Shown: piece by piece, positions 1-64,000 of the stretch
Layout: every line of letters begins with the position of its first letter
How positions within the stretch are numbered: the first letter of the stretch is position 1
Source of the DNA: Paenibacillus crassostreae
GTDB lineage: Bacteria; Bacillota; Bacilli; Paenibacillales; Paenibacillaceae
DNA: 64,000 nucleotides
Reading direction: 5' to 3'
Assembly: GCF_001857945.1 (NCBI RefSeq)
Contig: NZ_CP017770.1
Coordinates: 2,790,001-2,854,000 of the forward strand
Translations under genes and position numbers: made by a program
The notes under the pieces: model-generated
Database searches by the model: none
What the model saw: only the letters and a program-made list of their open reading frames with translations
What the model was told of the DNA's origin: nothing

Positions 1-318
1 ATGTTAAAAGATATCCTCGTAAAAGGTGGACATACCGTCGTAGGGGAAGCGGAGAATGGTAAGGTTGCTATTGAGAAATACAAGAGTTTAAGCCCGGATC
101 TGGTAACGATGGATATAACCATGCCTGTCATGGAGGGAATCGAGGCAGTCAAACACATCAGAGAGATAGATCCACAAGCTAAGATTATTATGTGTTCTGC
201 GATGGGGCAACAGGATATGGTAATTCAAGCGATTCAGGCTGGTGCTCAGGAGTTTATTGTTAAACCATTTCATGGAGAGCGAATTTTGACATCGATAAGT
301 AAAGTTTTGGGAGCATAA
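1..318 (+). CDS. cheY: CheY chemotaxis response regulator, 5' end cut by window
   Basis: This is the single-domain receiver protein that CheA phosphorylates and that acts on the flagellar switch. The fragment covers the C-terminal ~105 residues. The phospho-acceptor Asp lies in VTMDITMP (residue 39 of the fragment), followed by the IIMCSAMGQQ switch strand and the conserved Lys in IVKPF. The first ATG of the window is not the real start: CheY proteins begin about 16 residues earlier with the acidic pair (VDD), so the N-terminus lies upstream of base 1. The sequence resembles the Bacillus subtilis CheY type closely. It is followed 33 bp later by an MCP gene and then cheW-cheA-cheB, which supports a true chemotaxis role. 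Confidence 0.9.
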   Translation: MLKDILVKGGHTVVGEAENGKVAIEKYKSLSPDLVTMDITMPVMEGIEAVKHIREIDPQAKIIMCSAMGQQDMVIQAIQAGAQEFIVKPFHGERILTSISKVLGA

Positions 319-351
319 ATACTATATTACTAGAAAATGGAGTGTTGAAAA

Positions 352-1950
352 GTGAAGTGGTTTTATAATTTGAGAACAACTGTAAAGTTAGTTTCCGCGT
401 TTGTTATTGTATCTATTATATTGGGTATAGTCGGATTATTCGGAATAAATAATTTGAATAAAATGGATGATTCGATTAGTGATATGTATAAGAATCGATT
501 AACTCCTATTGCTGATCTTAGTGCAGTGAGTGATTTACTAGAACAAAATAGAATAAATATACGAGATATAAATACAATGGCTAATACCGAGGCAGAGGCA
601 ACAGATTATAAAGATAAAATTCTCAATAATAATAAAGAAGTCGAAGCTACAATTGAAAAATACGAAAAGACAGAATTGAGATCAGAGGAAATAGATATTT
701 TGAAGGGTTTCACCCCCATCTGGCAACGTTATACGACCAACATGGATATAGCAATTGAAAAGAACTTTACCAACATAAGTAACGAGGAGTATACAACGTT
801 CTTACTAACAAGTGATTTAAGTGCAGCGATTGATGAAATGGGAGTGATGCTGGATGAATTGATATCCATCAATCTAATCCAGGCGGAGGGAGCAAGCAAA
901 AACGCAAATGATCTATATATATCTTCGCGATTGATTACGATATCAATTATCGTCGTTGCGTTCTTCATTAGTGTTGGCTTAGGTTATTTGATCTCGCAAA
1001 TCATAGCACGACCGTTACAACGCATGGTGCATTTACTAGGTAAAGTAGCGCAGGGGGACTTAAGTGAAACCTCGGACATTGATACGAAGGATGAAGTTGG
1101 GATTTTGGCTAATTCTGTGAATGAGATGATTCTGAGCTTAAGAAATACGGTAGGTGGAATTTTGTCCTCTGCAGAAACGGTCTCAGCAGCATCGCAACAA
1201 ATTTCGGCAAGTACAGAGGAAATTGCTAGTGGAAGTACAAGTCAAGCAAATGCTGCCCAAAATATGAGTGAATTATTTCGCGAGTTATCGCTCGCTATTA
1301 ATTCCGTAGCTCAGGGTGCTGAGGAAGCATCGGAGTTATCTAACAAAACGATGAGTATTGCTCAAGATGGCGGCAAGGTAGTGCAGAAGTCAATCGAAGG
1401 AATGAATCTTGTTAATGAACAAATGTCTCGGCTTGAAGAAGACTCCAATAAAATTGGTGAAATAATTGAAGTGATTGACGATATTGCAGAACAGACAAAT
1501 CTTCTAGCGCTTAACGCTGCGATCGAGGCGGCTCGCGCTGGAGAACAGGGTCGGGGATTCGCTGTTGTAGCAGATGAAGTTAGGAAATTAGCTGAACGAA
1601 GCAGTGAGGCAACCAAGCAGATTACAAGAATCATTAAAGGGATGCAAGAGAATACACAACAAAGTGTAAAGGCAGTAGTAGAAGGTGTCGAGTCTTCACA
1701 CCAATCCGGTGAAGGATTTAAAGATATCCTATCTATGTTGAATGAGACAACATACAAAGTAACGGAAATAGCTGCTGCGAGTGAAGAGCAGGCTGCTCAA
1801 TCATCAGAGGTTATGCTCTCAATTGAAAGCATATCTGCGGCAACTGAAGAAGTGGCGGCAAGTAGTGGGGAAACAGCTGCAACAGCTAGTTCCTTAGCAC
1901 AATTAGCAGAAGAATTAAACAGTCTGGTATCCATCTTTAGAATTAAGTAA
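352..1950 (+). CDS. Methyl-accepting chemotaxis protein (transmembrane chemoreceptor)
   Basis: A membrane chemoreceptor of 532 residues that signals to CheA through CheW. There is a short cytoplasmic N-terminus, a first membrane helix (about residues 12-34), a four-helix-bundle-type extracellular sensor (about 35-185), a second membrane helix (about 193-213), a HAMP domain (about 214-268), and a long coiled-coil signalling domain with the highly conserved hairpin tip around [20 protein letters not shown]. The start is GTG with GGAG nine bases upstream. The sensor domain gives no ligand identity. It sits between cheY and cheW, so it may be the dedicated receptor of this cluster. No C-terminal CheR-tethering pentapeptide is visible. 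Confidence 0.9.
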
Positions 1951-2083
1951 CCTAAGGGAGAGAGTTCCCAGTTCAACATGTGGTTGGATTACATGATGCT
2001 AAGTGGGATCTTCCCTGCTCTTCGTTGTGATCCAACTCTTGCTATGTATATCGATTGTTAATATGAGGGGGCTAGGAAGGACC

Positions 2084-2512
2084 ATGCAGATTATGGGTCA
2101 GGAACAATATATAGAATTTGCGATTGAGGAAGAAAGGTATGCTATCCCGATTCAGGATATCTTTGAAATTATAAAAATTCAGGACATCACTCAAATTCCT
2201 AACGTCACTTCTTATGTAGAAGGGGTTATTAATCTCAGAGGGAAAATTGTACCGGTTATTAGTCTAAGGTCATTTTTTGGTCTTAGAGAAAAGGAAAATT
2301 CAAAATTAACTCGCATCATTGTGGTTCATCATCAAGAAGATACTGTAGGAGTTATTGTAGATTGCGTTAATAAAGTAACAACATTCACGGATATTCAACC
2401 TCCTCCAGAACGCATCGGTGGTATTGAGGGTTCCTATTTTGTGGGGATTGGTTTAACCGACAACGGAATCGTTGGCGTATTGAAGCTGAATGAAATTTTG
2501 CTTCATGATTGA
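2084..2512 (+). CDS. cheW: CheW chemotaxis coupling protein
   Basis: A small adaptor (142 residues) that links the chemoreceptor to CheA. It shows the typical CheW core: YIEFAIEEERYAIPI, EIIKIQDITQIPN, VEGVINLRGKIVPVISLR, then VGVIVDCVNKV. The reading frame is open upstream to 2003, but that extension is hydrophobic and unlike CheW; the ATG at 2084, just after AGGAAGG, or the one at 2093, is the likely start. The TGA stop is formed by a T followed by the first two bases (GA) of a palindromic repeat element (2511-2558), so the insertion appears to define the C-terminus (NEILLHD). Confidence 0.9.
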   Translation: MQIMGQEQYIEFAIEEERYAIPIQDIFEIIKIQDITQIPNVTSYVEGVINLRGKIVPVISLRSFFGLREKENSKLTRIIVVHHQEDTVGVIVDCVNKVTTFTDIQPPPERIGGIEGSYFVGIGLTDNGIVGVLKLNEILLHD

Positions 2513-2558
2513 ATCAATTTCATAATTACACAAACTAAAGCGATTATGAAATTGATTC
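2511..2558. repeat. 48 bp palindromic repeat, copy 1 (inverted orientation)
   Basis: The left arm GAATCAATTTCATAATTAC and right arm CGATTATGAAATTGATTC form a near-perfect ~16-18 bp stem around a short loop. Two further copies are at 6819-6878 and 21779-21831. The reverse complement of this copy matches both over the arms and over the inner bases TAATCGC and the G(C/T)GTAATTATG side, so it is in the opposite orientation. It sits exactly between the cheW stop and the cheA ribosome binding site. Confidence 0.85.
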
Positions 2559-2576
2559 GAGAGGAGTGAATAATGG

Positions 2577-4571
2577 ATGCTATCCGAATATAAAGAGGTC
2601 TTTCTAGAAGAGCTTGCTGAACAGTTGCAGGTCATGGACGAAGTTATTCTACAACTAGAGCAAGAAGGGGAAAGCGAGCAAATCGTTCAAAACCTATTCC
2701 GAGCAGCCCATACATTAAAAGGCTCATCCGCAGCTATGGGTTATGAAGAGATGAAACATTTAACCCATGAAATGGAGCATTTGTTAGACCAAGTGAGAAG
2801 TAAGACGCTTCGTGTTACGGGCCCACTGATTGATCTTCTCTTTCAATCTTTGGACGGTCTAAAAGAATTACAGAAGGATATTATGCGAGCCGATGATGCG
2901 ATAACAGATATATCTGAATGTATTCGTAAACTTCAGGCTTTTGATAAGTCATCGAAGGAAATGAAAGATGTGGAAGTAGAGAGAATGACTAATCTGGAAC
3001 CTGAGCTCAGCCTGAATACAAAGCTTAAAATGAAAGAGGCCGAGGATCAGGGACTGAAGGTGTATTGGATTCGTATACAGATTTCTCCCGACTGTGATAT
3101 TAGAGGGGCACGATTCTATGTGATTCACTCAAATTTATGCAATTTGGGTGAGGTTCTCTACTCTATTCCGGATATCGATAAGATTGAAGAACAAGGATCA
3201 TCCTCTTTAGAAGTTCAATTTCTCTATGCAGGGGAGCAATCCGGGGAGGAACTTCAGGAGATGGTGGCAGCATTAACGGATGTTACCAATGTAAAGTTGG
3301 AATCGGTAACAACCGAGACGGAAGGTTCTGTTGCTGAGGAGATAGAGATGCCAGAAATCCACATCGAGAGGGATCATTCGCATAAAGAAATATCTAAAAC
3401 ACCAACCATTCGTGTAAATGTGGATCGCTTGGATCATCTCATGAATCTTGTAGGGGAACTTGTGATTGAACATACCCGAATCGATGAAGTAAAGCGAATA
3501 CAGAAAAGACAATACTCCGACGATTCTGTAGAACAACTCAGCCAGATTTCTGATCACCTTTACCGGATCATTTCGGATTTACAAGATAGCGTCATGAAAA
3601 CAAGAATGCTTCCCATCGAGCAATTGTTTAATCGTTTTCCACGTATGATCCGAGATTTAACGCGTATGTTAGGCAAGGATATTGAATTGGCTATCGGTGG
3701 TAAGGATACCGAACTAGATCGAACTCTAATTGAAGAGATTGCTGATCCGTTGATTCATTTAATTCGGAATGCGGTAGATCACGGAATTGAATTACCTGAA
3801 CAGAGAGAGCTATCTGGTAAAGTACGTAAGGGAACTCTACAAATAAGAGCGGCACATGAAGATAATCAAGTTGTTATATATGTAGAGGATGATGGAGCAG
3901 GGATAGATCCAGAGAAGATGAAGAATTCTGCAGTAAGTAAGGGGATTGTTTCTCCTGAAGAAGCGGAACTCTTGAGTGATAAAGAGGCGATTAATCTGAT
4001 CTTCCGGCCCGGATTCTCGACAGCCAGCGTAGTAAGTGATGTATCTGGTCGTGGTGTGGGTATGGATATCGTTAGAAGTCATATTGAGAAGTTGAATGGT
4101 CTGATTGATATTGAGACAAAATTGGGACAAGGAACTTGTTTCAAGATCAAATTACCTTTAACGTTAGCTATTATTATCGGTTTACTTGTGAAATTAGATG
4201 ATCAGACGTTTATTATCCCGATGAGCAATATCGCTGAGATTGTGAGAACATCATACAACGATATTGCAAGGGTTCGAGGACAAGAAGTGATTCTATTACG
4301 TAACGAGATCATCCCGATTGTCTGGCTACATGACCGTTTCAACTTATCGAGAAGAAAGCGTAAGAATGGAATTGTTCAATTAGTAATTGTTGGGTCTGCG
4401 GAGAAAAGATTAGCGTTGGCTGTAGACGAGTTAATTGGCAATCAAGAAGTTGTGATTAAGTCTCTTGGTTCTTATGTAGGTAAAGTGGATGGTATCGCAG
4501 GATCTACGATACTAGGTAATGGGAAAATAGCCTTAATTCTTGAGGTGTCGGGGATTATTAATCAAGGATAG
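2577..4571 (+). CDS. cheA: CheA chemotaxis histidine kinase
   Basis: The central kinase of the chemotaxis pathway (664 residues), which passes phosphate to CheY and CheB. Domains in order: Hpt (P1) with phospho-His 45 in AAHTLKGSS; a response-regulator-binding P2-like region (about 160-245); a linker; the dimerisation P3 helices starting at TIRVNVDRLDHLMNLVGELV (about 275-345); the GHKL ATPase P4 with N-box IRNAVDHGIELP and glycine-rich GRGVGMDIV; and a C-terminal CheW-like P5 domain. The start is ATG 2577 after GAGGAG; the overlapping ATG at 2573 opens only a six-codon frame. cheB begins 13 bp after the stop, so the two are probably co-translated. Confidence 0.93.
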   Translation: MLSEYKEVFLEELAEQLQVMDEVILQLEQEGESEQIVQNLFRAAHTLKGSSAAMGYEEMKHLTHEMEHLLDQVRSKTLRVTGPLIDLLFQSLDGLKELQKDIMRADDAITDISECIRKLQAFDKSSKEMKDVEVERMTNLEPELSLNTKLKMKEAEDQGLKVYWIRIQISPDCDIRGARFYVIHSNLCNLGEVLYSIPDIDKIEEQGSSSLEVQFLYAGEQSGEELQEMVAALTDVTNVKLESVTTETEGSVAEEIEMPEIHIERDHSHKEISKTPTIRVNVDRLDHLMNLVGELVIEHTRIDEVKRIQKRQYSDDSVEQLSQISDHLYRIISDLQDSVMKTRMLPIEQLFNRFPRMIRDLTRMLGKDIELAIGGKDTELDRTLIEEIADPLIHLIRNAVDHGIELPEQRELSGKVRKGTLQIRAAHEDNQVVIYVEDDGAGIDPEKMKNSAVSKGIVSPEEAELLSDKEAINLIFRPGFSTASVVSDVSGRGVGMDIVRSHIEKLNGLIDIETKLGQGTCFKIKLPLTLAIIIGLLVKLDDQTFIIPMSNIAEIVRTSYNDIARVRGQEVILLRNEIIPIVWLHDRFNLSRRKRKNGIVQLVIVGSAEKRLALAVDELIGNQEVVIKSLGSYVGKVDGIAGSTILGNGKIALILEVSGIINQG

Positions 4572-4584
4572 AGGAAGTGATACA

Positions 4585-5673
4585 TTGTCTAAGATAAGGG
4601 TACTTGTTGCAGATGATTCGGTGTTTATGCGTAGTTTAATTTCACGATTGATTGCAGAGGATGCAGCACTTGAAGTTATCGGTGTTGCTCGAAATGGAAT
4701 GGAAGCCATTCGTAAGGTGCGAGAGCTCAAGCCAGATGTTGTGACTATGGACATCGAAATGCCAGAGATGAATGGTCTAGATGCACTGATGAAGATTATG
4801 GAACAACGTCCAACCCCTATCATTATGCTCAGTTCGCTAACACAGAAAGGGTCGTCTGCAACAATTACTGCATTGCAGAATGGTGCAGTAGATTTCATAT
4901 CAAAGCCGTCAGGTTCGGATTCCTTTGATCTATTCAAGGTGAAGAATGATCTGATATCCAAAATCAAGCAAGCTGCACAAATTCCACTTAAAAATCTTAT
5001 ACGAAGTAATATAACGATTCCAAAAGTAGACTTAGCAAGGAAAGGGAAACCGCAGACTGGATTGCCGCAGATCGGAACGACGAGGGGATTCGATCAGATT
5101 CTAGCACTAGGTACATCAACAGGTGGACCTAAGGCATTGGAGACTGTGATTACAGCCTTACCTGCAAGTTTCTCATATCCGTTACTAGTCGTTCAGCATA
5201 TGCCACCCAAGTTCACGAAGTCGTTGGCGGATCGGTTAAATCGCTTATCCGAGGTTCAGGTTGTTGAGGCGGAAGATAACCAACTTGTGTTAGGGGGGAC
5301 GGTCTATATAGCTCCTGGGGATTACCACATGACCACTGTTCAGAAGAACAAGGAAATCAGAATTAAACTTCATCAGGGTCCAGAGGTGAGCGGGCATCGT
5401 CCATCGGTAGATGTGCTGTTTGACTCCATATCTCAATTAAAGAACCACAAACGACACTTTATTATTATGACTGGTATGGGTAGTGATGGAGCGAAGGGGA
5501 TGTTGTCTGCCAAAGAAGCGGGCGCACAATCAACGATTGTGGAATCGCAAGAGTCCTGCATTGTATATGGTATGCCTAAGTCAGCCATTGCGTTGGGATG
5601 TGTAGACTATACGATTCCATTGCATCTGATCACGTCCAAAATATTGAAAGTGACTGGTGCATTGAAGTCATAG
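4585..5673 (+). CDS. cheB: CheB protein-glutamate methylesterase/deamidase
   Basis: CheB demethylates and deamidates receptors for adaptation (362 residues). The N-terminal receiver domain has acidic residues in VLVADDS, the phospho-Asp in VVTMDIEMPEMNG and the Lys in ISKPSG. After a linker comes the methylesterase domain with catalytic Ser in GTSTGGPKALE, His in VVQHMPPKFT and Asp in TGMGSDGAKG. I chose the TTG at 4585, six bases after GAGGAAGTG, because it yields the family-typical N-terminus SKIRVLVADDS; an ATG at 4540 would overlap cheA and add an unrelated leader. No cheR is visible inside the window; it could lie upstream. Confidence 0.92.
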   Translation: MSKIRVLVADDSVFMRSLISRLIAEDAALEVIGVARNGMEAIRKVRELKPDVVTMDIEMPEMNGLDALMKIMEQRPTPIIMLSSLTQKGSSATITALQNGAVDFISKPSGSDSFDLFKVKNDLISKIKQAAQIPLKNLIRSNITIPKVDLARKGKPQTGLPQIGTTRGFDQILALGTSTGGPKALETVITALPASFSYPLLVVQHMPPKFTKSLADRLNRLSEVQVVEAEDNQLVLGGTVYIAPGDYHMTTVQKNKEIRIKLHQGPEVSGHRPSVDVLFDSISQLKNHKRHFIIMTGMGSDGAKGMLSAKEAGAQSTIVESQESCIVYGMPKSAIALGCVDYTIPLHLITSKILKVTGALKS

Positions 5674-5708
5674 CTCGAATAGGTGAGCAAGGAAAGTGGG
5701 TTGTTTAC

Positions 5709-6761
5709 ATGATCCCTAGTGGAAGTTCCACCATAGAAAAAACAATGATGGTAGGTTTCCTGTTCCCCGATTTCTGGGATAGATGGATGACACATGGAAT
5801 CCAAAAGAAAACGGTATATGAGTTGCGCCAGAGAATTAATAGTCTTGAAGACTGGATTACAATCATACAAAAGCATGCTAATGATTATGATCAACTGGCA
5901 AAGCGTGTTCTGAATCAATATTTATTTAGTGAAGCAGCGTATTACTATCGAATTACGGCTATGAATATGAACCTGATTCAATGGATATTTCCAGAGATAG
6001 GATATGAGAAACAACAATGGTATCAGCGCTGTAAGGATATGAATCAGCTTGCAGATGAACTTGAGGTAGATGAGATCAAGAACGTAATCATTCAGGTTGA
6101 ACGAAATCATTGTTATGGGAGAATGCGTGTCCCTGAACAACCCAGAGGTTGTGTCATCATTGTGAGTCCTATCGATTCTTCTAAGGAAGAGTTTATTACC
6201 TTTGAAGAACATTTCGCAAGAAATGGCTTCGCTACGATTAGTTTCGATGGTCCGGGGCAAGGGGAAACCTATATCATTAATCAATTTAAATCAACCTTGC
6301 ATAGGTGGGGCCTCTTTATGAATGAGGTAATTGATTTTGCTGCCTCAGAGTTTCCCAGAGTTCCTCTTCATTTATTTGGGATTAGCTCAGGTGGCTCTTG
6401 GGCAATCCAAGGAAGTAGCCATCCTAAGGTGAGCGGAGCGGCAGTGGTAAGTCCGTTAATTGATCAAGATATAAAGATGCCCGACTATTATAAAGAACGG
6501 TTATCGTATATTACCGATAATGATGAGAATACCTCTGTTCCTAACCTTCAAGAATTCAATCAAGTGAGTCCGATTCTCTTTTTTAGTGGAATGAAAGACG
6601 ATATAGCTAAGACTGATCGTTTATATGATCTATATAACAAACTTCCTTTGGAGAAGCAACTTATAGAATATGAAGATGAAAAACACTACTGTTTTAATAG
6701 AATGAGCGATATTTTGGATATTACAGCCGATTGGTATATACAAGATGCCGTTAAAAGATAA
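5709..6761 (+). CDS. Alpha/beta hydrolase, YtaP/FrsA-like
   Basis: A predicted cytoplasmic serine hydrolase of about 350 residues, with a helical N-terminal region (about 1-130) and a C-terminal alpha/beta hydrolase fold. The nucleophile is in LFGISSGGSW (G-x-S-x-G); likely Asp and His partners are in GMKDDIAKTD and EDEKHYCF. The layout resembles the esterase/acyl hydrolase group that includes FrsA and 2,6-dihydropseudooxynicotine hydrolase. The substrate cannot be deduced. The frame is open from 5598 and overlaps cheB, but ATG 5709 gives a sensible start with GGAAAG about 12 bases upstream. It is the last gene of the chemotaxis transcript, followed at once by a strong terminator. Confidence 0.7.
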   Translation: MIPSGSSTIEKTMMVGFLFPDFWDRWMTHGIQKKTVYELRQRINSLEDWITIIQKHANDYDQLAKRVLNQYLFSEAAYYYRITAMNMNLIQWIFPEIGYEKQQWYQRCKDMNQLADELEVDEIKNVIIQVERNHCYGRMRVPEQPRGCVIIVSPIDSSKEEFITFEEHFARNGFATISFDGPGQGETYIINQFKSTLHRWGLFMNEVIDFAASEFPRVPLHLFGISSGGSWAIQGSSHPKVSGAAVVSPLIDQDIKMPDYYKERLSYITDNDENTSVPNLQEFNQVSPILFFSGMKDDIAKTDRLYDLYNKLPLEKQLIEYEDEKHYCFNRMSDILDITADWYIQDAVKR

Positions 6762-6790
6762 TGACTAGTTATCTCTTAACGGCATTTTTT
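6747..6790 (+). terminator. Rho-independent terminator of the chemotaxis operon
   Basis: GCCGTTAAAAGATAA and TTATCTCTTAACGGC form a 15 bp stem with one mismatch and a seven-base loop, followed by ATTTTTT. The stem starts inside the last codons of the hydrolase gene. Confidence 0.9.
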
Positions 6791-6791
6791 G

Positions 6792-6953
6792 AAATATAAG
6801 AAAGTATAAGTTTCACTTGAATCAATTTCATAATCGCCGATGGACCTAAATCGGGTTGCGTAATTATGAAATTGATTCTTAATACTCTATTTCTTATATT
6901 TCCGCTGAAACGGGTGCTGTCCTTAAAAAGGACGGCGAGGCCGTTTCTACTTG
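6792..6953. repeat. ~100 bp double-hairpin repeat, copy A, interrupted by a palindrome
   Basis: The outer part matches 61688-61788 along its length: AAATATAAGAAAGTATAAGTTT, then a TCTTATATTTC arm, then a second hairpin with a central GTCCTT/AAGGAC stem flanked by AAACGG/CCGTTT. Here the element is split by a 60 bp palindrome at 6819-6878. Removing the palindrome and one TT leaves about 100 bp, aligning with the uninterrupted copy (101 bp). It lies between two convergent operons. Confidence 0.75.
6819..6878. repeat. 60 bp palindromic repeat, copy 2, nested in another repeat
   Basis: GAATCAATTTCATAATCGC at the left and GTAATTATGAAATTGATTC at the right, with a ~22 bp loop. The same arms occur at 2511-2558 and 21779-21831. 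TT flanks both ends, consistent with a 2 bp target duplication inside the host element. Confidence 0.85.
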
Positions 6954-6964
6954 GATCATTTAGA

Positions 6965-8140
6965 TCACACAATATGTCGACCTTGTATCCATATTTTACG
7001 TAGTTCTAGGTGGCTGTCCAATAGGAGGATATCGGCTTGTTTACCAGATTCAAGTGTTCCGATCTGTTGGTCCAGTCCAAGTGAAATTGCAGGGTTCAGA
7101 CTGGCTACTTGGGAGGCTTCTAATAGAGATAGTCCGACATCAGATATAAGGTAACGAAAACCGCGGATCATCGTTAGTGTACTTCCAGCAAGAGCGCCAT
7201 CGTCACTCTTGAGTGTGGCAATACCGCCAGTTACTTTTACTGGTAGATCACCCAAGGTATATTCACCATCGCCTAGCCCAGCCGCTGACATAGCATCGGT
7301 GATGAGTATCAGATTAGCTGAAGTTTTCAGACGAGCCAGTAGAGATAATACAGCTGGATGTACATGAATGCCATCGGCAATGATTTCTGCAACAATACGG
7401 TTGTCACTCATGACAGCACCTGCTACACCAGGATTACGGTGATGAAGAGGTGTCATCGCATTAAAAGTGTGAACCGCTTGTGTAAGTCCTATCTCAACAG
7501 CCTCTAACACTTGTTCGTAGGTTGCATCGGTATGACCCAGTGCGGCAGTAATTCCCTTGACTCGAAGCCATGATATAACTTCAAGAGCTCCCTCTCGCTC
7601 AGGGGCAAGTGTGAGTTGACGGATGAGACCTGGATATTGATTATCCCATTCTTCTAGCCAGCAAACATTAGGCAAAACGATATGCTCAGCATTCTGAGCC
7701 CCAGGCCATTTAGGACTAATGAATGGTCCCTCTAAATGAACTCCCGCTAATTGTGCATAAGGCATGAAGCTTGAGCGGTAGTCCTTCACTACACGTAGCA
7801 CATTCTCAATATCACCTTTAGTTGCGGTCATTGTTGTGGCGAGCATCGTCGTTGTTCCTTGAGAACTATGGAATTGGGTGATGGCATCCAACGTGTCATG
7901 ACTACTGTTCATGAAATCATGTCCTGCTCCACCATGAACGTGAACATCTACGAACCCGGGAATGAGTAAACCTTGATCGTCCTCAGTAGCCGTGTGCCAT
8001 GCTGCATAGGCTTGCGGTAAAGATTGGCGATCGCCAGTATAGACAATGATCCCTTCAGACATAGCAATCACTCCTCGTTCAACCAAGCCTTGGGGCGTTA
8101 GTACTTCTCCAAACAGAAGTTGTTCTGAAACATTGTTCAT
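6965..8140 (-). CDS. nagA: N-acetylglucosamine-6-phosphate deacetylase
   Basis: Converts GlcNAc-6-phosphate to glucosamine-6-phosphate in the cytoplasm (391 residues, the usual length). It is an amidohydrolase-fold metalloenzyme: the metal-binding H-x-H is in FVDVHVHGGAGHDF, followed by VHLEGPFISP, ALGHTDATYEQ, HTFNAMTPLHHRNPG and the catalytic Asp region LITDAMSAAG. The start overlaps the nagB stop by four bases (ATGA), indicating translational coupling. It is the last gene of the leftward regulator-nagB-nagA operon; nagA feeds its product to nagB. No PTS gene lies nearby, so the amino sugar must enter through a transporter encoded elsewhere. Confidence 0.95.
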   Translation of the reverse strand: MNNVSEQLLFGEVLTPQGLVERGVIAMSEGIIVYTGDRQSLPQAYAAWHTATEDDQGLLIPGFVDVHVHGGAGHDFMNSSHDTLDAITQFHSSQGTTTMLATTMTATKGDIENVLRVVKDYRSSFMPYAQLAGVHLEGPFISPKWPGAQNAEHIVLPNVCWLEEWDNQYPGLIRQLTLAPEREGALEVISWLRVKGITAALGHTDATYEQVLEAVEIGLTQAVHTFNAMTPLHHRNPGVAGAVMSDNRIVAEIIADGIHVHPAVLSLLARLKTSANLILITDAMSAAGLGDGEYTLGDLPVKVTGGIATLKSDDGALAGSTLTMIRGFRYLISDVGLSLLEASQVASLNPAISLGLDQQIGTLESGKQADILLLDSHLELRKIWIQGRHIV

Positions 8141-8865
8141 GAGAGCAGTCTCCCTGCTTCTTCATCTAGTAGAACTATAACGTTCGGGTGGCATTGTAAT
8201 AAGGAAGCAGGGCATTCTGTCGTAATCGGTCCCTGCAGGGCTGCTTTGACGGCTTCTGCTTTATCGGTACCACGTGCAAGTAGGACGATCTGTCGTGCTT
8301 TCATGATGCTACCGACACCCATGGTAATTGCCTGCTTGGGTACTTCATCAAGAGATGTGAAGAATCGAGCATTCGCTTCGATAGTTTCTTCTAATAAATC
8401 TACGACATGGGTGCCACCAGATAGATTGTCGTCCGGTTCATTGAATCCAATATGTCCATTGCTCCCGATACCCAAAAGTTGTAGGTCGACAGGTCCATTT
8501 TGTTCTAGCATGAGGTCGTAGGACTGACATTCAGCTTGCAGATCATCAGCATGACCGTTAGGAATATGAGTTCGTGTAGAGTCTATATCGATATGGTTAA
8601 AAAGATGTTGCTTCATAAAGCTATTGTAGCTTTGAGGATGTTCTCCAGGTAAACCTACATATTCATCAAGATTATATGAAGAAGCTTCAGTAAAGCTTAC
8701 CAGACCTTTCGTATACATATCGGCTAATCTTGCATAGACTCCTAGTGGTGAACTACCTGTGGCCAACCCAAGAATAGCTTTTGGATTACCTTGTATTAGG
8801 CTAACAATTAGACTAGCTCCTGTCTGTATGAAATCCTCTTCTTGTTTAAATGTGAATATATTCAT
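8137..8865 (-). CDS. nagB: Glucosamine-6-phosphate deaminase
   Basis: Converts glucosamine-6-phosphate to fructose-6-phosphate and ammonia (242 residues). The sequence shows the phosphate-binding LGLATGSSPLG, SYNLDEYVGL, and the active-site loop GIGSNGHIGFNEPDD. The open frame extends 13 codons upstream into the regulator gene, but the ATG at 8865, preceded by GAGGAGG, gives the standard N-terminus MNIFTF. That start is one base after the regulator stop, and nagB in turn overlaps nagA, so all three genes form one tightly coupled operon for N-acetylglucosamine catabolism. Confidence 0.95.
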   Translation of the reverse strand: MNIFTFKQEEDFIQTGASLIVSLIQGNPKAILGLATGSSPLGVYARLADMYTKGLVSFTEASSYNLDEYVGLPGEHPQSYNSFMKQHLFNHIDIDSTRTHIPNGHADDLQAECQSYDLMLEQNGPVDLQLLGIGSNGHIGFNEPDDNLSGGTHVVDLLEETIEANARFFTSLDEVPKQAITMGVGSIMKARQIVLLARGTDKAEAVKAALQGPITTECPASLLQCHPNVIVLLDEEAGRLLS

Positions 8866-8866
8866 T

Positions 8867-9742
8867 TCATTGTCCTCCTCGCTTTTTGCGATAATGTTGA
8901 ACATTGATATAGGATTGTTCTAGCTTAGGAACGAAGTCCTCGAATTGTTTACTGAGCATTCCAGTGAATAGAATATCGATAATATGAAGCTGCGAAATAC
9001 GTGAAGCCATATCTCCCCGTCGCATCCCGTGTTCTAAAGAAGAAGAGAATAGTGGGAGATCAGCGAGCGAAGCCAATGTATTGCTGCCGTAGGAGGTAAT
9101 GGATATCGTGGTAGCTCCATTATTGCCAGCACAAGTTAATGCATCTATTGTCTCTGGTGTTTCTCCTGAATAGGAGATAGCCAAAGCGACATCGCTCTGA
9201 CTAAGGGTAGATGCTGAGGTAATCTGCATATGGGAATCGGAGAAAGCAGTGCAATTCACACCAATACGAATTAGCTTTTGATAAAAATCTTGAGCAATGA
9301 TAGAGGATGTCGCCATCCCGTATAAATCAATTCTGTGTGCCCCGCATAGCAAATCCACGACTTTGTTCAGCTTAGTTAGATCTAATAGAGAAGTTGTATC
9401 TCGAATCGACGATATATGATTAGCTTGCATAGCCTCGACTATGAGAGATAATGGATTACCTGCGACGATGTCTTGGTATGCGGAAGAGTGAGACTCTCCT
9501 TTTGATCCTACTTGGGCAATTTCAGAAGCAAGATGGACCTTGAAATCGGGGAATCCTTTGAAATGAAACACTTTACAGAATCTGGTGATCGTAGCCGGAC
9601 TGACCGCACATTGTTCTGCTAAATCGGTGATACCCATATGAACAACTTCGCTAGGAGCGGCTAGGATATGTTGTGCTAATTTATGCTCCAATGGGGAGAG
9701 TTTTGATAACTCATGTTGCAGAGTATGTAGGATTGCAGCCAT
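8867..9742 (-). CDS. RpiR-family transcriptional regulator (SIS domain)
   Basis: A 291-residue sugar-phosphate-responsive regulator. The N-terminal RpiR-type helix-turn-helix is clear (MGITDLAEQCAVSPATITRFCKVFHFKGFPD split over residues ~38-68), and the C-terminal SIS domain (about 115-255), with GMATSSIIAQDF and AISYSGETPETI, would bind a phosphosugar. As first gene of an operon with nagB and nagA it probably senses an amino-sugar phosphate and controls this operon; that ligand is an inference. GGAGGTG precedes the ATG. No clear operator could be identified in the 237 bp upstream. Confidence 0.88.
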   Translation of the reverse strand: MAAILHTLQHELSKLSPLEHKLAQHILAAPSEVVHMGITDLAEQCAVSPATITRFCKVFHFKGFPDFKVHLASEIAQVGSKGESHSSAYQDIVAGNPLSLIVEAMQANHISSIRDTTSLLDLTKLNKVVDLLCGAHRIDLYGMATSSIIAQDFYQKLIRIGVNCTAFSDSHMQITSASTLSQSDVALAISYSGETPETIDALTCAGNNGATTISITSYGSNTLASLADLPLFSSSLEHGMRRGDMASRISQLHIIDILFTGMLSKQFEDFVPKLEQSYINVQHYRKKRGGQ

Positions 9743-9979
9743 AGAGACACCTCCAGTTCGTATGTTGGTCTTCTAATATATACTATGATGTACAAATAAT
9801 AATAAAATTATTTTTGTTATTTTTAATTATTATATGAAAAATATTTTCATGCCCATCATATTATAACATCACTTTGGATACAATCGTATTTAATATATTA
9901 CCCTCCAATGCATGAAATAAGCTAGATAACCCACAATAAGTAAAGGTAATTAATTTATGCGGAAAAAGGAGTAGGTATA

Positions 9980-10636
9980 TTGAAAAGGCTAATTGTAAGT
10001 ATGATGTTATTCTGTATGATTGCTGTATTAAGCTCAAACTCGATTGAGGCCCAGGCTTCTGAGAATGTTCAGGCTCGTGCACAAAAAGAATGTATAAAGC
10101 CGTGGCAGGCGCAGTTAAAAGGGGATCTCAGAAAGCTATGGATCGACCATATGATATGGACGAGAAATTATATAGTAAGTGCAGTAGCAGAATTAGAAGA
10201 TCAGGAGCAAGTACTGGCAAGATTATTGAAGAATCAGCAGGATATAGGCAATTCAATGAAACCTTATTATGGGGAAGAGGCCGGTAATAAGCTTGGGGAA
10301 CTGTTGATAGAGCATATTATGATTGCAGGAAAAATTGTAGATGCTGCAAAAGGCGGGAATCAGGCAGAACTTGAAGAGTTTAATAAACAATGGGTTAGAA
10401 ATTCTGATGATATCGCCCAATTTCTCAGCAGTATTAATCCCAATTGGACGGAAAAAGAATTAAAGAAGTTGTTATATCGACACTTACAACTCATTGCGGA
10501 TGAACTTACGGCTCGAATCGGGAAAGATTGGAATGCTGAAATCGCTGCTTATGATATGGGTGAGGCTCATATCGTGATGTTCGCAGATGTTCTGGCAGAA
10601 GGGATTATTAAACAGTTCCCGAAGCCGCTGAAATAA
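9980..10636 (+). CDS. Secreted protein of unknown function
   Basis: A 218-residue protein that starts with TTG after AAAAAGGAG. It has a lysine-containing start, a hydrophobic signal peptide (about 3-20) and a likely cleavage after IEAQA, so it is probably exported. The mature part is helical and acidic. Conserved-looking blocks are LWIDHMIWTRNYIVSAV, MKPYYGEEAGNKLGELL and AYDMGEAHIVMFADVLAEGI, which suggest a helical bundle; I do not recognise catalytic residues. Similar Firmicutes proteins are known to me only as uncharacterised or doubtfully named entries. It is a single gene with its own terminator, convergent with the SLH gene. Confidence 0.65.
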   Translation: MKRLIVSMMLFCMIAVLSSNSIEAQASENVQARAQKECIKPWQAQLKGDLRKLWIDHMIWTRNYIVSAVAELEDQEQVLARLLKNQQDIGNSMKPYYGEEAGNKLGELLIEHIMIAGKIVDAAKGGNQAELEEFNKQWVRNSDDIAQFLSSINPNWTEKELKKLLYRHLQLIADELTARIGKDWNAEIAAYDMGEAHIVMFADVLAEGIIKQFPKPLK

Positions 10637-10655
10637 AATCGTTTTAATATAACTA

Positions 10656-10693
10656 AAGTCCCTTCCAGGGTAATTCGCGGAAGGGACTTCTTT
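10656..10693 (+). terminator. Terminator between convergent genes
   Basis: AAGTCCCTTCC pairs perfectly with GGAAGGGACTT across a 12-base loop, followed by CTTT. It ends the secreted-protein gene and may also serve the convergent SLH gene. Confidence 0.85.
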
Positions 10694-10709
10694 GATCATA
10701 TTAATTTTG

Positions 10710-11390
10710 TTACTCATTAATAACAGGTGCTGGATGTGCCTGCAAATACTCAAGTGCATTATAGATCTGTTCTGTTGCATCAGCCCGCGAAATAACAGCT
10801 TGTGGATGGAAGTTCTGTTCGGCATCCAGCTTTACAAGGCCATAGGAAAGTGCGCGTTGAATGGAGCCGCTATATTCAATAGTTAATGCGCTCTCATCAC
10901 TTACTTTTACAGGAAGAAGATTGATCATGGGTAGGTTACCATGTCTCTCCATAGCTTGAACAAGATGATAAGTAAACTCTTGACGAGTCCATTGTTCATT
11001 TGGATCTAGGTCTGTAGGTAAATCAATCTTATTGACGGTAGCTATAATTAATGTGTCCGCATACCATGCATCATTATTAGCTAATGCATAGTAATCCGTA
11101 GCTTTAGGATCCTTAGCAAATTTTACAAAATCAAGGTTGAGATCAAAGGTGTTCACAATAAGCTGAATTCCTTGAGCTGCTGTAAGAGGAGCCAAAGGGA
11201 AGAACTGATGAGAGGTAACTCCTTGGACAATACCTTTTTCATACAAAGAAATAATCTTCTCTGGCGCATCAACATGGCTTAAATCTGAGAAAGGTTGTGT
11301 TGCTGCAAAACTTTGCCCTGCGAGGGTAAATAAGAGTGCAACCGTAGTAGTAAGTGTTATTATTTTAAATTTTGAATTCATAGAATTCAC
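10710..11390 (-). CDS. Small exported protein made of SLH-like domains
   Basis: A 226-residue protein with a signal peptide (hydrophobic stretch KIITLTTTVALLFTLAG, cleavage near SFA-ATQ) and then SLH-like repeats only. The first is clear: PFSDLSHVDAPEKIISLYEKG followed by IVQGVTSHQFFPLAPLTAAQG. Two more degenerate units follow, around DAWYADTLIIATVNKIDLP and SIQRALSYGLV...ISRADATEQIYNAL. SLH domains bind pyruvylated secondary cell-wall polymers, so it is probably wall-attached. No other domain is present. GAGGTG precedes the start. It is a single-gene unit convergent with the preceding gene. Confidence 0.75.
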   Translation of the reverse strand: MNSMNSKFKIITLTTTVALLFTLAGQSFAATQPFSDLSHVDAPEKIISLYEKGIVQGVTSHQFFPLAPLTAAQGIQLIVNTFDLNLDFVKFAKDPKATDYYALANNDAWYADTLIIATVNKIDLPTDLDPNEQWTRQEFTYHLVQAMERHGNLPMINLLPVKVSDESALTIEYSGSIQRALSYGLVKLDAEQNFHPQAVISRADATEQIYNALEYLQAHPAPVINE

Positions 11391-11572
11391 CTCATATCAG
11401 TTATTTTGTTAGCTATGCTTATAGACGATATTGGTTAAATAAGGTTGCAGGAAATTGGAGACTGAACCCTCTTGTGTTAATAATCAAAATTTGAGACAAT
11501 CATAACTAAATGGTTAGCTTCAGCTCCGTAACAATAAGGCAGAATTTTAAAGTGTTGAAAAGAGGATATGAA

Positions 11573-12670
11573 ATGAATAAACAATCCATTTATGGATTAA
11601 CATTTGAACAACTAACAGAGTGGCTTATAGAATATGGGCATAAAAAATTCCGTGCATCGCAAGTCTGGGACTGGCTTTATCGTAAGCGAGTAATGGATTT
11701 CTCGGAAATGACGGATGTGAATAAAGAATGCGTTCAGTTATTAGCAGATCATTTCGTGATCGAGACGTTAACGGAACATGTGAAGCAAGAGTCCAGTGAT
11801 GGAACGATTAAATTCCTATTCAAATTACAAGATGGGAACCTGATTGAAACGGTGTTGATGAGACAGAAATATGGTCTAGCAGTCTGTGTCACAACCCAAG
11901 TAGGATGCAATATCGGATGTAGCTTCTGTGCCAGTGGTTTAATCAAGAAAAGCCGTGACTTAACTAGTGGAGAAATTGTTGAACAAATCATGAAAGCCCA
12001 GCAACATTTAGATCATGCACTCCAAGATGAAAAGGTAACTCATGTTGTGGTGATGGGAATTGGTGAACCATTTGATAATTTCGTACATCTAGTCAACTTC
12101 CTACAGGTCATTAAGGATCAAAAAGGCCTAGCTATTGGTGCGAAACGGATCACCGTATCTACCAGTGGTCTGCCTGATAAAATCAGAGAATTTACCGATG
12201 CTGATCTACAAGTGAACTTAGCAATATCTATACACGCGCCTAATAATGAGCTTCGGACACAGATTATGAAGATTAATCGTGCTTATCCAATTGAGATATT
12301 AATGCAGGCGGTAGAGTACTATTTATCGAAGACCAATCGGAGAATTATGTTTGAATACATCCTACTTAAGGATGTCAATGATCATAAAGAACATGCTTTA
12401 GAACTTGCTGAACTTATTCATGGTAAAAAAGACCTTATAAGTGTTAACTTAATTCCATATAATCCGGTTGATGAGCATAGTCAATATCAGAGAAGCGATC
12501 AAGAAGCAATTCTATCCTTCTATGATACATTGAAGAAGCAAGGTGTTAACTGTACCGTTCGACTTGAGCATGGGGCAGATATTGATGCTGCTTGTGGACA
12601 GTTAAGAAGTAAACAAATGAAACAATCGGCAGAAGATATTTCCGATCAAGATCGCTTTGCATTAGGTTGA
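11573..12670 (+). CDS. rlmN: 23S rRNA (adenine-C2)-methyltransferase RlmN, also tRNA-modifying
   Basis: A radical-SAM enzyme that methylates C2 of A2503 in 23S rRNA and of A37 in some tRNAs (365 residues). The [4Fe-4S]/SAM motif C-x3-C-x2-C is in [14 protein letters not shown]. Other family blocks are [12 protein letters not shown] near the N-terminus, [21 protein letters not shown]-type (here [13 protein letters not shown]) and the C-terminal methyl-carrying Cys in [12 protein letters not shown]. The frame is open from 11510, but the ATG at 11573 after AGAGGAT gives the expected N-terminus. It stands alone with a terminator 14 bp after the stop. Cfr-like resistance activity is unlikely given the close RlmN pattern. 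Confidence 0.93.
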
Positions 12671-12683
12671 TCAAGGAATTTAA

Positions 12684-12727
12684 GAAACGGCTGGGCCGTC
12701 CTTTAAAGGACAGCCCAGCCGTTTTCT
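12684..12727 (+). terminator. Terminator after rlmN
   Basis: A long hairpin, AAACGGCTGGGC...GCCCAGCCGTTTT, with a central self-complementary GTCCTTTAAAGGAC and a T-rich end. The core GTCCTT-AAGGAC flanked by AAACGG/CCGTTT is also found in the double-hairpin repeats at 6792-6953 and 61688-61788. Confidence 0.85.
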
Positions 12728-12802
12728 GTTTGTCTATATTAATATTTCACGTTGCCAAAGTGTAAACGATTTTGAACTTCAATTTCCTCACACCAGAGGT
12801 GA

Positions 12803-13072
12803 AATTAAAGTGGCTATCTAGGCTTTATGCCATGATCAGTAATACTTGGTGATAACGGACGAGGCAGACATAGCGAAGGAGACGGAATTGTCTTGTAGAA
12901 GCGGAGCGTTCGCCTTTGACTTTGGATTTCACCTGATAAAGGTGTTATACAATCAAGAAATCCAAAGTCAACAGCGATCGTAAAGGCAATCCGTCGCCGT
13001 AGCGGTCATACTGCACGCTCCCCTTCTCCAAGTATTACGCTTGGTAGTGAGCCTTTTAGCCATACCTTAAAT
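12803..13072. repeat. ~270 bp imperfect palindrome
   Basis: The two halves are recognisably inverted copies. Outer ends: TGGCTA...AGGCTT at the left against AAAGGCT...TAGCCA at the right. Then TAATACTTGG/CCAAGTATTA, a GACGGA(A)TTG...CTT block against AAGGCAATCCGTC, and the innermost arms GACTTTGGATTTC/GAAATCCAAAGTC (13 bp, perfect) around a ~26 bp loop at about 12931-12955. It fills the 403 bp gap between rlmN and the dtpT stop and contains no plausible coding frame. A MITE-type element or a structured repeat is likely. Confidence 0.7.
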
Positions 13073-13073
13073 A

Positions 13074-14576
13074 TCACCGAACACCCTTCATATAACCCTG
13101 GATTTTCGGAGCAAGACTGAAGAGAATAATACTAAGTACGATAGCTGCTCCACCAATAATACCGAAGTATAGTATTTCAGTTTCAGGTGAATAGAATTTA
13201 ACGATCTGTGCATTGATAGCTTGTGCAGCAGCGTTAGACAAGAACCATAAGCTCATGGTCTGTGCAGAGAAAGCGGCTGGTGCTAACTTGGTGGTGACCG
13301 AGAGTCCAACAGGTGACAGACATAATTCCCCGATGACGACAATCAAATAACTGAGAACTAGCCATAATGGACTTACTAATGAATCGCTTCCGCCAAAGTA
13401 AACAGGTAACAGGATAACAAGAAATGATAGGCCAGCGAATAATAACCCAATTGAGAATTTATTCGCCACCGTTGGTTGACGGGGCCCTAATTTCATCCAA
13501 AACCATGCAAATACAGGAGCAAGAACAATGATGAACAATGGATTCAATGATTGGAACCAAGCAGGTGATATTTCAATGCCCGCGAATTGCAACTGTGTAC
13601 GCTTGTCCGCATAACTGGCAAGGATGGTTGATCCTTGTTCCTGAATAGCCCAGAACATGACAGAAGCTATAAATAGCGGAATATAGGCGATGAGTCGTGA
13701 GCGTTCGTCGCCTGATGTTTTGGGGCTACGATACATGACAATAAAGTAACAGGTAGGAATTAGAATTCCTAAAATCCCTACAAGAGTAATAAAGCTTTGA
13801 AATGTAAGTAGACCCATTGGGATAGAAATAGCAACCAAGATAGCAATAACAACTACGGCTATTGCAAAGATGGTGAATACTTTTTTCTTTTCTGTTCCGG
13901 ATAAAGGATTCGCTATAATCGTACCGGCAAGTCCTAGGTTTTTCTTCTTAGTCACAATAAAAATAACCAATCCTAGAAACATACCAACAGCGGCAAGGGA
14001 GAATCCTAAGTGGAAGTTGTTGCTCTCTTTACCCATTGCTACTGATCCAACAAGTAGAGGGGCGAGGAATCCACCAAGGTTAATCCCCATATAGAAAATA
14101 CTAAATCCTGAATCTCGACGATGATCTTCGGGGCTGTATATTTCACCTACAACACTAGATACATTAGGTTTCAGTAAGCCTGTACCGATGACAATCAGAA
14201 CCATGGAAACAAAGAACATCGCGATACTTCCAGGTATAGCCAGGATAATATGTCCGAACATAATCAATATTCCACCGTAAAAAATGGATTTTGAAGTTCC
14301 AAATATTCGATCGGCTAACCATCCGCCAATAATTCCAGACATATACACAAGCGAACCGTAAATAGACATGATTGCTAGTGCAGTGCTTTCTTCAATGCCT
14401 AATCCACCCTGTGATAACTCATAATACATATAGTAGACTAGAATGGCTCTCATTCCGTAGTATGAGAATCGCTCCCAGAATTCTGTGAAGAATAATGTAA
14501 ACAACCCCTTAGGATGTCCGAAAAACCCCTTTTGTGGAACGCTGTCCACAATCCTGTGTCTGTTAAAATCTGTCAT
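13074..14576 (-). CDS. dtpT: Proton-dependent di-/tripeptide transporter (POT/PTR2 family)
   Basis: A 500-residue integral membrane symporter importing di- and tripeptides. Family signatures are present: HPKGLFTLFFTEFWERFSYYGMRA at the N-terminus (the E-x-x-E-R-F motif), GGWLADRIFGTSKSI after TM2, and the PTR2 signature FSIFYMGINLGGFLAPLL in TM5. About 14 membrane segments are evident. The start ATG follows AAGGAGG. It is a single gene; its 3' end abuts the ~270 bp palindrome. The regulated promoter lies in the 235 bp divergent gap with the dehydrogenase gene, in which I see no clear operator. Confidence 0.9.
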   Translation of the reverse strand: MTDFNRHRIVDSVPQKGFFGHPKGLFTLFFTEFWERFSYYGMRAILVYYMYYELSQGGLGIEESTALAIMSIYGSLVYMSGIIGGWLADRIFGTSKSIFYGGILIMFGHIILAIPGSIAMFFVSMVLIVIGTGLLKPNVSSVVGEIYSPEDHRRDSGFSIFYMGINLGGFLAPLLVGSVAMGKESNNFHLGFSLAAVGMFLGLVIFIVTKKKNLGLAGTIIANPLSGTEKKKVFTIFAIAVVVIAILVAISIPMGLLTFQSFITLVGILGILIPTCYFIVMYRSPKTSGDERSRLIAYIPLFIASVMFWAIQEQGSTILASYADKRTQLQFAGIEISPAWFQSLNPLFIIVLAPVFAWFWMKLGPRQPTVANKFSIGLLFAGLSFLVILLPVYFGGSDSLVSPLWLVLSYLIVVIGELCLSPVGLSVTTKLAPAAFSAQTMSLWFLSNAAAQAINAQIVKFYSPETEILYFGIIGGAAIVLSIILFSLAPKIQGYMKGVR

Positions 14577-14811
14577 GATAATCCTCCTTATTTATGTAAA
14601 AACATTATAACATTCAAACTAGGTGAAAAAATACACGAAGTCATGGTTTTTGTATGAACAATATTAATATACCCAATATCTTATAGGTAGAATATTTAGT
14701 TTGTTGGAATAAATTACCTCATTAATGTAGGTAGTCCTTTTGCAGATCATTTGCTTTCAATTTCGGAATGATATAATTAAAGAAGGGAGAACATTAAGGA
14801 GGAGCGAGAAT

Positions 14812-15780
14812 ATGGAAAAGTATAAAGTAGCCATTATGGGTCCGTTGTATCCAGATGCAAGAGCTAGATTAGAAGAGGTTTGTGAAATAAAGTTATGGGA
14901 TAAGTCGGATCCAATTCCTCGAGATGAATTAGTTGAATGGCTAGCTGATGCGGAAGGTTTCATAAGTAGAGGCGATATTAAAGTGGATAAGGATTTATTG
15001 TCGCAAGCACCTCAATTACGCGTAATTGCGCAATCATCCGTTGGATATGACAATATTGATATCAGTGCATGTACGGAACAAGCCATTCCAGTAGGGAATA
15101 CGCCTGTTGTACTTGTTGAGGCAACAGCTGATTTAACTTTTGGACTAGTGTTATCCTCCGCAAGACGTATTCACGAAGGCTGGAATTATGTTCAAGAAGG
15201 GCATTGGACAAGCCGACGCAATATCCCACTAGGCGTTGATTTATTCGGAAAAACTTTAGGGATTGTAGGTATGGGTAATATTGGAGTAGCCGTTGCGAGA
15301 AGAGCGCAGGCAAGTGGGATGCAAGTTATTTATCACAATCGATCAATACGAACAGATCAGGAGCAGTTAGCAGCCACTTTTGTTAACTTCGATCAATTGT
15401 TGGAGGAATCAGACTTCATCGTAGTTCTAGTTCCGCTTTCAGCAGAAAGCCGCCATTTGTTTGGAAAAGATCAGTTTAAACATATGAAATCGTCAGCGTA
15501 TTTTATCAATGCATCTCGTGGGCCGGTAGTGGATACAGAAGCTCTCTATGAAGCGTTGGTTAATCAAGATATTGCCTATGCGGCATTAGATGTGGTCAAT
15601 CCGGAGCCATTCTCTGACCATCCATTGATTCATTTACCTAATGTATTAATTACACCTCATATTGGAAGTGCTACCCTGGAGACAAGAACCCAAATGGGAG
15701 AATTAACAGCTGATAATTTACTTGCTGGTCTAGCTAAGCAAACCTTGCCTAAATGTGTAAATGATGAAGTGAATTATTAA
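14812..15780 (+). CDS. D-2-hydroxyacid dehydrogenase (glyoxylate/hydroxypyruvate reductase type)
   Basis: An NAD(P)-dependent oxidoreductase of 322 residues that would reduce a 2-oxoacid such as glyoxylate or hydroxypyruvate, or work in reverse. The cofactor-binding Rossmann motif is GIVGMGNIGVAVARR. The catalytic Arg (NASRGPVVDTEAL), Glu (DVVNPEPF) and His (TPHIGSAT) are all present, and the substrate-binding loop is SSVGYDNID. ATG 14812 after AAGGAGGAG was chosen over the upstream-open frame from 14740. The exact substrate is uncertain. It appears monocistronic and is divergent from dtpT. Confidence 0.85.
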   Translation: MEKYKVAIMGPLYPDARARLEEVCEIKLWDKSDPIPRDELVEWLADAEGFISRGDIKVDKDLLSQAPQLRVIAQSSVGYDNIDISACTEQAIPVGNTPVVLVEATADLTFGLVLSSARRIHEGWNYVQEGHWTSRRNIPLGVDLFGKTLGIVGMGNIGVAVARRAQASGMQVIYHNRSIRTDQEQLAATFVNFDQLLEESDFIVVLVPLSAESRHLFGKDQFKHMKSSAYFINASRGPVVDTEALYEALVNQDIAYAALDVVNPEPFSDHPLIHLPNVLITPHIGSATLETRTQMGELTADNLLAGLAKQTLPKCVNDEVNY

Positions 15781-16194
15781 AGAATGCATCAGACTCAAGT
15801 GATAAATCATAGGATTTACTTTCTTGTTTGTCATCAATTGTGATATTCTATACTTAATGCAATAACGGGTTTATACTTATTGGTTAAGCTTATTCATCTC
15901 ACTCAAATGGACTTGATGTATGTAATTGGGTTTATTGAGTTATACTGTGATAAATTATTTATTGTTTTAATTTCTCGTGGAATTGATGATTTTAGTGTAA
16001 AATAAGAATAAACTTACATTGGCTGTAAAGGTTAGTTTGGTTTTATCTTTGGTTAGTTTTAACCCTTCATTAATGCGATTTCTTTTTTTGAGGAAGCGGA
16101 TATTGCCTTTTAAGAAAGGTAGTATAACCGTTTTTTCTTAGTGATTGGGTTATATTTATGCAGTATAAATTGTTATTGTAAAGGAGAATTTGAT
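15781..16194. other. Gene-free AT-rich intergenic region
   Basis: This 414 bp stretch contains no open frame with a credible start and no clear hairpin terminator for the dehydrogenase gene. It presumably holds the promoter for the DUF1641-ndh operon near its right end. I could not assign a convincing -35/-10 pair. Confidence 0.5.
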
Positions 16195-16635
16195 ATGTCA
16201 GAATCCATTACGCAGACAACGTCTGATGTAGAATCACAAACCGTATCAGCTACACAGGGATCCAATGATCTACTTGAACAACTGTTGAAACCTGAGGTAC
16301 AGGAATCGCTTACTACATTGATTGAGCAACTACCTAAGTTGACTGAACTAGTAAACGTATTGACGAAATCATATGATTTCGCACATTCTGTTGCAACAGA
16401 TGATGTATTAAAGAGTGATACTGTAGGAGCCATTCAAGAGATGGTTGGTCCAGTGAAGAAATCGGTGAAGAACATGGCTGTTAATGTTATAGAAGCGAAG
16501 GAACGTGCCGAGAAGAGTCAAGAAGTGATCGGAGTATTTGGTTTGTTGAAGATACTTAAAGATCCACAGGCACAGAAGATGTTCCGCTTCGTCAATGCAT
16601 ATCTTCAAGTTAGTGAAGAACGTAGTAAGAAATAA
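16195..16635 (+). CDS. DUF1641 domain protein
   Basis: A small, mostly helical, soluble protein (146 residues) of the DUF1641/YrhD type. The domain covers about residues 30-140, with blocks EQLPKLTELVNVLTKSYDF and VIGVFGLLKILKDPQAQK. The N-terminal 25 residues are Ser/Thr/Gln-rich and probably disordered. AAGGAG nine bases before ATG 16195 decides the start over a GTG at 16141. It precedes the type II NADH dehydrogenase by 38 bp, so the two are likely co-expressed. DUF1641 genes are often found next to redox flavoproteins; its biochemical role is not known to me. Confidence 0.8.
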   Translation: MSESITQTTSDVESQTVSATQGSNDLLEQLLKPEVQESLTTLIEQLPKLTELVNVLTKSYDFAHSVATDDVLKSDTVGAIQEMVGPVKKSVKNMAVNVIEAKERAEKSQEVIGVFGLLKILKDPQAQKMFRFVNAYLQVSEERSKK

Positions 16636-16673
16636 CGATTCGGAAATAATAACTTAATAAGAGCGGAGGACAC

Positions 16674-17855
16674 ATGATGTCAAAACATATTGTTATATTA
16701 GGTGCAGGTTATGGTGGACTTCTAACGGCATTAAGTCTTCGTAAATATATGAGCAAAGCTGAAGCGCAAGTGACGGTTGTAAACCAGACACCAACACATC
16801 AAATCATTACAGAATTACATCGACTTGCAGCTGGTAATGTTGCTGAAAAGGCGGTTGCTATGCCGCTGGAGAAGTTATTCAAAGGCAAGGACATTAATTT
16901 AAAAATCAGTAAAGTGCAATCTTTCTCAGTGGACAAAAAAGAAATTAAACTTTCTGATGGATCAACCTTGACCTATGATGCTCTTGTTGTCGGATTGGGA
17001 AGCCAAACGGCATTTTTCGGTATTCCGGGACTTGAACAAAATAGTATGGTGTTGAAATCAACTGCAGATGCTAACAACATCCATAAGCATATTGAAGATC
17101 GTATTCGTGAATTTGCGAAAACTAACAATGAAGCTGATGGAACGATTGTCATTGGTGGTGGCGGACTATCTGGTGTTGAGCTAGTGGGTGAAATCGCTGA
17201 TGGTATGCCTGAATTAGCTAAAAAACATGGTATAGATCCGAAATTAGTGAAATTATTACTCGTTGAAGCGGGTCCTAAGATTCTTCCTGTATTGCCAGAT
17301 CATTTGATCGAACGTGCAACGAAGAGTCTGGAATCTCGTGGTGTTCAATTCTTAACAGGTCTTCCTGTAACGAATGTTGAAGGAAATACGATTGATCTAA
17401 AAGATGGACAGAAGATTGTTTCTAATACATTTGTATGGACAGGTGGAGTACAAGGTAATCCACTCGTTGGGGAATCAGGTCTTGAAGTGAATCGTGGACG
17501 TGCAACCGTTAATAACCATCTTCAATCCGTATCACATCCTGATGTATTCGTTGTGGGTGATAGTGCTATATACATGGATCCTGATGGTCGTCCTAAACCA
17601 CCAACTGCACAGATTGCTTGGCAAATGGGTGAACTTGTTGGTTACAACTTGTTCGCAATGCTTAATAATAAGTCGATGGAAGAATTCAGTCCGATCGATT
17701 CAGGAACACTAGCAAGCTTAGGTCGTAAGGATGCTGTTGCTACGGTTGGAGGTAATAACACTCCACTGAAAGGCCTACCAGCTTCACTTATGAAAGAAGC
17801 GAGTAATATTCGTTACTTATCACATATTAAAGCACTTTATAGTTTGGCATATTAA
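16674..17855 (+). CDS. Type II NADH:quinone oxidoreductase-like FAD protein
   Basis: A 393-residue membrane-associated flavoprotein of the pyridine-nucleotide-disulphide oxidoreductase fold, likely passing electrons from NADH to menaquinone without pumping protons. It has the N-terminal FAD-binding ILGAGYGGLLTAL, a central NADH-binding IVIGGGGLSGVELVGEIA, and the second FAD motif VFVVGDSAIY followed by PTAQIAWQMGELVGYNL. The C-terminus (PASLMKEASNIRYLSHIKALYSLAY) is an amphipathic segment of the type that docks these enzymes to the membrane. A sulphide:quinone reductase role is less likely because no catalytic Cys pair is apparent. A terminator follows. Confidence 0.85.
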   Translation: MMSKHIVILGAGYGGLLTALSLRKYMSKAEAQVTVVNQTPTHQIITELHRLAAGNVAEKAVAMPLEKLFKGKDINLKISKVQSFSVDKKEIKLSDGSTLTYDALVVGLGSQTAFFGIPGLEQNSMVLKSTADANNIHKHIEDRIREFAKTNNEADGTIVIGGGGLSGVELVGEIADGMPELAKKHGIDPKLVKLLLVEAGPKILPVLPDHLIERATKSLESRGVQFLTGLPVTNVEGNTIDLKDGQKIVSNTFVWTGGVQGNPLVGESGLEVNRGRATVNNHLQSVSHPDVFVVGDSAIYMDPDGRPKPPTAQIAWQMGELVGYNLFAMLNNKSMEEFSPIDSGTLASLGRKDAVATVGGNNTPLKGLPASLMKEASNIRYLSHIKALYSLAY

Positions 17856-17864
17856 CAATTATAT

Positions 17865-17905
17865 AAGTAAGCCAAAGAAATGAGTCACTTTGGCTTACTT
17901 TTTGT
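17865..17905 (+). terminator. Terminator after ndh-like gene
   Basis: AAGTAAGCCAAAG pairs perfectly with CTTTGGCTTACTT around a ten-base loop and is followed by TTTG. Confidence 0.9.
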
Positions 17906-17994
17906 TTTCTCCTAATATAATCGTAACAGTTTATGAACAAATAAAGTGAATATAGGTTACAATTGAAGAAGAAAGTTAATTAGGAGTTGTGAAT

Positions 17995-18474
17995 ATGGCA
18001 AAAGAAGAAATAATTTTAACCAAAGATGGATTAGCTAAATTAGAGTCCGAACTAAAAGACCTTAAGACCGTGAAGCGCAAGGAATTAGCGGAGCGTCTTA
18101 AATTAGCGATTAGTTATGGTGATCTGAAGGAGAATAGTGAATATCATTCTGCCAAAAACGATCAATCTTTCATGGAGACTCGAATTAAGATATTGGAAAA
18201 GATGCTAACAAAAGCAAAGGTCGTCGATTCAACTAACCTAGATTTAAGCGTCGTAAATGTTGGATCTATTGTTATCTTAAATGATATTGAATTTTCCGAG
18301 AAGATTGAATATCAAATTGTGGGTCCTGCTGAAGCGGATGTACTGGATAATAAAATTTCCTATGAAAGCCCACTAGGGAAAGAACTAATGGGGAAAAAGC
18401 TTGGTGAAGTAATTAGTGTAACCGCACCTATGGGAGTTATAAAGTACGAGTTACTAGAAATAAAAGCACTTTAA
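17995..18474 (+). CDS. greA: Transcription elongation factor GreA
   Basis: A 159-residue RNA polymerase cleavage factor that rescues backtracked complexes. The N-terminal coiled coil carries the acidic tip in YGDLKENSEYHSAKND, and the C-terminal FKBP-like domain contains ISYESPLGKELMGKKLGEVI. Start ATG 17995 lies eight bases after TAGGAG; the in-frame GTG at 17989 is too close to that site. The sequence is somewhat diverged from textbook GreA, so it may be a second paralogue of the genome's GreA. It is a single gene with its own terminator. Confidence 0.88.
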   Translation: MAKEEIILTKDGLAKLESELKDLKTVKRKELAERLKLAISYGDLKENSEYHSAKNDQSFMETRIKILEKMLTKAKVVDSTNLDLSVVNVGSIVILNDIEFSEKIEYQIVGPAEADVLDNKISYESPLGKELMGKKLGEVISVTAPMGVIKYELLEIKAL

Positions 18475-18505
18475 TCTATTTCTATACTTCCTTCTGTTGA
18501 TAAAG

Positions 18506-18535
18506 CCTGACCGATTAATGGTCTAGGTTTTTTTT
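18506..18535 (+). terminator. Terminator after greA
   Basis: CCTGACC pairs with GGTCTAGG (one bulge) around a short loop, followed by eight Ts. Confidence 0.8.
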
Positions 18536-18653
18536 GTCGTGGTGGCATAATTGAGGGTTCAAATTTCCTTGATCGGTGGATGAATTAGAAACCATGGATT
18601 AGAGGAGAGGTCTCTTTGTGTATTTAGGTTTATACGGAATAGAGTTCTATTTA

Positions 18654-19811
18654 TTAAGCCGTGTAAATACTGGAGGTGTTGATTATTCGATGAGAGTCGA
18701 TGATGTGGGTGTAATTCTCGATTAGGTCATCGAAAATAGCATCCCAAGATCGGGTAAGAGCTACTCGACGTGCTTCAATTCCGAGGGAGGCTAATTTGGC
18801 TGGGTTATTGATATAGTGGCTAAGCTCCTTGATAAATGATTCGGGTTGCCGTGGTTCACATAACACCCCTGTGACATCAGGAATTACAATCTCTCTTACC
18901 CCACCCGAATTCGCAGCAATGACAGGCAATCCTGAAGCCATAGCTTCAAGCACTACGTTACCGAAGGTTTCGGTGCTAGAAGGGAACACGAAAATATCAG
19001 CAGATGCATAGAGCTGTGATAGTTCTTCACCTTGCTTGTAGCCAGTGAAAGTCACATTCGAGGGTACTTGTTCCCGTAGGTCGGTTAAAAGAGGACCATC
19101 TCCAACAACAAGCCAATGTACACGTTCCTTTAATGAGTCTGGTAATGTCTGCATCATAGTAGTTAGAATGTCTATATCTTTCTCAGGGGCGATCCGTCCT
19201 ACATAGAGCAATAAGAAGGGTTCCGTGATTCCGTATTGTTCTCTAATATGGTTGTTACGCTTCTCAGGTGTGAATATCTCACAGTCAACCCCTCTAGACC
19301 ATAATTTCAAGCGATTGATGCCTTGGTATTGCAAGGTATCCATTGTATCGCGAGACGGAACGAAGGTAGCATCACAGGAGCGATGGAACCATTTGATGAA
19401 AGACCAGTATAGAGGGATAATTCCTTTCATTCGATAATACTCAAGGTAACGGTCGAAGTGGGTGTGATAGGAAGTAACATAGGGAATAGAATGATTTTGG
19501 GCGTACCGGAGGCCGCATAAACCGAGGTTGAATGGGGTAGCTAAATGGATTAGACTAGGACGAAATCGATCGAGTTCGGTACGTATGGCTAACAGATTGG
19601 GTAGGGCAAGTCTGCACTCCGGATAGAGAAAGAATGGGATACTAGTAATGGGGCGTACCGGATCAGCATAAATATCCCGCGGGGCACTTTTAGGTGCAAA
19701 TACGAGATACTCTATCTCTCGCTGCTCTAAATAGATGGTCAACCTTTGAAGCGTGTTAGACACGCCATTCATTTGTGGAACAAAAGTGTCGGTAAATAAG
19801 GCGAGTCGCAT
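18654..19811 (-). CDS. GT4-family glycosyltransferase
   Basis: A 385-residue retaining GT-B glycosyltransferase that probably transfers hexose to a lipid or cell-surface acceptor. The N-terminal domain starts with LALFTDTFVPQMNGVSNTL, typical of the MgtA/PimB-like branch; the acceptor region includes YVTSYHTHFDRYLEYY; the donor-binding domain has LYVGRIAPEKDID, VVGDGPL and the E-x7-E motif in SSTETFGNVVLEAMASGLPVI. No membrane segment is visible, so it is probably peripheral. AGGAGGGG precedes the ATG. It has no obvious partners: greA is upstream on the other strand. Sugar and acceptor cannot be told from sequence. Confidence 0.85.
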   Translation of the reverse strand: MRLALFTDTFVPQMNGVSNTLQRLTIYLEQREIEYLVFAPKSAPRDIYADPVRPITSIPFFLYPECRLALPNLLAIRTELDRFRPSLIHLATPFNLGLCGLRYAQNHSIPYVTSYHTHFDRYLEYYRMKGIIPLYWSFIKWFHRSCDATFVPSRDTMDTLQYQGINRLKLWSRGVDCEIFTPEKRNNHIREQYGITEPFLLLYVGRIAPEKDIDILTTMMQTLPDSLKERVHWLVVGDGPLLTDLREQVPSNVTFTGYKQGEELSQLYASADIFVFPSSTETFGNVVLEAMASGLPVIAANSGGVREIVIPDVTGVLCEPRQPESFIKELSHYINNPAKLASLGIEARRVALTRSWDAIFDDLIENYTHIIDSHRIINTSSIYTA

Positions 19812-19874
19812 ATAGCCCCTCCTAAAAGTTTTTTGAGCGCTACATCTAAGAATATGCCTCGAAAAAAACTAGCA

Positions 19875-19889
19875 TCGGAAGCATACGCT
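19875..19889. repeat. 15-mer shared with 52413-52427
   Basis: TCGGAAGCATACGCT occurs here, upstream of the glycosyltransferase gene, and again at 52413-52427 in the gap after the Gal80-like gene. Both are intergenic. They may be remnants of one dispersed family; flanking similarity is weak. Confidence 0.4.
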
Positions 19890-20007
19890 AAAAGTTCCAT
19901 TTTAAAATTATTGTAGCAAGAGTTTAATTGAGGGGGATTAACCAACGGTTAAGAGAATATGAAATGATGAGATATAAGCTTGGCTGATGGATCGTGAAAT
20001 CATGGTC

Positions 20008-21690
20008 TTAAATCGGCGGGAACCAAATATGTCTTAGATCGACCCAACCTTGACTATTAAAAGTCACTCCGCGAACGGTAGGGAGATAAGCGGTCTGAAC
20101 TGGTTTTTCATATAATATATGCAATTGATGTTCTTGAATGAGGCGATTCTCAATCGATTGGAATAATTGGGTACGAACTTGTGGCTCTGATTCGCGTGAT
20201 ACTTGATGGAGTGTTGTTTCGATATCTACCCGAGTATGTGGTTCAACATGATCCGTCATCGTTAAATAGAGGTCGAATAGGCGAAGTTGCTCATCCTGAT
20301 CACGGATTAAAGAGAAGACAATCAGATCAGATTCCAAACGAATGGAGCCTTTGAACTCCTCGACCGAAGTAGATACAACTTTGCACACATAACCGAAGTT
20401 GGCTAGGCTCTCAGCTATAACATGAGCATCTTGGCGATATTGCGGAATCGTGGCAATTTGCAGATGAACAGGTTGTGGATCTATGACTCCTTGAGCAAGA
20501 TGAATAGGTTCACCACGTAGACAGGATAGCATATGAGCTCTGAGGTTAGGATCGTTTAGGGGTCCCTCTTTTTTGGTGTTACAAGTAATGAATTTCCTTA
20601 CTGAAGCTCCCGAATGAATCTGGCTCCAAGATGATTCGGCGCCTGATGCGTGATTATGAATAATGTGAAAAGGGGATATCGGTTCTATCTGATCGGAGGA
20701 TTCTTTCCCCATACTCCAAGGGATTTGGATAATCTCCACGCGATCTAAATGTGCTCTTCCTTGGAAATAATGTGGAAATACCTCCAATACGCACACACTA
20801 TCATTGAATTCCGTAACTTTAAAAGGTCCTGTCCCGATCGGCCTAACACCGAATCCATGCTCCCCCAATTGATCTAAACCCTGCGGGACAATAGTTGCAC
20901 GACTTGTACATAAGAAGAATAAGAATAGCTCATGAGGTTCTTTTAACGTAATGCTCACTGTAGTTGGATTGATAGCTCTTACAGATTGGATTTGTTTGAT
21001 AATAAAGCTATATAACATCCGTTGCGATGTCTCTATTAATCGCTCAAATGTAAATACCACATCTTGAGCAGTCATCAAAGTGCCATGATGGAATAGGACT
21101 TCTTTACGTAGGTAGAATGTCCATTGACAGCGACTGGAATCGACCTCCCAAGCATGCGCAATATTCGGAAGAATCTCATGTGTATTATTTGATCTTCGAA
21201 CGAGACCATCAAATATATGGCTAGAAACAAAGGATTCAGCCAAAAGATTCATGTATAAAGGGTCAACGGTATGAAGCTGCTGACGAATAGGTAGACGAAG
21301 GGTATCGATCTGTTTCTCACTCTTAATCTCGGCATGGTGTCCGAAGTAAGTGAGTAACCACTCTTGCAGTCGATCTTGCATCGTGGATGACCTAGCATGG
21401 ACTCTGATTTGTTCAATGGCATGTCGGAGATCTTGGCGGTTGATCGCCTGCATCATCGATTGAGCAGCGATTTCCTCGGGATCAATTAGGAATTGCAAAG
21501 TAGATCGATTCCCGCGTCCACGCTGGGATTGCCAAAGAACCCAACCGTGTTCGGACATTTTACGAATGATTGTAGATGCATTTCGGTGAGTGCATTGAAG
21601 TGTGCTTGCTAACTCATCTAAGGTGACTTGAATATCTTCAGATCCTCCATAATGGGAATGCAGACGCAAGAATTGGTTATGTAGCTTCAT
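20008..21690 (-). CDS. SgrR-like transcriptional regulator (HTH plus SBP_bac_5 domain)
   Basis: A 560-residue protein with an N-terminal winged helix-turn-helix (about 20-75, LDELASTLQCTHRNASTIIRKM segment) fused to a periplasmic-binding-protein fold of the oligopeptide/SgrR class (about 125-555). The latter has the usual start LRQQLHTVDPLY-type region, FVSSHIFDGLVRR, and the SBP_bac_5 hallmark WTFYLRKEVLFHHGTLMTAQDVVFTFERL split over residues ~210-240. No signal peptide is present, so the binding domain works in the cytoplasm as a ligand sensor. The ligand is not known; E. coli SgrR responds to sugar-phosphate stress. It stands alone and is divergent from the DUF4173 gene. Confidence 0.8.
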   Translation of the reverse strand: MKLHNQFLRLHSHYGGSEDIQVTLDELASTLQCTHRNASTIIRKMSEHGWVLWQSQRGRGNRSTLQFLIDPEEIAAQSMMQAINRQDLRHAIEQIRVHARSSTMQDRLQEWLLTYFGHHAEIKSEKQIDTLRLPIRQQLHTVDPLYMNLLAESFVSSHIFDGLVRRSNNTHEILPNIAHAWEVDSSRCQWTFYLRKEVLFHHGTLMTAQDVVFTFERLIETSQRMLYSFIIKQIQSVRAINPTTVSITLKEPHELFLFFLCTSRATIVPQGLDQLGEHGFGVRPIGTGPFKVTEFNDSVCVLEVFPHYFQGRAHLDRVEIIQIPWSMGKESSDQIEPISPFHIIHNHASGAESSWSQIHSGASVRKFITCNTKKEGPLNDPNLRAHMLSCLRGEPIHLAQGVIDPQPVHLQIATIPQYRQDAHVIAESLANFGYVCKVVSTSVEEFKGSIRLESDLIVFSLIRDQDEQLRLFDLYLTMTDHVEPHTRVDIETTLHQVSRESEPQVRTQLFQSIENRLIQEHQLHILYEKPVQTAYLPTVRGVTFNSQGWVDLRHIWFPPI

Positions 21691-21778
21691 AAATATGATC
21701 CACTCCTAAAATAGGAAGTTTTATAATTATTGTTTCTATTTATCTTCTTATTTTATCATCTACAATTAGGTTTATAAA

Positions 21779-21831
21779 GAATCAATTTCATAATCGCTAT
21801 AAATAGATTTGCGTAATTATGAAATTGATTC
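21779..21831. repeat. 53 bp palindromic repeat, copy 3
   Basis: GAATCAATTTCATAATCGC and GCGTAATTATGAAATTGATTC are the arms. This copy shares arms and inner bases with 6819-6878 and, inverted, with 2511-2558. AA flanks both sides. It lies between the divergent SgrR-like and DUF4173 genes, 22 bp before the latter's start. Confidence 0.85.
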
Positions 21832-21853
21832 AAGTAAGAAGTAGGGGGTATTC

Positions 21854-23413
21854 ATGATGATGAATAAGCTTATAACCAGATTAGGGCGGCCACTTGTTGC
21901 GCTTATGGGGGCATTTGTTCTAGCGATTGCTCACCAATACCTTTTCTATGACCAGGCTCTAGGGGTATCATATCCGATATTTGTTGGACTTCTATACTTG
22001 TATATGTTCTATAATGCAAAGGATCAAAGGACGAAGCCGACATTATTCGGGTGGACGTTATTTGGAGCTATTCTGCTGTTATCGTTAACGTACGTATTAT
22101 TTCATAATCCATTCTTTCGTGGGCTCAACTTCATTGTAGTTCCTTCATTATTCTTCTTACATATGACGTATACATTTAGTACTAAGAGACCAGCATGGTT
22201 TAAGCCGCAGATGATTGTAGACGGATTAGACCATCTTATTGTACAAAGTCTACGTCATGTACCTACTGCATTTAGATTAGTGAAGACTTCAGCAGGAAGT
22301 ACAATGGGAGAACGTCGCAAAGCTACTATAGGTAAAGTGCTGATGGGTATAGTTATTGCGATGCCATTAATGATCATTGTTATCTCATTATTAACTTCAG
22401 CAGATGGTGCATTCGACCAACTACTTTCCGGAATACCTGGATTCCTTAGTCATTTCTCATTCGGGGAGGGGATCTTCAGATTTATCTGGTTATGCGTAGT
22501 ATGTGTTCTATTGTTCGGATATCTATGGGGATTTATTGACTCTAAAAAATTTGAATGGGGACATAACGAAGCTTCCGATCCATTGCTAAATCGGGCTTCG
22601 GATCAACATATAGATCGGGCGACCGTGCATACTGTCCAGTATAGATCTGACCCATTTAAGCTCGAATTAGACCCTATAGTCACAGCTACAGTATTAGTTG
22701 CCATCAATATCGTTTATGTGTTGTTTGTTATTGTGCAATTCTCCTATTTGTTTGGTGCAGGGGAAGGGATGTTAACGAGTGGATCTTCTTATGCAGATTA
22801 TGCAAGAAGCGGGTTCTTCGAACTGATCGCAGTAACGACAATCAATTTTGCTCTATTAATGGGTACGATTATATTTAGTAAGACAGAGCGTAATCTATTA
22901 CAGAGAATAAACAATATTATGCTATATATATTAGTTACATGTTCTTGTGTCATGCTGTATTCCGCCTTTATCCGACTCGTTCTATATGAACAAGCCTACG
23001 GATATACGTATATTCGTTTTCTTGTTCACGCGTTTATGATCTTTCTAGCCGTATTATTGATCATTGCTGGGCTACGCATTCATTTTAAGACCCTTCCATT
23101 GGCTAAATTCTATATTGTGTTCGGTATCGTTTCTTATGTGATCCTTAATTACATGGGGATGGATCATATCATTGCTGAGAATAATATAGTGCGCTACCAA
23201 GAGAGTGGAGTGCTTGATGAAGAATACTTGCATAGTTTATCTACAGATGCGATCCCAACAATTATTAATTTTAGCCAAGAGGAGCATTCAATCATGGATG
23301 AGCATCTAACGGAACAATGGAAAATCTTATCTGAGAAAGATCGGGATTGGGCTTCGTTCAATCTATCTGTATATCGAGCAGAGCGAGCGTTGGAGGATTA
23401 TTTAGGGACCTAA
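21854..23413 (+). CDS. DUF4173 multi-pass membrane protein
   Basis: A 519-residue integral membrane protein with about ten to eleven hydrophobic segments, starting with paired helices at about 12-30 and 36-52. The DUF4173 hallmark SSYADYARSGFFELIAV lies at about residue 314. A polar loop (about 230-275) is cytoplasmic or extracellular, and the C-terminal ~80 residues are soluble. Function is not known to me. Three consecutive in-frame ATG codons follow AGGGGG; the first is annotated. It is monocistronic with its own terminator and a palindromic repeat in its leader. Confidence 0.8.
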   Translation: MMMNKLITRLGRPLVALMGAFVLAIAHQYLFYDQALGVSYPIFVGLLYLYMFYNAKDQRTKPTLFGWTLFGAILLLSLTYVLFHNPFFRGLNFIVVPSLFFLHMTYTFSTKRPAWFKPQMIVDGLDHLIVQSLRHVPTAFRLVKTSAGSTMGERRKATIGKVLMGIVIAMPLMIIVISLLTSADGAFDQLLSGIPGFLSHFSFGEGIFRFIWLCVVCVLLFGYLWGFIDSKKFEWGHNEASDPLLNRASDQHIDRATVHTVQYRSDPFKLELDPIVTATVLVAINIVYVLFVIVQFSYLFGAGEGMLTSGSSYADYARSGFFELIAVTTINFALLMGTIIFSKTERNLLQRINNIMLYILVTCSCVMLYSAFIRLVLYEQAYGYTYIRFLVHAFMIFLAVLLIIAGLRIHFKTLPLAKFYIVFGIVSYVILNYMGMDHIIAENNIVRYQESGVLDEEYLHSLSTDAIPTIINFSQEEHSIMDEHLTEQWKILSEKDRDWASFNLSVYRAERALEDYLGT

Positions 23414-23436
23414 TGAGAGATTGTTGCATACCAAAG

Positions 23437-23472
23437 AGCAGGTTAAGGTTGTTATCCTTGACCTGCTTTTTT
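23437..23472 (+). terminator. Terminator after the DUF4173 gene
   Basis: AGCAGGTTAAGG pairs with CCTTGACCTGCT (one G-T pair) around TTGTTAT and is followed by TTTTT. Confidence 0.9.
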
Positions 23473-23774
23473 GATTAAAGGTGGGCGAAGGAATCTTGAT
23501 CTGTAGACTAACTTTCGTCTTCAGAGATGAAATGATAGTGATCTCCTTCTCACTCTTGGGGTCGCATCGCCCGCGTAGTGCATGGAAGTTTTTAAAGGAT
23601 GGAAATATTAATCACGATTATTTATTGACTTAAAGGAGAAGACGGATTAATCTAACATATATAACAGGAATGCTAACAGAAGTGATAACATCTTATAACA
23701 AAATGGTTTGATGGGGCGATTTATTTAACAAGTTGGCTCAGATGACCAAAAATGAATAAAAGGGAGACATCATA
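23473..23774. other. Intergenic region before the mannan genes
   Basis: About 300 bp without a gene. Its left part contains a weak inverted repeat (GCGAAGGAATC against GATCTCCTTCTC, about 23486-23560) that could be a decayed structured element. The right part is AT-rich and presumably carries the GH26 promoter, but I could not assign one. Confidence 0.4.
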
Positions 23775-24749
23775 ATGGATATTGTAAAAAATTCAACACC
23801 ATGCAACCCTAACGCCTCTGAAGAGGTAAAAGCAGTAATGAAGTATCTCAGTAGTATTTCAGGAAAGGGTATTATCACTGGGCAACACACACAAACAACC
23901 GTGCAAAAGGAACTTCGCTACATTGAAGAAGTAACAGGAAAGCTTCCTGCCCTTTGTGGATTTGAACTCCTTGCATATTCACCAAACATTAACTATGAGG
24001 ACGCTAATGAAGCCTGCTTATTAGAAGTAGAAGAAAATAAGAATACACTTGCTAATGCCTGGGATTGGGTTCTGAACAAAAAGGGATTACTTACACTTAC
24101 TTGGCACTGGTTCTCGCCTCTTTATGGTAAGGATAAATCGTTCTATGCGGAGCACACCACCTTTGATGCAACCCAAGCAGTTATTGAGGGTACTGATGAA
24201 TACAAAGCATTAATAGCAGATATGGATGTTATGGCTGGCATTTTACAAGAATTCAGTGATAAAAATATTCCAATCTTATGGCGTCCTTTTCATGAGTCCG
24301 AAGGAACATGGTTTTGGTGGGGCGCAAAGGGGCCAGAAGCTGCTAAACAACTTTACAGAATTATGTATGATAGATACACGAATGTGCACAAATTAAATAA
24401 TTTGATCTGGGTTTGGAATTCACCGTTGGTAGAGGGATATGTAGGTGATGACGTAACAGACGTAATCTCCAGAGATTTGTATCCAGAGAAGCATAATCAT
24501 ACAGATTTGAAAAAGGAATTTGATGAGCTTGTTCAAATTACTCCAACGAATAAAATTGTAGCTCTTGGAGAAATAGGTGTCATTCCTAGTGTATCGCAAC
24601 TAGCTGAGACAAGAATTCCTTGGACTTGGTATATGACCTGGTCTAATGAATTTGGCTCTTCAGAAGAGTGGAATTCAAAAGAGGAGTTACATAAAGCGTA
24701 CCACCATGATTACGCGATAACTCTAGACAAACTACCGAAGTTGTTCTGA
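23775..24749 (+). CDS. GH26 beta-mannanase, intracellular
   Basis: A 324-residue glycoside hydrolase of clan GH-A that cleaves beta-1,4-mannosyl linkages. Signatures: GKGIITGQHTQ near the N-terminus, LTWHWFSP, the acid/base Glu in PILWRPFHESEGTWFWWGAKGP (about residue 178) and the nucleophile Glu in KIVALGEIGVIP (about 271). There is no signal peptide, so it probably acts on imported manno-oligosaccharides in the cytoplasm. It lies 83 bp upstream of a GH2 beta-mannosidase, which would finish the degradation. AAAGGGAG precedes the ATG. No transporter for manno-oligosaccharides is adjacent. Confidence 0.88.
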   Translation: MDIVKNSTPCNPNASEEVKAVMKYLSSISGKGIITGQHTQTTVQKELRYIEEVTGKLPALCGFELLAYSPNINYEDANEACLLEVEENKNTLANAWDWVLNKKGLLTLTWHWFSPLYGKDKSFYAEHTTFDATQAVIEGTDEYKALIADMDVMAGILQEFSDKNIPILWRPFHESEGTWFWWGAKGPEAAKQLYRIMYDRYTNVHKLNNLIWVWNSPLVEGYVGDDVTDVISRDLYPEKHNHTDLKKEFDELVQITPTNKIVALGEIGVIPSVSQLAETRIPWTWYMTWSNEFGSSEEWNSKEELHKAYHHDYAITLDKLPKLF

Positions 24750-24832
24750 AAATATACTGAATAGAATGTAGCCCATGGTCGATTCTGCTTGCATGAATTA
24801 GTCGTGGGCTATTTTAAAATGGAGGAAAAGGG

Positions 24833-27349
24833 ATGCTACTAGATACAGATTGGAAGTTGAAATGGTTTGATGAAGGGGAATTTCGAGATCTAGAGATTGC
24901 TCATCCAGATTATATTGATCACTTTTGGATTTCCACGCAGGTACCAGGTGATGTTCATTCCACATTGATTGCCAAGAATTTGATCGATGATCCTTTTATT
25001 GGACATAACGATATCAAATGTCAGTGGATCGAAGAAAAGGTATGGTGGTATCGAACCGTTTTCAAGTGGGACAAAGGCGTGGGGGACAGCGAAAGATGCG
25101 AGTTGACGTTCGATGGACTCGATACCTTTGCAACTATTTTTCTGAACGGTATTGAAATCGGTAATACGGAGAATATGTTTATCAGTCACACTTTTGATGT
25201 TACCCGTGAGCTTCTTGATGGTAAAAATGTAATCGCTGTCAAATTTGATCCTCTATCTAAGCATATTGCTGAGAAAAAGCCGAATCCAAGTTTTTATTCC
25301 AGTTATTCAAAAGAGCGCATATGGGTTCGTAAAGCACAGATGCATTTTGGCTGGGATTGGGGCCCGCGTCTAGTAGCGGTAGGTATTTGGCAACCTGTCC
25401 GGTTAGAGCGGATGAAAATTGCGAAATTGGATGATGTGTTTGCACGAACTGCTGAGATAAGTGAAACAACAGCAAAAGTAGATATTAATGTGAAGGTTGA
25501 AGCGTTCAAGGGAGAAGATGATTTAGAAGTTGTCATCCGCTTGTCTGATGGTGAAGATGTTCTTGAAGAACGTAAAAGCGTTGTTAGCGAACAGGTGAAA
25601 CTAACGCTCGAAGTAGAGAACCCGACATTGTGGTGGACTCATGATCTCGGTACGCCTCATTTGTATAAGCTTGAAGTAGAACTCTGGATGGGGAATGAAA
25701 TTCTAGATGTTTATGCAAGGGATTTCGGAATTCGAACGATTGAAGTAATGCAAAAAGATGCATTGGGCAATAATCGCTTTACCTTTGTATTAAATGGTGT
25801 GGAGACGTTCTCAAAGGGTGCGAATTGGATTCCTGTTCACAGCTTTTTTGGTGCATCACCTGATGCAAGGTATCGTCACTTGATTTCATTATCACGTGAA
25901 TCCAATCTAAACATGCTTCGTGTCTGGGGCGGCGGTATCTATGAAAAAGATGTGTTCTATGAGGAATGTGATCGACAAGGTTTACTCGTATGGCAAGATT
26001 TTATGTTCGCTTGTGCACTTTATCCCGATTTCAACAAAAACTTCATGCGCAATGTGAAGGAAGAAATTGAAGCAGTGGTAAAACGCCTGCGTAACTATAG
26101 CTGTATGGCAATTTGGTGTGGAAACAACGAAATCGACTGGTGTTATGAGTTTAAATATGTGGATGGTAGCATCGAGCAAACACCTTTTTACGGTGAGAAG
26201 ATATTTCACGAATTAATGCCCAAGGTTCTAAAGGAGCTTGATCCTACGCGGCTATATTGGCCGAGTTCCCCGTTTGGCGGTAACGACCATAATGACGATA
26301 GTGTGGGTGATCGGCATAATTGGCAGGTATGGCATGGCAATGTGTATCCGCGCCAATTTGGCGAGAGAACGATCACGGATTATAGTGCCTCAGGGGTAAG
26401 TTTCAAACATTTCAAAAATGATAAGGGATTGTTTATTAGTGAATTCGGTATGCATGCCTCAGCCAGCCGTTATACACTAGAGCGTCATATTCCCGAGGGT
26501 CAATTCTATTGGGGTAGTGATGAGATGGAATATCGTAATAAAGATTTCCATCGACCAAAAGGCATCCTGCTCATGGATGGATATACGGGTATACCAACGG
26601 ATATTGAACAATATATGATGTTCTCTATGCTCACACAGGCAGAAGGGTTGAAATATGGAATTGAACATTATCGACGTAACAAACCTGTGACCAGTGGTGC
26701 GATTTATTGGCAGTTAAATGATTGTTGGCCAGGTACGAGCTGGGCAGTCATTGATTACGATTTAATTCCGAAAGCAGCTTATTTCTACTCGAAGAAATTC
26801 TTTGCAAATGTATTGCTGACTTTGGATCATGACCCCGGACAGGATTTAAAGATTTGGGCAGTTAATGATCTGCTAGTGCCTTATGAAGATGTTATCGAGC
26901 TAGTAGTATATGATTTTGATGGAAATATCATTTATACACATGACTTTATAGTGAACGTTGGAGCTAATGCAGCGAATCAGATAGGGAAATTGAAAGAGCA
27001 GGAAGTACTGAACGGCCGACAGGCTAATGATGTTGTTGTTGTACTTCGGTCGAAGCAAAGCAAAGCTGGGGACAACTATTACCACTTGATCGAACAAAAG
27101 CATGTCCATTTACTACCAGTGAAGCTCGAAGTAGAGGTAGATGAGAAGCAAGGTGAAGTGAAGATCCGTTCTGATCGCTTTGCGCGATGTGTTCGATTGG
27201 AATTGGCGCAAGACATGGTAACGTTCAGTGATAATTATTGCGATCTGCTACCAGGTGCGACGTTGACAGTGAAAATCGGACATCTGGAGAATGCACCAAT
27301 AAACTGGGATTCACTGCGGATATCGACGTTAAATGATGTTATGCAGTGA
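24833..27349 (+). CDS. GH2 beta-mannosidase, intracellular
   Basis: An 838-residue exo-acting enzyme releasing mannose from non-reducing ends. Typical GH2 mannosidase features: N-terminal jelly-roll domain with VPGDVHSTLIAKNLIDDPFIG, immunoglobulin-like domains, then the TIM barrel with RVWGGGIYEKDVFYEECDR, the acid/base Glu in AIWCGNNEIDWC (about 434) and the nucleophile Glu in GLFISEFGMHA (about 537). Near the end of the barrel is AIYWQLNDCWPGTSWAVIDY. No signal peptide is visible. It follows the GH26 mannanase gene and shares its transcript, giving a two-enzyme cytosolic mannan route. GGAGG precedes the ATG; a strong terminator follows. Confidence 0.92.
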   Translation: MLLDTDWKLKWFDEGEFRDLEIAHPDYIDHFWISTQVPGDVHSTLIAKNLIDDPFIGHNDIKCQWIEEKVWWYRTVFKWDKGVGDSERCELTFDGLDTFATIFLNGIEIGNTENMFISHTFDVTRELLDGKNVIAVKFDPLSKHIAEKKPNPSFYSSYSKERIWVRKAQMHFGWDWGPRLVAVGIWQPVRLERMKIAKLDDVFARTAEISETTAKVDINVKVEAFKGEDDLEVVIRLSDGEDVLEERKSVVSEQVKLTLEVENPTLWWTHDLGTPHLYKLEVELWMGNEILDVYARDFGIRTIEVMQKDALGNNRFTFVLNGVETFSKGANWIPVHSFFGASPDARYRHLISLSRESNLNMLRVWGGGIYEKDVFYEECDRQGLLVWQDFMFACALYPDFNKNFMRNVKEEIEAVVKRLRNYSCMAIWCGNNEIDWCYEFKYVDGSIEQTPFYGEKIFHELMPKVLKELDPTRLYWPSSPFGGNDHNDDSVGDRHNWQVWHGNVYPRQFGERTITDYSASGVSFKHFKNDKGLFISEFGMHASASRYTLERHIPEGQFYWGSDEMEYRNKDFHRPKGILLMDGYTGIPTDIEQYMMFSMLTQAEGLKYGIEHYRRNKPVTSGAIYWQLNDCWPGTSWAVIDYDLIPKAAYFYSKKFFANVLLTLDHDPGQDLKIWAVNDLLVPYEDVIELVVYDFDGNIIYTHDFIVNVGANAANQIGKLKEQEVLNGRQANDVVVVLRSKQSKAGDNYYHLIEQKHVHLLPVKLEVEVDEKQGEVKIRSDRFARCVRLELAQDMVTFSDNYCDLLPGATLTVKIGHLENAPINWDSLRISTLNDVMQ

Positions 27350-27362
27350 GAGGTAAATGAGG

Positions 27363-27396
27363 AAGGGTGGGGATGCTATTACGCATCCCCACCCTT
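27363..27396. terminator. Bidirectional terminator between convergent genes
   Basis: AAGGGTGGGGATGC and GCATCCCCACCCTT form a perfect 14 bp stem around TATTAC, between the beta-mannosidase stop and the convergent nucleotidase stop. The T-rich flanks are short, but stem strength and position support termination in both directions. Confidence 0.8.
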
Positions 27397-27420
27397 GTTG
27401 ACTGTTTGAAATAGTAGATA

Positions 27421-30400
27421 TTAATTTGAGAAGTTAATATTTTTTAACATCCGTTGCAAGATTAATGCAGCTTCAGCGCGTGTTGCTTTGTTTGAAGGGG
27501 CGAAAATATTCTTCTCATTGCCCTGTAGAATGCCTTCTTCCACAAGTAGCGCTACTTGTGCGGATGCCCATTGTGGGATGGAGGAGTTATCTGAGAATTT
27601 GTTCAATGAAGCATTTGTGTTCGATACAGCAGTTGGATTCACGATTTCAATAGCACGGGCAATCATGACTGCCATCTCTGCTCTGGTGATTGTTGCATTC
27701 GGTGCAAACCTGTCGGGTGCAACGCCTTGAACAAGACCCAATTGAGTTGCAGCTTCAATTGTACTAGCATACCATGAATTAGCTGCAACATCGTTGAATG
27801 TGGTTATACCTGTACTGGTTGTCAACCCCATACTGCGTGTGAGCAGAGCGGTGAATTCAGCTCTTGTAATATCTTTACTTGGAGCGAACTGATTGTCGTT
27901 AACACCATTGACGATCAATTTGGATGCTATTGCTTCAATCTCCTTCTTGGCCCAGTGTCCATCCAGGTCTGTGAAACTCTTCTTGTACTGTATCACAGTA
28001 TAGACACTATTTCCCGGACGTTTCACCTCGATCGCTTGCATACCATTCAAGCTGGTTATGACATTAGGTACGAATATGAGCTCACCTGTAATATCTAACA
28101 TGACTGCTGTTGCATTCGTTAGATCTGTCGAGGCAGGTACATGGATGGTCCGCGATACATAGGTAGTACCGAAATTGTTCAACTCTTGCACTTGATTCCC
28201 TGTCACAAGAGACACTTTGAATTCCAGTGCAGTACCACTTGTTAATTGTGCACCGATGGAATTTGCCTTGATCTTCAATGCCTCAAGAGATGCATTACTT
28301 ACAGGGGTTATAGATACACGAACACTTATATTACTCGATGAATCACTGTTAGAAAGATTAAGAATATGCAATGGCAATGAATAGCTAGCATCCCCAGTTT
28401 GAATCTGGATCGTCACTTGGCTAGCCTTATGGTTTCCGATATTCAATGCTTTGGCTGGAAGTGTAATTTCCGTTGCGCCACTTAAATGTTGCATATCAAT
28501 AATGAATTCTACATGATTATTTGCTCCAGCTACAGATAAAGCCTTTGTAAGAGATGCTTGCAGATCTTCTGATTTAACCGTTACTTGATTAACAGTTTGA
28601 CCAGCCGCATTCGATCCTTGCGTTACCTGCAGTGCATCTTTGGAGAGAGTTCCAATTACTGCAGCTTGCGGCTGAACATTCGATGTTGGAATATTAGCGC
28701 CACCATTGTTCGTATCTGCGGATGGAGTGTTAGCATCATCATCGCTTGAACCTGTTGTCTTCGCACGTTCGGTGATACGGCCTTCGACGACTGGTGCAAT
28801 CGTACCTCCGAGTGATGTGAGGTATTCCATGAAGGTCTCATAGTCTGGATAACCAAGATCTTCATGATATGCTCCATTAGCAATCGCTTGAGCGAATGAT
28901 GTATAACCGTCACCACCAAGAGCGACGAAACTGTTGGTAGCCATACGATAAGATTTGGTCAGATCAAGAGGTTTATAGCCTGAGTCAGTTTTAATCTCGA
29001 CATTGTAAACCTTGCTCCCTGCTGCTTGGTTAGGATCCCATTTGAATTTCATACCTGCTACCTGTGGGAATTTACCTGGAAGGTCTGTCAGCTTAGCGCC
29101 GCTAATCCCATTTTCTAGCCCAGCAATAATCTCTTGACCTGTAACATCAAGTAGATACAGTGTATTTCCATAAGGCATTACTGTACGGAGCTCACCCATA
29201 GTAATCTCTCCAAGATCGATTGGGCCACGAATACCCCCGCCGTTCATAAGGGCAATATCGGCGTTCTTGATAAGATTGGCTTTATACAGCATGGCATCAG
29301 CAATGAAATTACCGAGGTTCGTTTCTTTGGAACGGACATCATTGCGTGCACCATTGAGTACAACAGTTGTTCGTCCTATCACTTGCTGTTTAAGTTCTTC
29401 AAGAGCTTCATTGTAGGGAGCTAACATGCCTTTAGCAATCTCATCTTCTGGAACTGTGCTGTCTACAGGAATCAGACTACCAGTAAGTTGATCTGCTAAG
29501 ACAACACCATGTTCATCAAATGCCAGATTAACACGACCGAGGAATTTACTCCATTCGTTCGCTTGTACGATGACCGTTGGTGCATCATGTGCATCTGTTA
29601 AGATTTCTGGCGTATCAAGCTTCGTATGGGTATGACCACCGACGATTAGATCGATACCTTCAACGGTCTTGGCTAATTGTTTGTCCCGGTTATAACCTAA
29701 GTGGGACAATGCGATGATCACATTTACGTCTTGCGCTTTGATATTAGCCACCGTAGCCATAGCAGAGGTGGCTGCATCATTAAATTGAACATTCTTACCG
29801 GGGCTGGAGGTCTCGAATGTATCTTCAGTTGTTAAGCCGAATACACCAACCTTATGTCCGTTCACATCTAGAATAATATATGGATATACACCTGCATTAT
29901 TAGTTGTCTTAGTCTCGCTTGTTTTGATTGTTTTCGCTACCTTCAGCAATGGGCTGATATTAGCATCAGCACTGAAATCGACATTGGAGGTGAGCAATGG
30001 GAATTTTGCTTTGCTGACGAAATCCGCGAGAATCTTAGTTCCAGAATCAAATTCATGATTCCCAAATGTCATGGCGTCGTAGCCAAGATAATTCATAAAT
30101 TCAAGATCTGCTTGACCTGCCCACTTGGTAAAATATAGATCTCCCGAGAATACGTCACCGGCATCAAGTAAGAGGCTGTTAGCAACTTCATTACGTACTT
30201 GCTTGGTCAGTGTTGCACGTCTAGCCACATCAGCCAAGTGAGCATGGGTATCATTCGTATGCATCACAGTTAGGTTCCACGAATGGCTAACCGTCACATC
30301 TGCTTCTGCTACACCGTAGCCATCCGCGCTAATCGCCGTAATAACTGCTGTGCCTTCTACCGCACCTGGTGTAACAAATCCATTGCCATCGACAGTTGCA

Positions 30401-33120
30401 ATTGTATTGTTAGAAGTTGTCCAGGTTACTGTATCAGCACCACCGCCTACTGATGTTACAGTAGCATTAAGCTGTGCGGAAGGACCATTTGGTTGTAGCT
30501 CTAGTACAGATTTATCCAACGTTACCTTCGTTACGTTCAATTGCAGAACAGCGATTGTTCCGCTAACTTCATTCGCTACTAACAGTAGTGGCAATCCAGT
30601 TGGACTGCTACTTGCTGGGATGAATTCCAGGCCTTCCGGTCCGGTGTCCGTTTCTAAACCTTTGGTAAAGTCACGCGGATTGAAATAATTAGCGAACACC
30701 GGTTGGCTTGGATCCGTCACATCGTAGGTCATGACACCGCCGATTCGTTCTAGTCCTACGAAGGCGAATACCTTATTCCCAACTTGACCAACCGTAACGT
30801 ATTCCGGTTCAGGTCCTTTTTTGGCACTTCTGTCATCTATGGCTACCTTGCTGTGGTTTGTATTGAAATAATCCGGTAAACGTTGTGAGGTAATCGTCTC
30901 GAAATCATTACCACTGTCGAAGACCTGATTCATGGTGCTTGCGTTCCAGATAGAGAAAGAACGCCCACCGTACATATAAATTCCTTCATTTCCCATGTCG
31001 CTTACGACTTCGACTTTATCGTAAGGGGTTTTTCCATTAACGGTTGCATTATTTAGGAAAATGGCTGCTGGTGAGCTAGGGTTTAATCCACCCTTGATAG
31101 CTCCAATTTCTGTTGCACTGATTCTTGTTGGAGTATCTGAGTCAGCAGGCCACTCTGTGGCATCTCCCTCATTGGCAGTGAATAGGTATTGAGTTCCATT
31201 ATAGTTATAGCTTGCGATACCATCTGGCATATACATCCCGAAGAAAGGAACGTTTTCCAGATTAATACTTGCATCCTTCACCAAATCAATGCTGTTCTTA
31301 GGATCGTTATAATCCTTGTAACCAAGCCCTTTGACGGAATCCACCTTCTTGCTCACAATGTTCACAACTGCAATTGCATTATTTTCTTGTAGCGCGACAT
31401 ATGCTTTCGATTGGTCATCGTTAAATGTAATATATTCCGGTTCTAGGTCGAAGATAGCATCAGCTTTGGTGCCGCTGCTAGTAATTATTCCAGTCGTCGG
31501 ATCTGATGCTCCACGAATATGAACGCTATCGTCAATCACTGCCTCATTATCGAATTTTACTTTCGTTGAGACGTCTGTTGTAGTATCAACGATCGTCACA
31601 CTACCTTCAGGGTCATCAATGCCGTTCCGCGGCTCAGCTTCGTCTGCTGTCAGTAAATACTTACCATCGGAAGTGAATAAGACCATATCTGGTTGCACAC
31701 CAGTCTCATACGTCTTCAGTAAATTTCCTTCATAATCGAGTACAAGAATCTTACCATTCTTCATATGATCAGCTTCTTGTATGCTTATCGCAACACGTTT
31801 GGTCGCAGTGTTAATGTCTACACTAGTCAGATCCCCGTAGACGAAACCATCAACTTCTGATAGCTCTTTAACGAGGATAGACTTTTCCTTCGTGAGTGTT
31901 GCACTGTTCGTGAGAGCTACAATATCTACACTGGGTGGATTGCTGGCACCATTAACCAGATACATCTTGCCATTGTCTTTATTGTACTTAACGATTTCAG
32001 CCACGCCGCCATCGGCATTGGATTCTCCAACCGTATATTGGCTGATCTTCTCTACACTCAGTTTATCGCTAATTTGCGCCTTACGTACGTTGAGTGTCAG
32101 CGTTGTATTAACGACTGCTGGAATGTAGGTGCTGTCGGTTACCGTAATGTTTACCGACGTTGTCTCTTCCGTAGTTGGTACTCCTGTAATGCTACCGTTC
32201 AAAGCGTCAATATTTAGACCATTAGGCAGTCCAGTTGCAGCAAAAGTGTAAGGTAGCTTACCGGCATACACAGCCACCGTTACGGAGTAGGTTGAATCAA
32301 CATAAGCATCGGGAAGAGAAGTAGTAGTGATGCCAAGCGTTTGACCCCACTCACCGTCACCGCTGTAACGAGGTCCTTTGCCATTCAGCGATGCAGCTGA
32401 ATAGTCAACCGGTTGAAAATCTACTTTATTGTTATCCGTGTCATTGAAATGAACACGGCGAAGTCCGATTTTCTTAGAATTCCCACCGCTTCCTACAGGG
32501 AAATCAATCTCATAGCCGTCAATTAGATTTCCATCATCATTCCCAGCAGTGCCCAGCATGTCCACATAACCATTAGCCAGGGGATTGAAAGGATTAGTAG
32601 TATTCAATGAGTCCATGTTGCTGGTTAGCACAACCTTTAAGCCTTTGTTATTAATGAAAACTTCTTCATTGTTCGCATCAATCAACTTCTGATCGTATGT
32701 AGCAGTCAAGTCAACCATTGGATTACTTGCTCCAGTTGCTTTACCAATAATCAGATAGGAAGAATACGCTTTGATTGTACCGGTGAGATTTAATTGTACC
32801 CAAGGTTGGGATATTCCATCTTTTGATGCATATGCGTAATGTAATGACCAGCCTGATAGATTTACATCACGATCCGTCGGATTGTATAACTCTATGAACC
32901 CATTAGTGGAATAAGTATCTGGAGCCGTTTTTGTCCCGCCACCATAAACCTGATTAATGATAATATGAGGTGCAGTAACATCGTAGTTGCCAGTAGCGTT
33001 ATAAGGCGTTCCTGTGATGGTCGCATCCGCCGCCTGGGCTACGCCCCCAGTGAATACTCCGGTAATAAGCATTTGGGATGCTAATAATAATGATAGAACT
33101 TTTTTCCCTTTTTGTTTCAA
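27421..33120 (-). CDS. S-layer-anchored mosaic 5'-nucleotidase/phosphoesterase
   Basis: A 1,899-residue surface protein. In order: signal peptide (1-30, cleavage near AQA-AD), lamin-tail domain (about 50-170, IIINQVYGGGTK and FIELYNPTDRDVNLSGWSL), putative Ig domain (about 265-345), a beta-propeller-like choice-of-anchor I region (about 355-860), a Big_2 Ig domain (about 862-945), then a metallophosphoesterase (about 948-1240) with NLTVMHTNDTHAHL, LLDAGDVFSGD and FGNHEFDSG, and a 5'-nucleotidase C-terminal domain (about 1250-1450, MNGGGIRGPIDLGEI). A linker and a beta-rich domain precede three SLH domains (about 1715-1895). It probably removes phosphate from extracellular nucleotides for scavenging. 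The start codon is TTG with GGGAGTG upstream; an unusually long product for this family. Confidence 0.85.
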   Translation of the reverse strand: MKQKGKKVLSLLLASQMLITGVFTGGVAQAADATITGTPYNATGNYDVTAPHIIINQVYGGGTKTAPDTYSTNGFIELYNPTDRDVNLSGWSLHYAYASKDGISQPWVQLNLTGTIKAYSSYLIIGKATGASNPMVDLTATYDQKLIDANNEEVFINNKGLKVVLTSNMDSLNTTNPFNPLANGYVDMLGTAGNDDGNLIDGYEIDFPVGSGGNSKKIGLRRVHFNDTDNNKVDFQPVDYSAASLNGKGPRYSGDGEWGQTLGITTTSLPDAYVDSTYSVTVAVYAGKLPYTFAATGLPNGLNIDALNGSITGVPTTEETTSVNITVTDSTYIPAVVNTTLTLNVRKAQISDKLSVEKISQYTVGESNADGGVAEIVKYNKDNGKMYLVNGASNPPSVDIVALTNSATLTKEKSILVKELSEVDGFVYGDLTSVDINTATKRVAISIQEADHMKNGKILVLDYEGNLLKTYETGVQPDMVLFTSDGKYLLTADEAEPRNGIDDPEGSVTIVDTTTDVSTKVKFDNEAVIDDSVHIRGASDPTTGIITSSGTKADAIFDLEPEYITFNDDQSKAYVALQENNAIAVVNIVSKKVDSVKGLGYKDYNDPKNSIDLVKDASINLENVPFFGMYMPDGIASYNYNGTQYLFTANEGDATEWPADSDTPTRISATEIGAIKGGLNPSSPAAIFLNNATVNGKTPYDKVEVVSDMGNEGIYMYGGRSFSIWNASTMNQVFDSGNDFETITSQRLPDYFNTNHSKVAIDDRSAKKGPEPEYVTVGQVGNKVFAFVGLERIGGVMTYDVTDPSQPVFANYFNPRDFTKGLETDTGPEGLEFIPASSSPTGLPLLLVANEVSGTIAVLQLNVTKVTLDKSVLELQPNGPSAQLNATVTSVGGGADTVTWTTSNNTIATVDGNGFVTPGAVEGTAVITAISADGYGVAEADVTVSHSWNLTVMHTNDTHAHLADVARRATLTKQVRNEVANSLLLDAGDVFSGDLYFTKWAGQADLEFMNYLGYDAMTFGNHEFDSGTKILADFVSKAKFPLLTSNVDFSADANISPLLKVAKTIKTSETKTTNNAGVYPYIILDVNGHKVGVFGLTTEDTFETSSPGKNVQFNDAATSAMATVANIKAQDVNVIIALSHLGYNRDKQLAKTVEGIDLIVGGHTHTKLDTPEILTDAHDAPTVIVQANEWSKFLGRVNLAFDEHGVVLADQLTGSLIPVDSTVPEDEIAKGMLAPYNEALEELKQQVIGRTTVVLNGARNDVRSKETNLGNFIADAMLYKANLIKNADIALMNGGGIRGPIDLGEITMGELRTVMPYGNTLYLLDVTGQEIIAGLENGISGAKLTDLPGKFPQVAGMKFKWDPNQAAGSKVYNVEIKTDSGYKPLDLTKSYRMATNSFVALGGDGYTSFAQAIANGAYHEDLGYPDYETFMEYLTSLGGTIAPVVEGRITERAKTTGSSDDDANTPSADTNNGGANIPTSNVQPQAAVIGTLSKDALQVTQGSNAAGQTVNQVTVKSEDLQASLTKALSVAGANNHVEFIIDMQHLSGATEITLPAKALNIGNHKASQVTIQIQTGDASYSLPLHILNLSNSDSSSNISVRVSITPVSNASLEALKIKANSIGAQLTSGTALEFKVSLVTGNQVQELNNFGTTYVSRTIHVPASTDLTNATAVMLDITGELIFVPNVITSLNGMQAIEVKRPGNSVYTVIQYKKSFTDLDGHWAKKEIEAIASKLIVNGVNDNQFAPSKDITRAEFTALLTRSMGLTTSTGITTFNDVAANSWYASTIEAATQLGLVQGVAPDRFAPNATITRAEMAVMIARAIEIVNPTAVSNTNASLNKFSDNSSIPQWASAQVALLVEEGILQGNEKNIFAPSNKATRAEAALILQRMLKNINFSN

Positions 33121-33524
33121 GTGATGATCACTCCCTATTTTTAATATCTCATATATTGTATGAATAAATTGTTAGCGGAAGTGTATTTCTATTCGAGTAC
33201 TGTGTAAACAGGTAGGGGAATATGCAATTCTAGTAATAATTTTTAATTTCCCGTTAAACTAGTTTTTGTACGAAGCAGGAATAAACGACTGATTAGCTAC
33301 ACTACAATTGTATTCAGCCGCTATTTGGACTTCCAGACCGCACTTCAACAATTCATGGTTTTATTTCTTGAAATGGCTCAAGCCAAGATAAAAAAGAACA
33401 AAATGTCTGTTTTTTGTCATCTACATGATTGGATCGCTAGTTTGCCCAGCTATATCATGGGTTTGTTTAATGATGTAAGCTGCGAAAGTTGAATTATTAA
33501 ACAATAACCTTTGAATTTTAGATA
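33121..33524. other. Divergent intergenic region
   Basis: About 400 bp between the nucleotidase gene and the LacI operators. It should contain the leftward promoter of the nucleotidase gene. No gene, strong hairpin or repeat matching elsewhere in the window was seen. Confidence 0.4.
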
Positions 33525-33562
33525 TTGAAACGTTTCCAAATTAGATATTGAAACGTTTCCAA
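33525..33562. promoter_or_regulatory. Tandem LacI-type operators O1 and O2
   Basis: The palindrome-like site TTGAAACGTTTCCAA occurs at 33525-33539 and again at 33548-33562, inside two copies of a 23 bp direct repeat (unit begins TTAGATATTG). The same site in inverse orientation, TTGGAAACGTTTCAA, recurs at 34645 and 34767. LacI-family regulators bind such CG-centred palindromes. Confidence 0.85.
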
Positions 33563-33576
33563 TTTGGTGTTATTAT
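33548..33576 (+). promoter_or_regulatory. Sigma-A promoter of the lacI-type gene, overlapping O2
   Basis: TTGAAA (33548-33553), a 17 bp spacer and TATTAT (33571-33576) fit the housekeeping consensus. The -35 box is the left half of operator O2, so a bound repressor would block polymerase: autorepression is the expected mode. Confidence 0.75.
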
Positions 33577-33606
33577 AGATTTTGTAAGAGATCTCGGAGG
33601 TGCTAG

Positions 33607-34575
33607 ATGACAAGCATTAAAGATGTAGCTAACTTAGCTGGCGTCGCTGTGGGAACCGTGTCCAGAGTCATTAACAACTCTGGTGCTGTAAAACCCAATA
33701 CACGCAGAAAAGTGGAGGAAGCCATACAAGAACTGAATTATTTCCCTAATGAAGTTGCACGAAATTTCAAGATGCAGAAATCTAAGATGGTAGCTTTGTT
33801 GCTTCCAAGCATTTGGAATCCTTTCTTTTCTGAATTGGCTTATTACATTGAGGATGAATTGGAACGGGAAGACTTTAAGCTTATGCTATGCAATAGCGGC
33901 GGCAAACCCGAAAAGGAACTATATTATCTGGATATGCTTCGGCAAAACAAAGTGGCAGGTATTGTTGGCATAACTTACAATGATATTGAGAATAATATAA
34001 GCAACGACATTCCGATGGTAAGTATCGACAGACACTTTAACAAGACAATCACCTGCGTGACTTCGGATAATTATGAGGGAGGACGGCTAGCTTTAAGGGA
34101 ACTTGTAAAAGCAGGAGCTCGGAAACCAGCTTTTATAGGAAGCGTTACTTCCGTTTTCAGTGAAACTATGAATCGGAGAAAAGGATTCATTCATGAGGCA
34201 CAAACTATGGGGGTCGATTATGTAATCTACGAGAAGCCGGACCCCATTGAGGATGATAATGCCTTTTTTAACGAGTTCCTAAATGAGCATGGCGATGTGG
34301 ATGGCATATTTGCTATTACTGATATGTTAGCCGCCAACTATATAGATAGAGCACGAAGGCAGGGCATTCGTGTTCCAGAGGATGTAAAGGTCATCGGTTA
34401 TGACGGCATTCAGGATAATCCCTATTTTCATCCTATATTATCAACGATCAGGCAGCCAGTGGAAGAGATGGCACGCATGACAATCAGACTACTCTTTAAC
34501 AAGATCGAAGGCATAACCTTAGATAAGCAAGTATATCGTATTCCTGTTCTATTCAGACAAGGTGAAACTACATGA
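33607..34575 (+). CDS. LacI-family regulator of the fructan locus
   Basis: A 322-residue repressor. The N-terminal helix-turn-helix IKDVANLAGVAVGTVSRVIN and hinge helix (NYFPNEVARNF) are canonical, followed by a periplasmic-binding-protein-like effector domain (about 60-320) with ALLLPSIWNPFFSELAYYIE, GIFAITDMLAAN and VIGYDGIQDNP. It lies just downstream of two TTGAAACGTTTCCAA operators and upstream of two more before the ABC genes, so it very likely controls itself and the fructan operon. The inducer is probably a fructose-containing sugar; that is inferred from the neighbouring GH32 genes. CGGAGG precedes the ATG. Confidence 0.9.
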   Translation: MTSIKDVANLAGVAVGTVSRVINNSGAVKPNTRRKVEEAIQELNYFPNEVARNFKMQKSKMVALLLPSIWNPFFSELAYYIEDELEREDFKLMLCNSGGKPEKELYYLDMLRQNKVAGIVGITYNDIENNISNDIPMVSIDRHFNKTITCVTSDNYEGGRLALRELVKAGARKPAFIGSVTSVFSETMNRRKGFIHEAQTMGVDYVIYEKPDPIEDDNAFFNEFLNEHGDVDGIFAITDMLAANYIDRARRQGIRVPEDVKVIGYDGIQDNPYFHPILSTIRQPVEEMARMTIRLLFNKIEGITLDKQVYRIPVLFRQGETT

Positions 34576-34644
34576 TCCCTTGTGGATCAGAAAACCATCA
34601 GCTCATGGGTATGGATTTACCATCTTTCGTTTTTCTCTTCTGAA

Positions 34645-34659
34645 TTGGAAACGTTTCAA
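34645..34659. promoter_or_regulatory. LacI-type operator O3
   Basis: TTGGAAACGTTTCAA, the inverted form of O1/O2, in the 243 bp gap before the permease operon. Confidence 0.8.
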
Positions 34660-34766
34660 CTTGGAGTTAAGAACGCTTTATAACGACTGTTATACATTGA
34701 AAAACATCAGTTCATTCGGTTGATTCATGGTATAAATCTATCAACTGGTGTTTTTCTTATATTAAA

Positions 34767-34781
34767 TTGGAAACGTTTCAA
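34767..34781. promoter_or_regulatory. LacI-type operator O4
   Basis: TTGGAAACGTTTCAA, 122 bp after O3 and 38 bp before the permease start codon. It lies within the upstream-open frame of the permease, which argues for the later GTG start. Confidence 0.8.
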
Positions 34782-34818
34782 AATGGTTAATTACTTTTAC
34801 ATGAAAGGGAGTATAAGA

Positions 34819-35769
34819 GTGAAATCAAGAACTAACGGGGCGGATCATTCCATGATCAAACCAAATCAAAAAAGATGGAGTCGAGTCAAACGTGACTATG
34901 AACTGTATCTGTTTTTGCTGCCGATCATAATTCTTTATCTTGTATTTAGGTATTATCCGATGTATGGGGTGCAAATTGCTTTTAAGGATTTTTCACCAAG
35001 TCAGGGGATCTGGGGAAGTGAATGGGTAGGATTCCAGCATTTCATAGATTTTTTTAATTCCTATAACTTCTGGCCAATCATTACGAACACGCTTTCACTC
35101 AGTTTTCTTTCGTTGTTGTTTGGTTTCCCGGCTCCAATCATCATCGCAATTATGTTGAATCAGATGCTGGGTAAGAAATACAAGAAATTTGTGCAGACAG
35201 TGATTTATGCACCGCACTTTATATCTACCGTTGTACTTGTCGGAATGCTTAATATATTTTTGTCTCCAAACAGTGGAATTGTGAATCATGTTATCACCTT
35301 GTTCGGAGGAGATCCCATTCTGTTTATGGCCGATGAAGGTTGGTTCCGTCCTTTGTATATATTATCAGGAATTTGGCAAGAAACAGGATTCGCCACCATT
35401 ATTTACCTCGCTGCTCTTGCCGGGGTCAATCCTGAACTTCATGAAGCTGCAACGGTGGATGGAGCGAGCAAATGGAAGCGTGTATGGTATGTGGATATTC
35501 CAAGTATTTTGCCGACGATCGTTATCTTGCTGATTCTCGCACTCGGCAACATTATGAGCATCGGGTTCGAAAAGGCGTTTCTTATGCAAAGTGATTTGAA
35601 TTATGCGACCTCTAATATTATTCCGACCTATGTGTACGAAATGGGGATTCAGAAGGCTCAATACAGCTTTTCTACGGCAGTCGGTCTGTTTAATTCATTT
35701 ATCAATGTTATCCTGATTTTCACCGTCAACCGAATCGCTAAAAAGATGACAGAAACCAGTCTGTGGTAA
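34819..35769 (+). CDS. ABC sugar importer permease, LplB type
   Basis: One of two membrane subunits of an oligosaccharide importer (316 residues from GTG 34819; AAAGGGAG upstream). Six membrane helices are evident, starting with LYLFLLPIIILYLVF. The cytoplasmic EAA loop that contacts the ATPase is ELHEAATVDGASKWKRVWYV. This LplB family pairs with YtcP-type permeases and large LipO-type binding proteins in Paenibacillus, and uses a shared MsmX-like ATPase encoded elsewhere, which explains why no ATPase gene is present. The frame is open from 34720, but that leader covers operator O4. First gene of the fructan transport operon. Confidence 0.9.
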   Translation: MKSRTNGADHSMIKPNQKRWSRVKRDYELYLFLLPIIILYLVFRYYPMYGVQIAFKDFSPSQGIWGSEWVGFQHFIDFFNSYNFWPIITNTLSLSFLSLLFGFPAPIIIAIMLNQMLGKKYKKFVQTVIYAPHFISTVVLVGMLNIFLSPNSGIVNHVITLFGGDPILFMADEGWFRPLYILSGIWQETGFATIIYLAALAGVNPELHEAATVDGASKWKRVWYVDIPSILPTIVILLILALGNIMSIGFEKAFLMQSDLNYATSNIIPTYVYEMGIQKAQYSFSTAVGLFNSFINVILIFTVNRIAKKMTETSLW

Positions 35770-35782
35770 GGAGGAGTTCATT

Positions 35783-36679
35783 TTGAATCAATTATTGAAA
35801 AGAAAGAGCAGAGGAGACGCATGGTTTGACATCATCAACTATATTCTGTTGACCATAATTATGCTGCTCGTATTATTCCCGTTGTACTTTGTACTGATTG
35901 CATCATTCAGTGATCCTAATTATATCTACTCAGGTGAGGTCTGGTTGTTTCCGAAAGGCTTCACGTTGGATGGTTATGAGCGGATTTTTGGTGATTCATC
36001 CATATGGATAGGATATGCCAATTCGATTTTATACGCGACTCTGGGAACATTAATTGGAGTAGCCGTGACTGTTTTTGCTGCTTACCCGTTAGCTCGTAGA
36101 AATTTGGTAGGTAAATCTGCAATTATGTGGTTTTTGCTAGTTACGATGTTTTTTAGTGGGGGGCTGATCCCAACCTATTTGCTGATTAAGGATCTCCATA
36201 TGCTGAATACGATCTGGGCGCTTGTTATTCCTGGAGCAGGCGGTGTATTCAATGTCATTATCGTAAGAACATTTTTTCAATCGTCTATACCGGACGAAAT
36301 GTGGGAAGCGGCATCTATTGATGGATGTTCCAACACCAGATTCTTCTGGAGCATCGTCCTGCCTTTGTCCAAGTCCATCCTGGCTGTAATGGTGCTATAT
36401 CATGTTGTCGGCTTTTGGAATGGTTTCTTCGACGCTTTGATCTATCTGAACGATGAAAGCAAGTATCCGCTACAATTGGTGCTTCGCAACATTCTTGTAC
36501 AGAATCAGGTCAACTCCGGCATGATGATCGATGTGGAATCCTACGCTGCGAAAATGCGCGTTACAGAACTGATCAAATACGGTGTCATCATGGTATCCAG
36601 TCTGCCACTGTTGATTTTGTATCCTTTCCTTCAGAAGTATTTTGTTAAAGGCGTGATGATCGGCTCGATCAAGGGTTGA
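35783..36679 (+). CDS. ABC sugar importer permease, YtcP type
   Basis: The second permease subunit (298 residues; TTG start after AAGGAGGAG, 13 bp after the first permease). Six membrane segments, first at about 20-40 (IILLTIIMLLVLFPLYFVL-type hydrophobic run). The EAA loop reads DEMWEAASIDGCSNTRFFW, and the C-terminus ends in the family-typical FLQKYFVKGVMIGSIKG. It should form a heterodimer with the LplB-type subunit. Substrate specificity is set by the binding protein encoded next; operon context indicates fructo-oligosaccharides. Confidence 0.9.
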   Translation: MNQLLKRKSRGDAWFDIINYILLTIIMLLVLFPLYFVLIASFSDPNYIYSGEVWLFPKGFTLDGYERIFGDSSIWIGYANSILYATLGTLIGVAVTVFAAYPLARRNLVGKSAIMWFLLVTMFFSGGLIPTYLLIKDLHMLNTIWALVIPGAGGVFNVIIVRTFFQSSIPDEMWEAASIDGCSNTRFFWSIVLPLSKSILAVMVLYHVVGFWNGFFDALIYLNDESKYPLQLVLRNILVQNQVNSGMMIDVESYAAKMRVTELIKYGVIMVSSLPLLILYPFLQKYFVKGVMIGSIKG

Positions 36680-36787
36680 TATTGACATGGAGCTTGAAAG
36701 GGGGGATGTGCAGCAGTATTCAGATAATACGGGGAAAGGCAATGTATGACTTTTAGCTTGCGATGAATAAAAGGGAGGTTATGTACA

Positions 36788-38413
36788 ATGAAATCAGTAT
36801 TCAAAAATGCAGGGATTGTTGTGTTAGCTGGAACGTTTGTGCTTAGCGGTTGTTCGGGAAATGGTAACGGGTCAACAAATCAGGCAAATAGCCCAGATCA
36901 AGAGGCAAATTTCAACAAAACCGGTCTTCCGATTGTTAACGAAGCAGTGTCATTAACAATGGTATCTCCGAAAGCTGCATTGGCTCCCGAGTACTCGGAA
37001 ATGGAAATCTTCAAACGGCTGGAAAAGGATACTAATGTGGAGATCAACTGGGAGAATATCCCTGACACCGATTATGTAGAAAAGAAAAACTTGTTACTCG
37101 CTAGCGGAGATTTACCGGATGCATTTTACGGAGCTGGATTTACCGATTACGAGTTAATCAATTACGGTAAAGACGGAACCATTATCCCACTGGAGGATTT
37201 AATTGATCAATATGCTCCTAACTTGAAAGCGCTTCTCGAACGTCGACCTGACATCAAATCATCGATTACGGCGCCTGATGGACACATCTATGGGCTACCG
37301 TCTTGGGAAGATAATAATCTTGGAACCAACCCCTTCTTTCACGTCATCAATAAAAGCTGGCTTGATAAGCTTGGTCTGAAAATGCCAGAAACACTGGATG
37401 AATACACGGAAGCACTACTTGCCTTTAAAACGCAGGATCCGAATGGCAATGGTAAGCAAGATGAAATCCCATTAAGCTTTATGCACATGCAATGGTGTAT
37501 GGATATTGCAGGAATTTTCGGAGCATTTGGACTTCCGGATAACCTGGAGCATCGAGTAGTTCGCGATGGAAAGGTTATTTTTACCGCTATTCAACCTGAA
37601 TATAAGGAAGCCTTGAATTATTTCCATGAAAAATGGTATAAGCAGGGACTAATTGATCCAGAATCCTTCACGCAGGACGCAGCACAGTATCTGGCCAAAG
37701 GCAAAACGACTGATGAGACGCTGGGATCTTATATCTGGTGGGAAGTCGAAGAGGTTGTCGGGACTGAGCGCGGTAAGGATTATGCTCTATTGTCTCCGCT
37801 GAAAGGACCAAATGGAGATCAAACGATTGGACGTTCCAATGGTGGTGGTCCGGGACGTGGGGCCTTTGTAATTACAAAAGAAAATACTAACCCAGATATC
37901 ACAATGCGTTGGATCGATGAGCAGTATGAACCTTACATGGCCGCTCAAATCCATTGGGGTCCACTGGACATCGTATATGAGAAAGACGAAAATGGGAAAT
38001 TGGTGAACTTACCGCTTCCTGAGGGAACTTCTGCAGGTGAGTTCCGTCAAAAGGTTGCTCCAGGTTCAGGCGGACCTGGCGTCATTACTTTTGAGGACTT
38101 CGGGAAAGTTGTAGATATGGAGCCACGGGCCCAACAGCGCGCTGAGGATTTAGAAGAATATTACAATGCATACATGGAAAAGGAAAACTATCCAAGTATC
38201 TTCTTTGAGCCAGAGGAATTAGACAAAATCAATAAGATTGAGCCAGAACTCATTAAATATGTTAACACCCAAAGAGGGAAGTTTATTGTTGATGGCGGCG
38301 CAGATGAACAATGGGACAACTATGTGAAGACACTGGAAAAGATGGGCTTAAACGAAATAATGGAGATTTATCAAACTGGACTGGATCGTTATAATGCAAA
38401 TCTGAAAAAATAA
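36788..38413 (+). CDS. Extracellular sugar-binding lipoprotein of the fructan importer
   Basis: A 541-residue substrate-binding lipoprotein. The signal peptide ends in a lipobox, VLSGCSGNG, so Cys 22 or so is lipid-anchored to the outer membrane face, followed by an Asn/Ser-rich linker. The body is a type-1 extracellular solute-binding protein with EMEIFKRLEKDTNVEINWENIP at the start and YVEKKNLLLASGDLPDAFYG, features of the LipO/YtcQ group. It delivers oligosaccharides to the two permeases encoded upstream. AAAGGGAGG precedes the ATG. The next gene encodes the fructokinase-GH32 fusion, which suggests a fructan-derived ligand. Confidence 0.9.
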   Translation: MKSVFKNAGIVVLAGTFVLSGCSGNGNGSTNQANSPDQEANFNKTGLPIVNEAVSLTMVSPKAALAPEYSEMEIFKRLEKDTNVEINWENIPDTDYVEKKNLLLASGDLPDAFYGAGFTDYELINYGKDGTIIPLEDLIDQYAPNLKALLERRPDIKSSITAPDGHIYGLPSWEDNNLGTNPFFHVINKSWLDKLGLKMPETLDEYTEALLAFKTQDPNGNGKQDEIPLSFMHMQWCMDIAGIFGAFGLPDNLEHRVVRDGKVIFTAIQPEYKEALNYFHEKWYKQGLIDPESFTQDAAQYLAKGKTTDETLGSYIWWEVEEVVGTERGKDYALLSPLKGPNGDQTIGRSNGGGPGRGAFVITKENTNPDITMRWIDEQYEPYMAAQIHWGPLDIVYEKDENGKLVNLPLPEGTSAGEFRQKVAPGSGGPGVITFEDFGKVVDMEPRAQQRAEDLEEYYNAYMEKENYPSIFFEPEELDKINKIEPELIKYVNTQRGKFIVDGGADEQWDNYVKTLEKMGLNEIMEIYQTGLDRYNANLKK

Positions 38414-38441
38414 ATAACTAGATGATAGGTGGAGAGAAACT

Positions 38442-40910
38442 GTGCTTGATGTTATTGCTATCGGGGAAGTATTGATAGACTTTACTCCAGCGGGTCGCAC
38501 AGCTGGGGGAAACGAGCAATTTGAATGCAATCCCGGAGGAGCTCCGGCTAATGTAGCAGCTGCGTTAGCTCGATTAGGAGCCAGCTCAGCATTGATTAGC
38601 AAGATTGGGGAGGACCAATTCGGTACATTACTGCATAACACACTACTTAGCAGTGGTGTTGATGTGTCTGACGTTTCTTTTACCAATGAAGCGAGTACAA
38701 CGTTGGCATTTGTTCATCTAGATGACAAAGGAGACAGGTCCTTCAGTTTCTTTCGAAAGCCGGGAGCGGATACCCTCTTACACTCAAAGGATGTCCCACT
38801 CGATCGGATTGAAACTTGCCAGGCTCTACATTTTGGCTCGTTGTCCATGACCCATGAACCGGCTCGTACGGCAACAAAGACGGCAGTTCTTAAGGCAAAG
38901 GAAGCAGGAGTGTTGCTCTCATTCGATCCCAATATACGGTTTGCGTTATGGGAGAGCAAGGAGGCAGCAAAGCAGAATATTCTCTGGGGTATGAAGTATG
39001 TAGATATTTTGAAAATATCAGAAGAAGAGCTTTTCTTTATTACAGGTACCAGTGATGTGGAGCAGGGATCACTAGAGTTGCAACAACAATTCAGTATCGT
39101 GTTGATCGTCGTTACTTTAGCAGAAAAAGGCTGCTACTACCGTCTGGCTGGTCAGGATGGATATGTTCCGGGGTTTCAAGTGAAGACCATCGACACGACC
39201 GGAGCCGGGGATGCTTTTCTGGGATGCTTGTTGTATAAGATCCTGGAAACGGGAAGTTCTTTGAATGATCTGACCAGCCAGCAAATCGTTAGCATGCTGA
39301 CTTTTGCTAATGCCGGCGGGGCGTTAGTAACAACACGAAAGGGGGCTCTTGGATCTATGCCCACAACATATGAGATTAACCAAATGATAGAGTCCAATAA
39401 ACAGAACAATGATGAGCGTTTCAGACCGGGGTTTCATTTTTCACCTCCATCCCATTGGTTGAATGATCCGAACGGATTAGTATTTTACGAGGGAAGCTAT
39501 CATCTATTCTATCAGTACCATCCTTACAGCAATAAATGGGGACCGATGCACTGGGGTCATGCAGTAAGTAAGGATCTGGTTCATTGGAAGCATATGCCGA
39601 TCGCTCTGTTCCCTGATGAACATGGAGCCATATTCTCCGGTTGTTGTGTGGTGGACTGGAACAATAGCAGCGGATTGTTCGAAGGTTCCCATGGATTGAT
39701 CGCGCTCTTTACCCATGCGGATACATGTCCAGAGTCTGGACAGCCACGCCAGCGGCAGAGTTTGGCTTACAGTCGTGATGCAGGACACACCTGGCACAAA
39801 TATGAGGGGAATCCTGTCCTCGCTGAGGATGAGCTGCTTGACTTCCGGGACCCGAAGGTATTCTGGCATCCACAAAGCGAGAATTGGATTATGGTTATTG
39901 TTGCGGGTGACCATACCCGGTTTTACCGGTCCAAAAATCTGCGTGAATGGTCGTTAACTGGTGAATTCGGTAAAGGAGAGGGTTCGCATGACGGAGTTTG
40001 GGAATGCCCTGATCTGTTTGAATTGCCGATTGATGAGACCGGGCGTTCTAAATGGGTACTGATCATAAGCATCGGGGATAATCCCAACTGTCCGGAAGGA
40101 TCACGTACGCAATATTTTATTGGAGAGTTCGACGGAAATACTTTCATTAATGACAATCCGGCCGACCATATCATGTGGCTGGATTATGGTAGAGACAACT
40201 ATGCGGGAGTGAGCTGGTCGGATATACCTGAGCAAGACGGACGCCGTGTGATCATCGGGTGGATGAGTAACTGGAAGTATGCCAATGAGACACCTACGGG
40301 TTCGTGGAGAGGTGCCATGACTCTACCTCGTGCCTTGTCACTGACTAACAGAAATGGTGGAGTGATTTTGACTCAAATGCCTGTCCGAGAAATAGAACAG
40401 CTGCGTAAAGAATCAATGAGCTGGAATGACGTTGCTGTTACGCCAGAGACCCCCTTTATGCAGAAGATGAACGAAGACCTGCTGGAGATTGAAGCAGATA
40501 TCGATGTTCGGTCCGGTGAAGAGGTTCATATTGGATTGAAATCCTCTGGGCAGAGCGAGATTGTTATTGGATATGACCCTGAACACCAATGGCTATTCAT
40601 TGACCGTTCCAAATCGGGTGTGACGGATTTTCACCCATCGTTTGCTACCAAGCACGGTGCTGGAATGGTTGCGGTGAATGGAAAGATCAAGCTGCATATC
40701 TGGCTGGACCGCAATGCGGTTGAAGTGTATGCGGATAATGGCCTAGTTGTACTGACGGATCAAATTTTCCCTGACGCTCCGATTGAGGAAGTTGGGATAA
40801 GCACGCAATCAGGGCAGGTTGTACTGGATTCGCTTCAGATCTATACTCTTAAATCTATTCATATTCCAGCCTGTACAACAGAGCAGACTGCAGGGAGGAA
40901 TGATGCATGA
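38442..40910 (+). CDS. Fructokinase-GH32 beta-fructofuranosidase fusion
   Basis: A single 822-residue chain with two complete enzymes. Residues 1-325 form a PfkB-family sugar kinase: DVIAIGEVLIDFTP, NPGGAPANVAAALARLG, and the catalytic/anion-hole motif DTTGAGDAFLG (Asp near 256). Residues 330-815 form GH32: nucleophile in SHWLNDPNGLVF (Asp near 342), transition-state Asp in DFRDPKVFW and acid/base Glu in VWECPDLFEL, then the C-terminal beta-sandwich. No signal peptide, so it acts in the cytoplasm: GH32 would release fructose from imported oligosaccharides and the kinase would phosphorylate it. The frame is unbroken through the junction. GTG start after GGTGGAGAG; the stop overlaps the next gene by four bases. 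Confidence 0.9.
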   Translation: MLDVIAIGEVLIDFTPAGRTAGGNEQFECNPGGAPANVAAALARLGASSALISKIGEDQFGTLLHNTLLSSGVDVSDVSFTNEASTTLAFVHLDDKGDRSFSFFRKPGADTLLHSKDVPLDRIETCQALHFGSLSMTHEPARTATKTAVLKAKEAGVLLSFDPNIRFALWESKEAAKQNILWGMKYVDILKISEEELFFITGTSDVEQGSLELQQQFSIVLIVVTLAEKGCYYRLAGQDGYVPGFQVKTIDTTGAGDAFLGCLLYKILETGSSLNDLTSQQIVSMLTFANAGGALVTTRKGALGSMPTTYEINQMIESNKQNNDERFRPGFHFSPPSHWLNDPNGLVFYEGSYHLFYQYHPYSNKWGPMHWGHAVSKDLVHWKHMPIALFPDEHGAIFSGCCVVDWNNSSGLFEGSHGLIALFTHADTCPESGQPRQRQSLAYSRDAGHTWHKYEGNPVLAEDELLDFRDPKVFWHPQSENWIMVIVAGDHTRFYRSKNLREWSLTGEFGKGEGSHDGVWECPDLFELPIDETGRSKWVLIISIGDNPNCPEGSRTQYFIGEFDGNTFINDNPADHIMWLDYGRDNYAGVSWSDIPEQDGRRVIIGWMSNWKYANETPTGSWRGAMTLPRALSLTNRNGGVILTQMPVREIEQLRKESMSWNDVAVTPETPFMQKMNEDLLEIEADIDVRSGEEVHIGLKSSGQSEIVIGYDPEHQWLFIDRSKSGVTDFHPSFATKHGAGMVAVNGKIKLHIWLDRNAVEVYADNGLVVLTDQIFPDAPIEEVGISTQSGQVVLDSLQIYTLKSIHIPACTTEQTAGRNDA

Positions 40911-41593
40911 GCCATACAACGGATGACCGAGGATTAATGATGCATTGGGATTTTGATGAAGGAACCGGAGCAAACGCTCTGGAGAGTGTATCCCAAGTCC
41001 GGGATGATATTCAGTACGTATTTAATCAAGCGGAGTTTACCGAACGGTCTGGTCCGCAATGGAGACAGGGAGTAACGGGAAGCGGTCTTCTGTTTGACGG
41101 TTACTCAACTGCTATTGCCCATCAGGTCAATAAGGGAGACACGAACAACGCTCCGGAATTTCGATCAGCACTAACTATAGGAGTGTGGGTAGCACCACGC
41201 TTTTATGATTGGGGCTATGAAGGTAAGTTGGCTGCCATTGTAAACCGCCACAATATGGAGCGCAAGCAGGGTTATCTGCTTGGCATGTTCCGACACGGCA
41301 GCTGGTCCTTCCAAGTTGGGCTCGAAGAAGGGGGCTGGAAGGGAATTTGGTCACCGAATGGCTACGAGCTTCCAAAGAATGAATGGTCTTACGTAAACTG
41401 TGTATTCGATGGGAATCAAGGCGAACTCAAGCTGTACTTGAACGGCTGTGAAATTGCTTCGTCTGCCGTGCCTTGCGGTTCACGGCTTGCCGAGGCAGTG
41501 GGCACGGATCTGCTCATTGGCAAGAATAATCACAGCAGCCTGTGGGGGAAGTATTCAACCTCCAGATGTATAGCGGTATCATCGATGAACTGA
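40907..41593 (+). pseudogene. LamG-GH32 protein, 5' (LamG) part upstream of a frameshift
   Basis: The first 228 codons of a gene whose frame is broken at a run of five Gs (41544-41548). The product is a LamG/concanavalin A-like domain (MMHWDFDEGTG, GSGLLFDGYSTAIA, LTIGVWVAPRFYDWGYEGKL, LKLYLNGCEIASS, LLIGKNNHSS), close to residues ~555-795 of the giant SLH enzyme downstream. After the G run this frame gives 16 non-homologous residues and stops, while the other frame continues the homology. Adding one G would give one ORF of about 759 residues with the following part. There is no signal peptide. It starts at ATG 40907 (AGGGAGGA upstream), overlapping the fusion-gene stop. Confidence 0.8.
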
Positions 41594-43185
41594 AGATGTA
41601 TAACCGGGCCTTAAGTGCAGAGGAAGTTGCCGCTTCATATCAGCATGTGCTGGAATCCGCACATGGAGGCGTTAAGCCTCAAGTGCAATATGATGAGATC
41701 AAGCTGGATCGGACACCTCTGTTGCTGGATCGGCATAGACCGCAGTATCATGTCAGCCCCCCCGCTCATTGGATGAACGAACCTCATGCGCCGATCTATT
41801 TTGACGGGCAATATCATTTGTTCTATCAGCATAACCCGTTAGGGCCGTTCTTTTATCAGATCCATTGGGGACATTGGGTAAGTAAGGATCTAGTGCATTG
41901 GCGTGATCTTCCCGTGGCCTTGGCACCTGAAAAGGACCAGCTTGCACCTGACGGGATCTGGTCGGGAAGCGCAACTTATGATGCAGACGGTCTGCCTGTC
42001 TTGTTCTTTACGGCGGGTAATGACAGTGTTTCGCCGAATCAGAGCGTGGCACTTGCCCGGAGCACTTATTCCGAGAATGGAGACCCGGATTTGGTTCAAT
42101 GGGTCAAACATCCGGAACCGCTCATCGTACAGGAGAAGGGAATGGGCGCATTCGGGGATTTCCGCGATCCGTTCGTATGGAAGGACGATGACGGCTGGTA
42201 TGCTCTAGTTGGATCGGGGATTGAAGGCGAAGGTGGAGCAGCATTAGCATTTGAGTCACAGGATATGCTGAATTGGACGTACAAAGGACCATTTTATCAA
42301 GCGGATATTCAGAAATTCCCCTATCTTGGACCTATCTGGGAGCTTCCTGTACTTCTTCCGCTTGGCATCGACAACCAGGGTGAGAACAAGCATCTACTGC
42401 TAGTCAGTCCCGTGGGAAAAGGGGCTGATGTCGAAGTATTCTATTGGATAGGACGACTTGATAAACACAATCTTTCGTTCATACCAGATCAAGAGGAGCC
42501 GGAACTGATTGACGTCGGTGATTTCCATTTTACCGGCCCAAGCGGAATGGTGGATCCAAAGACTGGCAGAAAGATCATATTTACAATTGCCCAAGGAGAC
42601 CGGACGTCCGAGCTCGAATATCAATCGGGTTGGGCTCATAACGGCGGCTTGCCGCTAAGCGTATATTTAAGGGGTGACGGACGGCTGGGAATCGAGCCGA
42701 TTCAGGAACTTCAATCCCTGCGCGGTGCTAAGCAGCTATCGTTCCATGACAAGTCATTGACTGAGGCTAATGTATTGCTAAGGGATGTTCAAGGTGACAT
42801 GCTTGAAATTCAAGTGGAACTGGAACCGGGTGGTGCCACACAACTCGGAATCAAGGTCCGGTGTACACCGGATGGAGAAGAGGAAACTCTGTTGTATTAT
42901 GATTTGAATGAAGCTAAACTCTTGGTGGATCGGACAAAAACGACACAACATCCGGGAGAAAAGTGCAGTGGAGTTCAGGGTGGTAAGCTGGATCTGCTAG
43001 GGGAGAATCTGAAGCTTCACATCTATTTGGATCGCTCAATGGTCGAAGCCTATGCCAATGGTTTGAAAAGTTTGACGACCCGAGTCTATCCGAGCCGTAA
43101 GGACGCCTTGGGGCTAGAGCTCTGGGGAGATGGAGAGCTCGTTGTTAAAACTATGGAAGTATGGAATATGCAGTCCATTTGGTAG
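41542..43185 (+). pseudogene. LamG-GH32 protein, 3' (GH32) part downstream of a frameshift
   Basis: The continuation of the preceding LamG part in the -1 frame; the first residues (VFNLQMYSGIIDELKMYNRAL) complete the LamG domain. The GH32 domain follows (about 517 residues). The nucleophile motif is HWMNEPHAPIYFDG instead of WMNDPNG, while FRDPFVW and the acid/base Glu (IWELPVLLPLG, replacing ECPD) remain. The GTG at 41542 lacks a ribosome binding site, so separate translation is unlikely. The domain is most similar to the GH32 part of the SLH enzyme at 43374-49010. A true mutation, a sequencing error in the G run, or slippage could explain the break. Confidence 0.8.
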
Positions 43186-43210
43186 AGAAGCGCTTAGGCG
43201 CTTCTTATCA
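43186..43210 (+). terminator. Weak terminator after the LamG-GH32 gene
   Basis: AGAAGCGC and GCGCTTCT form a perfect 8 bp stem around TTAG directly after the stop codon; only a short T-containing tail follows, so termination may be partial. Confidence 0.55.
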
Positions 43211-43252
43211 TATGGATAATGAAACAAACACCTCAAGCAAGTAAACCCTCAA

Positions 43253-43268
43253 TTGAAAGCGCTTTATT
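43253..43268. promoter_or_regulatory. Possible catabolite-responsive (cre-like) or LacI-family site
   Basis: TTGAAAGCGCTTTATT, with palindromic core AAAGCGCTTT, about 105 bp before the SLH-GH32 start. It resembles the CcpA cre consensus with mismatches at its right end and differs from the TTGGAAACGTTTCAA operators. Confidence 0.4.
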
Positions 43269-43373
43269 ATACCTTCCCTCTTACAAAATAAATATGCATC
43301 TTGGTAGGTGAGCAATTTCCAAATGAAGTAGCAATGTTTGCATGAATAAGAAATGATGAAGGAGGCTCGTTTC

Positions 43374-46300
43374 ATGATGGAAGCCAAAAAAAGTAAATCA
43401 TGGATCTCCAGTATGGTTGTATTGGTTATGGCTCTTCAGCTTGTGGCTCCAGGAATCTCGGTATCAGCCGAAGCCAGAGTTGAAGTTGGGGAAGCTTCTA
43501 TTCCAAAGGCGGACATGGAATTGTCAGTTACGGATGCGGTCTATCAGATTCAGAATCCAGGCTTCGAAACAGGGGATATGTCAGGATGGACGGTTGTCAG
43601 AGGCGAAGCGTTCGGTCAGGACAGCGTATCGGATGAATCCACATGGTGGGCGGAACAAATACCGTACAACCAGGAAGACAGTTATCATTTAAACGGCTGG
43701 AAGCATGATGAAGCTGCTACAGGTGTTCTTCGATCCACCACCTTCGAGCTGGGCGGTAGCGGCTGGATCAGCTTCAAGCTTGGCGGTGCAAAAAATCCTA
43801 ACAAGATATATGTAAATGTCGTGGAAGCCAATACGGGGCAAAGTATTGCGAGGTACGGCAACAGCGCATTCGCCGACGTTGGCTTCCCGAATCCCGATCA
43901 GGGCTTGCGGCTTGCTAATATGGAGCAGTATAAGGCGGATCTTTCTGAATATATGGGTAAGAAGCTGTATGTGGAGATCGTCGATAATGCAACCTCGGAT
44001 TGGGGGGTAATATTTGCGGACGCCTTCCTCATGTACCATCCATCCGAACCGGTTAAAGGAATTTTCGCCACGGATATCAAGCCGGATTTCAAACGCTATC
44101 AAATCGAAAATCCCAGCTTTGAAACCGGAGATTTAACAGGATGGACGGTAGTGGAAGGCGAAGCGTTTGGTACGAATAGTGTATCGGACGAAACAACCTG
44201 GTGGGCAGAACAAATCCCGTACAACCAGGAAGGCATTTATCATTTAAACGGCTGGAAGTATGCTGAAGCCGCGACCGGCGTACTTCGTTCCAGCACCTTC
44301 GAGCTTGGAGGAACTGGTTGGATCACCTTCAGACTGGGCGGAGGCAAGCATACGGATCAAGTGTACGTGAGCGTCATTGATGCGGATACGGGAGACTTGA
44401 TTGCCAGGTACGGAAATACCGAATTTAACGAGTCCGCGTTCCCGGATCCGGCACAGGGATTGAGACTCGCGAACATGGAACAGTATAAAGCCGATCTTTC
44501 CAAGTATATCGGAAAGAAACTATATCTAGAGATCGTCGATAATGGGACCGTGGATTGGGGGGTAATATTTGCGGACGCCTTCAACACCTTTAATGAACTT
44601 GTACCAGAAGAAGGGGTTATGGCGGATAATATTTTGCCGACCGAAATGCAGAATCCTGGTTTTGAAACCGGAAACTTCGATGCTTGGATCGTTGATGGTA
44701 ATGCTTTTCAAGTAACCGATGAAGCTCAATCCGGTAAAGAAGGTAACTTTTATGCCAAGTCTTCCTTAGAGGGACAGGGCTCGATTACCTCGGGTATCTT
44801 CACGCTTCAAGGAACCGGGACGATTAACTTCACTGTTGTAGGTATCGACAATCCGGAGGACGCCTACGTCGCGCTATATGATGCCAGCACTAACGCGTTG
44901 ATGAAGAAGACCGATGACATCAGTGCAAATGAGGAAATTTCCTTGAGAATGCAGGAACACTACAATAAGAAGCTTTATATCAAGGTTATCGATCAATCCA
45001 ATCAAGCCAGTATTTCCGTTGATGCTTTTCAATCTGATGCTGTGGGTAACATATTCTACATGAATTTTGATGAAGGCACAGGCAAGAAGGCATTTGAGGA
45101 AGTAAGCAATCTTGAGCACGATGTGAATTATGTATTTAATAGCGCTAGATATATGGCTTCTAAAGACCCAAGATGGACTCCGCGCGGAGTAAAAGGTGGC
45201 GCCTTGCTGTTCGATGGTTACTCGAATGATATCGAGATCAATGCAAAGAATACTATTCCAGTACGTGACGCGTTAACGCTTGAAGCTTGGGTCGCGCCGC
45301 GCAGCTACGAATGGGGAGACGGAAACAAGCTATCAACAATCGTGAGCCAGTCCAATCAGGATAAAGCGGAAGGCTTCGAGCTTGGCATGTACCGGCACGG
45401 CACATGGTCGATGCAGGTCGGAATTGGCGGCAAGTGGATTCAAGTGTGGGTTAAAGATCATCCACTAGAAAAATACAAATGGAATTATGTGGCTGCTACC
45501 TTCGACAAGAAGCATGGCATGATTAAATTGTACTTGAACGGTGAGGAAATAGCTTCCCAAGCTACCCCTGTCGATATTCCGATTACACCATCTACCGAAG
45601 GTTTGATAATCGGTAAAAATAATAAACCCGTAGAGTTGGCAGGTTTGTTCTCATACAATATGTTCAGCGGACTTATAGATGAAGTAAAACTGCAAAACAT
45701 AGCCCTTACAAGTCAGGAGATCCTTGCTGAATATGAGAATGTGAAAACTCTTCATGACGGCTCGATTCCAGAAATTCCAAATGGTGATATTGATGAAGAC
45801 CCAAGTGTGCTTGATGGAGATCAGCACCGTCCCCAGTATCACGCAATGCCACCGCAAAACTGGATGAATGAGGCGCATGCACCGATTTATTATAACGGCA
45901 ACTACCATTTGTTTTATCAGCATAACCCGCAAGGTCCATACTGGCATCAAATCCATTGGGGACATTGGGTTAGTGACGATATGGTTCACTGGGAAAATGT
46001 ACGGCCTGCTCTTGCCCCCGAAGCGGGTGACCTTGATCCGGACGGAGCATGGTCAGGCAGTGCAGCGTATGATCGCGATGGCAATCCGGTACTTTTCTAT
46101 ACTGCTGGCAATGACTCCTTGTCACCGAACCAAAGAACCGGGCTGGCAACTCCAGCCGATTTGTCGGATCCCAATTTAGAGCAATGGGTGAAATATTCCA
46201 AACCGGTAACGGAGCAGAATGGCAATGGCATCCATAACGAGTTTCGTGATCCATTCGTATGGTACGACGAAGAGGTGGATAAGTGGTATCAGTTAGTGAC

Positions 46301-49010
46301 GTCCGGCCTTCAAGACTTCAGCAGCGGCACAGCTTTGGTGTATGTATCCGACGATATGTACAACTGGGAGTATAAGGGGCCTTTATTTGTTAGTGACAGA
46401 AGCCTCTATCCGGAGCTCGGTACGGTATGGGAACTGCCGGTATTACTACCGTTAGGCAAGGATAGTACGGGCAAGCAAAAGTATATTTTTATGGTTAATC
46501 CTCATGAAAAGCCGGAGCATGTTGCTCCAGCTAACGATGTGCAAAGAGATGTTGAGGTTTTTTACTGGATTGGAACATGGGACCGCGATAACTTCAAATT
46601 TATACCTGATCAGGAGGCACCCTCCAAAATGGATGTAGGCGATGGTTATTTAACCGCAGAGAGCGGTATGGTCACACCTGATGGAAGAACGGTCGTCTAC
46701 TCCATGGTGCAGAATGTAAGAACACCACAGGCTGAATATCAAGCCGGATGGGCTCATAATCTGGCATTGCCAGTTTCCCTAAGTCTGGATGATCATGATG
46801 AATTGCGCATTGAGCCGATTCAAGAATTGCAGAGTCTACGAAGTACTAAACTGGTTGATTTTGCAGACAAAAATCTACAGACTGCCAATCAATTGATCCA
46901 AAATGTCAAAGGCGACATGTTGGAGATTGTGATGGAAATTGATCCAGGTGAAGCCCAGAAATTCGGTCTCAAGGTGCGACGCTCCGATAACGGCCAAGAA
47001 GCAACACTGATTTACTACGATAAGACAGACGAGACCTTCAACGTGGATCGGACCAAGAGCAGTATTGATCCGGATGTGCGTGTGGATGGTATTCAAGGCG
47101 GGTACGTCGATCTTGACGGAGAGAATCTGAAGCTTCATATTTTCCTCGACCGTTCGGTAGTTGAAGCTTTTGCCAATGATAAGAAAAAGCTGACAACTCG
47201 CGTCTACGTAGGCCGATACGATTCTTTAGGCTTGAAGATCTGGGCTGACAAAGATATTACGGTCAAGTCGATGGAAGTATGGAATATGAATGCCTTGACG
47301 GGTGAACCGGCTACTCCGGTCTATGTTCCAGATAACTGGGACAACTCGGTGTATACCGATATTACGGATCTGCCTAATCATGATTTTGCTACAGGTGATT
47401 TAACAGGCTGGATAGCGGAAGGAGATGCCTTCAAGGATGTCCATGTGACCAATGCCCAGCTTTTCTGGGATACGATATATTTCAATCCGTCGCAAAAAAT
47501 TCCAGGTGGCTATCATTTGTGGGGCTTCAACGAAGCAGCCGGTGGTGACAGCTCAACGGGAACGCTAAAATCACAGAATTTTGTCCTTGGCGGGAACGGT
47601 AAGATCAACTTCCTTGTCAGTGGCGGACGTGATATGGATAAGCTGTATGTTGCGCTGGTTCGGGCATCGGACGGCAAGGAGTTATTTAAAGAGATAGCAA
47701 CCAATTATGAGGAATATCAACGGAAGAATTGGAATGCGTCGCAGTATATCGGTGAAGAGCTTTACATTAAGGTGGTTGACCAATCCACAGGCGGTTTTGG
47801 ACATATTAACGTCGATGATTTCAACGTACCGGTTAAGGTGCAGAATCCGACCAATCCAAGCTATCCGCCTGCTCCAACCAACCCTGTCAATACGGACAGC
47901 CTCGTGAGCAATGGGGTTACCCCAAGCAAACCGAACAGTCAGAACAGCCTGTCATTCGAAATGGCAAAAGGAGAACGGCAGGTGCTGTTTCCGGTTAAAA
48001 CGGCAGCAAATGATGGCAAGAACGCTTTAAAAATTAAACATAGCGGAGCAGAGATCGAAGTTCCTGCTGAGGTATTAAAGGATTTGGAAGGGCTGGTTAC
48101 AAGAGACGAACTTGAACGCGCCCAAATCTCCTTTGAAATAGACACATTATCAGCAGATCAGATTAAAGAACTAATGGAACGTGTCGAAAGCAAGAATAAA
48201 GCAGACATATCCGCTTTAGGAGAGGTCTATACCTTCAAATTATCTATTCTGAAAGCTGATGGAACGGTACTTCAGCTTGAGAACTTCTCCAAACCAGTCA
48301 CCATTAGGATGAGTGTAAATGAGAATTCTCGCCATGCTCTGGCTGGGATCTATTACATCGCCGATGACGGCAGCCTGAAGTATGCGGGCGGAACGTATGC
48401 AAGCGATATGATCACTGCGGAAGTGAGCCATTTCAGTATGTATTCCATCCTTAACTATGACAAATCGTTTAATGATGTTAATGCATCGTATTGGGCTCAT
48501 GACGTGATTAAGAAGATGGCTGCGAAACAAATTGTTCTCGGTGTAAGCGACACGGCATTTGCACCAAAGCAAAACGTGACCAGAGCTGAGTTTGTCTCGA
48601 TTATTAGCCGGGCACTGGGAATAAAGGCCGCGAACACAACTACATTCAAGGATGTTGATCCAACGAAATGGTACGCTTCTTCCATTGCCGCTGCATTCGA
48701 AGCGGGAATCATAAACGGTAGAAGCATGGATAAATTCGCACCAGAGGAAACCATAAGCCGTGAAGAAATGGCGGTCGTGATTCTTAATATTTATCAATTC
48801 CAGACAGGGCAGAAGGCTCTAGCAGAAGGAAAGAACAATTTTAAAGATGCCGACGCGGTCAGCTCCTGGGCTACAGATGAGGTCTCTGCTGCACAGGAGC
48901 TTGGCCTAACTAACGGCCGCGGCAATGAATTATTCATGCCTCAAGGAAAAGTGAATCGTGCAGAAAGTGCACAAATCGTCTCGAAATTGCTCGACAAGAT
49001 CAATAAATAA
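43374..49010 (+). CDS. SLH-anchored multidomain GH32 fructan-active enzyme
   Basis: A 1,878-residue surface enzyme (ATG 43374 after AAGGAGG; an earlier ATG at 43353 lacks a site). Order: signal peptide (about 1-38), two near-identical ~184-residue carbohydrate-binding-like modules (about 57-235, 241-415; NPGFETGDMSGWTVV), a diverged third (about 424-555), a LamG domain (about 557-790), GH32 (about 815-1305), a fourth diverged module (about 1330-1490), a Pro/Asn linker, a beta-rich domain (about 1515-1690) and three SLH domains (about 1698-1878). The GH32 nucleophile motif reads NWMNEAHAPIYYNG (Glu, not Asp); FRDPFVW and VWELPVLLPLG are kept. It probably hydrolyses or transglycosylates inulin or levan at the cell surface and feeds the adjacent importer. 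Exact reaction unknown. Confidence 0.85.
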   Translation: MMEAKKSKSWISSMVVLVMALQLVAPGISVSAEARVEVGEASIPKADMELSVTDAVYQIQNPGFETGDMSGWTVVRGEAFGQDSVSDESTWWAEQIPYNQEDSYHLNGWKHDEAATGVLRSTTFELGGSGWISFKLGGAKNPNKIYVNVVEANTGQSIARYGNSAFADVGFPNPDQGLRLANMEQYKADLSEYMGKKLYVEIVDNATSDWGVIFADAFLMYHPSEPVKGIFATDIKPDFKRYQIENPSFETGDLTGWTVVEGEAFGTNSVSDETTWWAEQIPYNQEGIYHLNGWKYAEAATGVLRSSTFELGGTGWITFRLGGGKHTDQVYVSVIDADTGDLIARYGNTEFNESAFPDPAQGLRLANMEQYKADLSKYIGKKLYLEIVDNGTVDWGVIFADAFNTFNELVPEEGVMADNILPTEMQNPGFETGNFDAWIVDGNAFQVTDEAQSGKEGNFYAKSSLEGQGSITSGIFTLQGTGTINFTVVGIDNPEDAYVALYDASTNALMKKTDDISANEEISLRMQEHYNKKLYIKVIDQSNQASISVDAFQSDAVGNIFYMNFDEGTGKKAFEEVSNLEHDVNYVFNSARYMASKDPRWTPRGVKGGALLFDGYSNDIEINAKNTIPVRDALTLEAWVAPRSYEWGDGNKLSTIVSQSNQDKAEGFELGMYRHGTWSMQVGIGGKWIQVWVKDHPLEKYKWNYVAATFDKKHGMIKLYLNGEEIASQATPVDIPITPSTEGLIIGKNNKPVELAGLFSYNMFSGLIDEVKLQNIALTSQEILAEYENVKTLHDGSIPEIPNGDIDEDPSVLDGDQHRPQYHAMPPQNWMNEAHAPIYYNGNYHLFYQHNPQGPYWHQIHWGHWVSDDMVHWENVRPALAPEAGDLDPDGAWSGSAAYDRDGNPVLFYTAGNDSLSPNQRTGLATPADLSDPNLEQWVKYSKPVTEQNGNGIHNEFRDPFVWYDEEVDKWYQLVTSGLQDFSSGTALVYVSDDMYNWEYKGPLFVSDRSLYPELGTVWELPVLLPLGKDSTGKQKYIFMVNPHEKPEHVAPANDVQRDVEVFYWIGTWDRDNFKFIPDQEAPSKMDVGDGYLTAESGMVTPDGRTVVYSMVQNVRTPQAEYQAGWAHNLALPVSLSLDDHDELRIEPIQELQSLRSTKLVDFADKNLQTANQLIQNVKGDMLEIVMEIDPGEAQKFGLKVRRSDNGQEATLIYYDKTDETFNVDRTKSSIDPDVRVDGIQGGYVDLDGENLKLHIFLDRSVVEAFANDKKKLTTRVYVGRYDSLGLKIWADKDITVKSMEVWNMNALTGEPATPVYVPDNWDNSVYTDITDLPNHDFATGDLTGWIAEGDAFKDVHVTNAQLFWDTIYFNPSQKIPGGYHLWGFNEAAGGDSSTGTLKSQNFVLGGNGKINFLVSGGRDMDKLYVALVRASDGKELFKEIATNYEEYQRKNWNASQYIGEELYIKVVDQSTGGFGHINVDDFNVPVKVQNPTNPSYPPAPTNPVNTDSLVSNGVTPSKPNSQNSLSFEMAKGERQVLFPVKTAANDGKNALKIKHSGAEIEVPAEVLKDLEGLVTRDELERAQISFEIDTLSADQIKELMERVESKNKADISALGEVYTFKLSILKADGTVLQLENFSKPVTIRMSVNENSRHALAGIYYIADDGSLKYAGGTYASDMITAEVSHFSMYSILNYDKSFNDVNASYWAHDVIKKMAAKQIVLGVSDTAFAPKQNVTRAEFVSIISRALGIKAANTTTFKDVDPTKWYASSIAAAFEAGIINGRSMDKFAPEETISREEMAVVILNIYQFQTGQKALAEGKNNFKDADAVSSWATDEVSAAQELGLTNGRGNELFMPQGKVNRAESAQIVSKLLDKINK
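43545..44590 (+). repeat. Intragenic tandem duplication (~552 bp period)
   Basis: Two adjacent modules within the SLH-GH32 gene (about 43545-44040 and 44098-44590) are similar at DNA level, with runs such as TATCATTTAAACGGCTGGAA and GATTGGGGGGTAATATTTGC identical in both. This indicates recent duplication or gene conversion. Confidence 0.8.
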
Positions 49011-49020
49011 CTGGCAAAGG

Positions 49021-49079
49021 GAAAGCCGGGGAAGCATGGCGGTGTTATCGTACGCCGTCACTCCGGCTTTCTCTCTTTT
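49021..49079 (+). terminator. Terminator after the SLH-GH32 gene
   Basis: GAAAGCCGG pairs with CCGGCTTTC, with an inner GGCG/CGCC stem, followed by TCTCTTTTA. Confidence 0.85.
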
Positions 49080-49107
49080 ATACCAATGTAAGCATGGGCA
49101 CTGAAGC

Positions 49108-49470
49108 TCAAAGAGATTCAGGCTTCTCCCCGTATTCTTTACCGAATTCCTCCATCTTTTTAAGGACGGGCAGCAGTTTGATTCCCTTCTCTGTCAGTGA
49201 ATATTCTACTCGTGGCGGAACTTCCGGATACACATCACGTTTAATAACTCCATCGTTCTCCAATTCTTTAAGCTGCTTTGTCAGCGAGCCTTGTGATAAG
49301 CCTCCCAGGAAATTTTTTATATCGGTATAACGGCGTTTTTCCCCTTCCAAGTACCAGATAATGAAATATTTCCAGCGTCCTGAAAGTACATTTTGGGTAA
49401 AGGCTATTGCGTACATATCTCTTTTTTCATCAATAAACTCTTTTTGAAATCCGTCATTACATACTCTCAT
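49108..49470 (-). CDS. HxlR-family transcriptional regulator
   Basis: A 120-residue winged-helix regulator. HxlR hallmarks are present: VLSGRWKYFIIWYLEGEKRRYTDIKNFLGG, SQGSLTKQLKELENDGVI and the wing PRVEYSLTEKG, read as separate segments along residues 28-95. An N-terminal Cys (position 4) could be redox- or aldehyde-sensitive, as in some family members. It is divergent from the nitroreductase gene, which it probably controls; the intergenic region carries a TTAGCAAGCTAA palindrome. AGGAGCG precedes the ATG. Confidence 0.9.
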   Translation of the reverse strand: MRVCNDGFQKEFIDEKRDMYAIAFTQNVLSGRWKYFIIWYLEGEKRRYTDIKNFLGGLSQGSLTKQLKELENDGVIKRDVYPEVPPRVEYSLTEKGIKLLPVLKKMEEFGKEYGEKPESL

Positions 49471-49598
49471 TGAGATCGCTCCTAGTCTAAAAGTACAAAA
49501 ACATGTACTATGTTCATTTAAATTGCCCTCTTTGCAAATGAAACGGATGAACTTATGATGGTGTCAAAGCTTCTAACCGAAACAACAACGATATATAG

Positions 49599-49610
49599 TT
49601 AGCAAGCTAA
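49599..49610. promoter_or_regulatory. Palindromic operator upstream of the nitroreductase gene
   Basis: TTAGCAAGCTAA, related to the sites at 50437, 50921 and 51154. It lies 38 bp before the nitroreductase start. Likely bound by the MarR-type or HxlR-type protein encoded in this locus. Confidence 0.6.
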
Positions 49611-49648
49611 TTATTATTGTAACATACCCGGAAGAGGAGACCAATTAA

Positions 49649-50389
49649 ATGAATAATACGCTTGAATTGCTTCACAATCATACCTCCGTTCGTTCTTATA
49701 CCAATCAACCCCTGACAGAGGAACAACGGGATGCAATCTTTAAGGCGGCGAATCAAACTTCATCTTTCAGCCTTCTACAGGCCGTGTCTATCATTAGAAT
49801 CACCGATCCGGATCTGCGTAAAAAGGTGATGCAGCTCTGTGTCAATCAGCCTTATATTGAAGAAGCAGCTGAGTTTTGGATTTTCTGCTCTGATTTCAAC
49901 CGGAATCATCAAATTGCCCCGGATGTTGATATTGAATATATTGAATTTCTTCTGATCGGTTCACTTGATGCCGGGCTGATGGCACAAAATGCGTTAACCG
50001 CAGCAGAATCCATGGGACTTGGCGGCGTATTTATAGGTGGGGTTAAAGCTAATATTAACGAGTTATCTGAACTATTGAATTTACCTAAGTATGTGATTCC
50101 ATTGGTGGGACTATGTATCGGTATTCCGTCTGGAGATAAGCCTGCACTGAAGCCGCGGTTGCCTCAATCCATGGTATTACTTGAAAACCAATATCAGCCA
50201 CTCGATAAAGAGCAGTTAGCCGTCTATGATGAAGCCATGCTGAAGTATTATGAGAGCCGTCCTGTTAAAGCTCCGTTCACCGTGAAAAAAGTAAAAGGAT
50301 GGAGTGAGCATATCCAGGATCATCTCCAAAGAAGTATTCTGCCTGAAATGCTGGAGTATTTAAACAAGCAAGGATATGCCAACAAATAA
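49649..50389 (+). CDS. NfsA/NfrA-type NADPH-dependent nitroreductase
   Basis: A 246-residue FMN-dependent oxidoreductase of the oxygen-insensitive nitroreductase/FMN reductase group. The N-terminus LLHNHTSVRSYTNQPLTEEQRDAI contains the FMN phosphate-binding H-x-S-x-R pattern, followed by ANQTSSFSLLQAVSIIRI, AQNALTAAESMGLGGVFIGG and LVGLCIGIPSGDKPALKPRLP, read as separate blocks. It probably reduces nitro compounds, quinones or flavins with NADPH. It is divergent from the HxlR gene and followed by a MarR gene 89 bp later, both plausible regulators responding to electrophile or oxidative stress. GAAGAGGAG precedes the ATG. Confidence 0.9.
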   Translation: MNNTLELLHNHTSVRSYTNQPLTEEQRDAIFKAANQTSSFSLLQAVSIIRITDPDLRKKVMQLCVNQPYIEEAAEFWIFCSDFNRNHQIAPDVDIEYIEFLLIGSLDAGLMAQNALTAAESMGLGGVFIGGVKANINELSELLNLPKYVIPLVGLCIGIPSGDKPALKPRLPQSMVLLENQYQPLDKEQLAVYDEAMLKYYESRPVKAPFTVKKVKGWSEHIQDHLQRSILPEMLEYLNKQGYANK

Positions 50390-50436
50390 ATAGGTCCCTT
50401 AAGATATGTGGACACCTTAATTTCACCATGTTATAG

Positions 50437-50448
50437 TTAGTCCGCTAA
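50437..50448. promoter_or_regulatory. Imperfect palindromic operator upstream of marR
   Basis: TTAGTCCGCTAA, five of six base pairs symmetrical, 31 bp before the MarR start; same type as 49599 and 50921. Confidence 0.5.
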
Positions 50449-50478
50449 ATATAATTCGACTGTTAAGGAGATCTATTC

Positions 50479-50904
50479 ATGACAAATGCAGTGGATTGCG
50501 ATATTCGTCAGTCGTTAGATCGAATTTCTTCCCAAATGCGCCGGGATTATAGTGAATCTCTAAGGGAACTTAACCTGTATGTTGGCCAGGAGAATTTGCT
50601 TTACCGGTTGTGGTTAGGCGATGGGATTACACAAATGCAAATATGCGAACATCTGAATTGTGAACCGCCTACGGTAACAAACATGGTTAAGTCACTGGAG
50701 CAAAACGGATTTATATACCGTAAACGTGATGAACAAGATGCAAGGGCTATGCGAATTTTTCTAACAGATAAGGGCAAAGAGTTAGAGGAGCCGGTTGATA
50801 TTAAATGGAGACAGCAGCAAGAAAAATTACTGCATACCATTTTACCGGAAGAGCGCGTACTGTTAAGGCAACTTTTAAAGCAGATGGAGAGTAACTTATT
50901 ATAA
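50479..50904 (+). CDS. MarR-family transcriptional regulator
   Basis: A 141-residue winged-helix repressor of the MarR family. The DNA-binding part includes WLGDGITQMQICEHLNCEPPTVTNMVKSLEQNGFIYRKRD (residues about 47-88) with the beta-wing DEQDARAMRIFLTDKG, flanked by dimerisation helices. MarR proteins bind short palindromes near their own promoters; the perfect 20 bp palindrome just after the gene (50921-50940) and related sites before the nitroreductase, this gene and the Gal80-like gene are good candidates. TAAGGAG precedes the ATG. Confidence 0.9.
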   Translation: MTNAVDCDIRQSLDRISSQMRRDYSESLRELNLYVGQENLLYRLWLGDGITQMQICEHLNCEPPTVTNMVKSLEQNGFIYRKRDEQDARAMRIFLTDKGKELEEPVDIKWRQQQEKLLHTILPEERVLLRQLLKQMESNLL

Positions 50905-50920
50905 GTTTTCTCTTGTGTAT

Positions 50921-50940
50921 ATGTTTAGCATGCTAAACAT
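50921..50940. promoter_or_regulatory. Perfect 20 bp palindrome, probable MarR operator
   Basis: ATGTTTAGCATGCTAAACAT is fully self-complementary. It lies 17 bp after the marR stop, in the region upstream of a monooxygenase remnant and the Gal80-like oxidoreductase. No T-tract follows, so it is not a terminator. Confidence 0.75.
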
Positions 50941-51048
50941 TAAATATTTCTAATATCGCTTAACAAAGCTAAATATAGAGGCAATGGTTACCTTAGAATA
51001 AATATATGGAGAAAAGAAAAGAGATGCAACTAGCACTTCAATATTAAC

Positions 51049-51165
51049 TATCATCCGGTAGTTGCAGGTACCCCCGTACAAGTTGCTGACTTCTTGGAAG
51101 AATGGCTTTTGGCCGGTGCTTGTGACGGCTTCTCGATTGTTCCGGTTATATATTTATCATGCTAA
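51049..51165 (+). pseudogene. Remnant of an LLM-class flavin monooxygenase C-terminus
   Basis: This untracked frame reads YHPVVAGTPVQVADFLEEW, then LLAGACDGFSIVPV and stops. It matches the conserved C-terminal pattern of NtaA/SnaA/DszA-type luciferase-like monooxygenases (GTPEQVAD..EEWF..GA.DGFNL.P). No start codon or upstream catalytic domain remains, and stop codons occur just 5'. The gene body has evidently been deleted. Its last codons overlap the operator-like TTATCATGCTAA. Confidence 0.7.
51154..51165. promoter_or_regulatory. Operator-like site upstream of the Gal80-like gene
   Basis: TTATCATGCTAA, one mismatch from the TTAGCATGCTAA core of the 20 bp palindrome at 50921, 36 bp before the next start codon. 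Confidence 0.5.
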
Positions 51166-51201
51166 CATTTCACAAAAATCTCAAATAAGGAGCTGTTTTA
51201 T

Positions 51202-52305
51202 ATGAGTAAAAAAATTCGTACAGGCATTATAGGTGGGTCAATTAATAACGGATGGGCTAGAGGCACACACATGCCAGCCATTGAGCAACTAAATGAGTTT
51301 GAACTTACGGCTGTAGGGACGAGCAATATGGAGAGCGCGAAGAAAAGCGCCGAGGCCTTCAAGGCAACTCACGGCTTTGATAACATGGAGGATTTGGCTC
51401 AACATCCCGATGTTGACATGGTAGTCGTCAGTATTAACGTTAAAGAACATTATGATGCAGTAAAAGCGATTGCTCCTGCGGGAAAACCGATTTATTGCGA
51501 ATGGCCTCTAGGATCAAACACCACTGAAGCACTGGAAATGCAGGAATGGGTGACATCCCGACAATTGCCAAATGCAATAGGATTGCAGGCCAGACAGGCC
51601 CCAGCCATCAATTATGTGAAGGATTTATTGGCAGAAGGCTATGTTGGAAAAGTTTTGTCAGCCCATTTAAAGATCTCGATTGATGGAATGGGGGGAGTGG
51701 CTGACAAGGCTACTGCATACTTATTCGACAGGAAGATAGGAGGAAACTTGCTCACTATTGTAGGCGGACATAATCTGGATGCATTTACCTACATGCTTGG
51801 AGAGTTCAAAGAGCTTTCAGCCGTCACAGTGCAACAATTCCCTGAAGTCGAACTGGTGGATATACAAAAAGTCATTGAAAAAACTACGGATGACCAAATA
51901 CTGATTTCAGGAAAATTGACCAATGGCGCAGCAGCTAGCGTTCACATCCAAGGGGGAGTAAAGCACCAAACTGGTCTTACGCTTGAAATTTTTGGAGACA
52001 AGGGGACGATCGTTCTGAGTGCGCCTGCTTCTATTCAATTTGGATCACATCAATTATGGGGTGCAGGGTCTACTGACAAAGAGCTTCATGAATTAACGAT
52101 TCCCGATTCGTATTACCGGGTACCGAATTCCCTTAAAAATGATTCAGGTTTTGTACTAAATATAGCTCAGGCTTACAGTAAATTTGCCCAAGATATCCAA
52201 GAAGGAACATCCTTAACCCCAAGCTTCGCAGATGCGGTAAAACTTCATCAGTTACTTGATACAGTGGAAAAGGCAGCACAAACGGGTGAGCGTCAGTATC
52301 TATAA
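51202..52305 (+). CDS. Gfo/Idh/MocA oxidoreductase, Gal80-like
   Basis: A 367-residue NAD(P)-binding protein. The N-terminal Rossmann fold has GIIGGSINNGWARGTHMPAI and VDMVVVSINVKEHYDAV; the usual catalytic E-K-P motif is replaced by EWPLGSN, the pattern found in Gal80-like members. The C-terminal alpha/beta domain follows (about 130-365, GGNLLTIVGGHNLDAFTYMLGEF in part). It could be a dehydrogenase of unknown substrate or a binding/regulatory protein without catalysis. It lies downstream of the MarR gene with an operator-like site in front. AAGGAG precedes the ATG. Confidence 0.82.
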   Translation: MSKKIRTGIIGGSINNGWARGTHMPAIEQLNEFELTAVGTSNMESAKKSAEAFKATHGFDNMEDLAQHPDVDMVVVSINVKEHYDAVKAIAPAGKPIYCEWPLGSNTTEALEMQEWVTSRQLPNAIGLQARQAPAINYVKDLLAEGYVGKVLSAHLKISIDGMGGVADKATAYLFDRKIGGNLLTIVGGHNLDAFTYMLGEFKELSAVTVQQFPEVELVDIQKVIEKTTDDQILISGKLTNGAAASVHIQGGVKHQTGLTLEIFGDKGTIVLSAPASIQFGSHQLWGAGSTDKELHELTIPDSYYRVPNSLKNDSGFVLNIAQAYSKFAQDIQEGTSLTPSFADAVKLHQLLDTVEKAAQTGERQYL

Positions 52306-52412
52306 AAGCTCTTAGGATTTATGTGAAGAAATTACCAAAAAGGGCGATTTTTTGTTTTTCGGTTGAAAAGTTGAAAAAGTACGCTTGAATGAGCACAGAG
52401 GGCGGAACGATT

Positions 52413-52427
52413 TCGGAAGCATACGCT
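52413..52427. repeat. 15-mer shared with 19875-19889
   Basis: TCGGAAGCATACGCT in the gap between the Gal80-like gene and the bidirectional terminator; identical to the copy at 19875-19889. Confidence 0.4.
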
Positions 52428-52458
52428 GTCTGCGGAGAATGGTATCATAAGTGACAGT

Positions 52459-52516
52459 AAAAACGAACAGCAGGCCTAGGATAGTCACTCATAGGTCTGC
52501 TGTTGCTTTGTTTTTA
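52459..52516. terminator. Bidirectional terminator between convergent genes
   Basis: AACAGCAGGCCTA pairs with TAGGTCTGCTGTT (one G-T pair) around a 13-base loop. There is an A run before it and TTTTT after it, so it can end transcripts of both the Gal80-like gene and the convergent GH115 gene. Confidence 0.85.
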
Positions 52517-52521
52517 TAACA

Positions 52522-55500
52522 TTAAAGTGTCCAATCTGATTCATATCCTCTTGTCTGACCATCCATCGTGATGGCAACCTTCAATTTATATACATTACTG
52601 TGATCTATTGCAGAAAGGCATAGTTGATGCATCTCTTCTCCGCTCACGGCAATCGTATTGATAAGGCTCGTCTGATCTATTAAAGAGCCATCCTCTGCAT
52701 ACAAAGATACAGTTATGGCATATTGGTGGCTAAAGTAAGAATCCTTATTGATGATTCCGATCTGTGCAATAAGAGGCTTGTGCGGAAGCAAGCTTCCTCT
52801 TCGTAACGATGGTCGTACACTTAGAACATCAGGCGAGATTAATCGAAGGACAAGCTCTTTCGGAGCAACACATCCTTCACCCGACAGCACCTCAAGTACA
52901 TGTTCGCCAGCTTCTAATACAATGCGCTCCGTTGAAAGAGTCCTACTATTATTTCCATCTAAGCCATAACCGATCGGAACAGAAACGTCATGTCCATCGC
53001 ATTTTAACAAAATGCTAACGGCGCTATTGCTATTCACTTGGTCAGCGGTATCCGCATCATCATCGTATTTGCTATTCCCATTACCATCACTATCGCCATC
53101 CCCAGCCAGCAACACTTCATATATTCCTGATTCCTCAACGAATATATCAATACACTCTGCTTCCTCTGCTGGAAGGGAGATTATACCCGGTATAGACACT
53201 GGATCGAAGGATGGTTCACTTTCTTGCACCTTCGAATCAGCCTGCTTCCCGCCATAGTAGCTCTCAGGAGGTCCGAGATAACTAGACTCAAGAACACCAT
53301 GATGGATAACGATCTTCTGTAGTACTACAATCGGGTCAACCATCCATACGGTTAGGGTATGGTATCCTGTTTCGGCGATGTGATGTGTACTAAGCGCTGT
53401 GCGGATATTAAGAATGACACTCTTTTCCCAATCCTTCTCATGGAATGACCCATCTGGCATCCGTTGTATAGCATCACATATTTGCACGGGTCCATTGTCG
53501 AAGGAGACGCCTATTCGTAACCCCATTCCTGGAACGAAATCATTCGATGGTGCCAACAATAATTCCACTGTTAGCTCGCCTGGCTGAACGACATACACCT
53601 GATATTCTACACGTGGGGAAGTAGCTGGTTCTGGTGAATTCGTACAAGATGTCGTCACAGGGAAGACTGCCATCGAGGAGAGGGTACGACCGTAACCAGC
53701 GATCCGCTCCCAATCTGCACCATTCGCAGATAGCTTACGACTGTAATGTTCTGCTTCTATTGATATATATCCATTACTTTCGATATGCCCACTGAGCGAT
53801 TCTCGTGACGGGGTTACAGGATTGGAAATAGACACCTCTATGTTGACTTTGACTTGATATGCACCAATAACTGTAATAGTAGCGGCAATAGCTTCACCCT
53901 TTGGAGCGGTCTCCCAATCAATGTCTACCCAAATGCGCCGCTGGTTGTACACTTGTCCTTCCTCTGAGGACACTTTAATCCAAGGCATATTGACTTTAAC
54001 ACTGTATTTAAAGGGTGATGAGCACTTGTTGAAGATGTCAAAATACCTTTTCTCCTGCGTAAACACATCAAATTCAGGCAATTTGCAAAGGTCATCATGG
54101 TCATTCGCTGGCCATACATGCACAGATCCTTCCACAGCTATTCCCATCTCTGATCCTTCACGCTCTTCTACACGGCCAACCTCTGGCATGATGTGATGTG
54201 GAGGGTGATTCCAATACGTATATCCGATATGCGTCTGGTCCATCATATGATCCCATTTGCCCAGCGATAATCGTTTGTTATAGTCGAAAGTGAGCTCTCG
54301 ATCTGCTTCGAATAGAAGCTCGACTGCACGTGCTTCTACATTTGCTATAATCCGTCCTTGCTTGGCATAGAGTTTACTTCTCTCAGCACGCATCTGGAGC
54401 TCAAGTACCTGAGCTGAAGCCTTCACAGGGAATAATACCAGTTGGAAGAAGGCATCTTGTAAATGCCCAGGAAGCTGCTCGAATAATGCCTCTGCCTTGG
54501 TCGTAATATCCCGGAATTCCGAAACAACAATCTCGGCCTCTTTATAGTGAATAGAACTGTAAAGCTCGACTGCATTCAATAACTCCGGTTTTAAGCGCCC
54601 GTTATATTTGGTATACCGTTCTATTAAGTCGGTGATTTCATCGGCATATTCCACCCCGAACTGAGCTATTACCCATTGGAGGGTATACGGATGGAAGTTA
54701 TCCTTCGTGAAATGTTCTATATTCCAAGCCATACGCAGGAAATATTCCAGTGGGAATTCCATAGGCTTCAGGTCACCAACATTAAGAATCCATATGCGAT
54801 CCGCCCCATATTCATAGGCTTTGTGCATTTGCTCCCATATTTTCTGAATCGGAACAGTGTTGAGCCATTTGTAAGAACGAGGGCCACCCACATAGTCTAA
54901 GTGATAATATATACCTGCCCCACCCGAGCGAGTACGTTCTTCCTCTGTGGGTACTCTTCGTAGATTGCCATGATTATCGTCTGACCACAGTAAAGTGATA
55001 TCATCTGGAACTCTCATCCCATGCTCATAATAATCTTGCACTTCTTTATATAGGGCCCATAGTTGAGGGACCTGCGTTATATCTTTATCCATCTGATTAG
55101 CAATGATTTCGCGCTGATCTTCCACAACATGTTGCAGTAATTGAATCTTCTCTTCAAAAGACAAATGCCCGCCCATCGCTTCGTCGCCATCTCCGCGCAT
55201 ACCAAGTGTGACGATGGTCTCAAAGTCGCGACTACGTGCTATGCCTTCCTCCCAGAATCGATACAACACTTCATCATTGATAGAATAATCCCAAGGACCT
55301 TGACGATGTTTCTTCCAATCACCATGTGGTCGCAGCATCGGTTCATGATGAGATGTACCGATGACAATTCCATAATAATCAGCTATTTCAGGGTTCAGAG
55401 GATCATCCTCATGGAAGGTGTTGTCCCACATCGCGGGCCATAGATAATTTGCTTTAAGACGTAGGAGTAGCTCAAATATGCTCGCATAAAAATCATGATT

Positions 55501-56097
55501 CAACTCTTGATAGTTGGAACGACCCCATGCCATAAGCGACGGACCTTCATCGTTCAAGAAGATACCGCGATACTTCACCGATGGTGTTCCTTGTTTATAG
55601 ATACCAGGAATGACATATAGGTTGTTCTGTTGGTTCGGTGGAACATCTGCCCACCAATGCCATGGAGATACGCCAATATTCTCGGAAATATCATAGATAC
55701 CAAAGATCGTGCCTCTCTTATCGCTTCCAGCGATGACGAGTGCAGATTCTATGCCCGGTTGTGGGTTCATGACCGTCTGAATCACAAAAGACTCCCATTG
55801 GTTAGCCACGCCGCAAGTGTCAACTTTCCCATCTGCTATGAGTTGGTCAATGACAGGTGAATGGCCGATGGTTCCGATGATAATTACATGAGCTGTTTCT
55901 TCAGAATCAGACAGTTGATTGATGAGTCTCGTCGATTGCTGTGTAATCCGTGTAATATCCTTACATAGATCATGTGCTGCTCGTGTTATACCAGGCTCTT
56001 CCGTCGAAGCTACGTAGAGATGAGCAGCCTTCCCTTGGTGAACCATTTGGAAATCATTCTTCTCCATAGATGAACGAATATATTTAGGATGAAACAT
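52522..56097 (-). CDS. GH115 xylan alpha-1,2-glucuronidase, intracellular
   Basis: A 1,191-residue enzyme that removes glucuronic or 4-O-methylglucuronic acid from xylan or its oligomers. The N-terminal domain (about 1-170) ends in GTIFGIYDISENIGVSPWHWWADVPP read in part; the catalytic barrel follows with KYRGIFLNDEGPSLMAW, LLRLKANYLWPAMWDNTF, IVIGTSHHEPMLR, TLGMRGDGDEAM and WSDDNHGNLRRVP, all GH115 hallmarks. C-terminal beta domains contain a low-complexity Asp/Gly/Asn/Ser insertion (about 1017-1046). No signal peptide, hence cytoplasmic action on imported aldouronates. It is divergent from the yesN-yesM-importer-GH10 operon. GAGGGGGAAG precedes the ATG. Confidence 0.92.
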   Translation of the reverse strand: MFHPKYIRSSMEKNDFQMVHQGKAAHLYVASTEEPGITRAAHDLCKDITRITQQSTRLINQLSDSEETAHVIIIGTIGHSPVIDQLIADGKVDTCGVANQWESFVIQTVMNPQPGIESALVIAGSDKRGTIFGIYDISENIGVSPWHWWADVPPNQQNNLYVIPGIYKQGTPSVKYRGIFLNDEGPSLMAWGRSNYQELNHDFYASIFELLLRLKANYLWPAMWDNTFHEDDPLNPEIADYYGIVIGTSHHEPMLRPHGDWKKHRQGPWDYSINDEVLYRFWEEGIARSRDFETIVTLGMRGDGDEAMGGHLSFEEKIQLLQHVVEDQREIIANQMDKDITQVPQLWALYKEVQDYYEHGMRVPDDITLLWSDDNHGNLRRVPTEEERTRSGGAGIYYHLDYVGGPRSYKWLNTVPIQKIWEQMHKAYEYGADRIWILNVGDLKPMEFPLEYFLRMAWNIEHFTKDNFHPYTLQWVIAQFGVEYADEITDLIERYTKYNGRLKPELLNAVELYSSIHYKEAEIVVSEFRDITTKAEALFEQLPGHLQDAFFQLVLFPVKASAQVLELQMRAERSKLYAKQGRIIANVEARAVELLFEADRELTFDYNKRLSLGKWDHMMDQTHIGYTYWNHPPHHIMPEVGRVEEREGSEMGIAVEGSVHVWPANDHDDLCKLPEFDVFTQEKRYFDIFNKCSSPFKYSVKVNMPWIKVSSEEGQVYNQRRIWVDIDWETAPKGEAIAATITVIGAYQVKVNIEVSISNPVTPSRESLSGHIESNGYISIEAEHYSRKLSANGADWERIAGYGRTLSSMAVFPVTTSCTNSPEPATSPRVEYQVYVVQPGELTVELLLAPSNDFVPGMGLRIGVSFDNGPVQICDAIQRMPDGSFHEKDWEKSVILNIRTALSTHHIAETGYHTLTVWMVDPIVVLQKIVIHHGVLESSYLGPPESYYGGKQADSKVQESEPSFDPVSIPGIISLPAEEAECIDIFVEESGIYEVLLAGDGDSDGNGNSKYDDDADTADQVNSNSAVSILLKCDGHDVSVPIGYGLDGNNSRTLSTERIVLEAGEHVLEVLSGEGCVAPKELVLRLISPDVLSVRPSLRRGSLLPHKPLIAQIGIINKDSYFSHQYAITVSLYAEDGSLIDQTSLINTIAVSGEEMHQLCLSAIDHSNVYKLKVAITMDGQTRGYESDWTL

Positions 56098-56154
56098 GAG
56101 GCTTCCCCCTCGAGAAAGTAATATAAATTAGGAATTCGGAGTGTTACTAATATA

Positions 56155-56173
56155 AATAGAAATGGTTTCTATT
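56155..56173. promoter_or_regulatory. 19 bp perfect-armed palindrome upstream of the GH115 gene
   Basis: AATAGAAA-TGG-TTTCTATT, 58 bp upstream of the GH115 start in the 343 bp divergent region. It is a good operator candidate. The rest of that region is AT-rich and holds no gene. Confidence 0.55.
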
Positions 56174-56440
56174 CGATCATGCTATCATACTTGGATTGCT
56201 GCAGGTACCATACAAACTATAGTTAAAACTTTAAAAAGACTATGATTAAATGGATATACTAATATATCAAGTGTAATCCTGTTTCAGGTATTATTGTAAT
56301 GATAATCTAATTTAGTTCATAATTACATTGACATATGTATGAAGTGAATGAAGAATAAAGTGAGTAATGTAAGGGTTTTCTTTAATTCTGAAATTCTTTA
56401 TTATTTAGATACGTCATGGAAGTGAAAGGTGGGACTTACA

Positions 56441-58033
56441 ATGTTTAGAGTTATTCTAGTAGATGATGAAATGTATACCCGTAAGGGGTTAATGAAATTG
56501 ATAGACTGGGAAGCCTGCGGCTTTCAGGTTGTAGGAGAAGCAGATAATGGCGAGGATGCTTTGGAACTGATTAAGGACATTCAACCTGAGTTAGTGATTA
56601 CGGATATTCGTATGCCTGTGCTTGATGGACTTGAACTAATTCGTAGGGTCACTGAGGAAGGTATAGCGGATCCCATGTTTATTATACTTAGTGGATATGA
56701 TGATTTCAATTATGCTCAAAAGGCCTTGAGATATGGAGTACATGATTTTATTCTAAAGCCCGTAGACGAAATTGAGTTTGCAGCAACGCTTCAAATATTA
56801 AGAGAAAAACTAACGAGTGATCGTGCGAATCGTGATCTGGAGAACAATTTATTGACAGGTGCGATGATAGAGGCGCTTATTCTAGACCATCCTGACGATG
56901 CATTCTTAGCTGAATGGGAAGATCGGTTGATGTTGAAGGAAGTAAAAGGTCTATATTATATGTTTGCTGAGATGAACGATACTCATCTTTCTAGTGAAGT
57001 GGGAACTTCTCTAAGTCTATCAGGGTTTAAGGAGACACTACAACGGACACTACAACAGATCACAGGAGGAGGACAGCCCTTTTATTTGCATGAGCATCGT
57101 AGTCGTATAGGTTTTATTGTCCCAGATAGTATTATAGAAATCTTCCAAGGAGAGGTCCGAGCCTTCGCGGAGACCCTGCTTCAACATCTTAAGAAGGAAA
57201 CAGAATTGAGAATTTTCCTATATGCCGGATGTAAGGTAGAATGCTTAGCGGACATTCGTGATTCGTATCGAAGTGCCAAGGAAGTACTTCAATACAAATA
57301 TATGCATGATGACACGGGTATTGTTATACATGAAGGAACGCTGCCAACACTTCAATATATTAGTCTCGATGATGGCGTATATAAGCAACTGGTTGAACAG
57401 ATTGAGGAGATGGCATTTGATAAGCTAGATCATACGATTAAGATGATGTTCGCTAATTTTCGGGATAAGTGTTATGCACCAGAAGCAGTTAAGATGAATA
57501 TTCATCAATGCGTCATGATTATCGTAAAAACGATGAATGAAATGGGTGGCGATGAACAAGAGATCTCTACTTTAGATAAGCTGCTGAACTGGAATGACTT
57601 AAATCTTTCCCTTAGTGAGCTAAGAAATGTATTTGCGGTATTTGCGGAGGAGAGTGGACAGTATATCGCCGAACTTCGTAAGAAGAAGCACAGTGGTGAC
57701 ATCCAAAAGATACGAGCATATATTGAATCGCACTATCAGGAGAATATCAGTCTTAAATCTATTGCAGCCCAATTCTATGTGAATCCGGTGTATTTAGGGC
57801 AATTGTTTAAGAAGACATATGGGGTGTACTTTAACGATTTCTTGCAACAATTAAGAATGAATGAAGCTAAAAGATTGTTACGGCAGACGGATCTGCGGAT
57901 TTACGAAGTAAGTGAACGGATTGGATTTGGCAATAGCGATTATTTTGTGACCAAATTTGAGAAGATGGAAGGCATGACCCCAAGTGAGTACCGAAACAGC
58001 TTAAATAAGGGAGGAGTTCACGAGGATAAATGA
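56441..58033 (+). CDS. YesN-type response regulator with AraC DNA-binding domain
   Basis: A 530-residue transcription activator. The receiver domain (1-120) has VILVDDEMYTRKGL, the phospho-Asp in VITDIRMPVLDGLEL and Lys in ILKPVDE. A middle region (about 130-415) has no strong signature. The C-terminal AraC-type double helix-turn-helix (about 425-525) includes SLKSIAAQFYVNPVYLGQLFKKTYG and ISERIGFGNSDYFVTKFEK-type segment (here VSERIGFGN). ATG 56441 after AAAGGTGG is preferred over 56429. It overlaps the kinase gene by four bases. Such pairs activate neighbouring importer and xylanase genes in Paenibacillus. Confidence 0.92.
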   Translation: MFRVILVDDEMYTRKGLMKLIDWEACGFQVVGEADNGEDALELIKDIQPELVITDIRMPVLDGLELIRRVTEEGIADPMFIILSGYDDFNYAQKALRYGVHDFILKPVDEIEFAATLQILREKLTSDRANRDLENNLLTGAMIEALILDHPDDAFLAEWEDRLMLKEVKGLYYMFAEMNDTHLSSEVGTSLSLSGFKETLQRTLQQITGGGQPFYLHEHRSRIGFIVPDSIIEIFQGEVRAFAETLLQHLKKETELRIFLYAGCKVECLADIRDSYRSAKEVLQYKYMHDDTGIVIHEGTLPTLQYISLDDGVYKQLVEQIEEMAFDKLDHTIKMMFANFRDKCYAPEAVKMNIHQCVMIIVKTMNEMGGDEQEISTLDKLLNWNDLNLSLSELRNVFAVFAEESGQYIAELRKKKHSGDIQKIRAYIESHYQENISLKSIAAQFYVNPVYLGQLFKKTYGVYFNDFLQQLRMNEAKRLLRQTDLRIYEVSERIGFGNSDYFVTKFEKMEGMTPSEYRNSLNKGGVHEDK

Positions 58034-59775
58034 AGCTACCTAGTCTGAATAATGTTCGTTTACGAGGTAAAATGTTGATCATTTACTTTCTAGGCGTGTT
58101 CGTCCCACTCTTGATTATTAGTTATATATTCTATTATACAACGACGAATAATATGAAACAGCAGCTTATTGATGATATTACCCGTGCGATTGAACAAGTG
58201 AAGAATGAATTCGCTAGGGAAGTAGAAGGGACGATGGAGATCTCGTCAGTATTCTATACAGATCATCTATTGAATGAAATTATTGATACAAAATATGAAG
58301 TCCCTGCTGATTATGTTGCGGCTTATGACTCTTATTTACGTCGAATTCTAAATGCATATACCCCGGTTTATAATGCGGTGGCAGGGATCACAGTCTACGT
58401 GGACAATCCAACATTGCTATTCTCGGGTGGGGTTAATGTGATTGATGCATATGTGAAGGAGAAAGCCTGGTACCAGCAGGTGTTAAATAATCGATTGTCT
58501 CAACCTTTAATCATACGGACAGGGGATGATCAGAACCTGGATACATTTAGCGTTGTTCGTAGAATGGATGCTTTTTACTCGCAGAATCAGTTTCACAAAA
58601 TATTAAAAATTGATATGAAGATGTCATCGATCAGGCAGATCTTTAGCAACCTAAACCTCCAGGGAAGTGTCTACCTTCTGAATGAAAAAGGTGACATCGA
58701 GTATACAACGGATCCGGCTGTGAATATCCAGAGTGGTGGGGTATCCTTTGATACCATTACATCGAGTGCAGACATGATTGAATTCCGTACAGAATATACG
58801 ATGACCAATGACCTGAATGGATGGAGTATCGTTGCGATGGTGTCCAAGGATGATGTATTTAAGGAAGTGCGTCAATCGCGGAGTTTCATTATTCTGGTTA
58901 CTATCATAAACACATTGCTTCCTACTTTTATTATTATCTGGATTACGAGGTCATTGAATGTACGGATCATCCGTATTTTGAAACATATGAAAAGGGTTAA
59001 GAATCAACAGTTCGATACGGTCCCAGAAGATGAATCTCGAGATGAGATTGGTCAACTGACAGAAGAGTTTAATCGGATGACTCTGCAAATTAAGAGTCTT
59101 ATTAATGATGTGTATGTAACCGACATTCAGAAGAAAGACCTTGAAATTCAACGTCGGCATTCGCAACTAAATGCGCTACAGAGTCAGATTAATCCTCACT
59201 TCCTATTTAACGCTCTTGAGACCATTCGGATGCGGAGTGTGATGAAAGACGAGAAGGAAACAGCGCACATAATCCAGAACATGGCCAAGATTTTTCGTAA
59301 CTCGCTGATCTGGAAACGGGACATGATTACGCTCAAAGAAGAGCTTGACTTTATGCATTGTTTTCTTGAAATCCAGAAATATCGATTCGGTGACAAGCTT
59401 AATTATAATATCCGTACAGATGAGAGCGATTATAAATTCCTTATTCCAAAAATGTCTATCGTAACCTTCGTGGAGAATGCCAGTATTCATGGGATTGAAC
59501 CACTTAAATCAGGAGGGAAAATTGAGGTAGATATTCAACGAATTCGTAATGAGCTTGTTGTTACTATTCGAGATAACGGCGTTGGGATGGAAATGGAGAA
59601 GATCGAGCACCTTTATCATTATATTAGGGAAGAGGAAGAGATGGGTGACAGAATTGGTATTCAAAATGTGATCTATCGTCTCAAGCTATATTTTGGGACT
59701 CGGTTTGAGTTAATGATCGATAGCCAACCCGGAGTGGGAACACAAATTACATTAAAAATCCCAGTAGAAGAGTAA
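58030..59775 (+). CDS. YesM-type sensor histidine kinase
   Basis: A 581-residue membrane kinase. TM1 is at about 13-36 (MLIIYFLGVFVPLLIISYIFYY in part), followed by a large extracellular Cache-like sensor (about 37-285), TM2 (about 288-312), a HAMP domain (about 313-365), the phospho-acceptor His region SQINPHFLFNALETIRM (about 395) and the ATPase domain with FVENASIHGIEPL, IRDNGVGM and GIGIQN-type G-box (here DRIGIQNVIYRL). It would sense an extracellular sugar, likely a xylan fragment bound by the lipoprotein encoded next, and phosphorylate the partner regulator. Confidence 0.92.
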   Translation: MKLPSLNNVRLRGKMLIIYFLGVFVPLLIISYIFYYTTTNNMKQQLIDDITRAIEQVKNEFAREVEGTMEISSVFYTDHLLNEIIDTKYEVPADYVAAYDSYLRRILNAYTPVYNAVAGITVYVDNPTLLFSGGVNVIDAYVKEKAWYQQVLNNRLSQPLIIRTGDDQNLDTFSVVRRMDAFYSQNQFHKILKIDMKMSSIRQIFSNLNLQGSVYLLNEKGDIEYTTDPAVNIQSGGVSFDTITSSADMIEFRTEYTMTNDLNGWSIVAMVSKDDVFKEVRQSRSFIILVTIINTLLPTFIIIWITRSLNVRIIRILKHMKRVKNQQFDTVPEDESRDEIGQLTEEFNRMTLQIKSLINDVYVTDIQKKDLEIQRRHSQLNALQSQINPHFLFNALETIRMRSVMKDEKETAHIIQNMAKIFRNSLIWKRDMITLKEELDFMHCFLEIQKYRFGDKLNYNIRTDESDYKFLIPKMSIVTFVENASIHGIEPLKSGGKIEVDIQRIRNELVVTIRDNGVGMEMEKIEHLYHYIREEEEMGDRIGIQNVIYRLKLYFGTRFELMIDSQPGVGTQITLKIPVEE

Positions 59776-59781
59776 TGAGGT

Positions 59782-59822
59782 ATCTATAGGGGCATCTATA
59801 GTTTTCTAAGTATCATCTATAG
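59782..59822 (+). promoter_or_regulatory. Triple ATCTATAG direct repeat, candidate YesN binding site
   Basis: ATCTATAG occurs at 59782-59789, 59794-59801 and 59815-59822, with start-to-start spacings of 12 and 21 bp. AraC-type activators commonly bind direct half-sites about two helical turns apart. The array lies between yesM and the binding-protein gene. Confidence 0.6.
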
Positions 59823-59865
59823 AATGATGGGTGAGAAATTATGAAAATCTCAATTATAATCAATA

Positions 59866-59879
59866 TGAAAGTGCTTACA
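59866..59879. promoter_or_regulatory. cre-like site (possible CcpA binding)
   Basis: TGAAAGTGCTTACA differs at one defined position from the cre consensus TGWNANCGNTNWCA. It lies 36 bp upstream of the binding-protein start codon, a position suited to catabolite repression. Confidence 0.45.
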
Positions 59880-59915
59880 AATTAATCAAAAGTTTCGAAG
59901 GGGGATTGTCCAAGT

Positions 59916-61625
59916 ATGGGAAAGAAACAGATAGGACTTATTTGTCTTACAGCAGTCATGATGGGATCTATTCTTGCAGGTTGCTCAGGCAACAATGGTA
60001 ATACGGCCAACAGTGGTAATACGACTGCATCTAATGAACCTGGAGTAGCAACTGAAGAGAAGGTAGATAAAGTCTCATTTTCTTATTTCAATGCGGCGGC
60101 AGGTAAGGATGTTAACACTAACGAAACGACAATCGGTAAAATTTACGAAGAGCAGACTGGTGTTAACTGGAAGATGGAGCATCTCGTAGGTGATGAGAAT
60201 ACTAAGATTGGAACATTCATCGCAAGTAATGACTTTCCAGATGTCATCGTACCAGGAGAAACTATTGATAAGCTTGTTGATGCAGGTGCGTTCATCCCTC
60301 TTAATGATTTGATCGAGGAACATGGTCAGAACATTAAACGAGTATATGAGCCTTATTTCAACTTAATGAAGGATGAGAATGGTAATATCAACTTCCTACC
60401 ATTCAGTGCAAACGTAGGCGAGTTTATGCCAGAACCAAATATTACACAAGGTGCATTCTGGATTCAACGTCGGGTGTTGAAAGAAGCTGGATACCCAACA
60501 ATTAAGACTTATGATCAATATTTGAACTTAATCCGTGACTATGTAGCTAAACATCCAGATGAAGACTTAACTGGTTACTTGGCATTAACATCACAAGATC
60601 AGTTCTTCGCATTTACGAATCCGCCAATGCATTTGGCAGGCTATCCGAATGATGGTGGTACTATCATTGATATGGAGACTCACCAAGCAATGGATTATGG
60701 AGATGATGTAAATAGCACGAAACGTTATCTTCAAGAATTGAACAAGCTCAACGATGAGGGCATCTTTGATAAGTCATCCTTCGTGGATACGAAAGATCAA
60801 TATATCGCGAAGCTTGCTTCCGGTAAGGTTCTTGGATTCTTTGACTACAAATGGCAAGCGGCAGATGGGATGAATAGTCTTCGAGAAGCTGCAGTAGCAT
60901 CAGGTAACCATGATCTAGATTACATGGCGCTTCCTATCGTGTTTGACGAAAACATAAAGGATCAATATATTGACCCGCCATCTTTTGTAAGTAATCGTGG
61001 TATCGGTATCACAGTTAGTGCTAAGGACCCAGTTCGTATTATTCAATTCTTCGATAATTTGTTAACTGATGAGAACCAAGTCCTCAATCAATGGGGAATT
61101 AAAGGAGAAACGTTTGAAGTTAATGAAGAAGGACGTTTCCACCGTACAGAAGAACAAATCGTAAAAGCTAATGAGAAAGCATTTCAACAATCATTTGGTT
61201 TCACCTATTTCAATTATAGCTGGCCGATGTATGGTGGCGGATCATCGTTCCCAGACGGTAACTCTGTAGGGCCAGGAACTCAACCAGAAGTTGCACAAAT
61301 GTCATATACCGAAGGTGATAAGGAGTTGTTGGAAGCTTACAATATTGAATCCTTCTCACAACTTTTCTCTACACCAGATGAACGTCCATGGTATCCGGCA
61401 TGGAGCATTCCGATTCCACAAGGATCAGAAGCGCAAGTGTTCGAACAGAAGAGAAATGATTTACAACGCAAATACTTCCCACAACTAGTCCTAGCAGCTC
61501 CGGCTGATTTCGAAAAGGTTTGGACTGAATATTACACAGAATTTAACAAGTTAGATGTTAAGGCGTTAGAGGATGTAATTAGTGCTGGAGTAGCCAAAAA
61601 AGTAGAAATATTAGCAGGTCAGTAG
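59916..61625 (+). CDS. Extracellular sugar-binding lipoprotein (LplA/LipO type, likely aldouronate-binding)
   Basis: A 569-residue substrate-binding lipoprotein. The signal peptide ends in the lipobox ILAGCSGNN (lipid-anchored Cys near 23), followed by an Asn/Ser/Thr-rich linker. The mature protein starts KVSFSYFNAAAGKDVN and includes EEQTGVNWKMEHLVGD and FIASNDFPDVIVPGETID, typical of large family-1-like binding proteins of Paenibacillus importers. Together with the two following permeases it should import xylan oligosaccharides carrying glucuronic acid; this rests on GH115 and GH10 context. A terminator-like hairpin separates it from the permease genes, probably keeping binding-protein mRNA in excess. 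AAGGGGG precedes the ATG. Confidence 0.9.
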   Translation: MGKKQIGLICLTAVMMGSILAGCSGNNGNTANSGNTTASNEPGVATEEKVDKVSFSYFNAAAGKDVNTNETTIGKIYEEQTGVNWKMEHLVGDENTKIGTFIASNDFPDVIVPGETIDKLVDAGAFIPLNDLIEEHGQNIKRVYEPYFNLMKDENGNINFLPFSANVGEFMPEPNITQGAFWIQRRVLKEAGYPTIKTYDQYLNLIRDYVAKHPDEDLTGYLALTSQDQFFAFTNPPMHLAGYPNDGGTIIDMETHQAMDYGDDVNSTKRYLQELNKLNDEGIFDKSSFVDTKDQYIAKLASGKVLGFFDYKWQAADGMNSLREAAVASGNHDLDYMALPIVFDENIKDQYIDPPSFVSNRGIGITVSAKDPVRIIQFFDNLLTDENQVLNQWGIKGETFEVNEEGRFHRTEEQIVKANEKAFQQSFGFTYFNYSWPMYGGGSSFPDGNSVGPGTQPEVAQMSYTEGDKELLEAYNIESFSQLFSTPDERPWYPAWSIPIPQGSEAQVFEQKRNDLQRKYFPQLVLAAPADFEKVWTEYYTEFNKLDVKALEDVISAGVAKKVEILAGQ

Positions 61626-61644
61626 AACGATTGTAGGAGAGGGG

Positions 61645-61686
61645 AAGGGCAGTTGTCTAGATATGGTCGACTGCCCTTTCCTTTTT
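61645..61686 (+). terminator. Intra-operon terminator/attenuator
   Basis: AAGGGCAGT pairs with ACTGCCCTT around a 16-base loop, followed by TCCTTTTT, between the binding-protein and permease genes. Confidence 0.8.
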
Positions 61687-61687
61687 C

Positions 61688-61788
61688 AAAATATAAGAAA
61701 GTATAAGTTTTACGCTATACTTTATGTCTTATATTTCTCGCTTAAACGCGTACCGTCCTTATAAGGACGCCTAAGGCGTTTATGCTTG
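61688..61788. repeat. 101 bp double-hairpin repeat, copy B (uninterrupted)
   Basis: The first hairpin has arms AAATATAAGA and TCTTATATTT; the second has AAACGC/GCGTTT outside and GTCCTTATAAGGAC inside. It aligns with 6792-6953 once the nested palindrome there is removed. It lies inside a transporter operon, between the terminator and the first permease gene. Confidence 0.75.
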
Positions 61789-61826
61789 TTTAACGATTCT
61801 ACTGAGGATAGAGAGGAGAATATACT

Positions 61827-62801
61827 GTGAGCAATAGCACTCCAATAGTACCGAATGATTTTCCAACGATAGTTGATGCACCAACAGGGTGGAAGCTTTT
61901 CATAAAGAGAATTCGTCAGCAAAAGTCATTGGTATTCATGTCTGTTCCTTTTTTAATTTGGTTATTTATCTTTAAATATGTCCCTCTTTGGGGCTGGACC
62001 ATTGCTTTCCAAGATTATAAGCCAGCTAAAGGTTTTTCGGATCAGAAATGGGTTGGTCTAGAGCATTTCGGTTTCTTATTTCAAGATAAACATTTCTTAT
62101 TAGTACTTCGGAATACATTAGCCATGAGCTTTATTAACCTTGTGTTAGGATTTTTTACAGCAATTATTCTAGCATTACTACTTAATGAGCTACGTAAGGT
62201 GATGTTTAAAAGAGTTGTACAGACCATCAGTTATCTACCTCACTTTATATCATGGGTAGTTGCTGCCAGTATTATCACTACCGTGCTATCAGCAGACGGA
62301 GGAGTTATTAACGAAATACTTATGTGGCTTGGTTTCATTGATGAGCCAATCCTGTGGCTTGGGAAAGGTGAATATTTCTGGGGAATACTCGGTGCTTCGG
62401 AAGTCTGGAAGAACGTGGGCTGGAACACCATTATATACTTAACAGCAATAACATCAGTAGATCCATCCCTATATGAAGCAGCTGAGATCGATGGAGCTGG
62501 ACGCTTCAAACGGATCTGGCATATTACACTACCAGGGATTAAACCCGTTATTGTTATTCTCATGATTATGAATATTGGTAATTTACTTGAATCTGGCTTT
62601 GAACCGCAATATTTACTTGGTAACGGGATGAATATCGATTTCTCTGAGAACTTAGATATCTTCGTACTCAAATATGGTATTCAGATGGGTAACTTCTCAT
62701 TATCTATAGCAGCTGGAATGTTCAAAACCGTCGTCAGCTTCATTCTATTATTCACTGCAAATGGCATCGCGAAAAAATTAGGCGAAGATAGACTGTTCTA
62801 G
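61827..62801 (+). CDS. lplB: ABC sugar importer permease, LplB type
   Basis: A membrane subunit of 324 residues (GTG start after GAGAGGAG). Six helices are predicted, the first at SLVFMSVPFLIWLFIFKYV. The EAA loop facing the ATPase is SLYEAAEIDGAGRFKRIWHI. It is paired with the YtcP-type permease 12 bp downstream. By context it imports aldouronates or xylo-oligosaccharides, powered by an MsmX-type ATPase encoded elsewhere. It resembles the LplB-type permease of the fructan operon only at family level. Confidence 0.9.
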   Translation: MSNSTPIVPNDFPTIVDAPTGWKLFIKRIRQQKSLVFMSVPFLIWLFIFKYVPLWGWTIAFQDYKPAKGFSDQKWVGLEHFGFLFQDKHFLLVLRNTLAMSFINLVLGFFTAIILALLLNELRKVMFKRVVQTISYLPHFISWVVAASIITTVLSADGGVINEILMWLGFIDEPILWLGKGEYFWGILGASEVWKNVGWNTIIYLTAITSVDPSLYEAAEIDGAGRFKRIWHITLPGIKPVIVILMIMNIGNLLESGFEPQYLLGNGMNIDFSENLDIFVLKYGIQMGNFSLSIAAGMFKTVVSFILLFTANGIAKKLGEDRLF

Positions 62802-62813
62802 GGAGGATTTATA

Positions 62814-63740
62814 ATGGCAAAAGCAAAGGAATTAAAGGCATACGCGCGTTTCAAATCCCCTGGAGACCGGGTATTTGACACCTTCAATATTATCATGATG
62901 TTATTATTGGTCATAGTTACGTTATATCCTTTTATTAATACGCTGGCGGTATCTCTTAACCAAGCGAATGATTCACTTAAAGGTGGCATATATTTATGGC
63001 CACGAGAATGGACACTTGAGAATTACAAATATGTTCTTAAAGAATCATCGATTTACCAGGCAACCTTTATATCAGCGATGAGAACGATTATAGGTACGGT
63101 ACTTTCCGTTCTATGTTGCTCGATGGTAGCCTATACGATTAGCCGTCCGGAATATGTGTTACGGAAGTTTGTATCGCTTGCTTTTATTCTTACGATGTAT
63201 TTCAACGGTGGACTTATCCCTAACTTCTTACTTACACGTGAACTTGGATTGATTGGAACCTTCTCCGTGTATATTCTTCCGGGATTGATCGGGGTATTCA
63301 ACGTTATCGTTATCCGTTCCTTTATTGAAGGATTGCCTGAGGGTATTCTAGAATCAGCTCGAATTGACGGAGCTGGGGAATTCACAACGTTTCTACGTGT
63401 AGTTCTTCCATTGTGTCTGCCGGTTATTGCAACCGTATCACTCTTTACAGCTGTAGCTCAATGGAATTCATGGTTCGATGTATTCCTCTACAACTCATCA
63501 TATCCTGAATTAAGTACACTGCAATATGAGCTTATGAAGATATTACAGAACTCAGGTGCATCTATGAACTCTCAGGACTATTCATCAATGTTCTCAACAT
63601 CAAATGTAGCTAATCAAGTTACACCAACATCTATTCGTGCTACGATGACAATAGTTGCCAGTGTTCCGATCATTATGGTGTATCCATTCTTACAGAAGTA
63701 TTTTGTTCAAGGGATGACTATTGGTGGCGTGAAAGGCTAA
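62814..63740 (+). CDS. ytcP: ABC sugar importer permease, YtcP type
   Basis: The second membrane subunit (308 residues; ATG after AGGGAGG). Helices start at IIMMLLLVIVTLYPFINTL. The EAA loop is PEGILESARIDGAGEFTTFLRV, with Ser in place of the second Ala, and the C-terminus FLQKYFVQGMTIGGVKG is typical for the family. The xylanase gene begins 28 bp after the stop, so the transporter and the intracellular hydrolase share a transcript. Confidence 0.9.
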   Translation: MAKAKELKAYARFKSPGDRVFDTFNIIMMLLLVIVTLYPFINTLAVSLNQANDSLKGGIYLWPREWTLENYKYVLKESSIYQATFISAMRTIIGTVLSVLCCSMVAYTISRPEYVLRKFVSLAFILTMYFNGGLIPNFLLTRELGLIGTFSVYILPGLIGVFNVIVIRSFIEGLPEGILESARIDGAGEFTTFLRVVLPLCLPVIATVSLFTAVAQWNSWFDVFLYNSSYPELSTLQYELMKILQNSGASMNSQDYSSMFSTSNVANQVTPTSIRATMTIVASVPIIMVYPFLQKYFVQGMTIGGVKG

Positions 63741-63768
63741 TATGTATCGACAGGAGGAGAGACTTTCT

Positions 63769-64000
63769 ATGACGACAGTAGGTAGGCGAAATGAACCGAA
63801 GTTAAAAGAGGTATTCGCACAAGACTTCCTGATTGGTGCAGCAGTGAACCCGAAAACGATTATAAGTCAGAAGGAACTACTTGCATACCACTTCAACAGT
63901 ATTACAGCAGAGAATGAAATGAAGTTTGAGAGTCTGCATCCTGCGGAAGAGACATATACATTCAATCAGGCAGATGAACTAGTGGCATTCGCTAAGAAGA
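63769..64000 (+). CDS. GH10 endo-beta-1,4-xylanase, 3' end cut by window, intracellular
   Basis: The first 77 codons of a GH10 xylanase. The ATG follows AGGAGGAGAG by six bases. The product starts without a signal peptide and shows the GH10 N-terminal blocks FLIGAAVNPKTI, HFNSITAENEMKFESLHP and YTFNQADELVAFAKK. Intracellular GH10 enzymes of this kind degrade imported xylo-oligosaccharides and aldouronates. Its place after a YesNM-importer set matches the aldouronate-utilisation operon described in Paenibacillus sp. JDR-2. The catalytic Glu residues lie beyond the window end. Confidence 0.9.
   Translation, partial: MTTVGRRNEPKLKEVFAQDFLIGAAVNPKTIISQKELLAYHFNSITAENEMKFESLHPAEETYTFNQADELVAFAKK

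Follow-up and report, generated by a model that had tools for sequence, protein, structure and literature searches.

Two GH32 enzymes encoded in a 64,000-nucleotide stretch of Paenibacillus crassostreae DNA (contig NZ_CP017770.1, positions 2,790,001 to 2,854,000; hereafter, the window) carry a glutamate at the position of the catalytic nucleophile. The Asp nucleophile of the WMNDPNG motif, which two reports present as a shared hallmark of the GH32 family (PMC9741242, PMC6560043), is absent from both copies. Judging from the sequences, the glutamate is most likely the working nucleophile. The two enzymes belong to a LamG-GH32 clade of single origin in which nearby pocket positions changed as well. 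We consider it rather probable that this clade works by a retaining mechanism with Glu as nucleophile and, with less certainty, that it serves a cyclofructan pathway.

Gene content of the window

The features considered are listed in Table 1. Both Glu copies pass the PF00251 and PF08244 cut-offs (210.5 and 116.7 bits for one, 222.3 and 113.8 bits for the other). The long enzyme is organized as a signal, N-terminal repeat modules, LamG, GH32, a C-terminal module and three SLH domains; these modules were assigned by eye and by comparison with a P. nuruki protein. The pfkB-GH32 fusion has the canonical motif, as the initial annotation had stated. The short enzyme had been annotated as a leaderless LamG-GH32 protein. 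No signal peptide was seen by eye at its N-terminus, in agreement with this description, but in the present assembly the gene consists of two overlapping frames, not one. In most relatives, the short form is a single frame of about 750-860 aa, and in near relatives one of about 760 aa. On the basis of this one assembly, the frameshift may reflect slippage, an error of sequencing or a genuine break.

Table 1 Features of the window (position 1 is its first nucleotide)
Feature	Position	Strand	Assignment	Evidence or remark
Gene	33607..34575	+	LacI-family regulator	PF00356 7.3e-20
Gene	34720..35769	+	ABC permease	BPD_transp_1 3.6e-18
Gene	35783..36679	+	ABC permease	BPD_transp_1 6.1e-11
Gene	36788..38413	+	ABC importer, extracellular solute-binding protein	SBP_bac_1 1.3e-09
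Gene	38442..40910	+	PfkB kinase-GH32 fusion, ordinary Asp type	PfkB 1.4e-55, GH32N 1.4e-96
WLNDPNG	39456-39476	+	Canonical motif inside the pfkB-GH32 fusion	FRDPK and WECPD also there
Frame	40907..41593	+	LamG part, N-terminal, of the short Glu-type enzyme	Laminin_G_3 3.4e-13; N-terminus MSHTTDDRGLMMHWDF
ORF	41542..43185	+	Short Glu-type enzyme, GH32 part (propeller and C-terminal sandwich)	PF00251 5.5e-62, PF08244 1.3e-33
Frameshift	41545..41551 (approximate)	+	Divides the short gene in this assembly	tblastn with the intact short homologue of Paenibacillus anaericanus (L006)
WMNEPHAP	41770..41793	+	Short LamG-GH32; Glu codon 41779-41781, GH32 nucleophile position	Alignment to WMNDPNG
FRDPF	42160..42174	+	Short enzyme; transition-state stabiliser Asp retained	
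WELP	42337..42348	+	Short enzyme; acid/base Glu retained, Leu for Cys of canonical ECP	
ORF	43353..49010	+	Long secreted Glu-type enzyme	LamG 1.3e-23, GH32N 1.4e-65, GH32C 1e-32, SLH 1.3e-34
WMNEAHAP	45861..45884	+	SLH enzyme; Glu codon 45870-45872	
FRDPF	46242..46256	+	SLH enzyme	
WELP	46428..46439	+	SLH enzyme	

Glutamate at the nucleophile position

WMNEPHAP and WMNEAHAP align without a gap on the WMNDPNG motif of GH32 enzymes, which confirms the replacement of the nucleophile Asp by Glu proposed in the initial annotation. The nucleophile residue was read in eight out of about 50 PDB sequences (7vco, 8i12, 6num, 2aez, 1st8, 3pig, 2qqu and 2ac1); in each of these GH32 chains of known structure, Asp lies opposite the Glu, ungapped. 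In a 76-row alignment, the nucleophile column holds Glu in 41/41 Glu-type rows and Asp in the 35/35 others, with no other Asp taking this position in the Glu-type rows, and the preceding Asn is common to at least 90% of the rows of either type. With such columns and ungapped alignments to the PDB chains, it is hardly credible that the Glu is an alignment or assembly artefact and that a nearby Asp is the true nucleophile; no support for this was found in the PDB-chain and 76-row alignments.

The annotation had also asked whether the motif is common in ordinary, well-characterised GH32 enzymes. The solved chains answer in part, all eight of those aligned having Asp (8/8). When PDB chains were compared with a profile of the clade (A2), 7vco came out best at 264 bits and none scored like a clade member: Bacillota and haloarchaeal members reach about 600-900 bits, and three outer Glu-type rows about 300. 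A statement on a Glu substitution in GH32 was not found in the literature searched, most subscription papers lying outside it, which is weak evidence of absence. Similarly, the strings WMNEPH and WMNEAH had no match in the literature text searched, which included few subscription papers.

Invariance of the catalytic acids

Glu is found at the site in 127/127 distinct subfamily domains, and Asp in 71/71 ordinary domains from the same loci. The other two catalytic acids, which had been reported as kept, are indeed present in both window copies (FRDP Asp and WELP Glu) and in all distinct subfamily domains (stabiliser Asp 127/127, acid/base Glu 127/127). The Cys of ECP is replaced by Leu in 126 of these domains and by Met in one.

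The contig scan relied on two patterns, one of which, [HN]WMNE[PA]H, yields loci that favour Glu. Therefore, 40 stretches were examined, 38 picked by profile score and two by context. A clade member scoring above 400 bits was present in 38/40 stretches; the site was covered in 37 of them, and Glu was found in 37/37. Exclusion of one locus (L244), whose genome had first been found by the Glu pattern, leaves 36 score-chosen members of the same family, with Glu in 36/36 (13 already among the 127, 23 new). A near miss at 333 bits (L228) has Asp at the site. Three outer relatives, two in one Bacteroidota genome and one from Catenovulum, show WTNEPHG or WTNESHG together with WEMP. Phage GH32 sequences are represented by 42 records, the best eight of which show 27-31% identity.

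This invariance bears on the idea that the Glu enzymes have lost catalysis and use the GH32 scaffold for binding. The nucleophile is changed from the residue seen in all ordinary domains, LamG and the other modules suggest binding, and the short gene of the window is frameshifted. However, within the sample the replacement is always Glu, never Gln, Asn or Ala, the other acids are fully retained, and Glu recurs throughout the score-chosen set. In addition, the GH32 domain is under purifying selection (dN/dS 0.043-0.074), and the leaderless copy adjoins a kinase. Overall, loss of catalysis is highly improbable. The dN/dS values also rule out decay of the GH32 domains; constraint is weaker on the LamG part in the short gene of the window (dN/dS 0.12-0.24). 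The view that the change marks a functional subfamily and not decay is thus upheld: the clade is long-lived, its acids are invariant, and purifying selection acts on it. With Glu fixed, the clade offers a natural experiment on the extent to which the nucleophile of a glycosidase can be displaced. It also provides a sequence rule by which a separate group can be recognized among the proteins that currently bear no other name than "GH32 C-terminal domain-containing protein".

Single origin and co-changed residues

On the tree, all Glu enzymes group in a single clade (99/93 with the motif columns removed), and one Asp/Glu change suffices. The swap seems to be a single event, kept in the relatives examined. 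The two window copies are 57% identical. They had been taken as independent; with a single change on the tree and this level of identity, they are paralogues instead, and independent acquisition of Glu in the two is ruled out.

Several columns switched together with the nucleophile. Two residues past it, Asn is replaced by His (NG to HA in the motif); the Cys beside the acid/base becomes Leu or Met (ECP to ELP); the Phe of FSG becomes Trp (WSG); and a conserved Tyr becomes Thr or Leu. Not all of these co-changes arrived with Glu, because the Tyr-to-Thr and Leu-to-Pro columns differ in the three outer Glu rows. In BT1760, the pocket bottom is reported to hold three side chains, among them those of Asp41 and Cys222 (PMC6560043).

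By analogy with the retaining GH32 mechanism, the Glu carboxylate would attack C2 of fructose, the FRDP Asp would act as transition-state stabiliser and the WELP Glu as acid/base. That Glu would instead be the general base of an inverting mechanism, or that the stereochemistry is otherwise changed, is improbable. As a rule, inversion calls for catalytic acids that lie farther apart. A longer acid at this place would shorten the nucleophile-acid/base gap, given as 5.2 Å for BT1760 (PMC6560043). Nevertheless, several residues of the active-site region changed together, and GH97 is described as mixing both outcomes, with a Glu base in inverting members and Asp as the likely nucleophile in retaining ones (PMC2670981).

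Short and long forms and their neighbourhood

A LamG domain precedes the Glu-type GH32 in 37/37 regions scanned and in 7/7 Glu-type proteins of a second set (one shared with the 37); the two closest Asp-type relatives lack it. A hydrophobic N-terminus is missing from 74/81 short ORFs and present in 40/42 long ORFs. At 1344 aa, the long form of P. nuruki comprises a pair of N-terminal modules, then LamG and GH32, and a module at the C-terminus; the structure model of the long-form N-terminal modules has a pLDDT of 52. Among 43 genomes carrying the clade, 28 have both forms and 12 the short form alone. The latter, together with P. macerans MER 50.2, in which the short form is the only clade member, indicate that the short enzyme needs no partner in the same genome. 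A 1316-aa P. macerans GH32, considered as a clade long form, was rejected since it has the motif SASDPNG and falls outside the clade.

The genes belong to a conserved unit made of an ABC importer, an ordinary GH32 (often kinase-fused), a leaderless short Glu enzyme and a secreted long Glu enzyme. In a census of 80 loci, each reaching 6 kb from the match, homologues of the importer permease and of the binding protein were each found in 72/80 loci and an Asp-type GH32 in 70/80. The short form was present in 74/80, the long form in 39/80 and both in 33/80. A similar gene set is carried on Haloterrigena and Natrinema plasmids (haloarchaea).

A possible cyclofructan pathway

The initial annotation had suggested that a longer side chain at the nucleophile could alter the mechanism or favour transglycosylation. 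A transglycosylating (cyclising) role would suit both the way the long enzyme is built and the coupling of the operon to import. With less certainty than for the catalytic step, the secreted long enzyme may cut an inulin-type fructan internally and join the covalently held chain end onto itself, in the manner of a cycloinulooligosaccharide fructanotransferase. The ABC importer would bring the product in, and the leaderless short enzyme could open the rings, or make endo-cuts, in the cytoplasm. The ordinary GH32 and the PfkB kinase would then take the product to phosphorylated fructose, the whole being a possible fructan counterpart of a three-stage pathway of the cyclodextrin type. If so, an entire cyclic-fructan pathway, including a ring-opening enzyme, would be in hand. 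Tentatively, a single Asp-to-Glu swap and a rebuilt pocket floor may have given a clade whose speciality is the formation and opening of cyclic fructans, with an import operon that is the counterpart of the CGTase-cyclodextrin pathway and is common to Bacillota, Bacteroidota and haloarchaea.

SLH anchoring, the importer, the ordinary GH32 and the kinase also fit plain fructan catabolism. The active Glu enzymes would then be endo-acting fructan hydrolases (endo-inulinase or endo-levanase) forming no cyclic products, the secreted one serving as depolymerase and the cytoplasmic one as oligosaccharidase. The short-only genomes are in line with this, and so is the structural match of the model to endo-inulinase (3sc7, Z 38.7), which is about equal to that with exo-enzymes. 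However, plain hydrolysis leaves unexplained why a dedicated leaderless Glu enzyme lies beside an Asp-type GH32 in most loci, and the module plan resembles that reported for a fructanotransferase (PMC10076258). We regard such endo-hydrolases as a serious but rather unlikely alternative.

Comparison with known systems

The GH32 part of the short enzyme was modelled with a pLDDT of 92 and adopts the propeller-plus-sandwich fold. Its matches include 7vco (Z 40.9), 1uyp (Z 40.8) and 4fff (Z 37.3). It shares with the beta-fructofuranosidases of Frischella perrara (7vco) and Thermotoga maritima (1uyp) the full-length fold, the FRDP Asp and the acid/base Glu, and differs from them by Glu for Asp, HA for NG, ELP for ECP, WSG for FSG, Thr for Tyr and the LamG in front. 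The levan fructotransferase of Arthrobacter ureafaciens (4fff) has the same GH32 fold and is reported to carry out intramolecular transfructosylation (PMC8605356). Its nucleophile is Asp according to PDB titles naming a D54N mutant, and it is not close to the clade: it scores 72 bits against the profile, under 38 other PDB sequences.

The cycloinulooligosaccharide fructanotransferase AAG47946 of Paenibacillus (Bacillus) macerans is 1333 aa long, near the length of the P. nuruki member. Compared by description, both are Paenibacillus GH32 proteins with two N-terminal modules; in AAG47946, a CBM38 of two beta sandwiches is reported at residues 32-389 (PMC10076258). Relative to AAG47946, the window long form has an extra N-terminal module copy and SLH domains. 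If AAG47946 carries Glu, the motif would mark a single type of enzyme that is characterised but not ordinary.

Finally, the cyclodextrin, cycloalternan and DFA III pathways are reported to comprise a secreted maker, an importer and a cytoplasmic breaker (PMC8605356). A secreted enzyme, an importer and a cytoplasmic enzyme are likewise co-encoded in the window. The layout, known here from genes, is the same, with the difference that a single GH32 clade supplies the two enzymes.

Glutamate at the nucleophile position of two GH32 enzymes

The WMNEPHAP and WMNEAHAP motifs lie where the initial annotation had placed them, and FRDPF and WELP follow downstream in both Glu enzymes; the adjoining PfkB-GH32 fusion protein reads WLNDPNG, FRDPK and WECPD. 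The proposed substitution also held: alignments printed for eight structurally solved GH32 chains pair the Glu, ungapped, with the WMNDPNG Asp. Both proteins score above the Pfam cut-off for GH32N and GH32C. LamG precedes GH32 in both, on a separate frame in the short gene, and the long enzyme carries three SLH domains.

The short form had been described as one leaderless LamG-GH32 gene. Its LamG and GH32 parts are indeed present, but in this assembly on two overlapping frames rather than one. The 760-aa protein of a near relative, Paenibacillus anaericanus, matches both frames, with a jump at ~41545-41551. Most other short forms in the survey of the family run in a single frame (748-861 aa); besides the window copy, the exceptions are a partial match of 335 aa (G063) and one 487-aa match with an internal stop (G088). 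The dN/dS of the LamG part of the window gene is 0.12 and 0.24 against two near relatives; that of the GH32 domains of both window enzymes is 0.043-0.074 against three.

Features and their coordinates
Feature	Source	Position	Remark
SLH surface protein, 1899 aa	window	27421-33120 (-)	metallophosphatase, 5'-nucleotidase C-terminal, choice-of-anchor I and LTD domains
PfkB-GH32 fusion protein	window	38442-40910	kinase and ordinary GH32: cleavage and phosphorylation of sugar in one chain
Short form, frames	window	40907-41593; 41542-43185	
Frameshift	window	41545-41551	apparent, in this assembly; G-rich stretch; divides the short form; near relatives intact
WMNEPHAP	window	41770-41793	short form
Long form	window	43353-49010	
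WMNEAHAP	window	45861-45884	long form
WQNEPGG or WGNEPGG for WMNEPHA	L045; L075; L222-L224	8652-13457; 7507-13416; 	further sub-branch of Glu-type domains
Glu-type and Asp-type GH32 in single protein, either order	L065; L075; L201	2152-8226; 7507-13416; 12618-16880	
Several GH32 frames, Glu-type and Asp-type	G460, C2 (L200)	184000-196000	apparently in pieces
WRDPFVF protein, 485 aa, partial GH32N match	P. macerans, L136; L025	5286-6740; 7507-8961	adjoins short Glu enzyme
Nearest Asp-type relative of the clade, and neighbouring gene	Natronorubrum plasmid, L203	1260-3416; 3426-4757	weak DUF4960 match at start of the relative; neighbour annotated GH68

Distribution of the Glu-type domains

A contig scan found 369 relatives, from which 80 loci were kept; this sample is biased because one of the two search patterns contained NE. 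The 242 GH32 domains aligned from the loci collected at that stage comprised 148 above 500 bits, 72 at 130-300 bits and 22 others, fragments or weak, which were excluded. After reduction to distinct sequences (127 subfamily, 71 ordinary), the nucleophile column reads Glu in 127/127 subfamily domains and Asp in 71/71 ordinary ones, and the subfamily domains all keep the stabiliser Asp and the acid/base Glu (127/127 each). NEPGG replaces NEPHA in two domains (L045, L075) and in three more (L222-L224); the Glu therefore varies less than the HAP next to it.

Less biased samples agree on the residue. When the A1 profile was run against 197 family genomes, the clade scored ~525-1073 bits, the other full GH32 domains listed at most 286, and one partial match (G063) 385. 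By hand tally, 43 of the 197 genomes hold the clade (long form in 30, short in 40, both in 28, short only in 12, long only in 2), the window genome being scored as a short-form holder despite its broken frame and G063 in neither form. Thirty-eight stretches from these genomes, and two others in addition, were read for the site residue. Of the 38, 36 have a clade domain that spans the site, always with Glu (36/36) and 23 of them outside the 127, and the remaining two are the G063 stretch (L227), without the site, and a 333-bit Asp-type near miss (L228). The clade is rare outside the family, judged from motifs read for the best matches. In the phylum beyond it, four of 398 genomes have intact members (G000, G006, G029, G497) and one has broken pieces (G460). 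The order of G497 has the clade in 2/13 genomes. In the phylum of Rufibacter, Glu-type members were seen in two of 296 genomes (the centre genome of the search and G616), the matches with unread motifs in this search scoring 113 bits or less.

A single clade associated with LamG

In a quick tree of 76 rows, the 41 Glu rows form one clade (SH-aLRT 99). The careful tree, built from 49 rows (48 of the 76 plus L228) after removal of the columns of WMNEPHAP, WSGS, FRDPF, WELPVLL and TGPSG, again places its 28 Glu rows in one clade (99/93) and needs one Asp/Glu change, some rows being long or of odd composition. Closest to the clade among the Asp-type rows are L203 (Natronorubrum, WLNDPNG) and L198; the domain scan gave no LamG match in L203, which has a weak DUF4960 match instead, and no extra domain in L198. 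LamG lies directly before the Glu-type GH32 in 37/37 upstream regions (28 loci; another domain was excluded because the sequence ahead of it was too short), in all seven Glu-type proteins of a separate domain scan (one of which is also counted in the 37) and in the window. Present with the Glu type and absent from the nearest Asp type, the LamG fusion therefore goes together with the Glu.

Active-site region and predicted structure

Eight columns have one residue in ≥90% of 38 Glu-type rows and a different one in ≥75% of 35 Asp-type rows: D18E, N20H, F78W, L90P, inserted L122, C206L, F210L and Y269T (numbered from DRHRPQYH of the short enzyme). The F78 and Y269 columns presumably also line the fructose site, judging from invertase structures. 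Three outer Glu rows, two from one Bacteroidota genome and one from Catenovulum, share the Glu-type residues of columns 18, 20 and 78. In these rows column 206 is Met and column 269 Leu, and columns 90, 122 and 210 are different or variable. Catenovulum and G616 read WTNEPHG or WTNESHG with WEMP. Residues 18 and 206 correspond by role to Asp41 and Cys222 of the endo-levanase BT1760, where passages of PMC6560043 place Asp41, Cys222 and Thr104 at the pocket bottom and give an Asp41-Glu221 distance of 5.2 Å.

The predicted GH32 domain of the short enzyme has a mean pLDDT of 92; for the N-terminal modules in the long form the model was of low confidence (52). With Foldseek and VIA-align, the short-enzyme model matched 7vco (Z 40.9), 1w2t (40.8), plant invertase and 6-SFT (~40), endo-inulinase 3sc7 (38.7), levan fructotransferase 4fff (37.3) and BT1760 (31.6-31.9). 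The model fits all these GH32 types, and Z values this near one another cannot tell functions apart.

Because the Glu is fixed in the sample and never Gln or Ala, both partner acids are kept and selection is strong, the Glu itself very probably performs catalysis. Literature searches, whose coverage stops short of the key fructanotransferase papers, brought up no paper that reports Glu as the nucleophile in this family. Fold and sequence both derive the clade from GH32. It lacks the Asp-nucleophile mark of the family despite this origin, and we therefore treat it as a variant GH32 branch rather than an ordinary member.

Gene neighbourhood and comparison with known pathways

Within 6 kb flanks of the 80 contig-scan loci, the short form occurs in 74, the long form in 39 and both in 33. 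Homologues of the window permeases and of the binding protein (BLAST >100 bits) are each found in 72/80, an Asp-type GH32 in 70 and PfkB in 46; PfkB and GH32 are fused in 34 loci and elsewhere are separate neighbours, or PfkB was not seen. By a simple hydrophobicity rule, a hydrophobic N-terminus is absent from 74/81 short ORFs and present in 40/42 long ones (not counting L001-L004, L085-L139 or ORFs cut off at the start of the locus; a few genes counted twice). Both long ORFs that break this pattern come from haloarchaea, one of them being a gene piece.

Tblastn against plasmids gave two haloarchaeal records at ~46% identity. Haloterrigena turkmenica pHTUR01 and a Natrinema plasmid both encode two ABC permeases and an ATPase near the Glu-type genes. 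Each also has a LamG-GH32 short form of ~755 aa that carries WMNEPHAP and in which inspection by eye showed no signal. The set includes a carbohydrate kinase, in Natrinema a short PfkB piece. The long protein joins LamG to two GH32 domains, one Glu-type (WMNEPHGP) and the other of the ordinary Asp type; it has a twin-arginine-like start and ricin-type lectin domains in Haloterrigena, and its gene is in pieces in Natrinema. Since the annotation of the haloarchaeal stretch shows no binding protein and the regulator there is TrmB-like, this set is similar to the bacterial one, not the same. Passages of PMC3102087 note four GH32 proteins in H. turkmenica, predicted beta-fructosidases.

The unit suggests that a secreted enzyme would act outside, followed by the importer, the cytoplasmic Glu enzyme, the ordinary GH32 and the PfkB kinase. 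Three-stage pathways of such shape are described for cyclic sugars in parts of PMC8605356. A Paenibacillus GH32 with a two-sandwich inulin-binding N-terminus (CBM38) is a fructanotransferase named for making cycloinulooligosaccharides (PMC10076258), Paenibacillus sp. LX16 converts inulin to a cyclic hexamer (PMC4835578), and the paper on a Paenibacillus genome connects its GH32 entries with CBM66 and CBM38 (PMC12643537). In P. nuruki the long form has 1344 aa and is 80.5% identical to its window counterpart across residues 92-1343; judged by eye, its plan resembles that of the fructanotransferase with the CBM38 N-terminus. In view of the unit, the cyclic-sugar pathways, the CBM38 fructanotransferase and the P. 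nuruki plan, a plausible if tentative reading is that the long form may be fructanotransferase-like and the short form its cytoplasmic ring opener.
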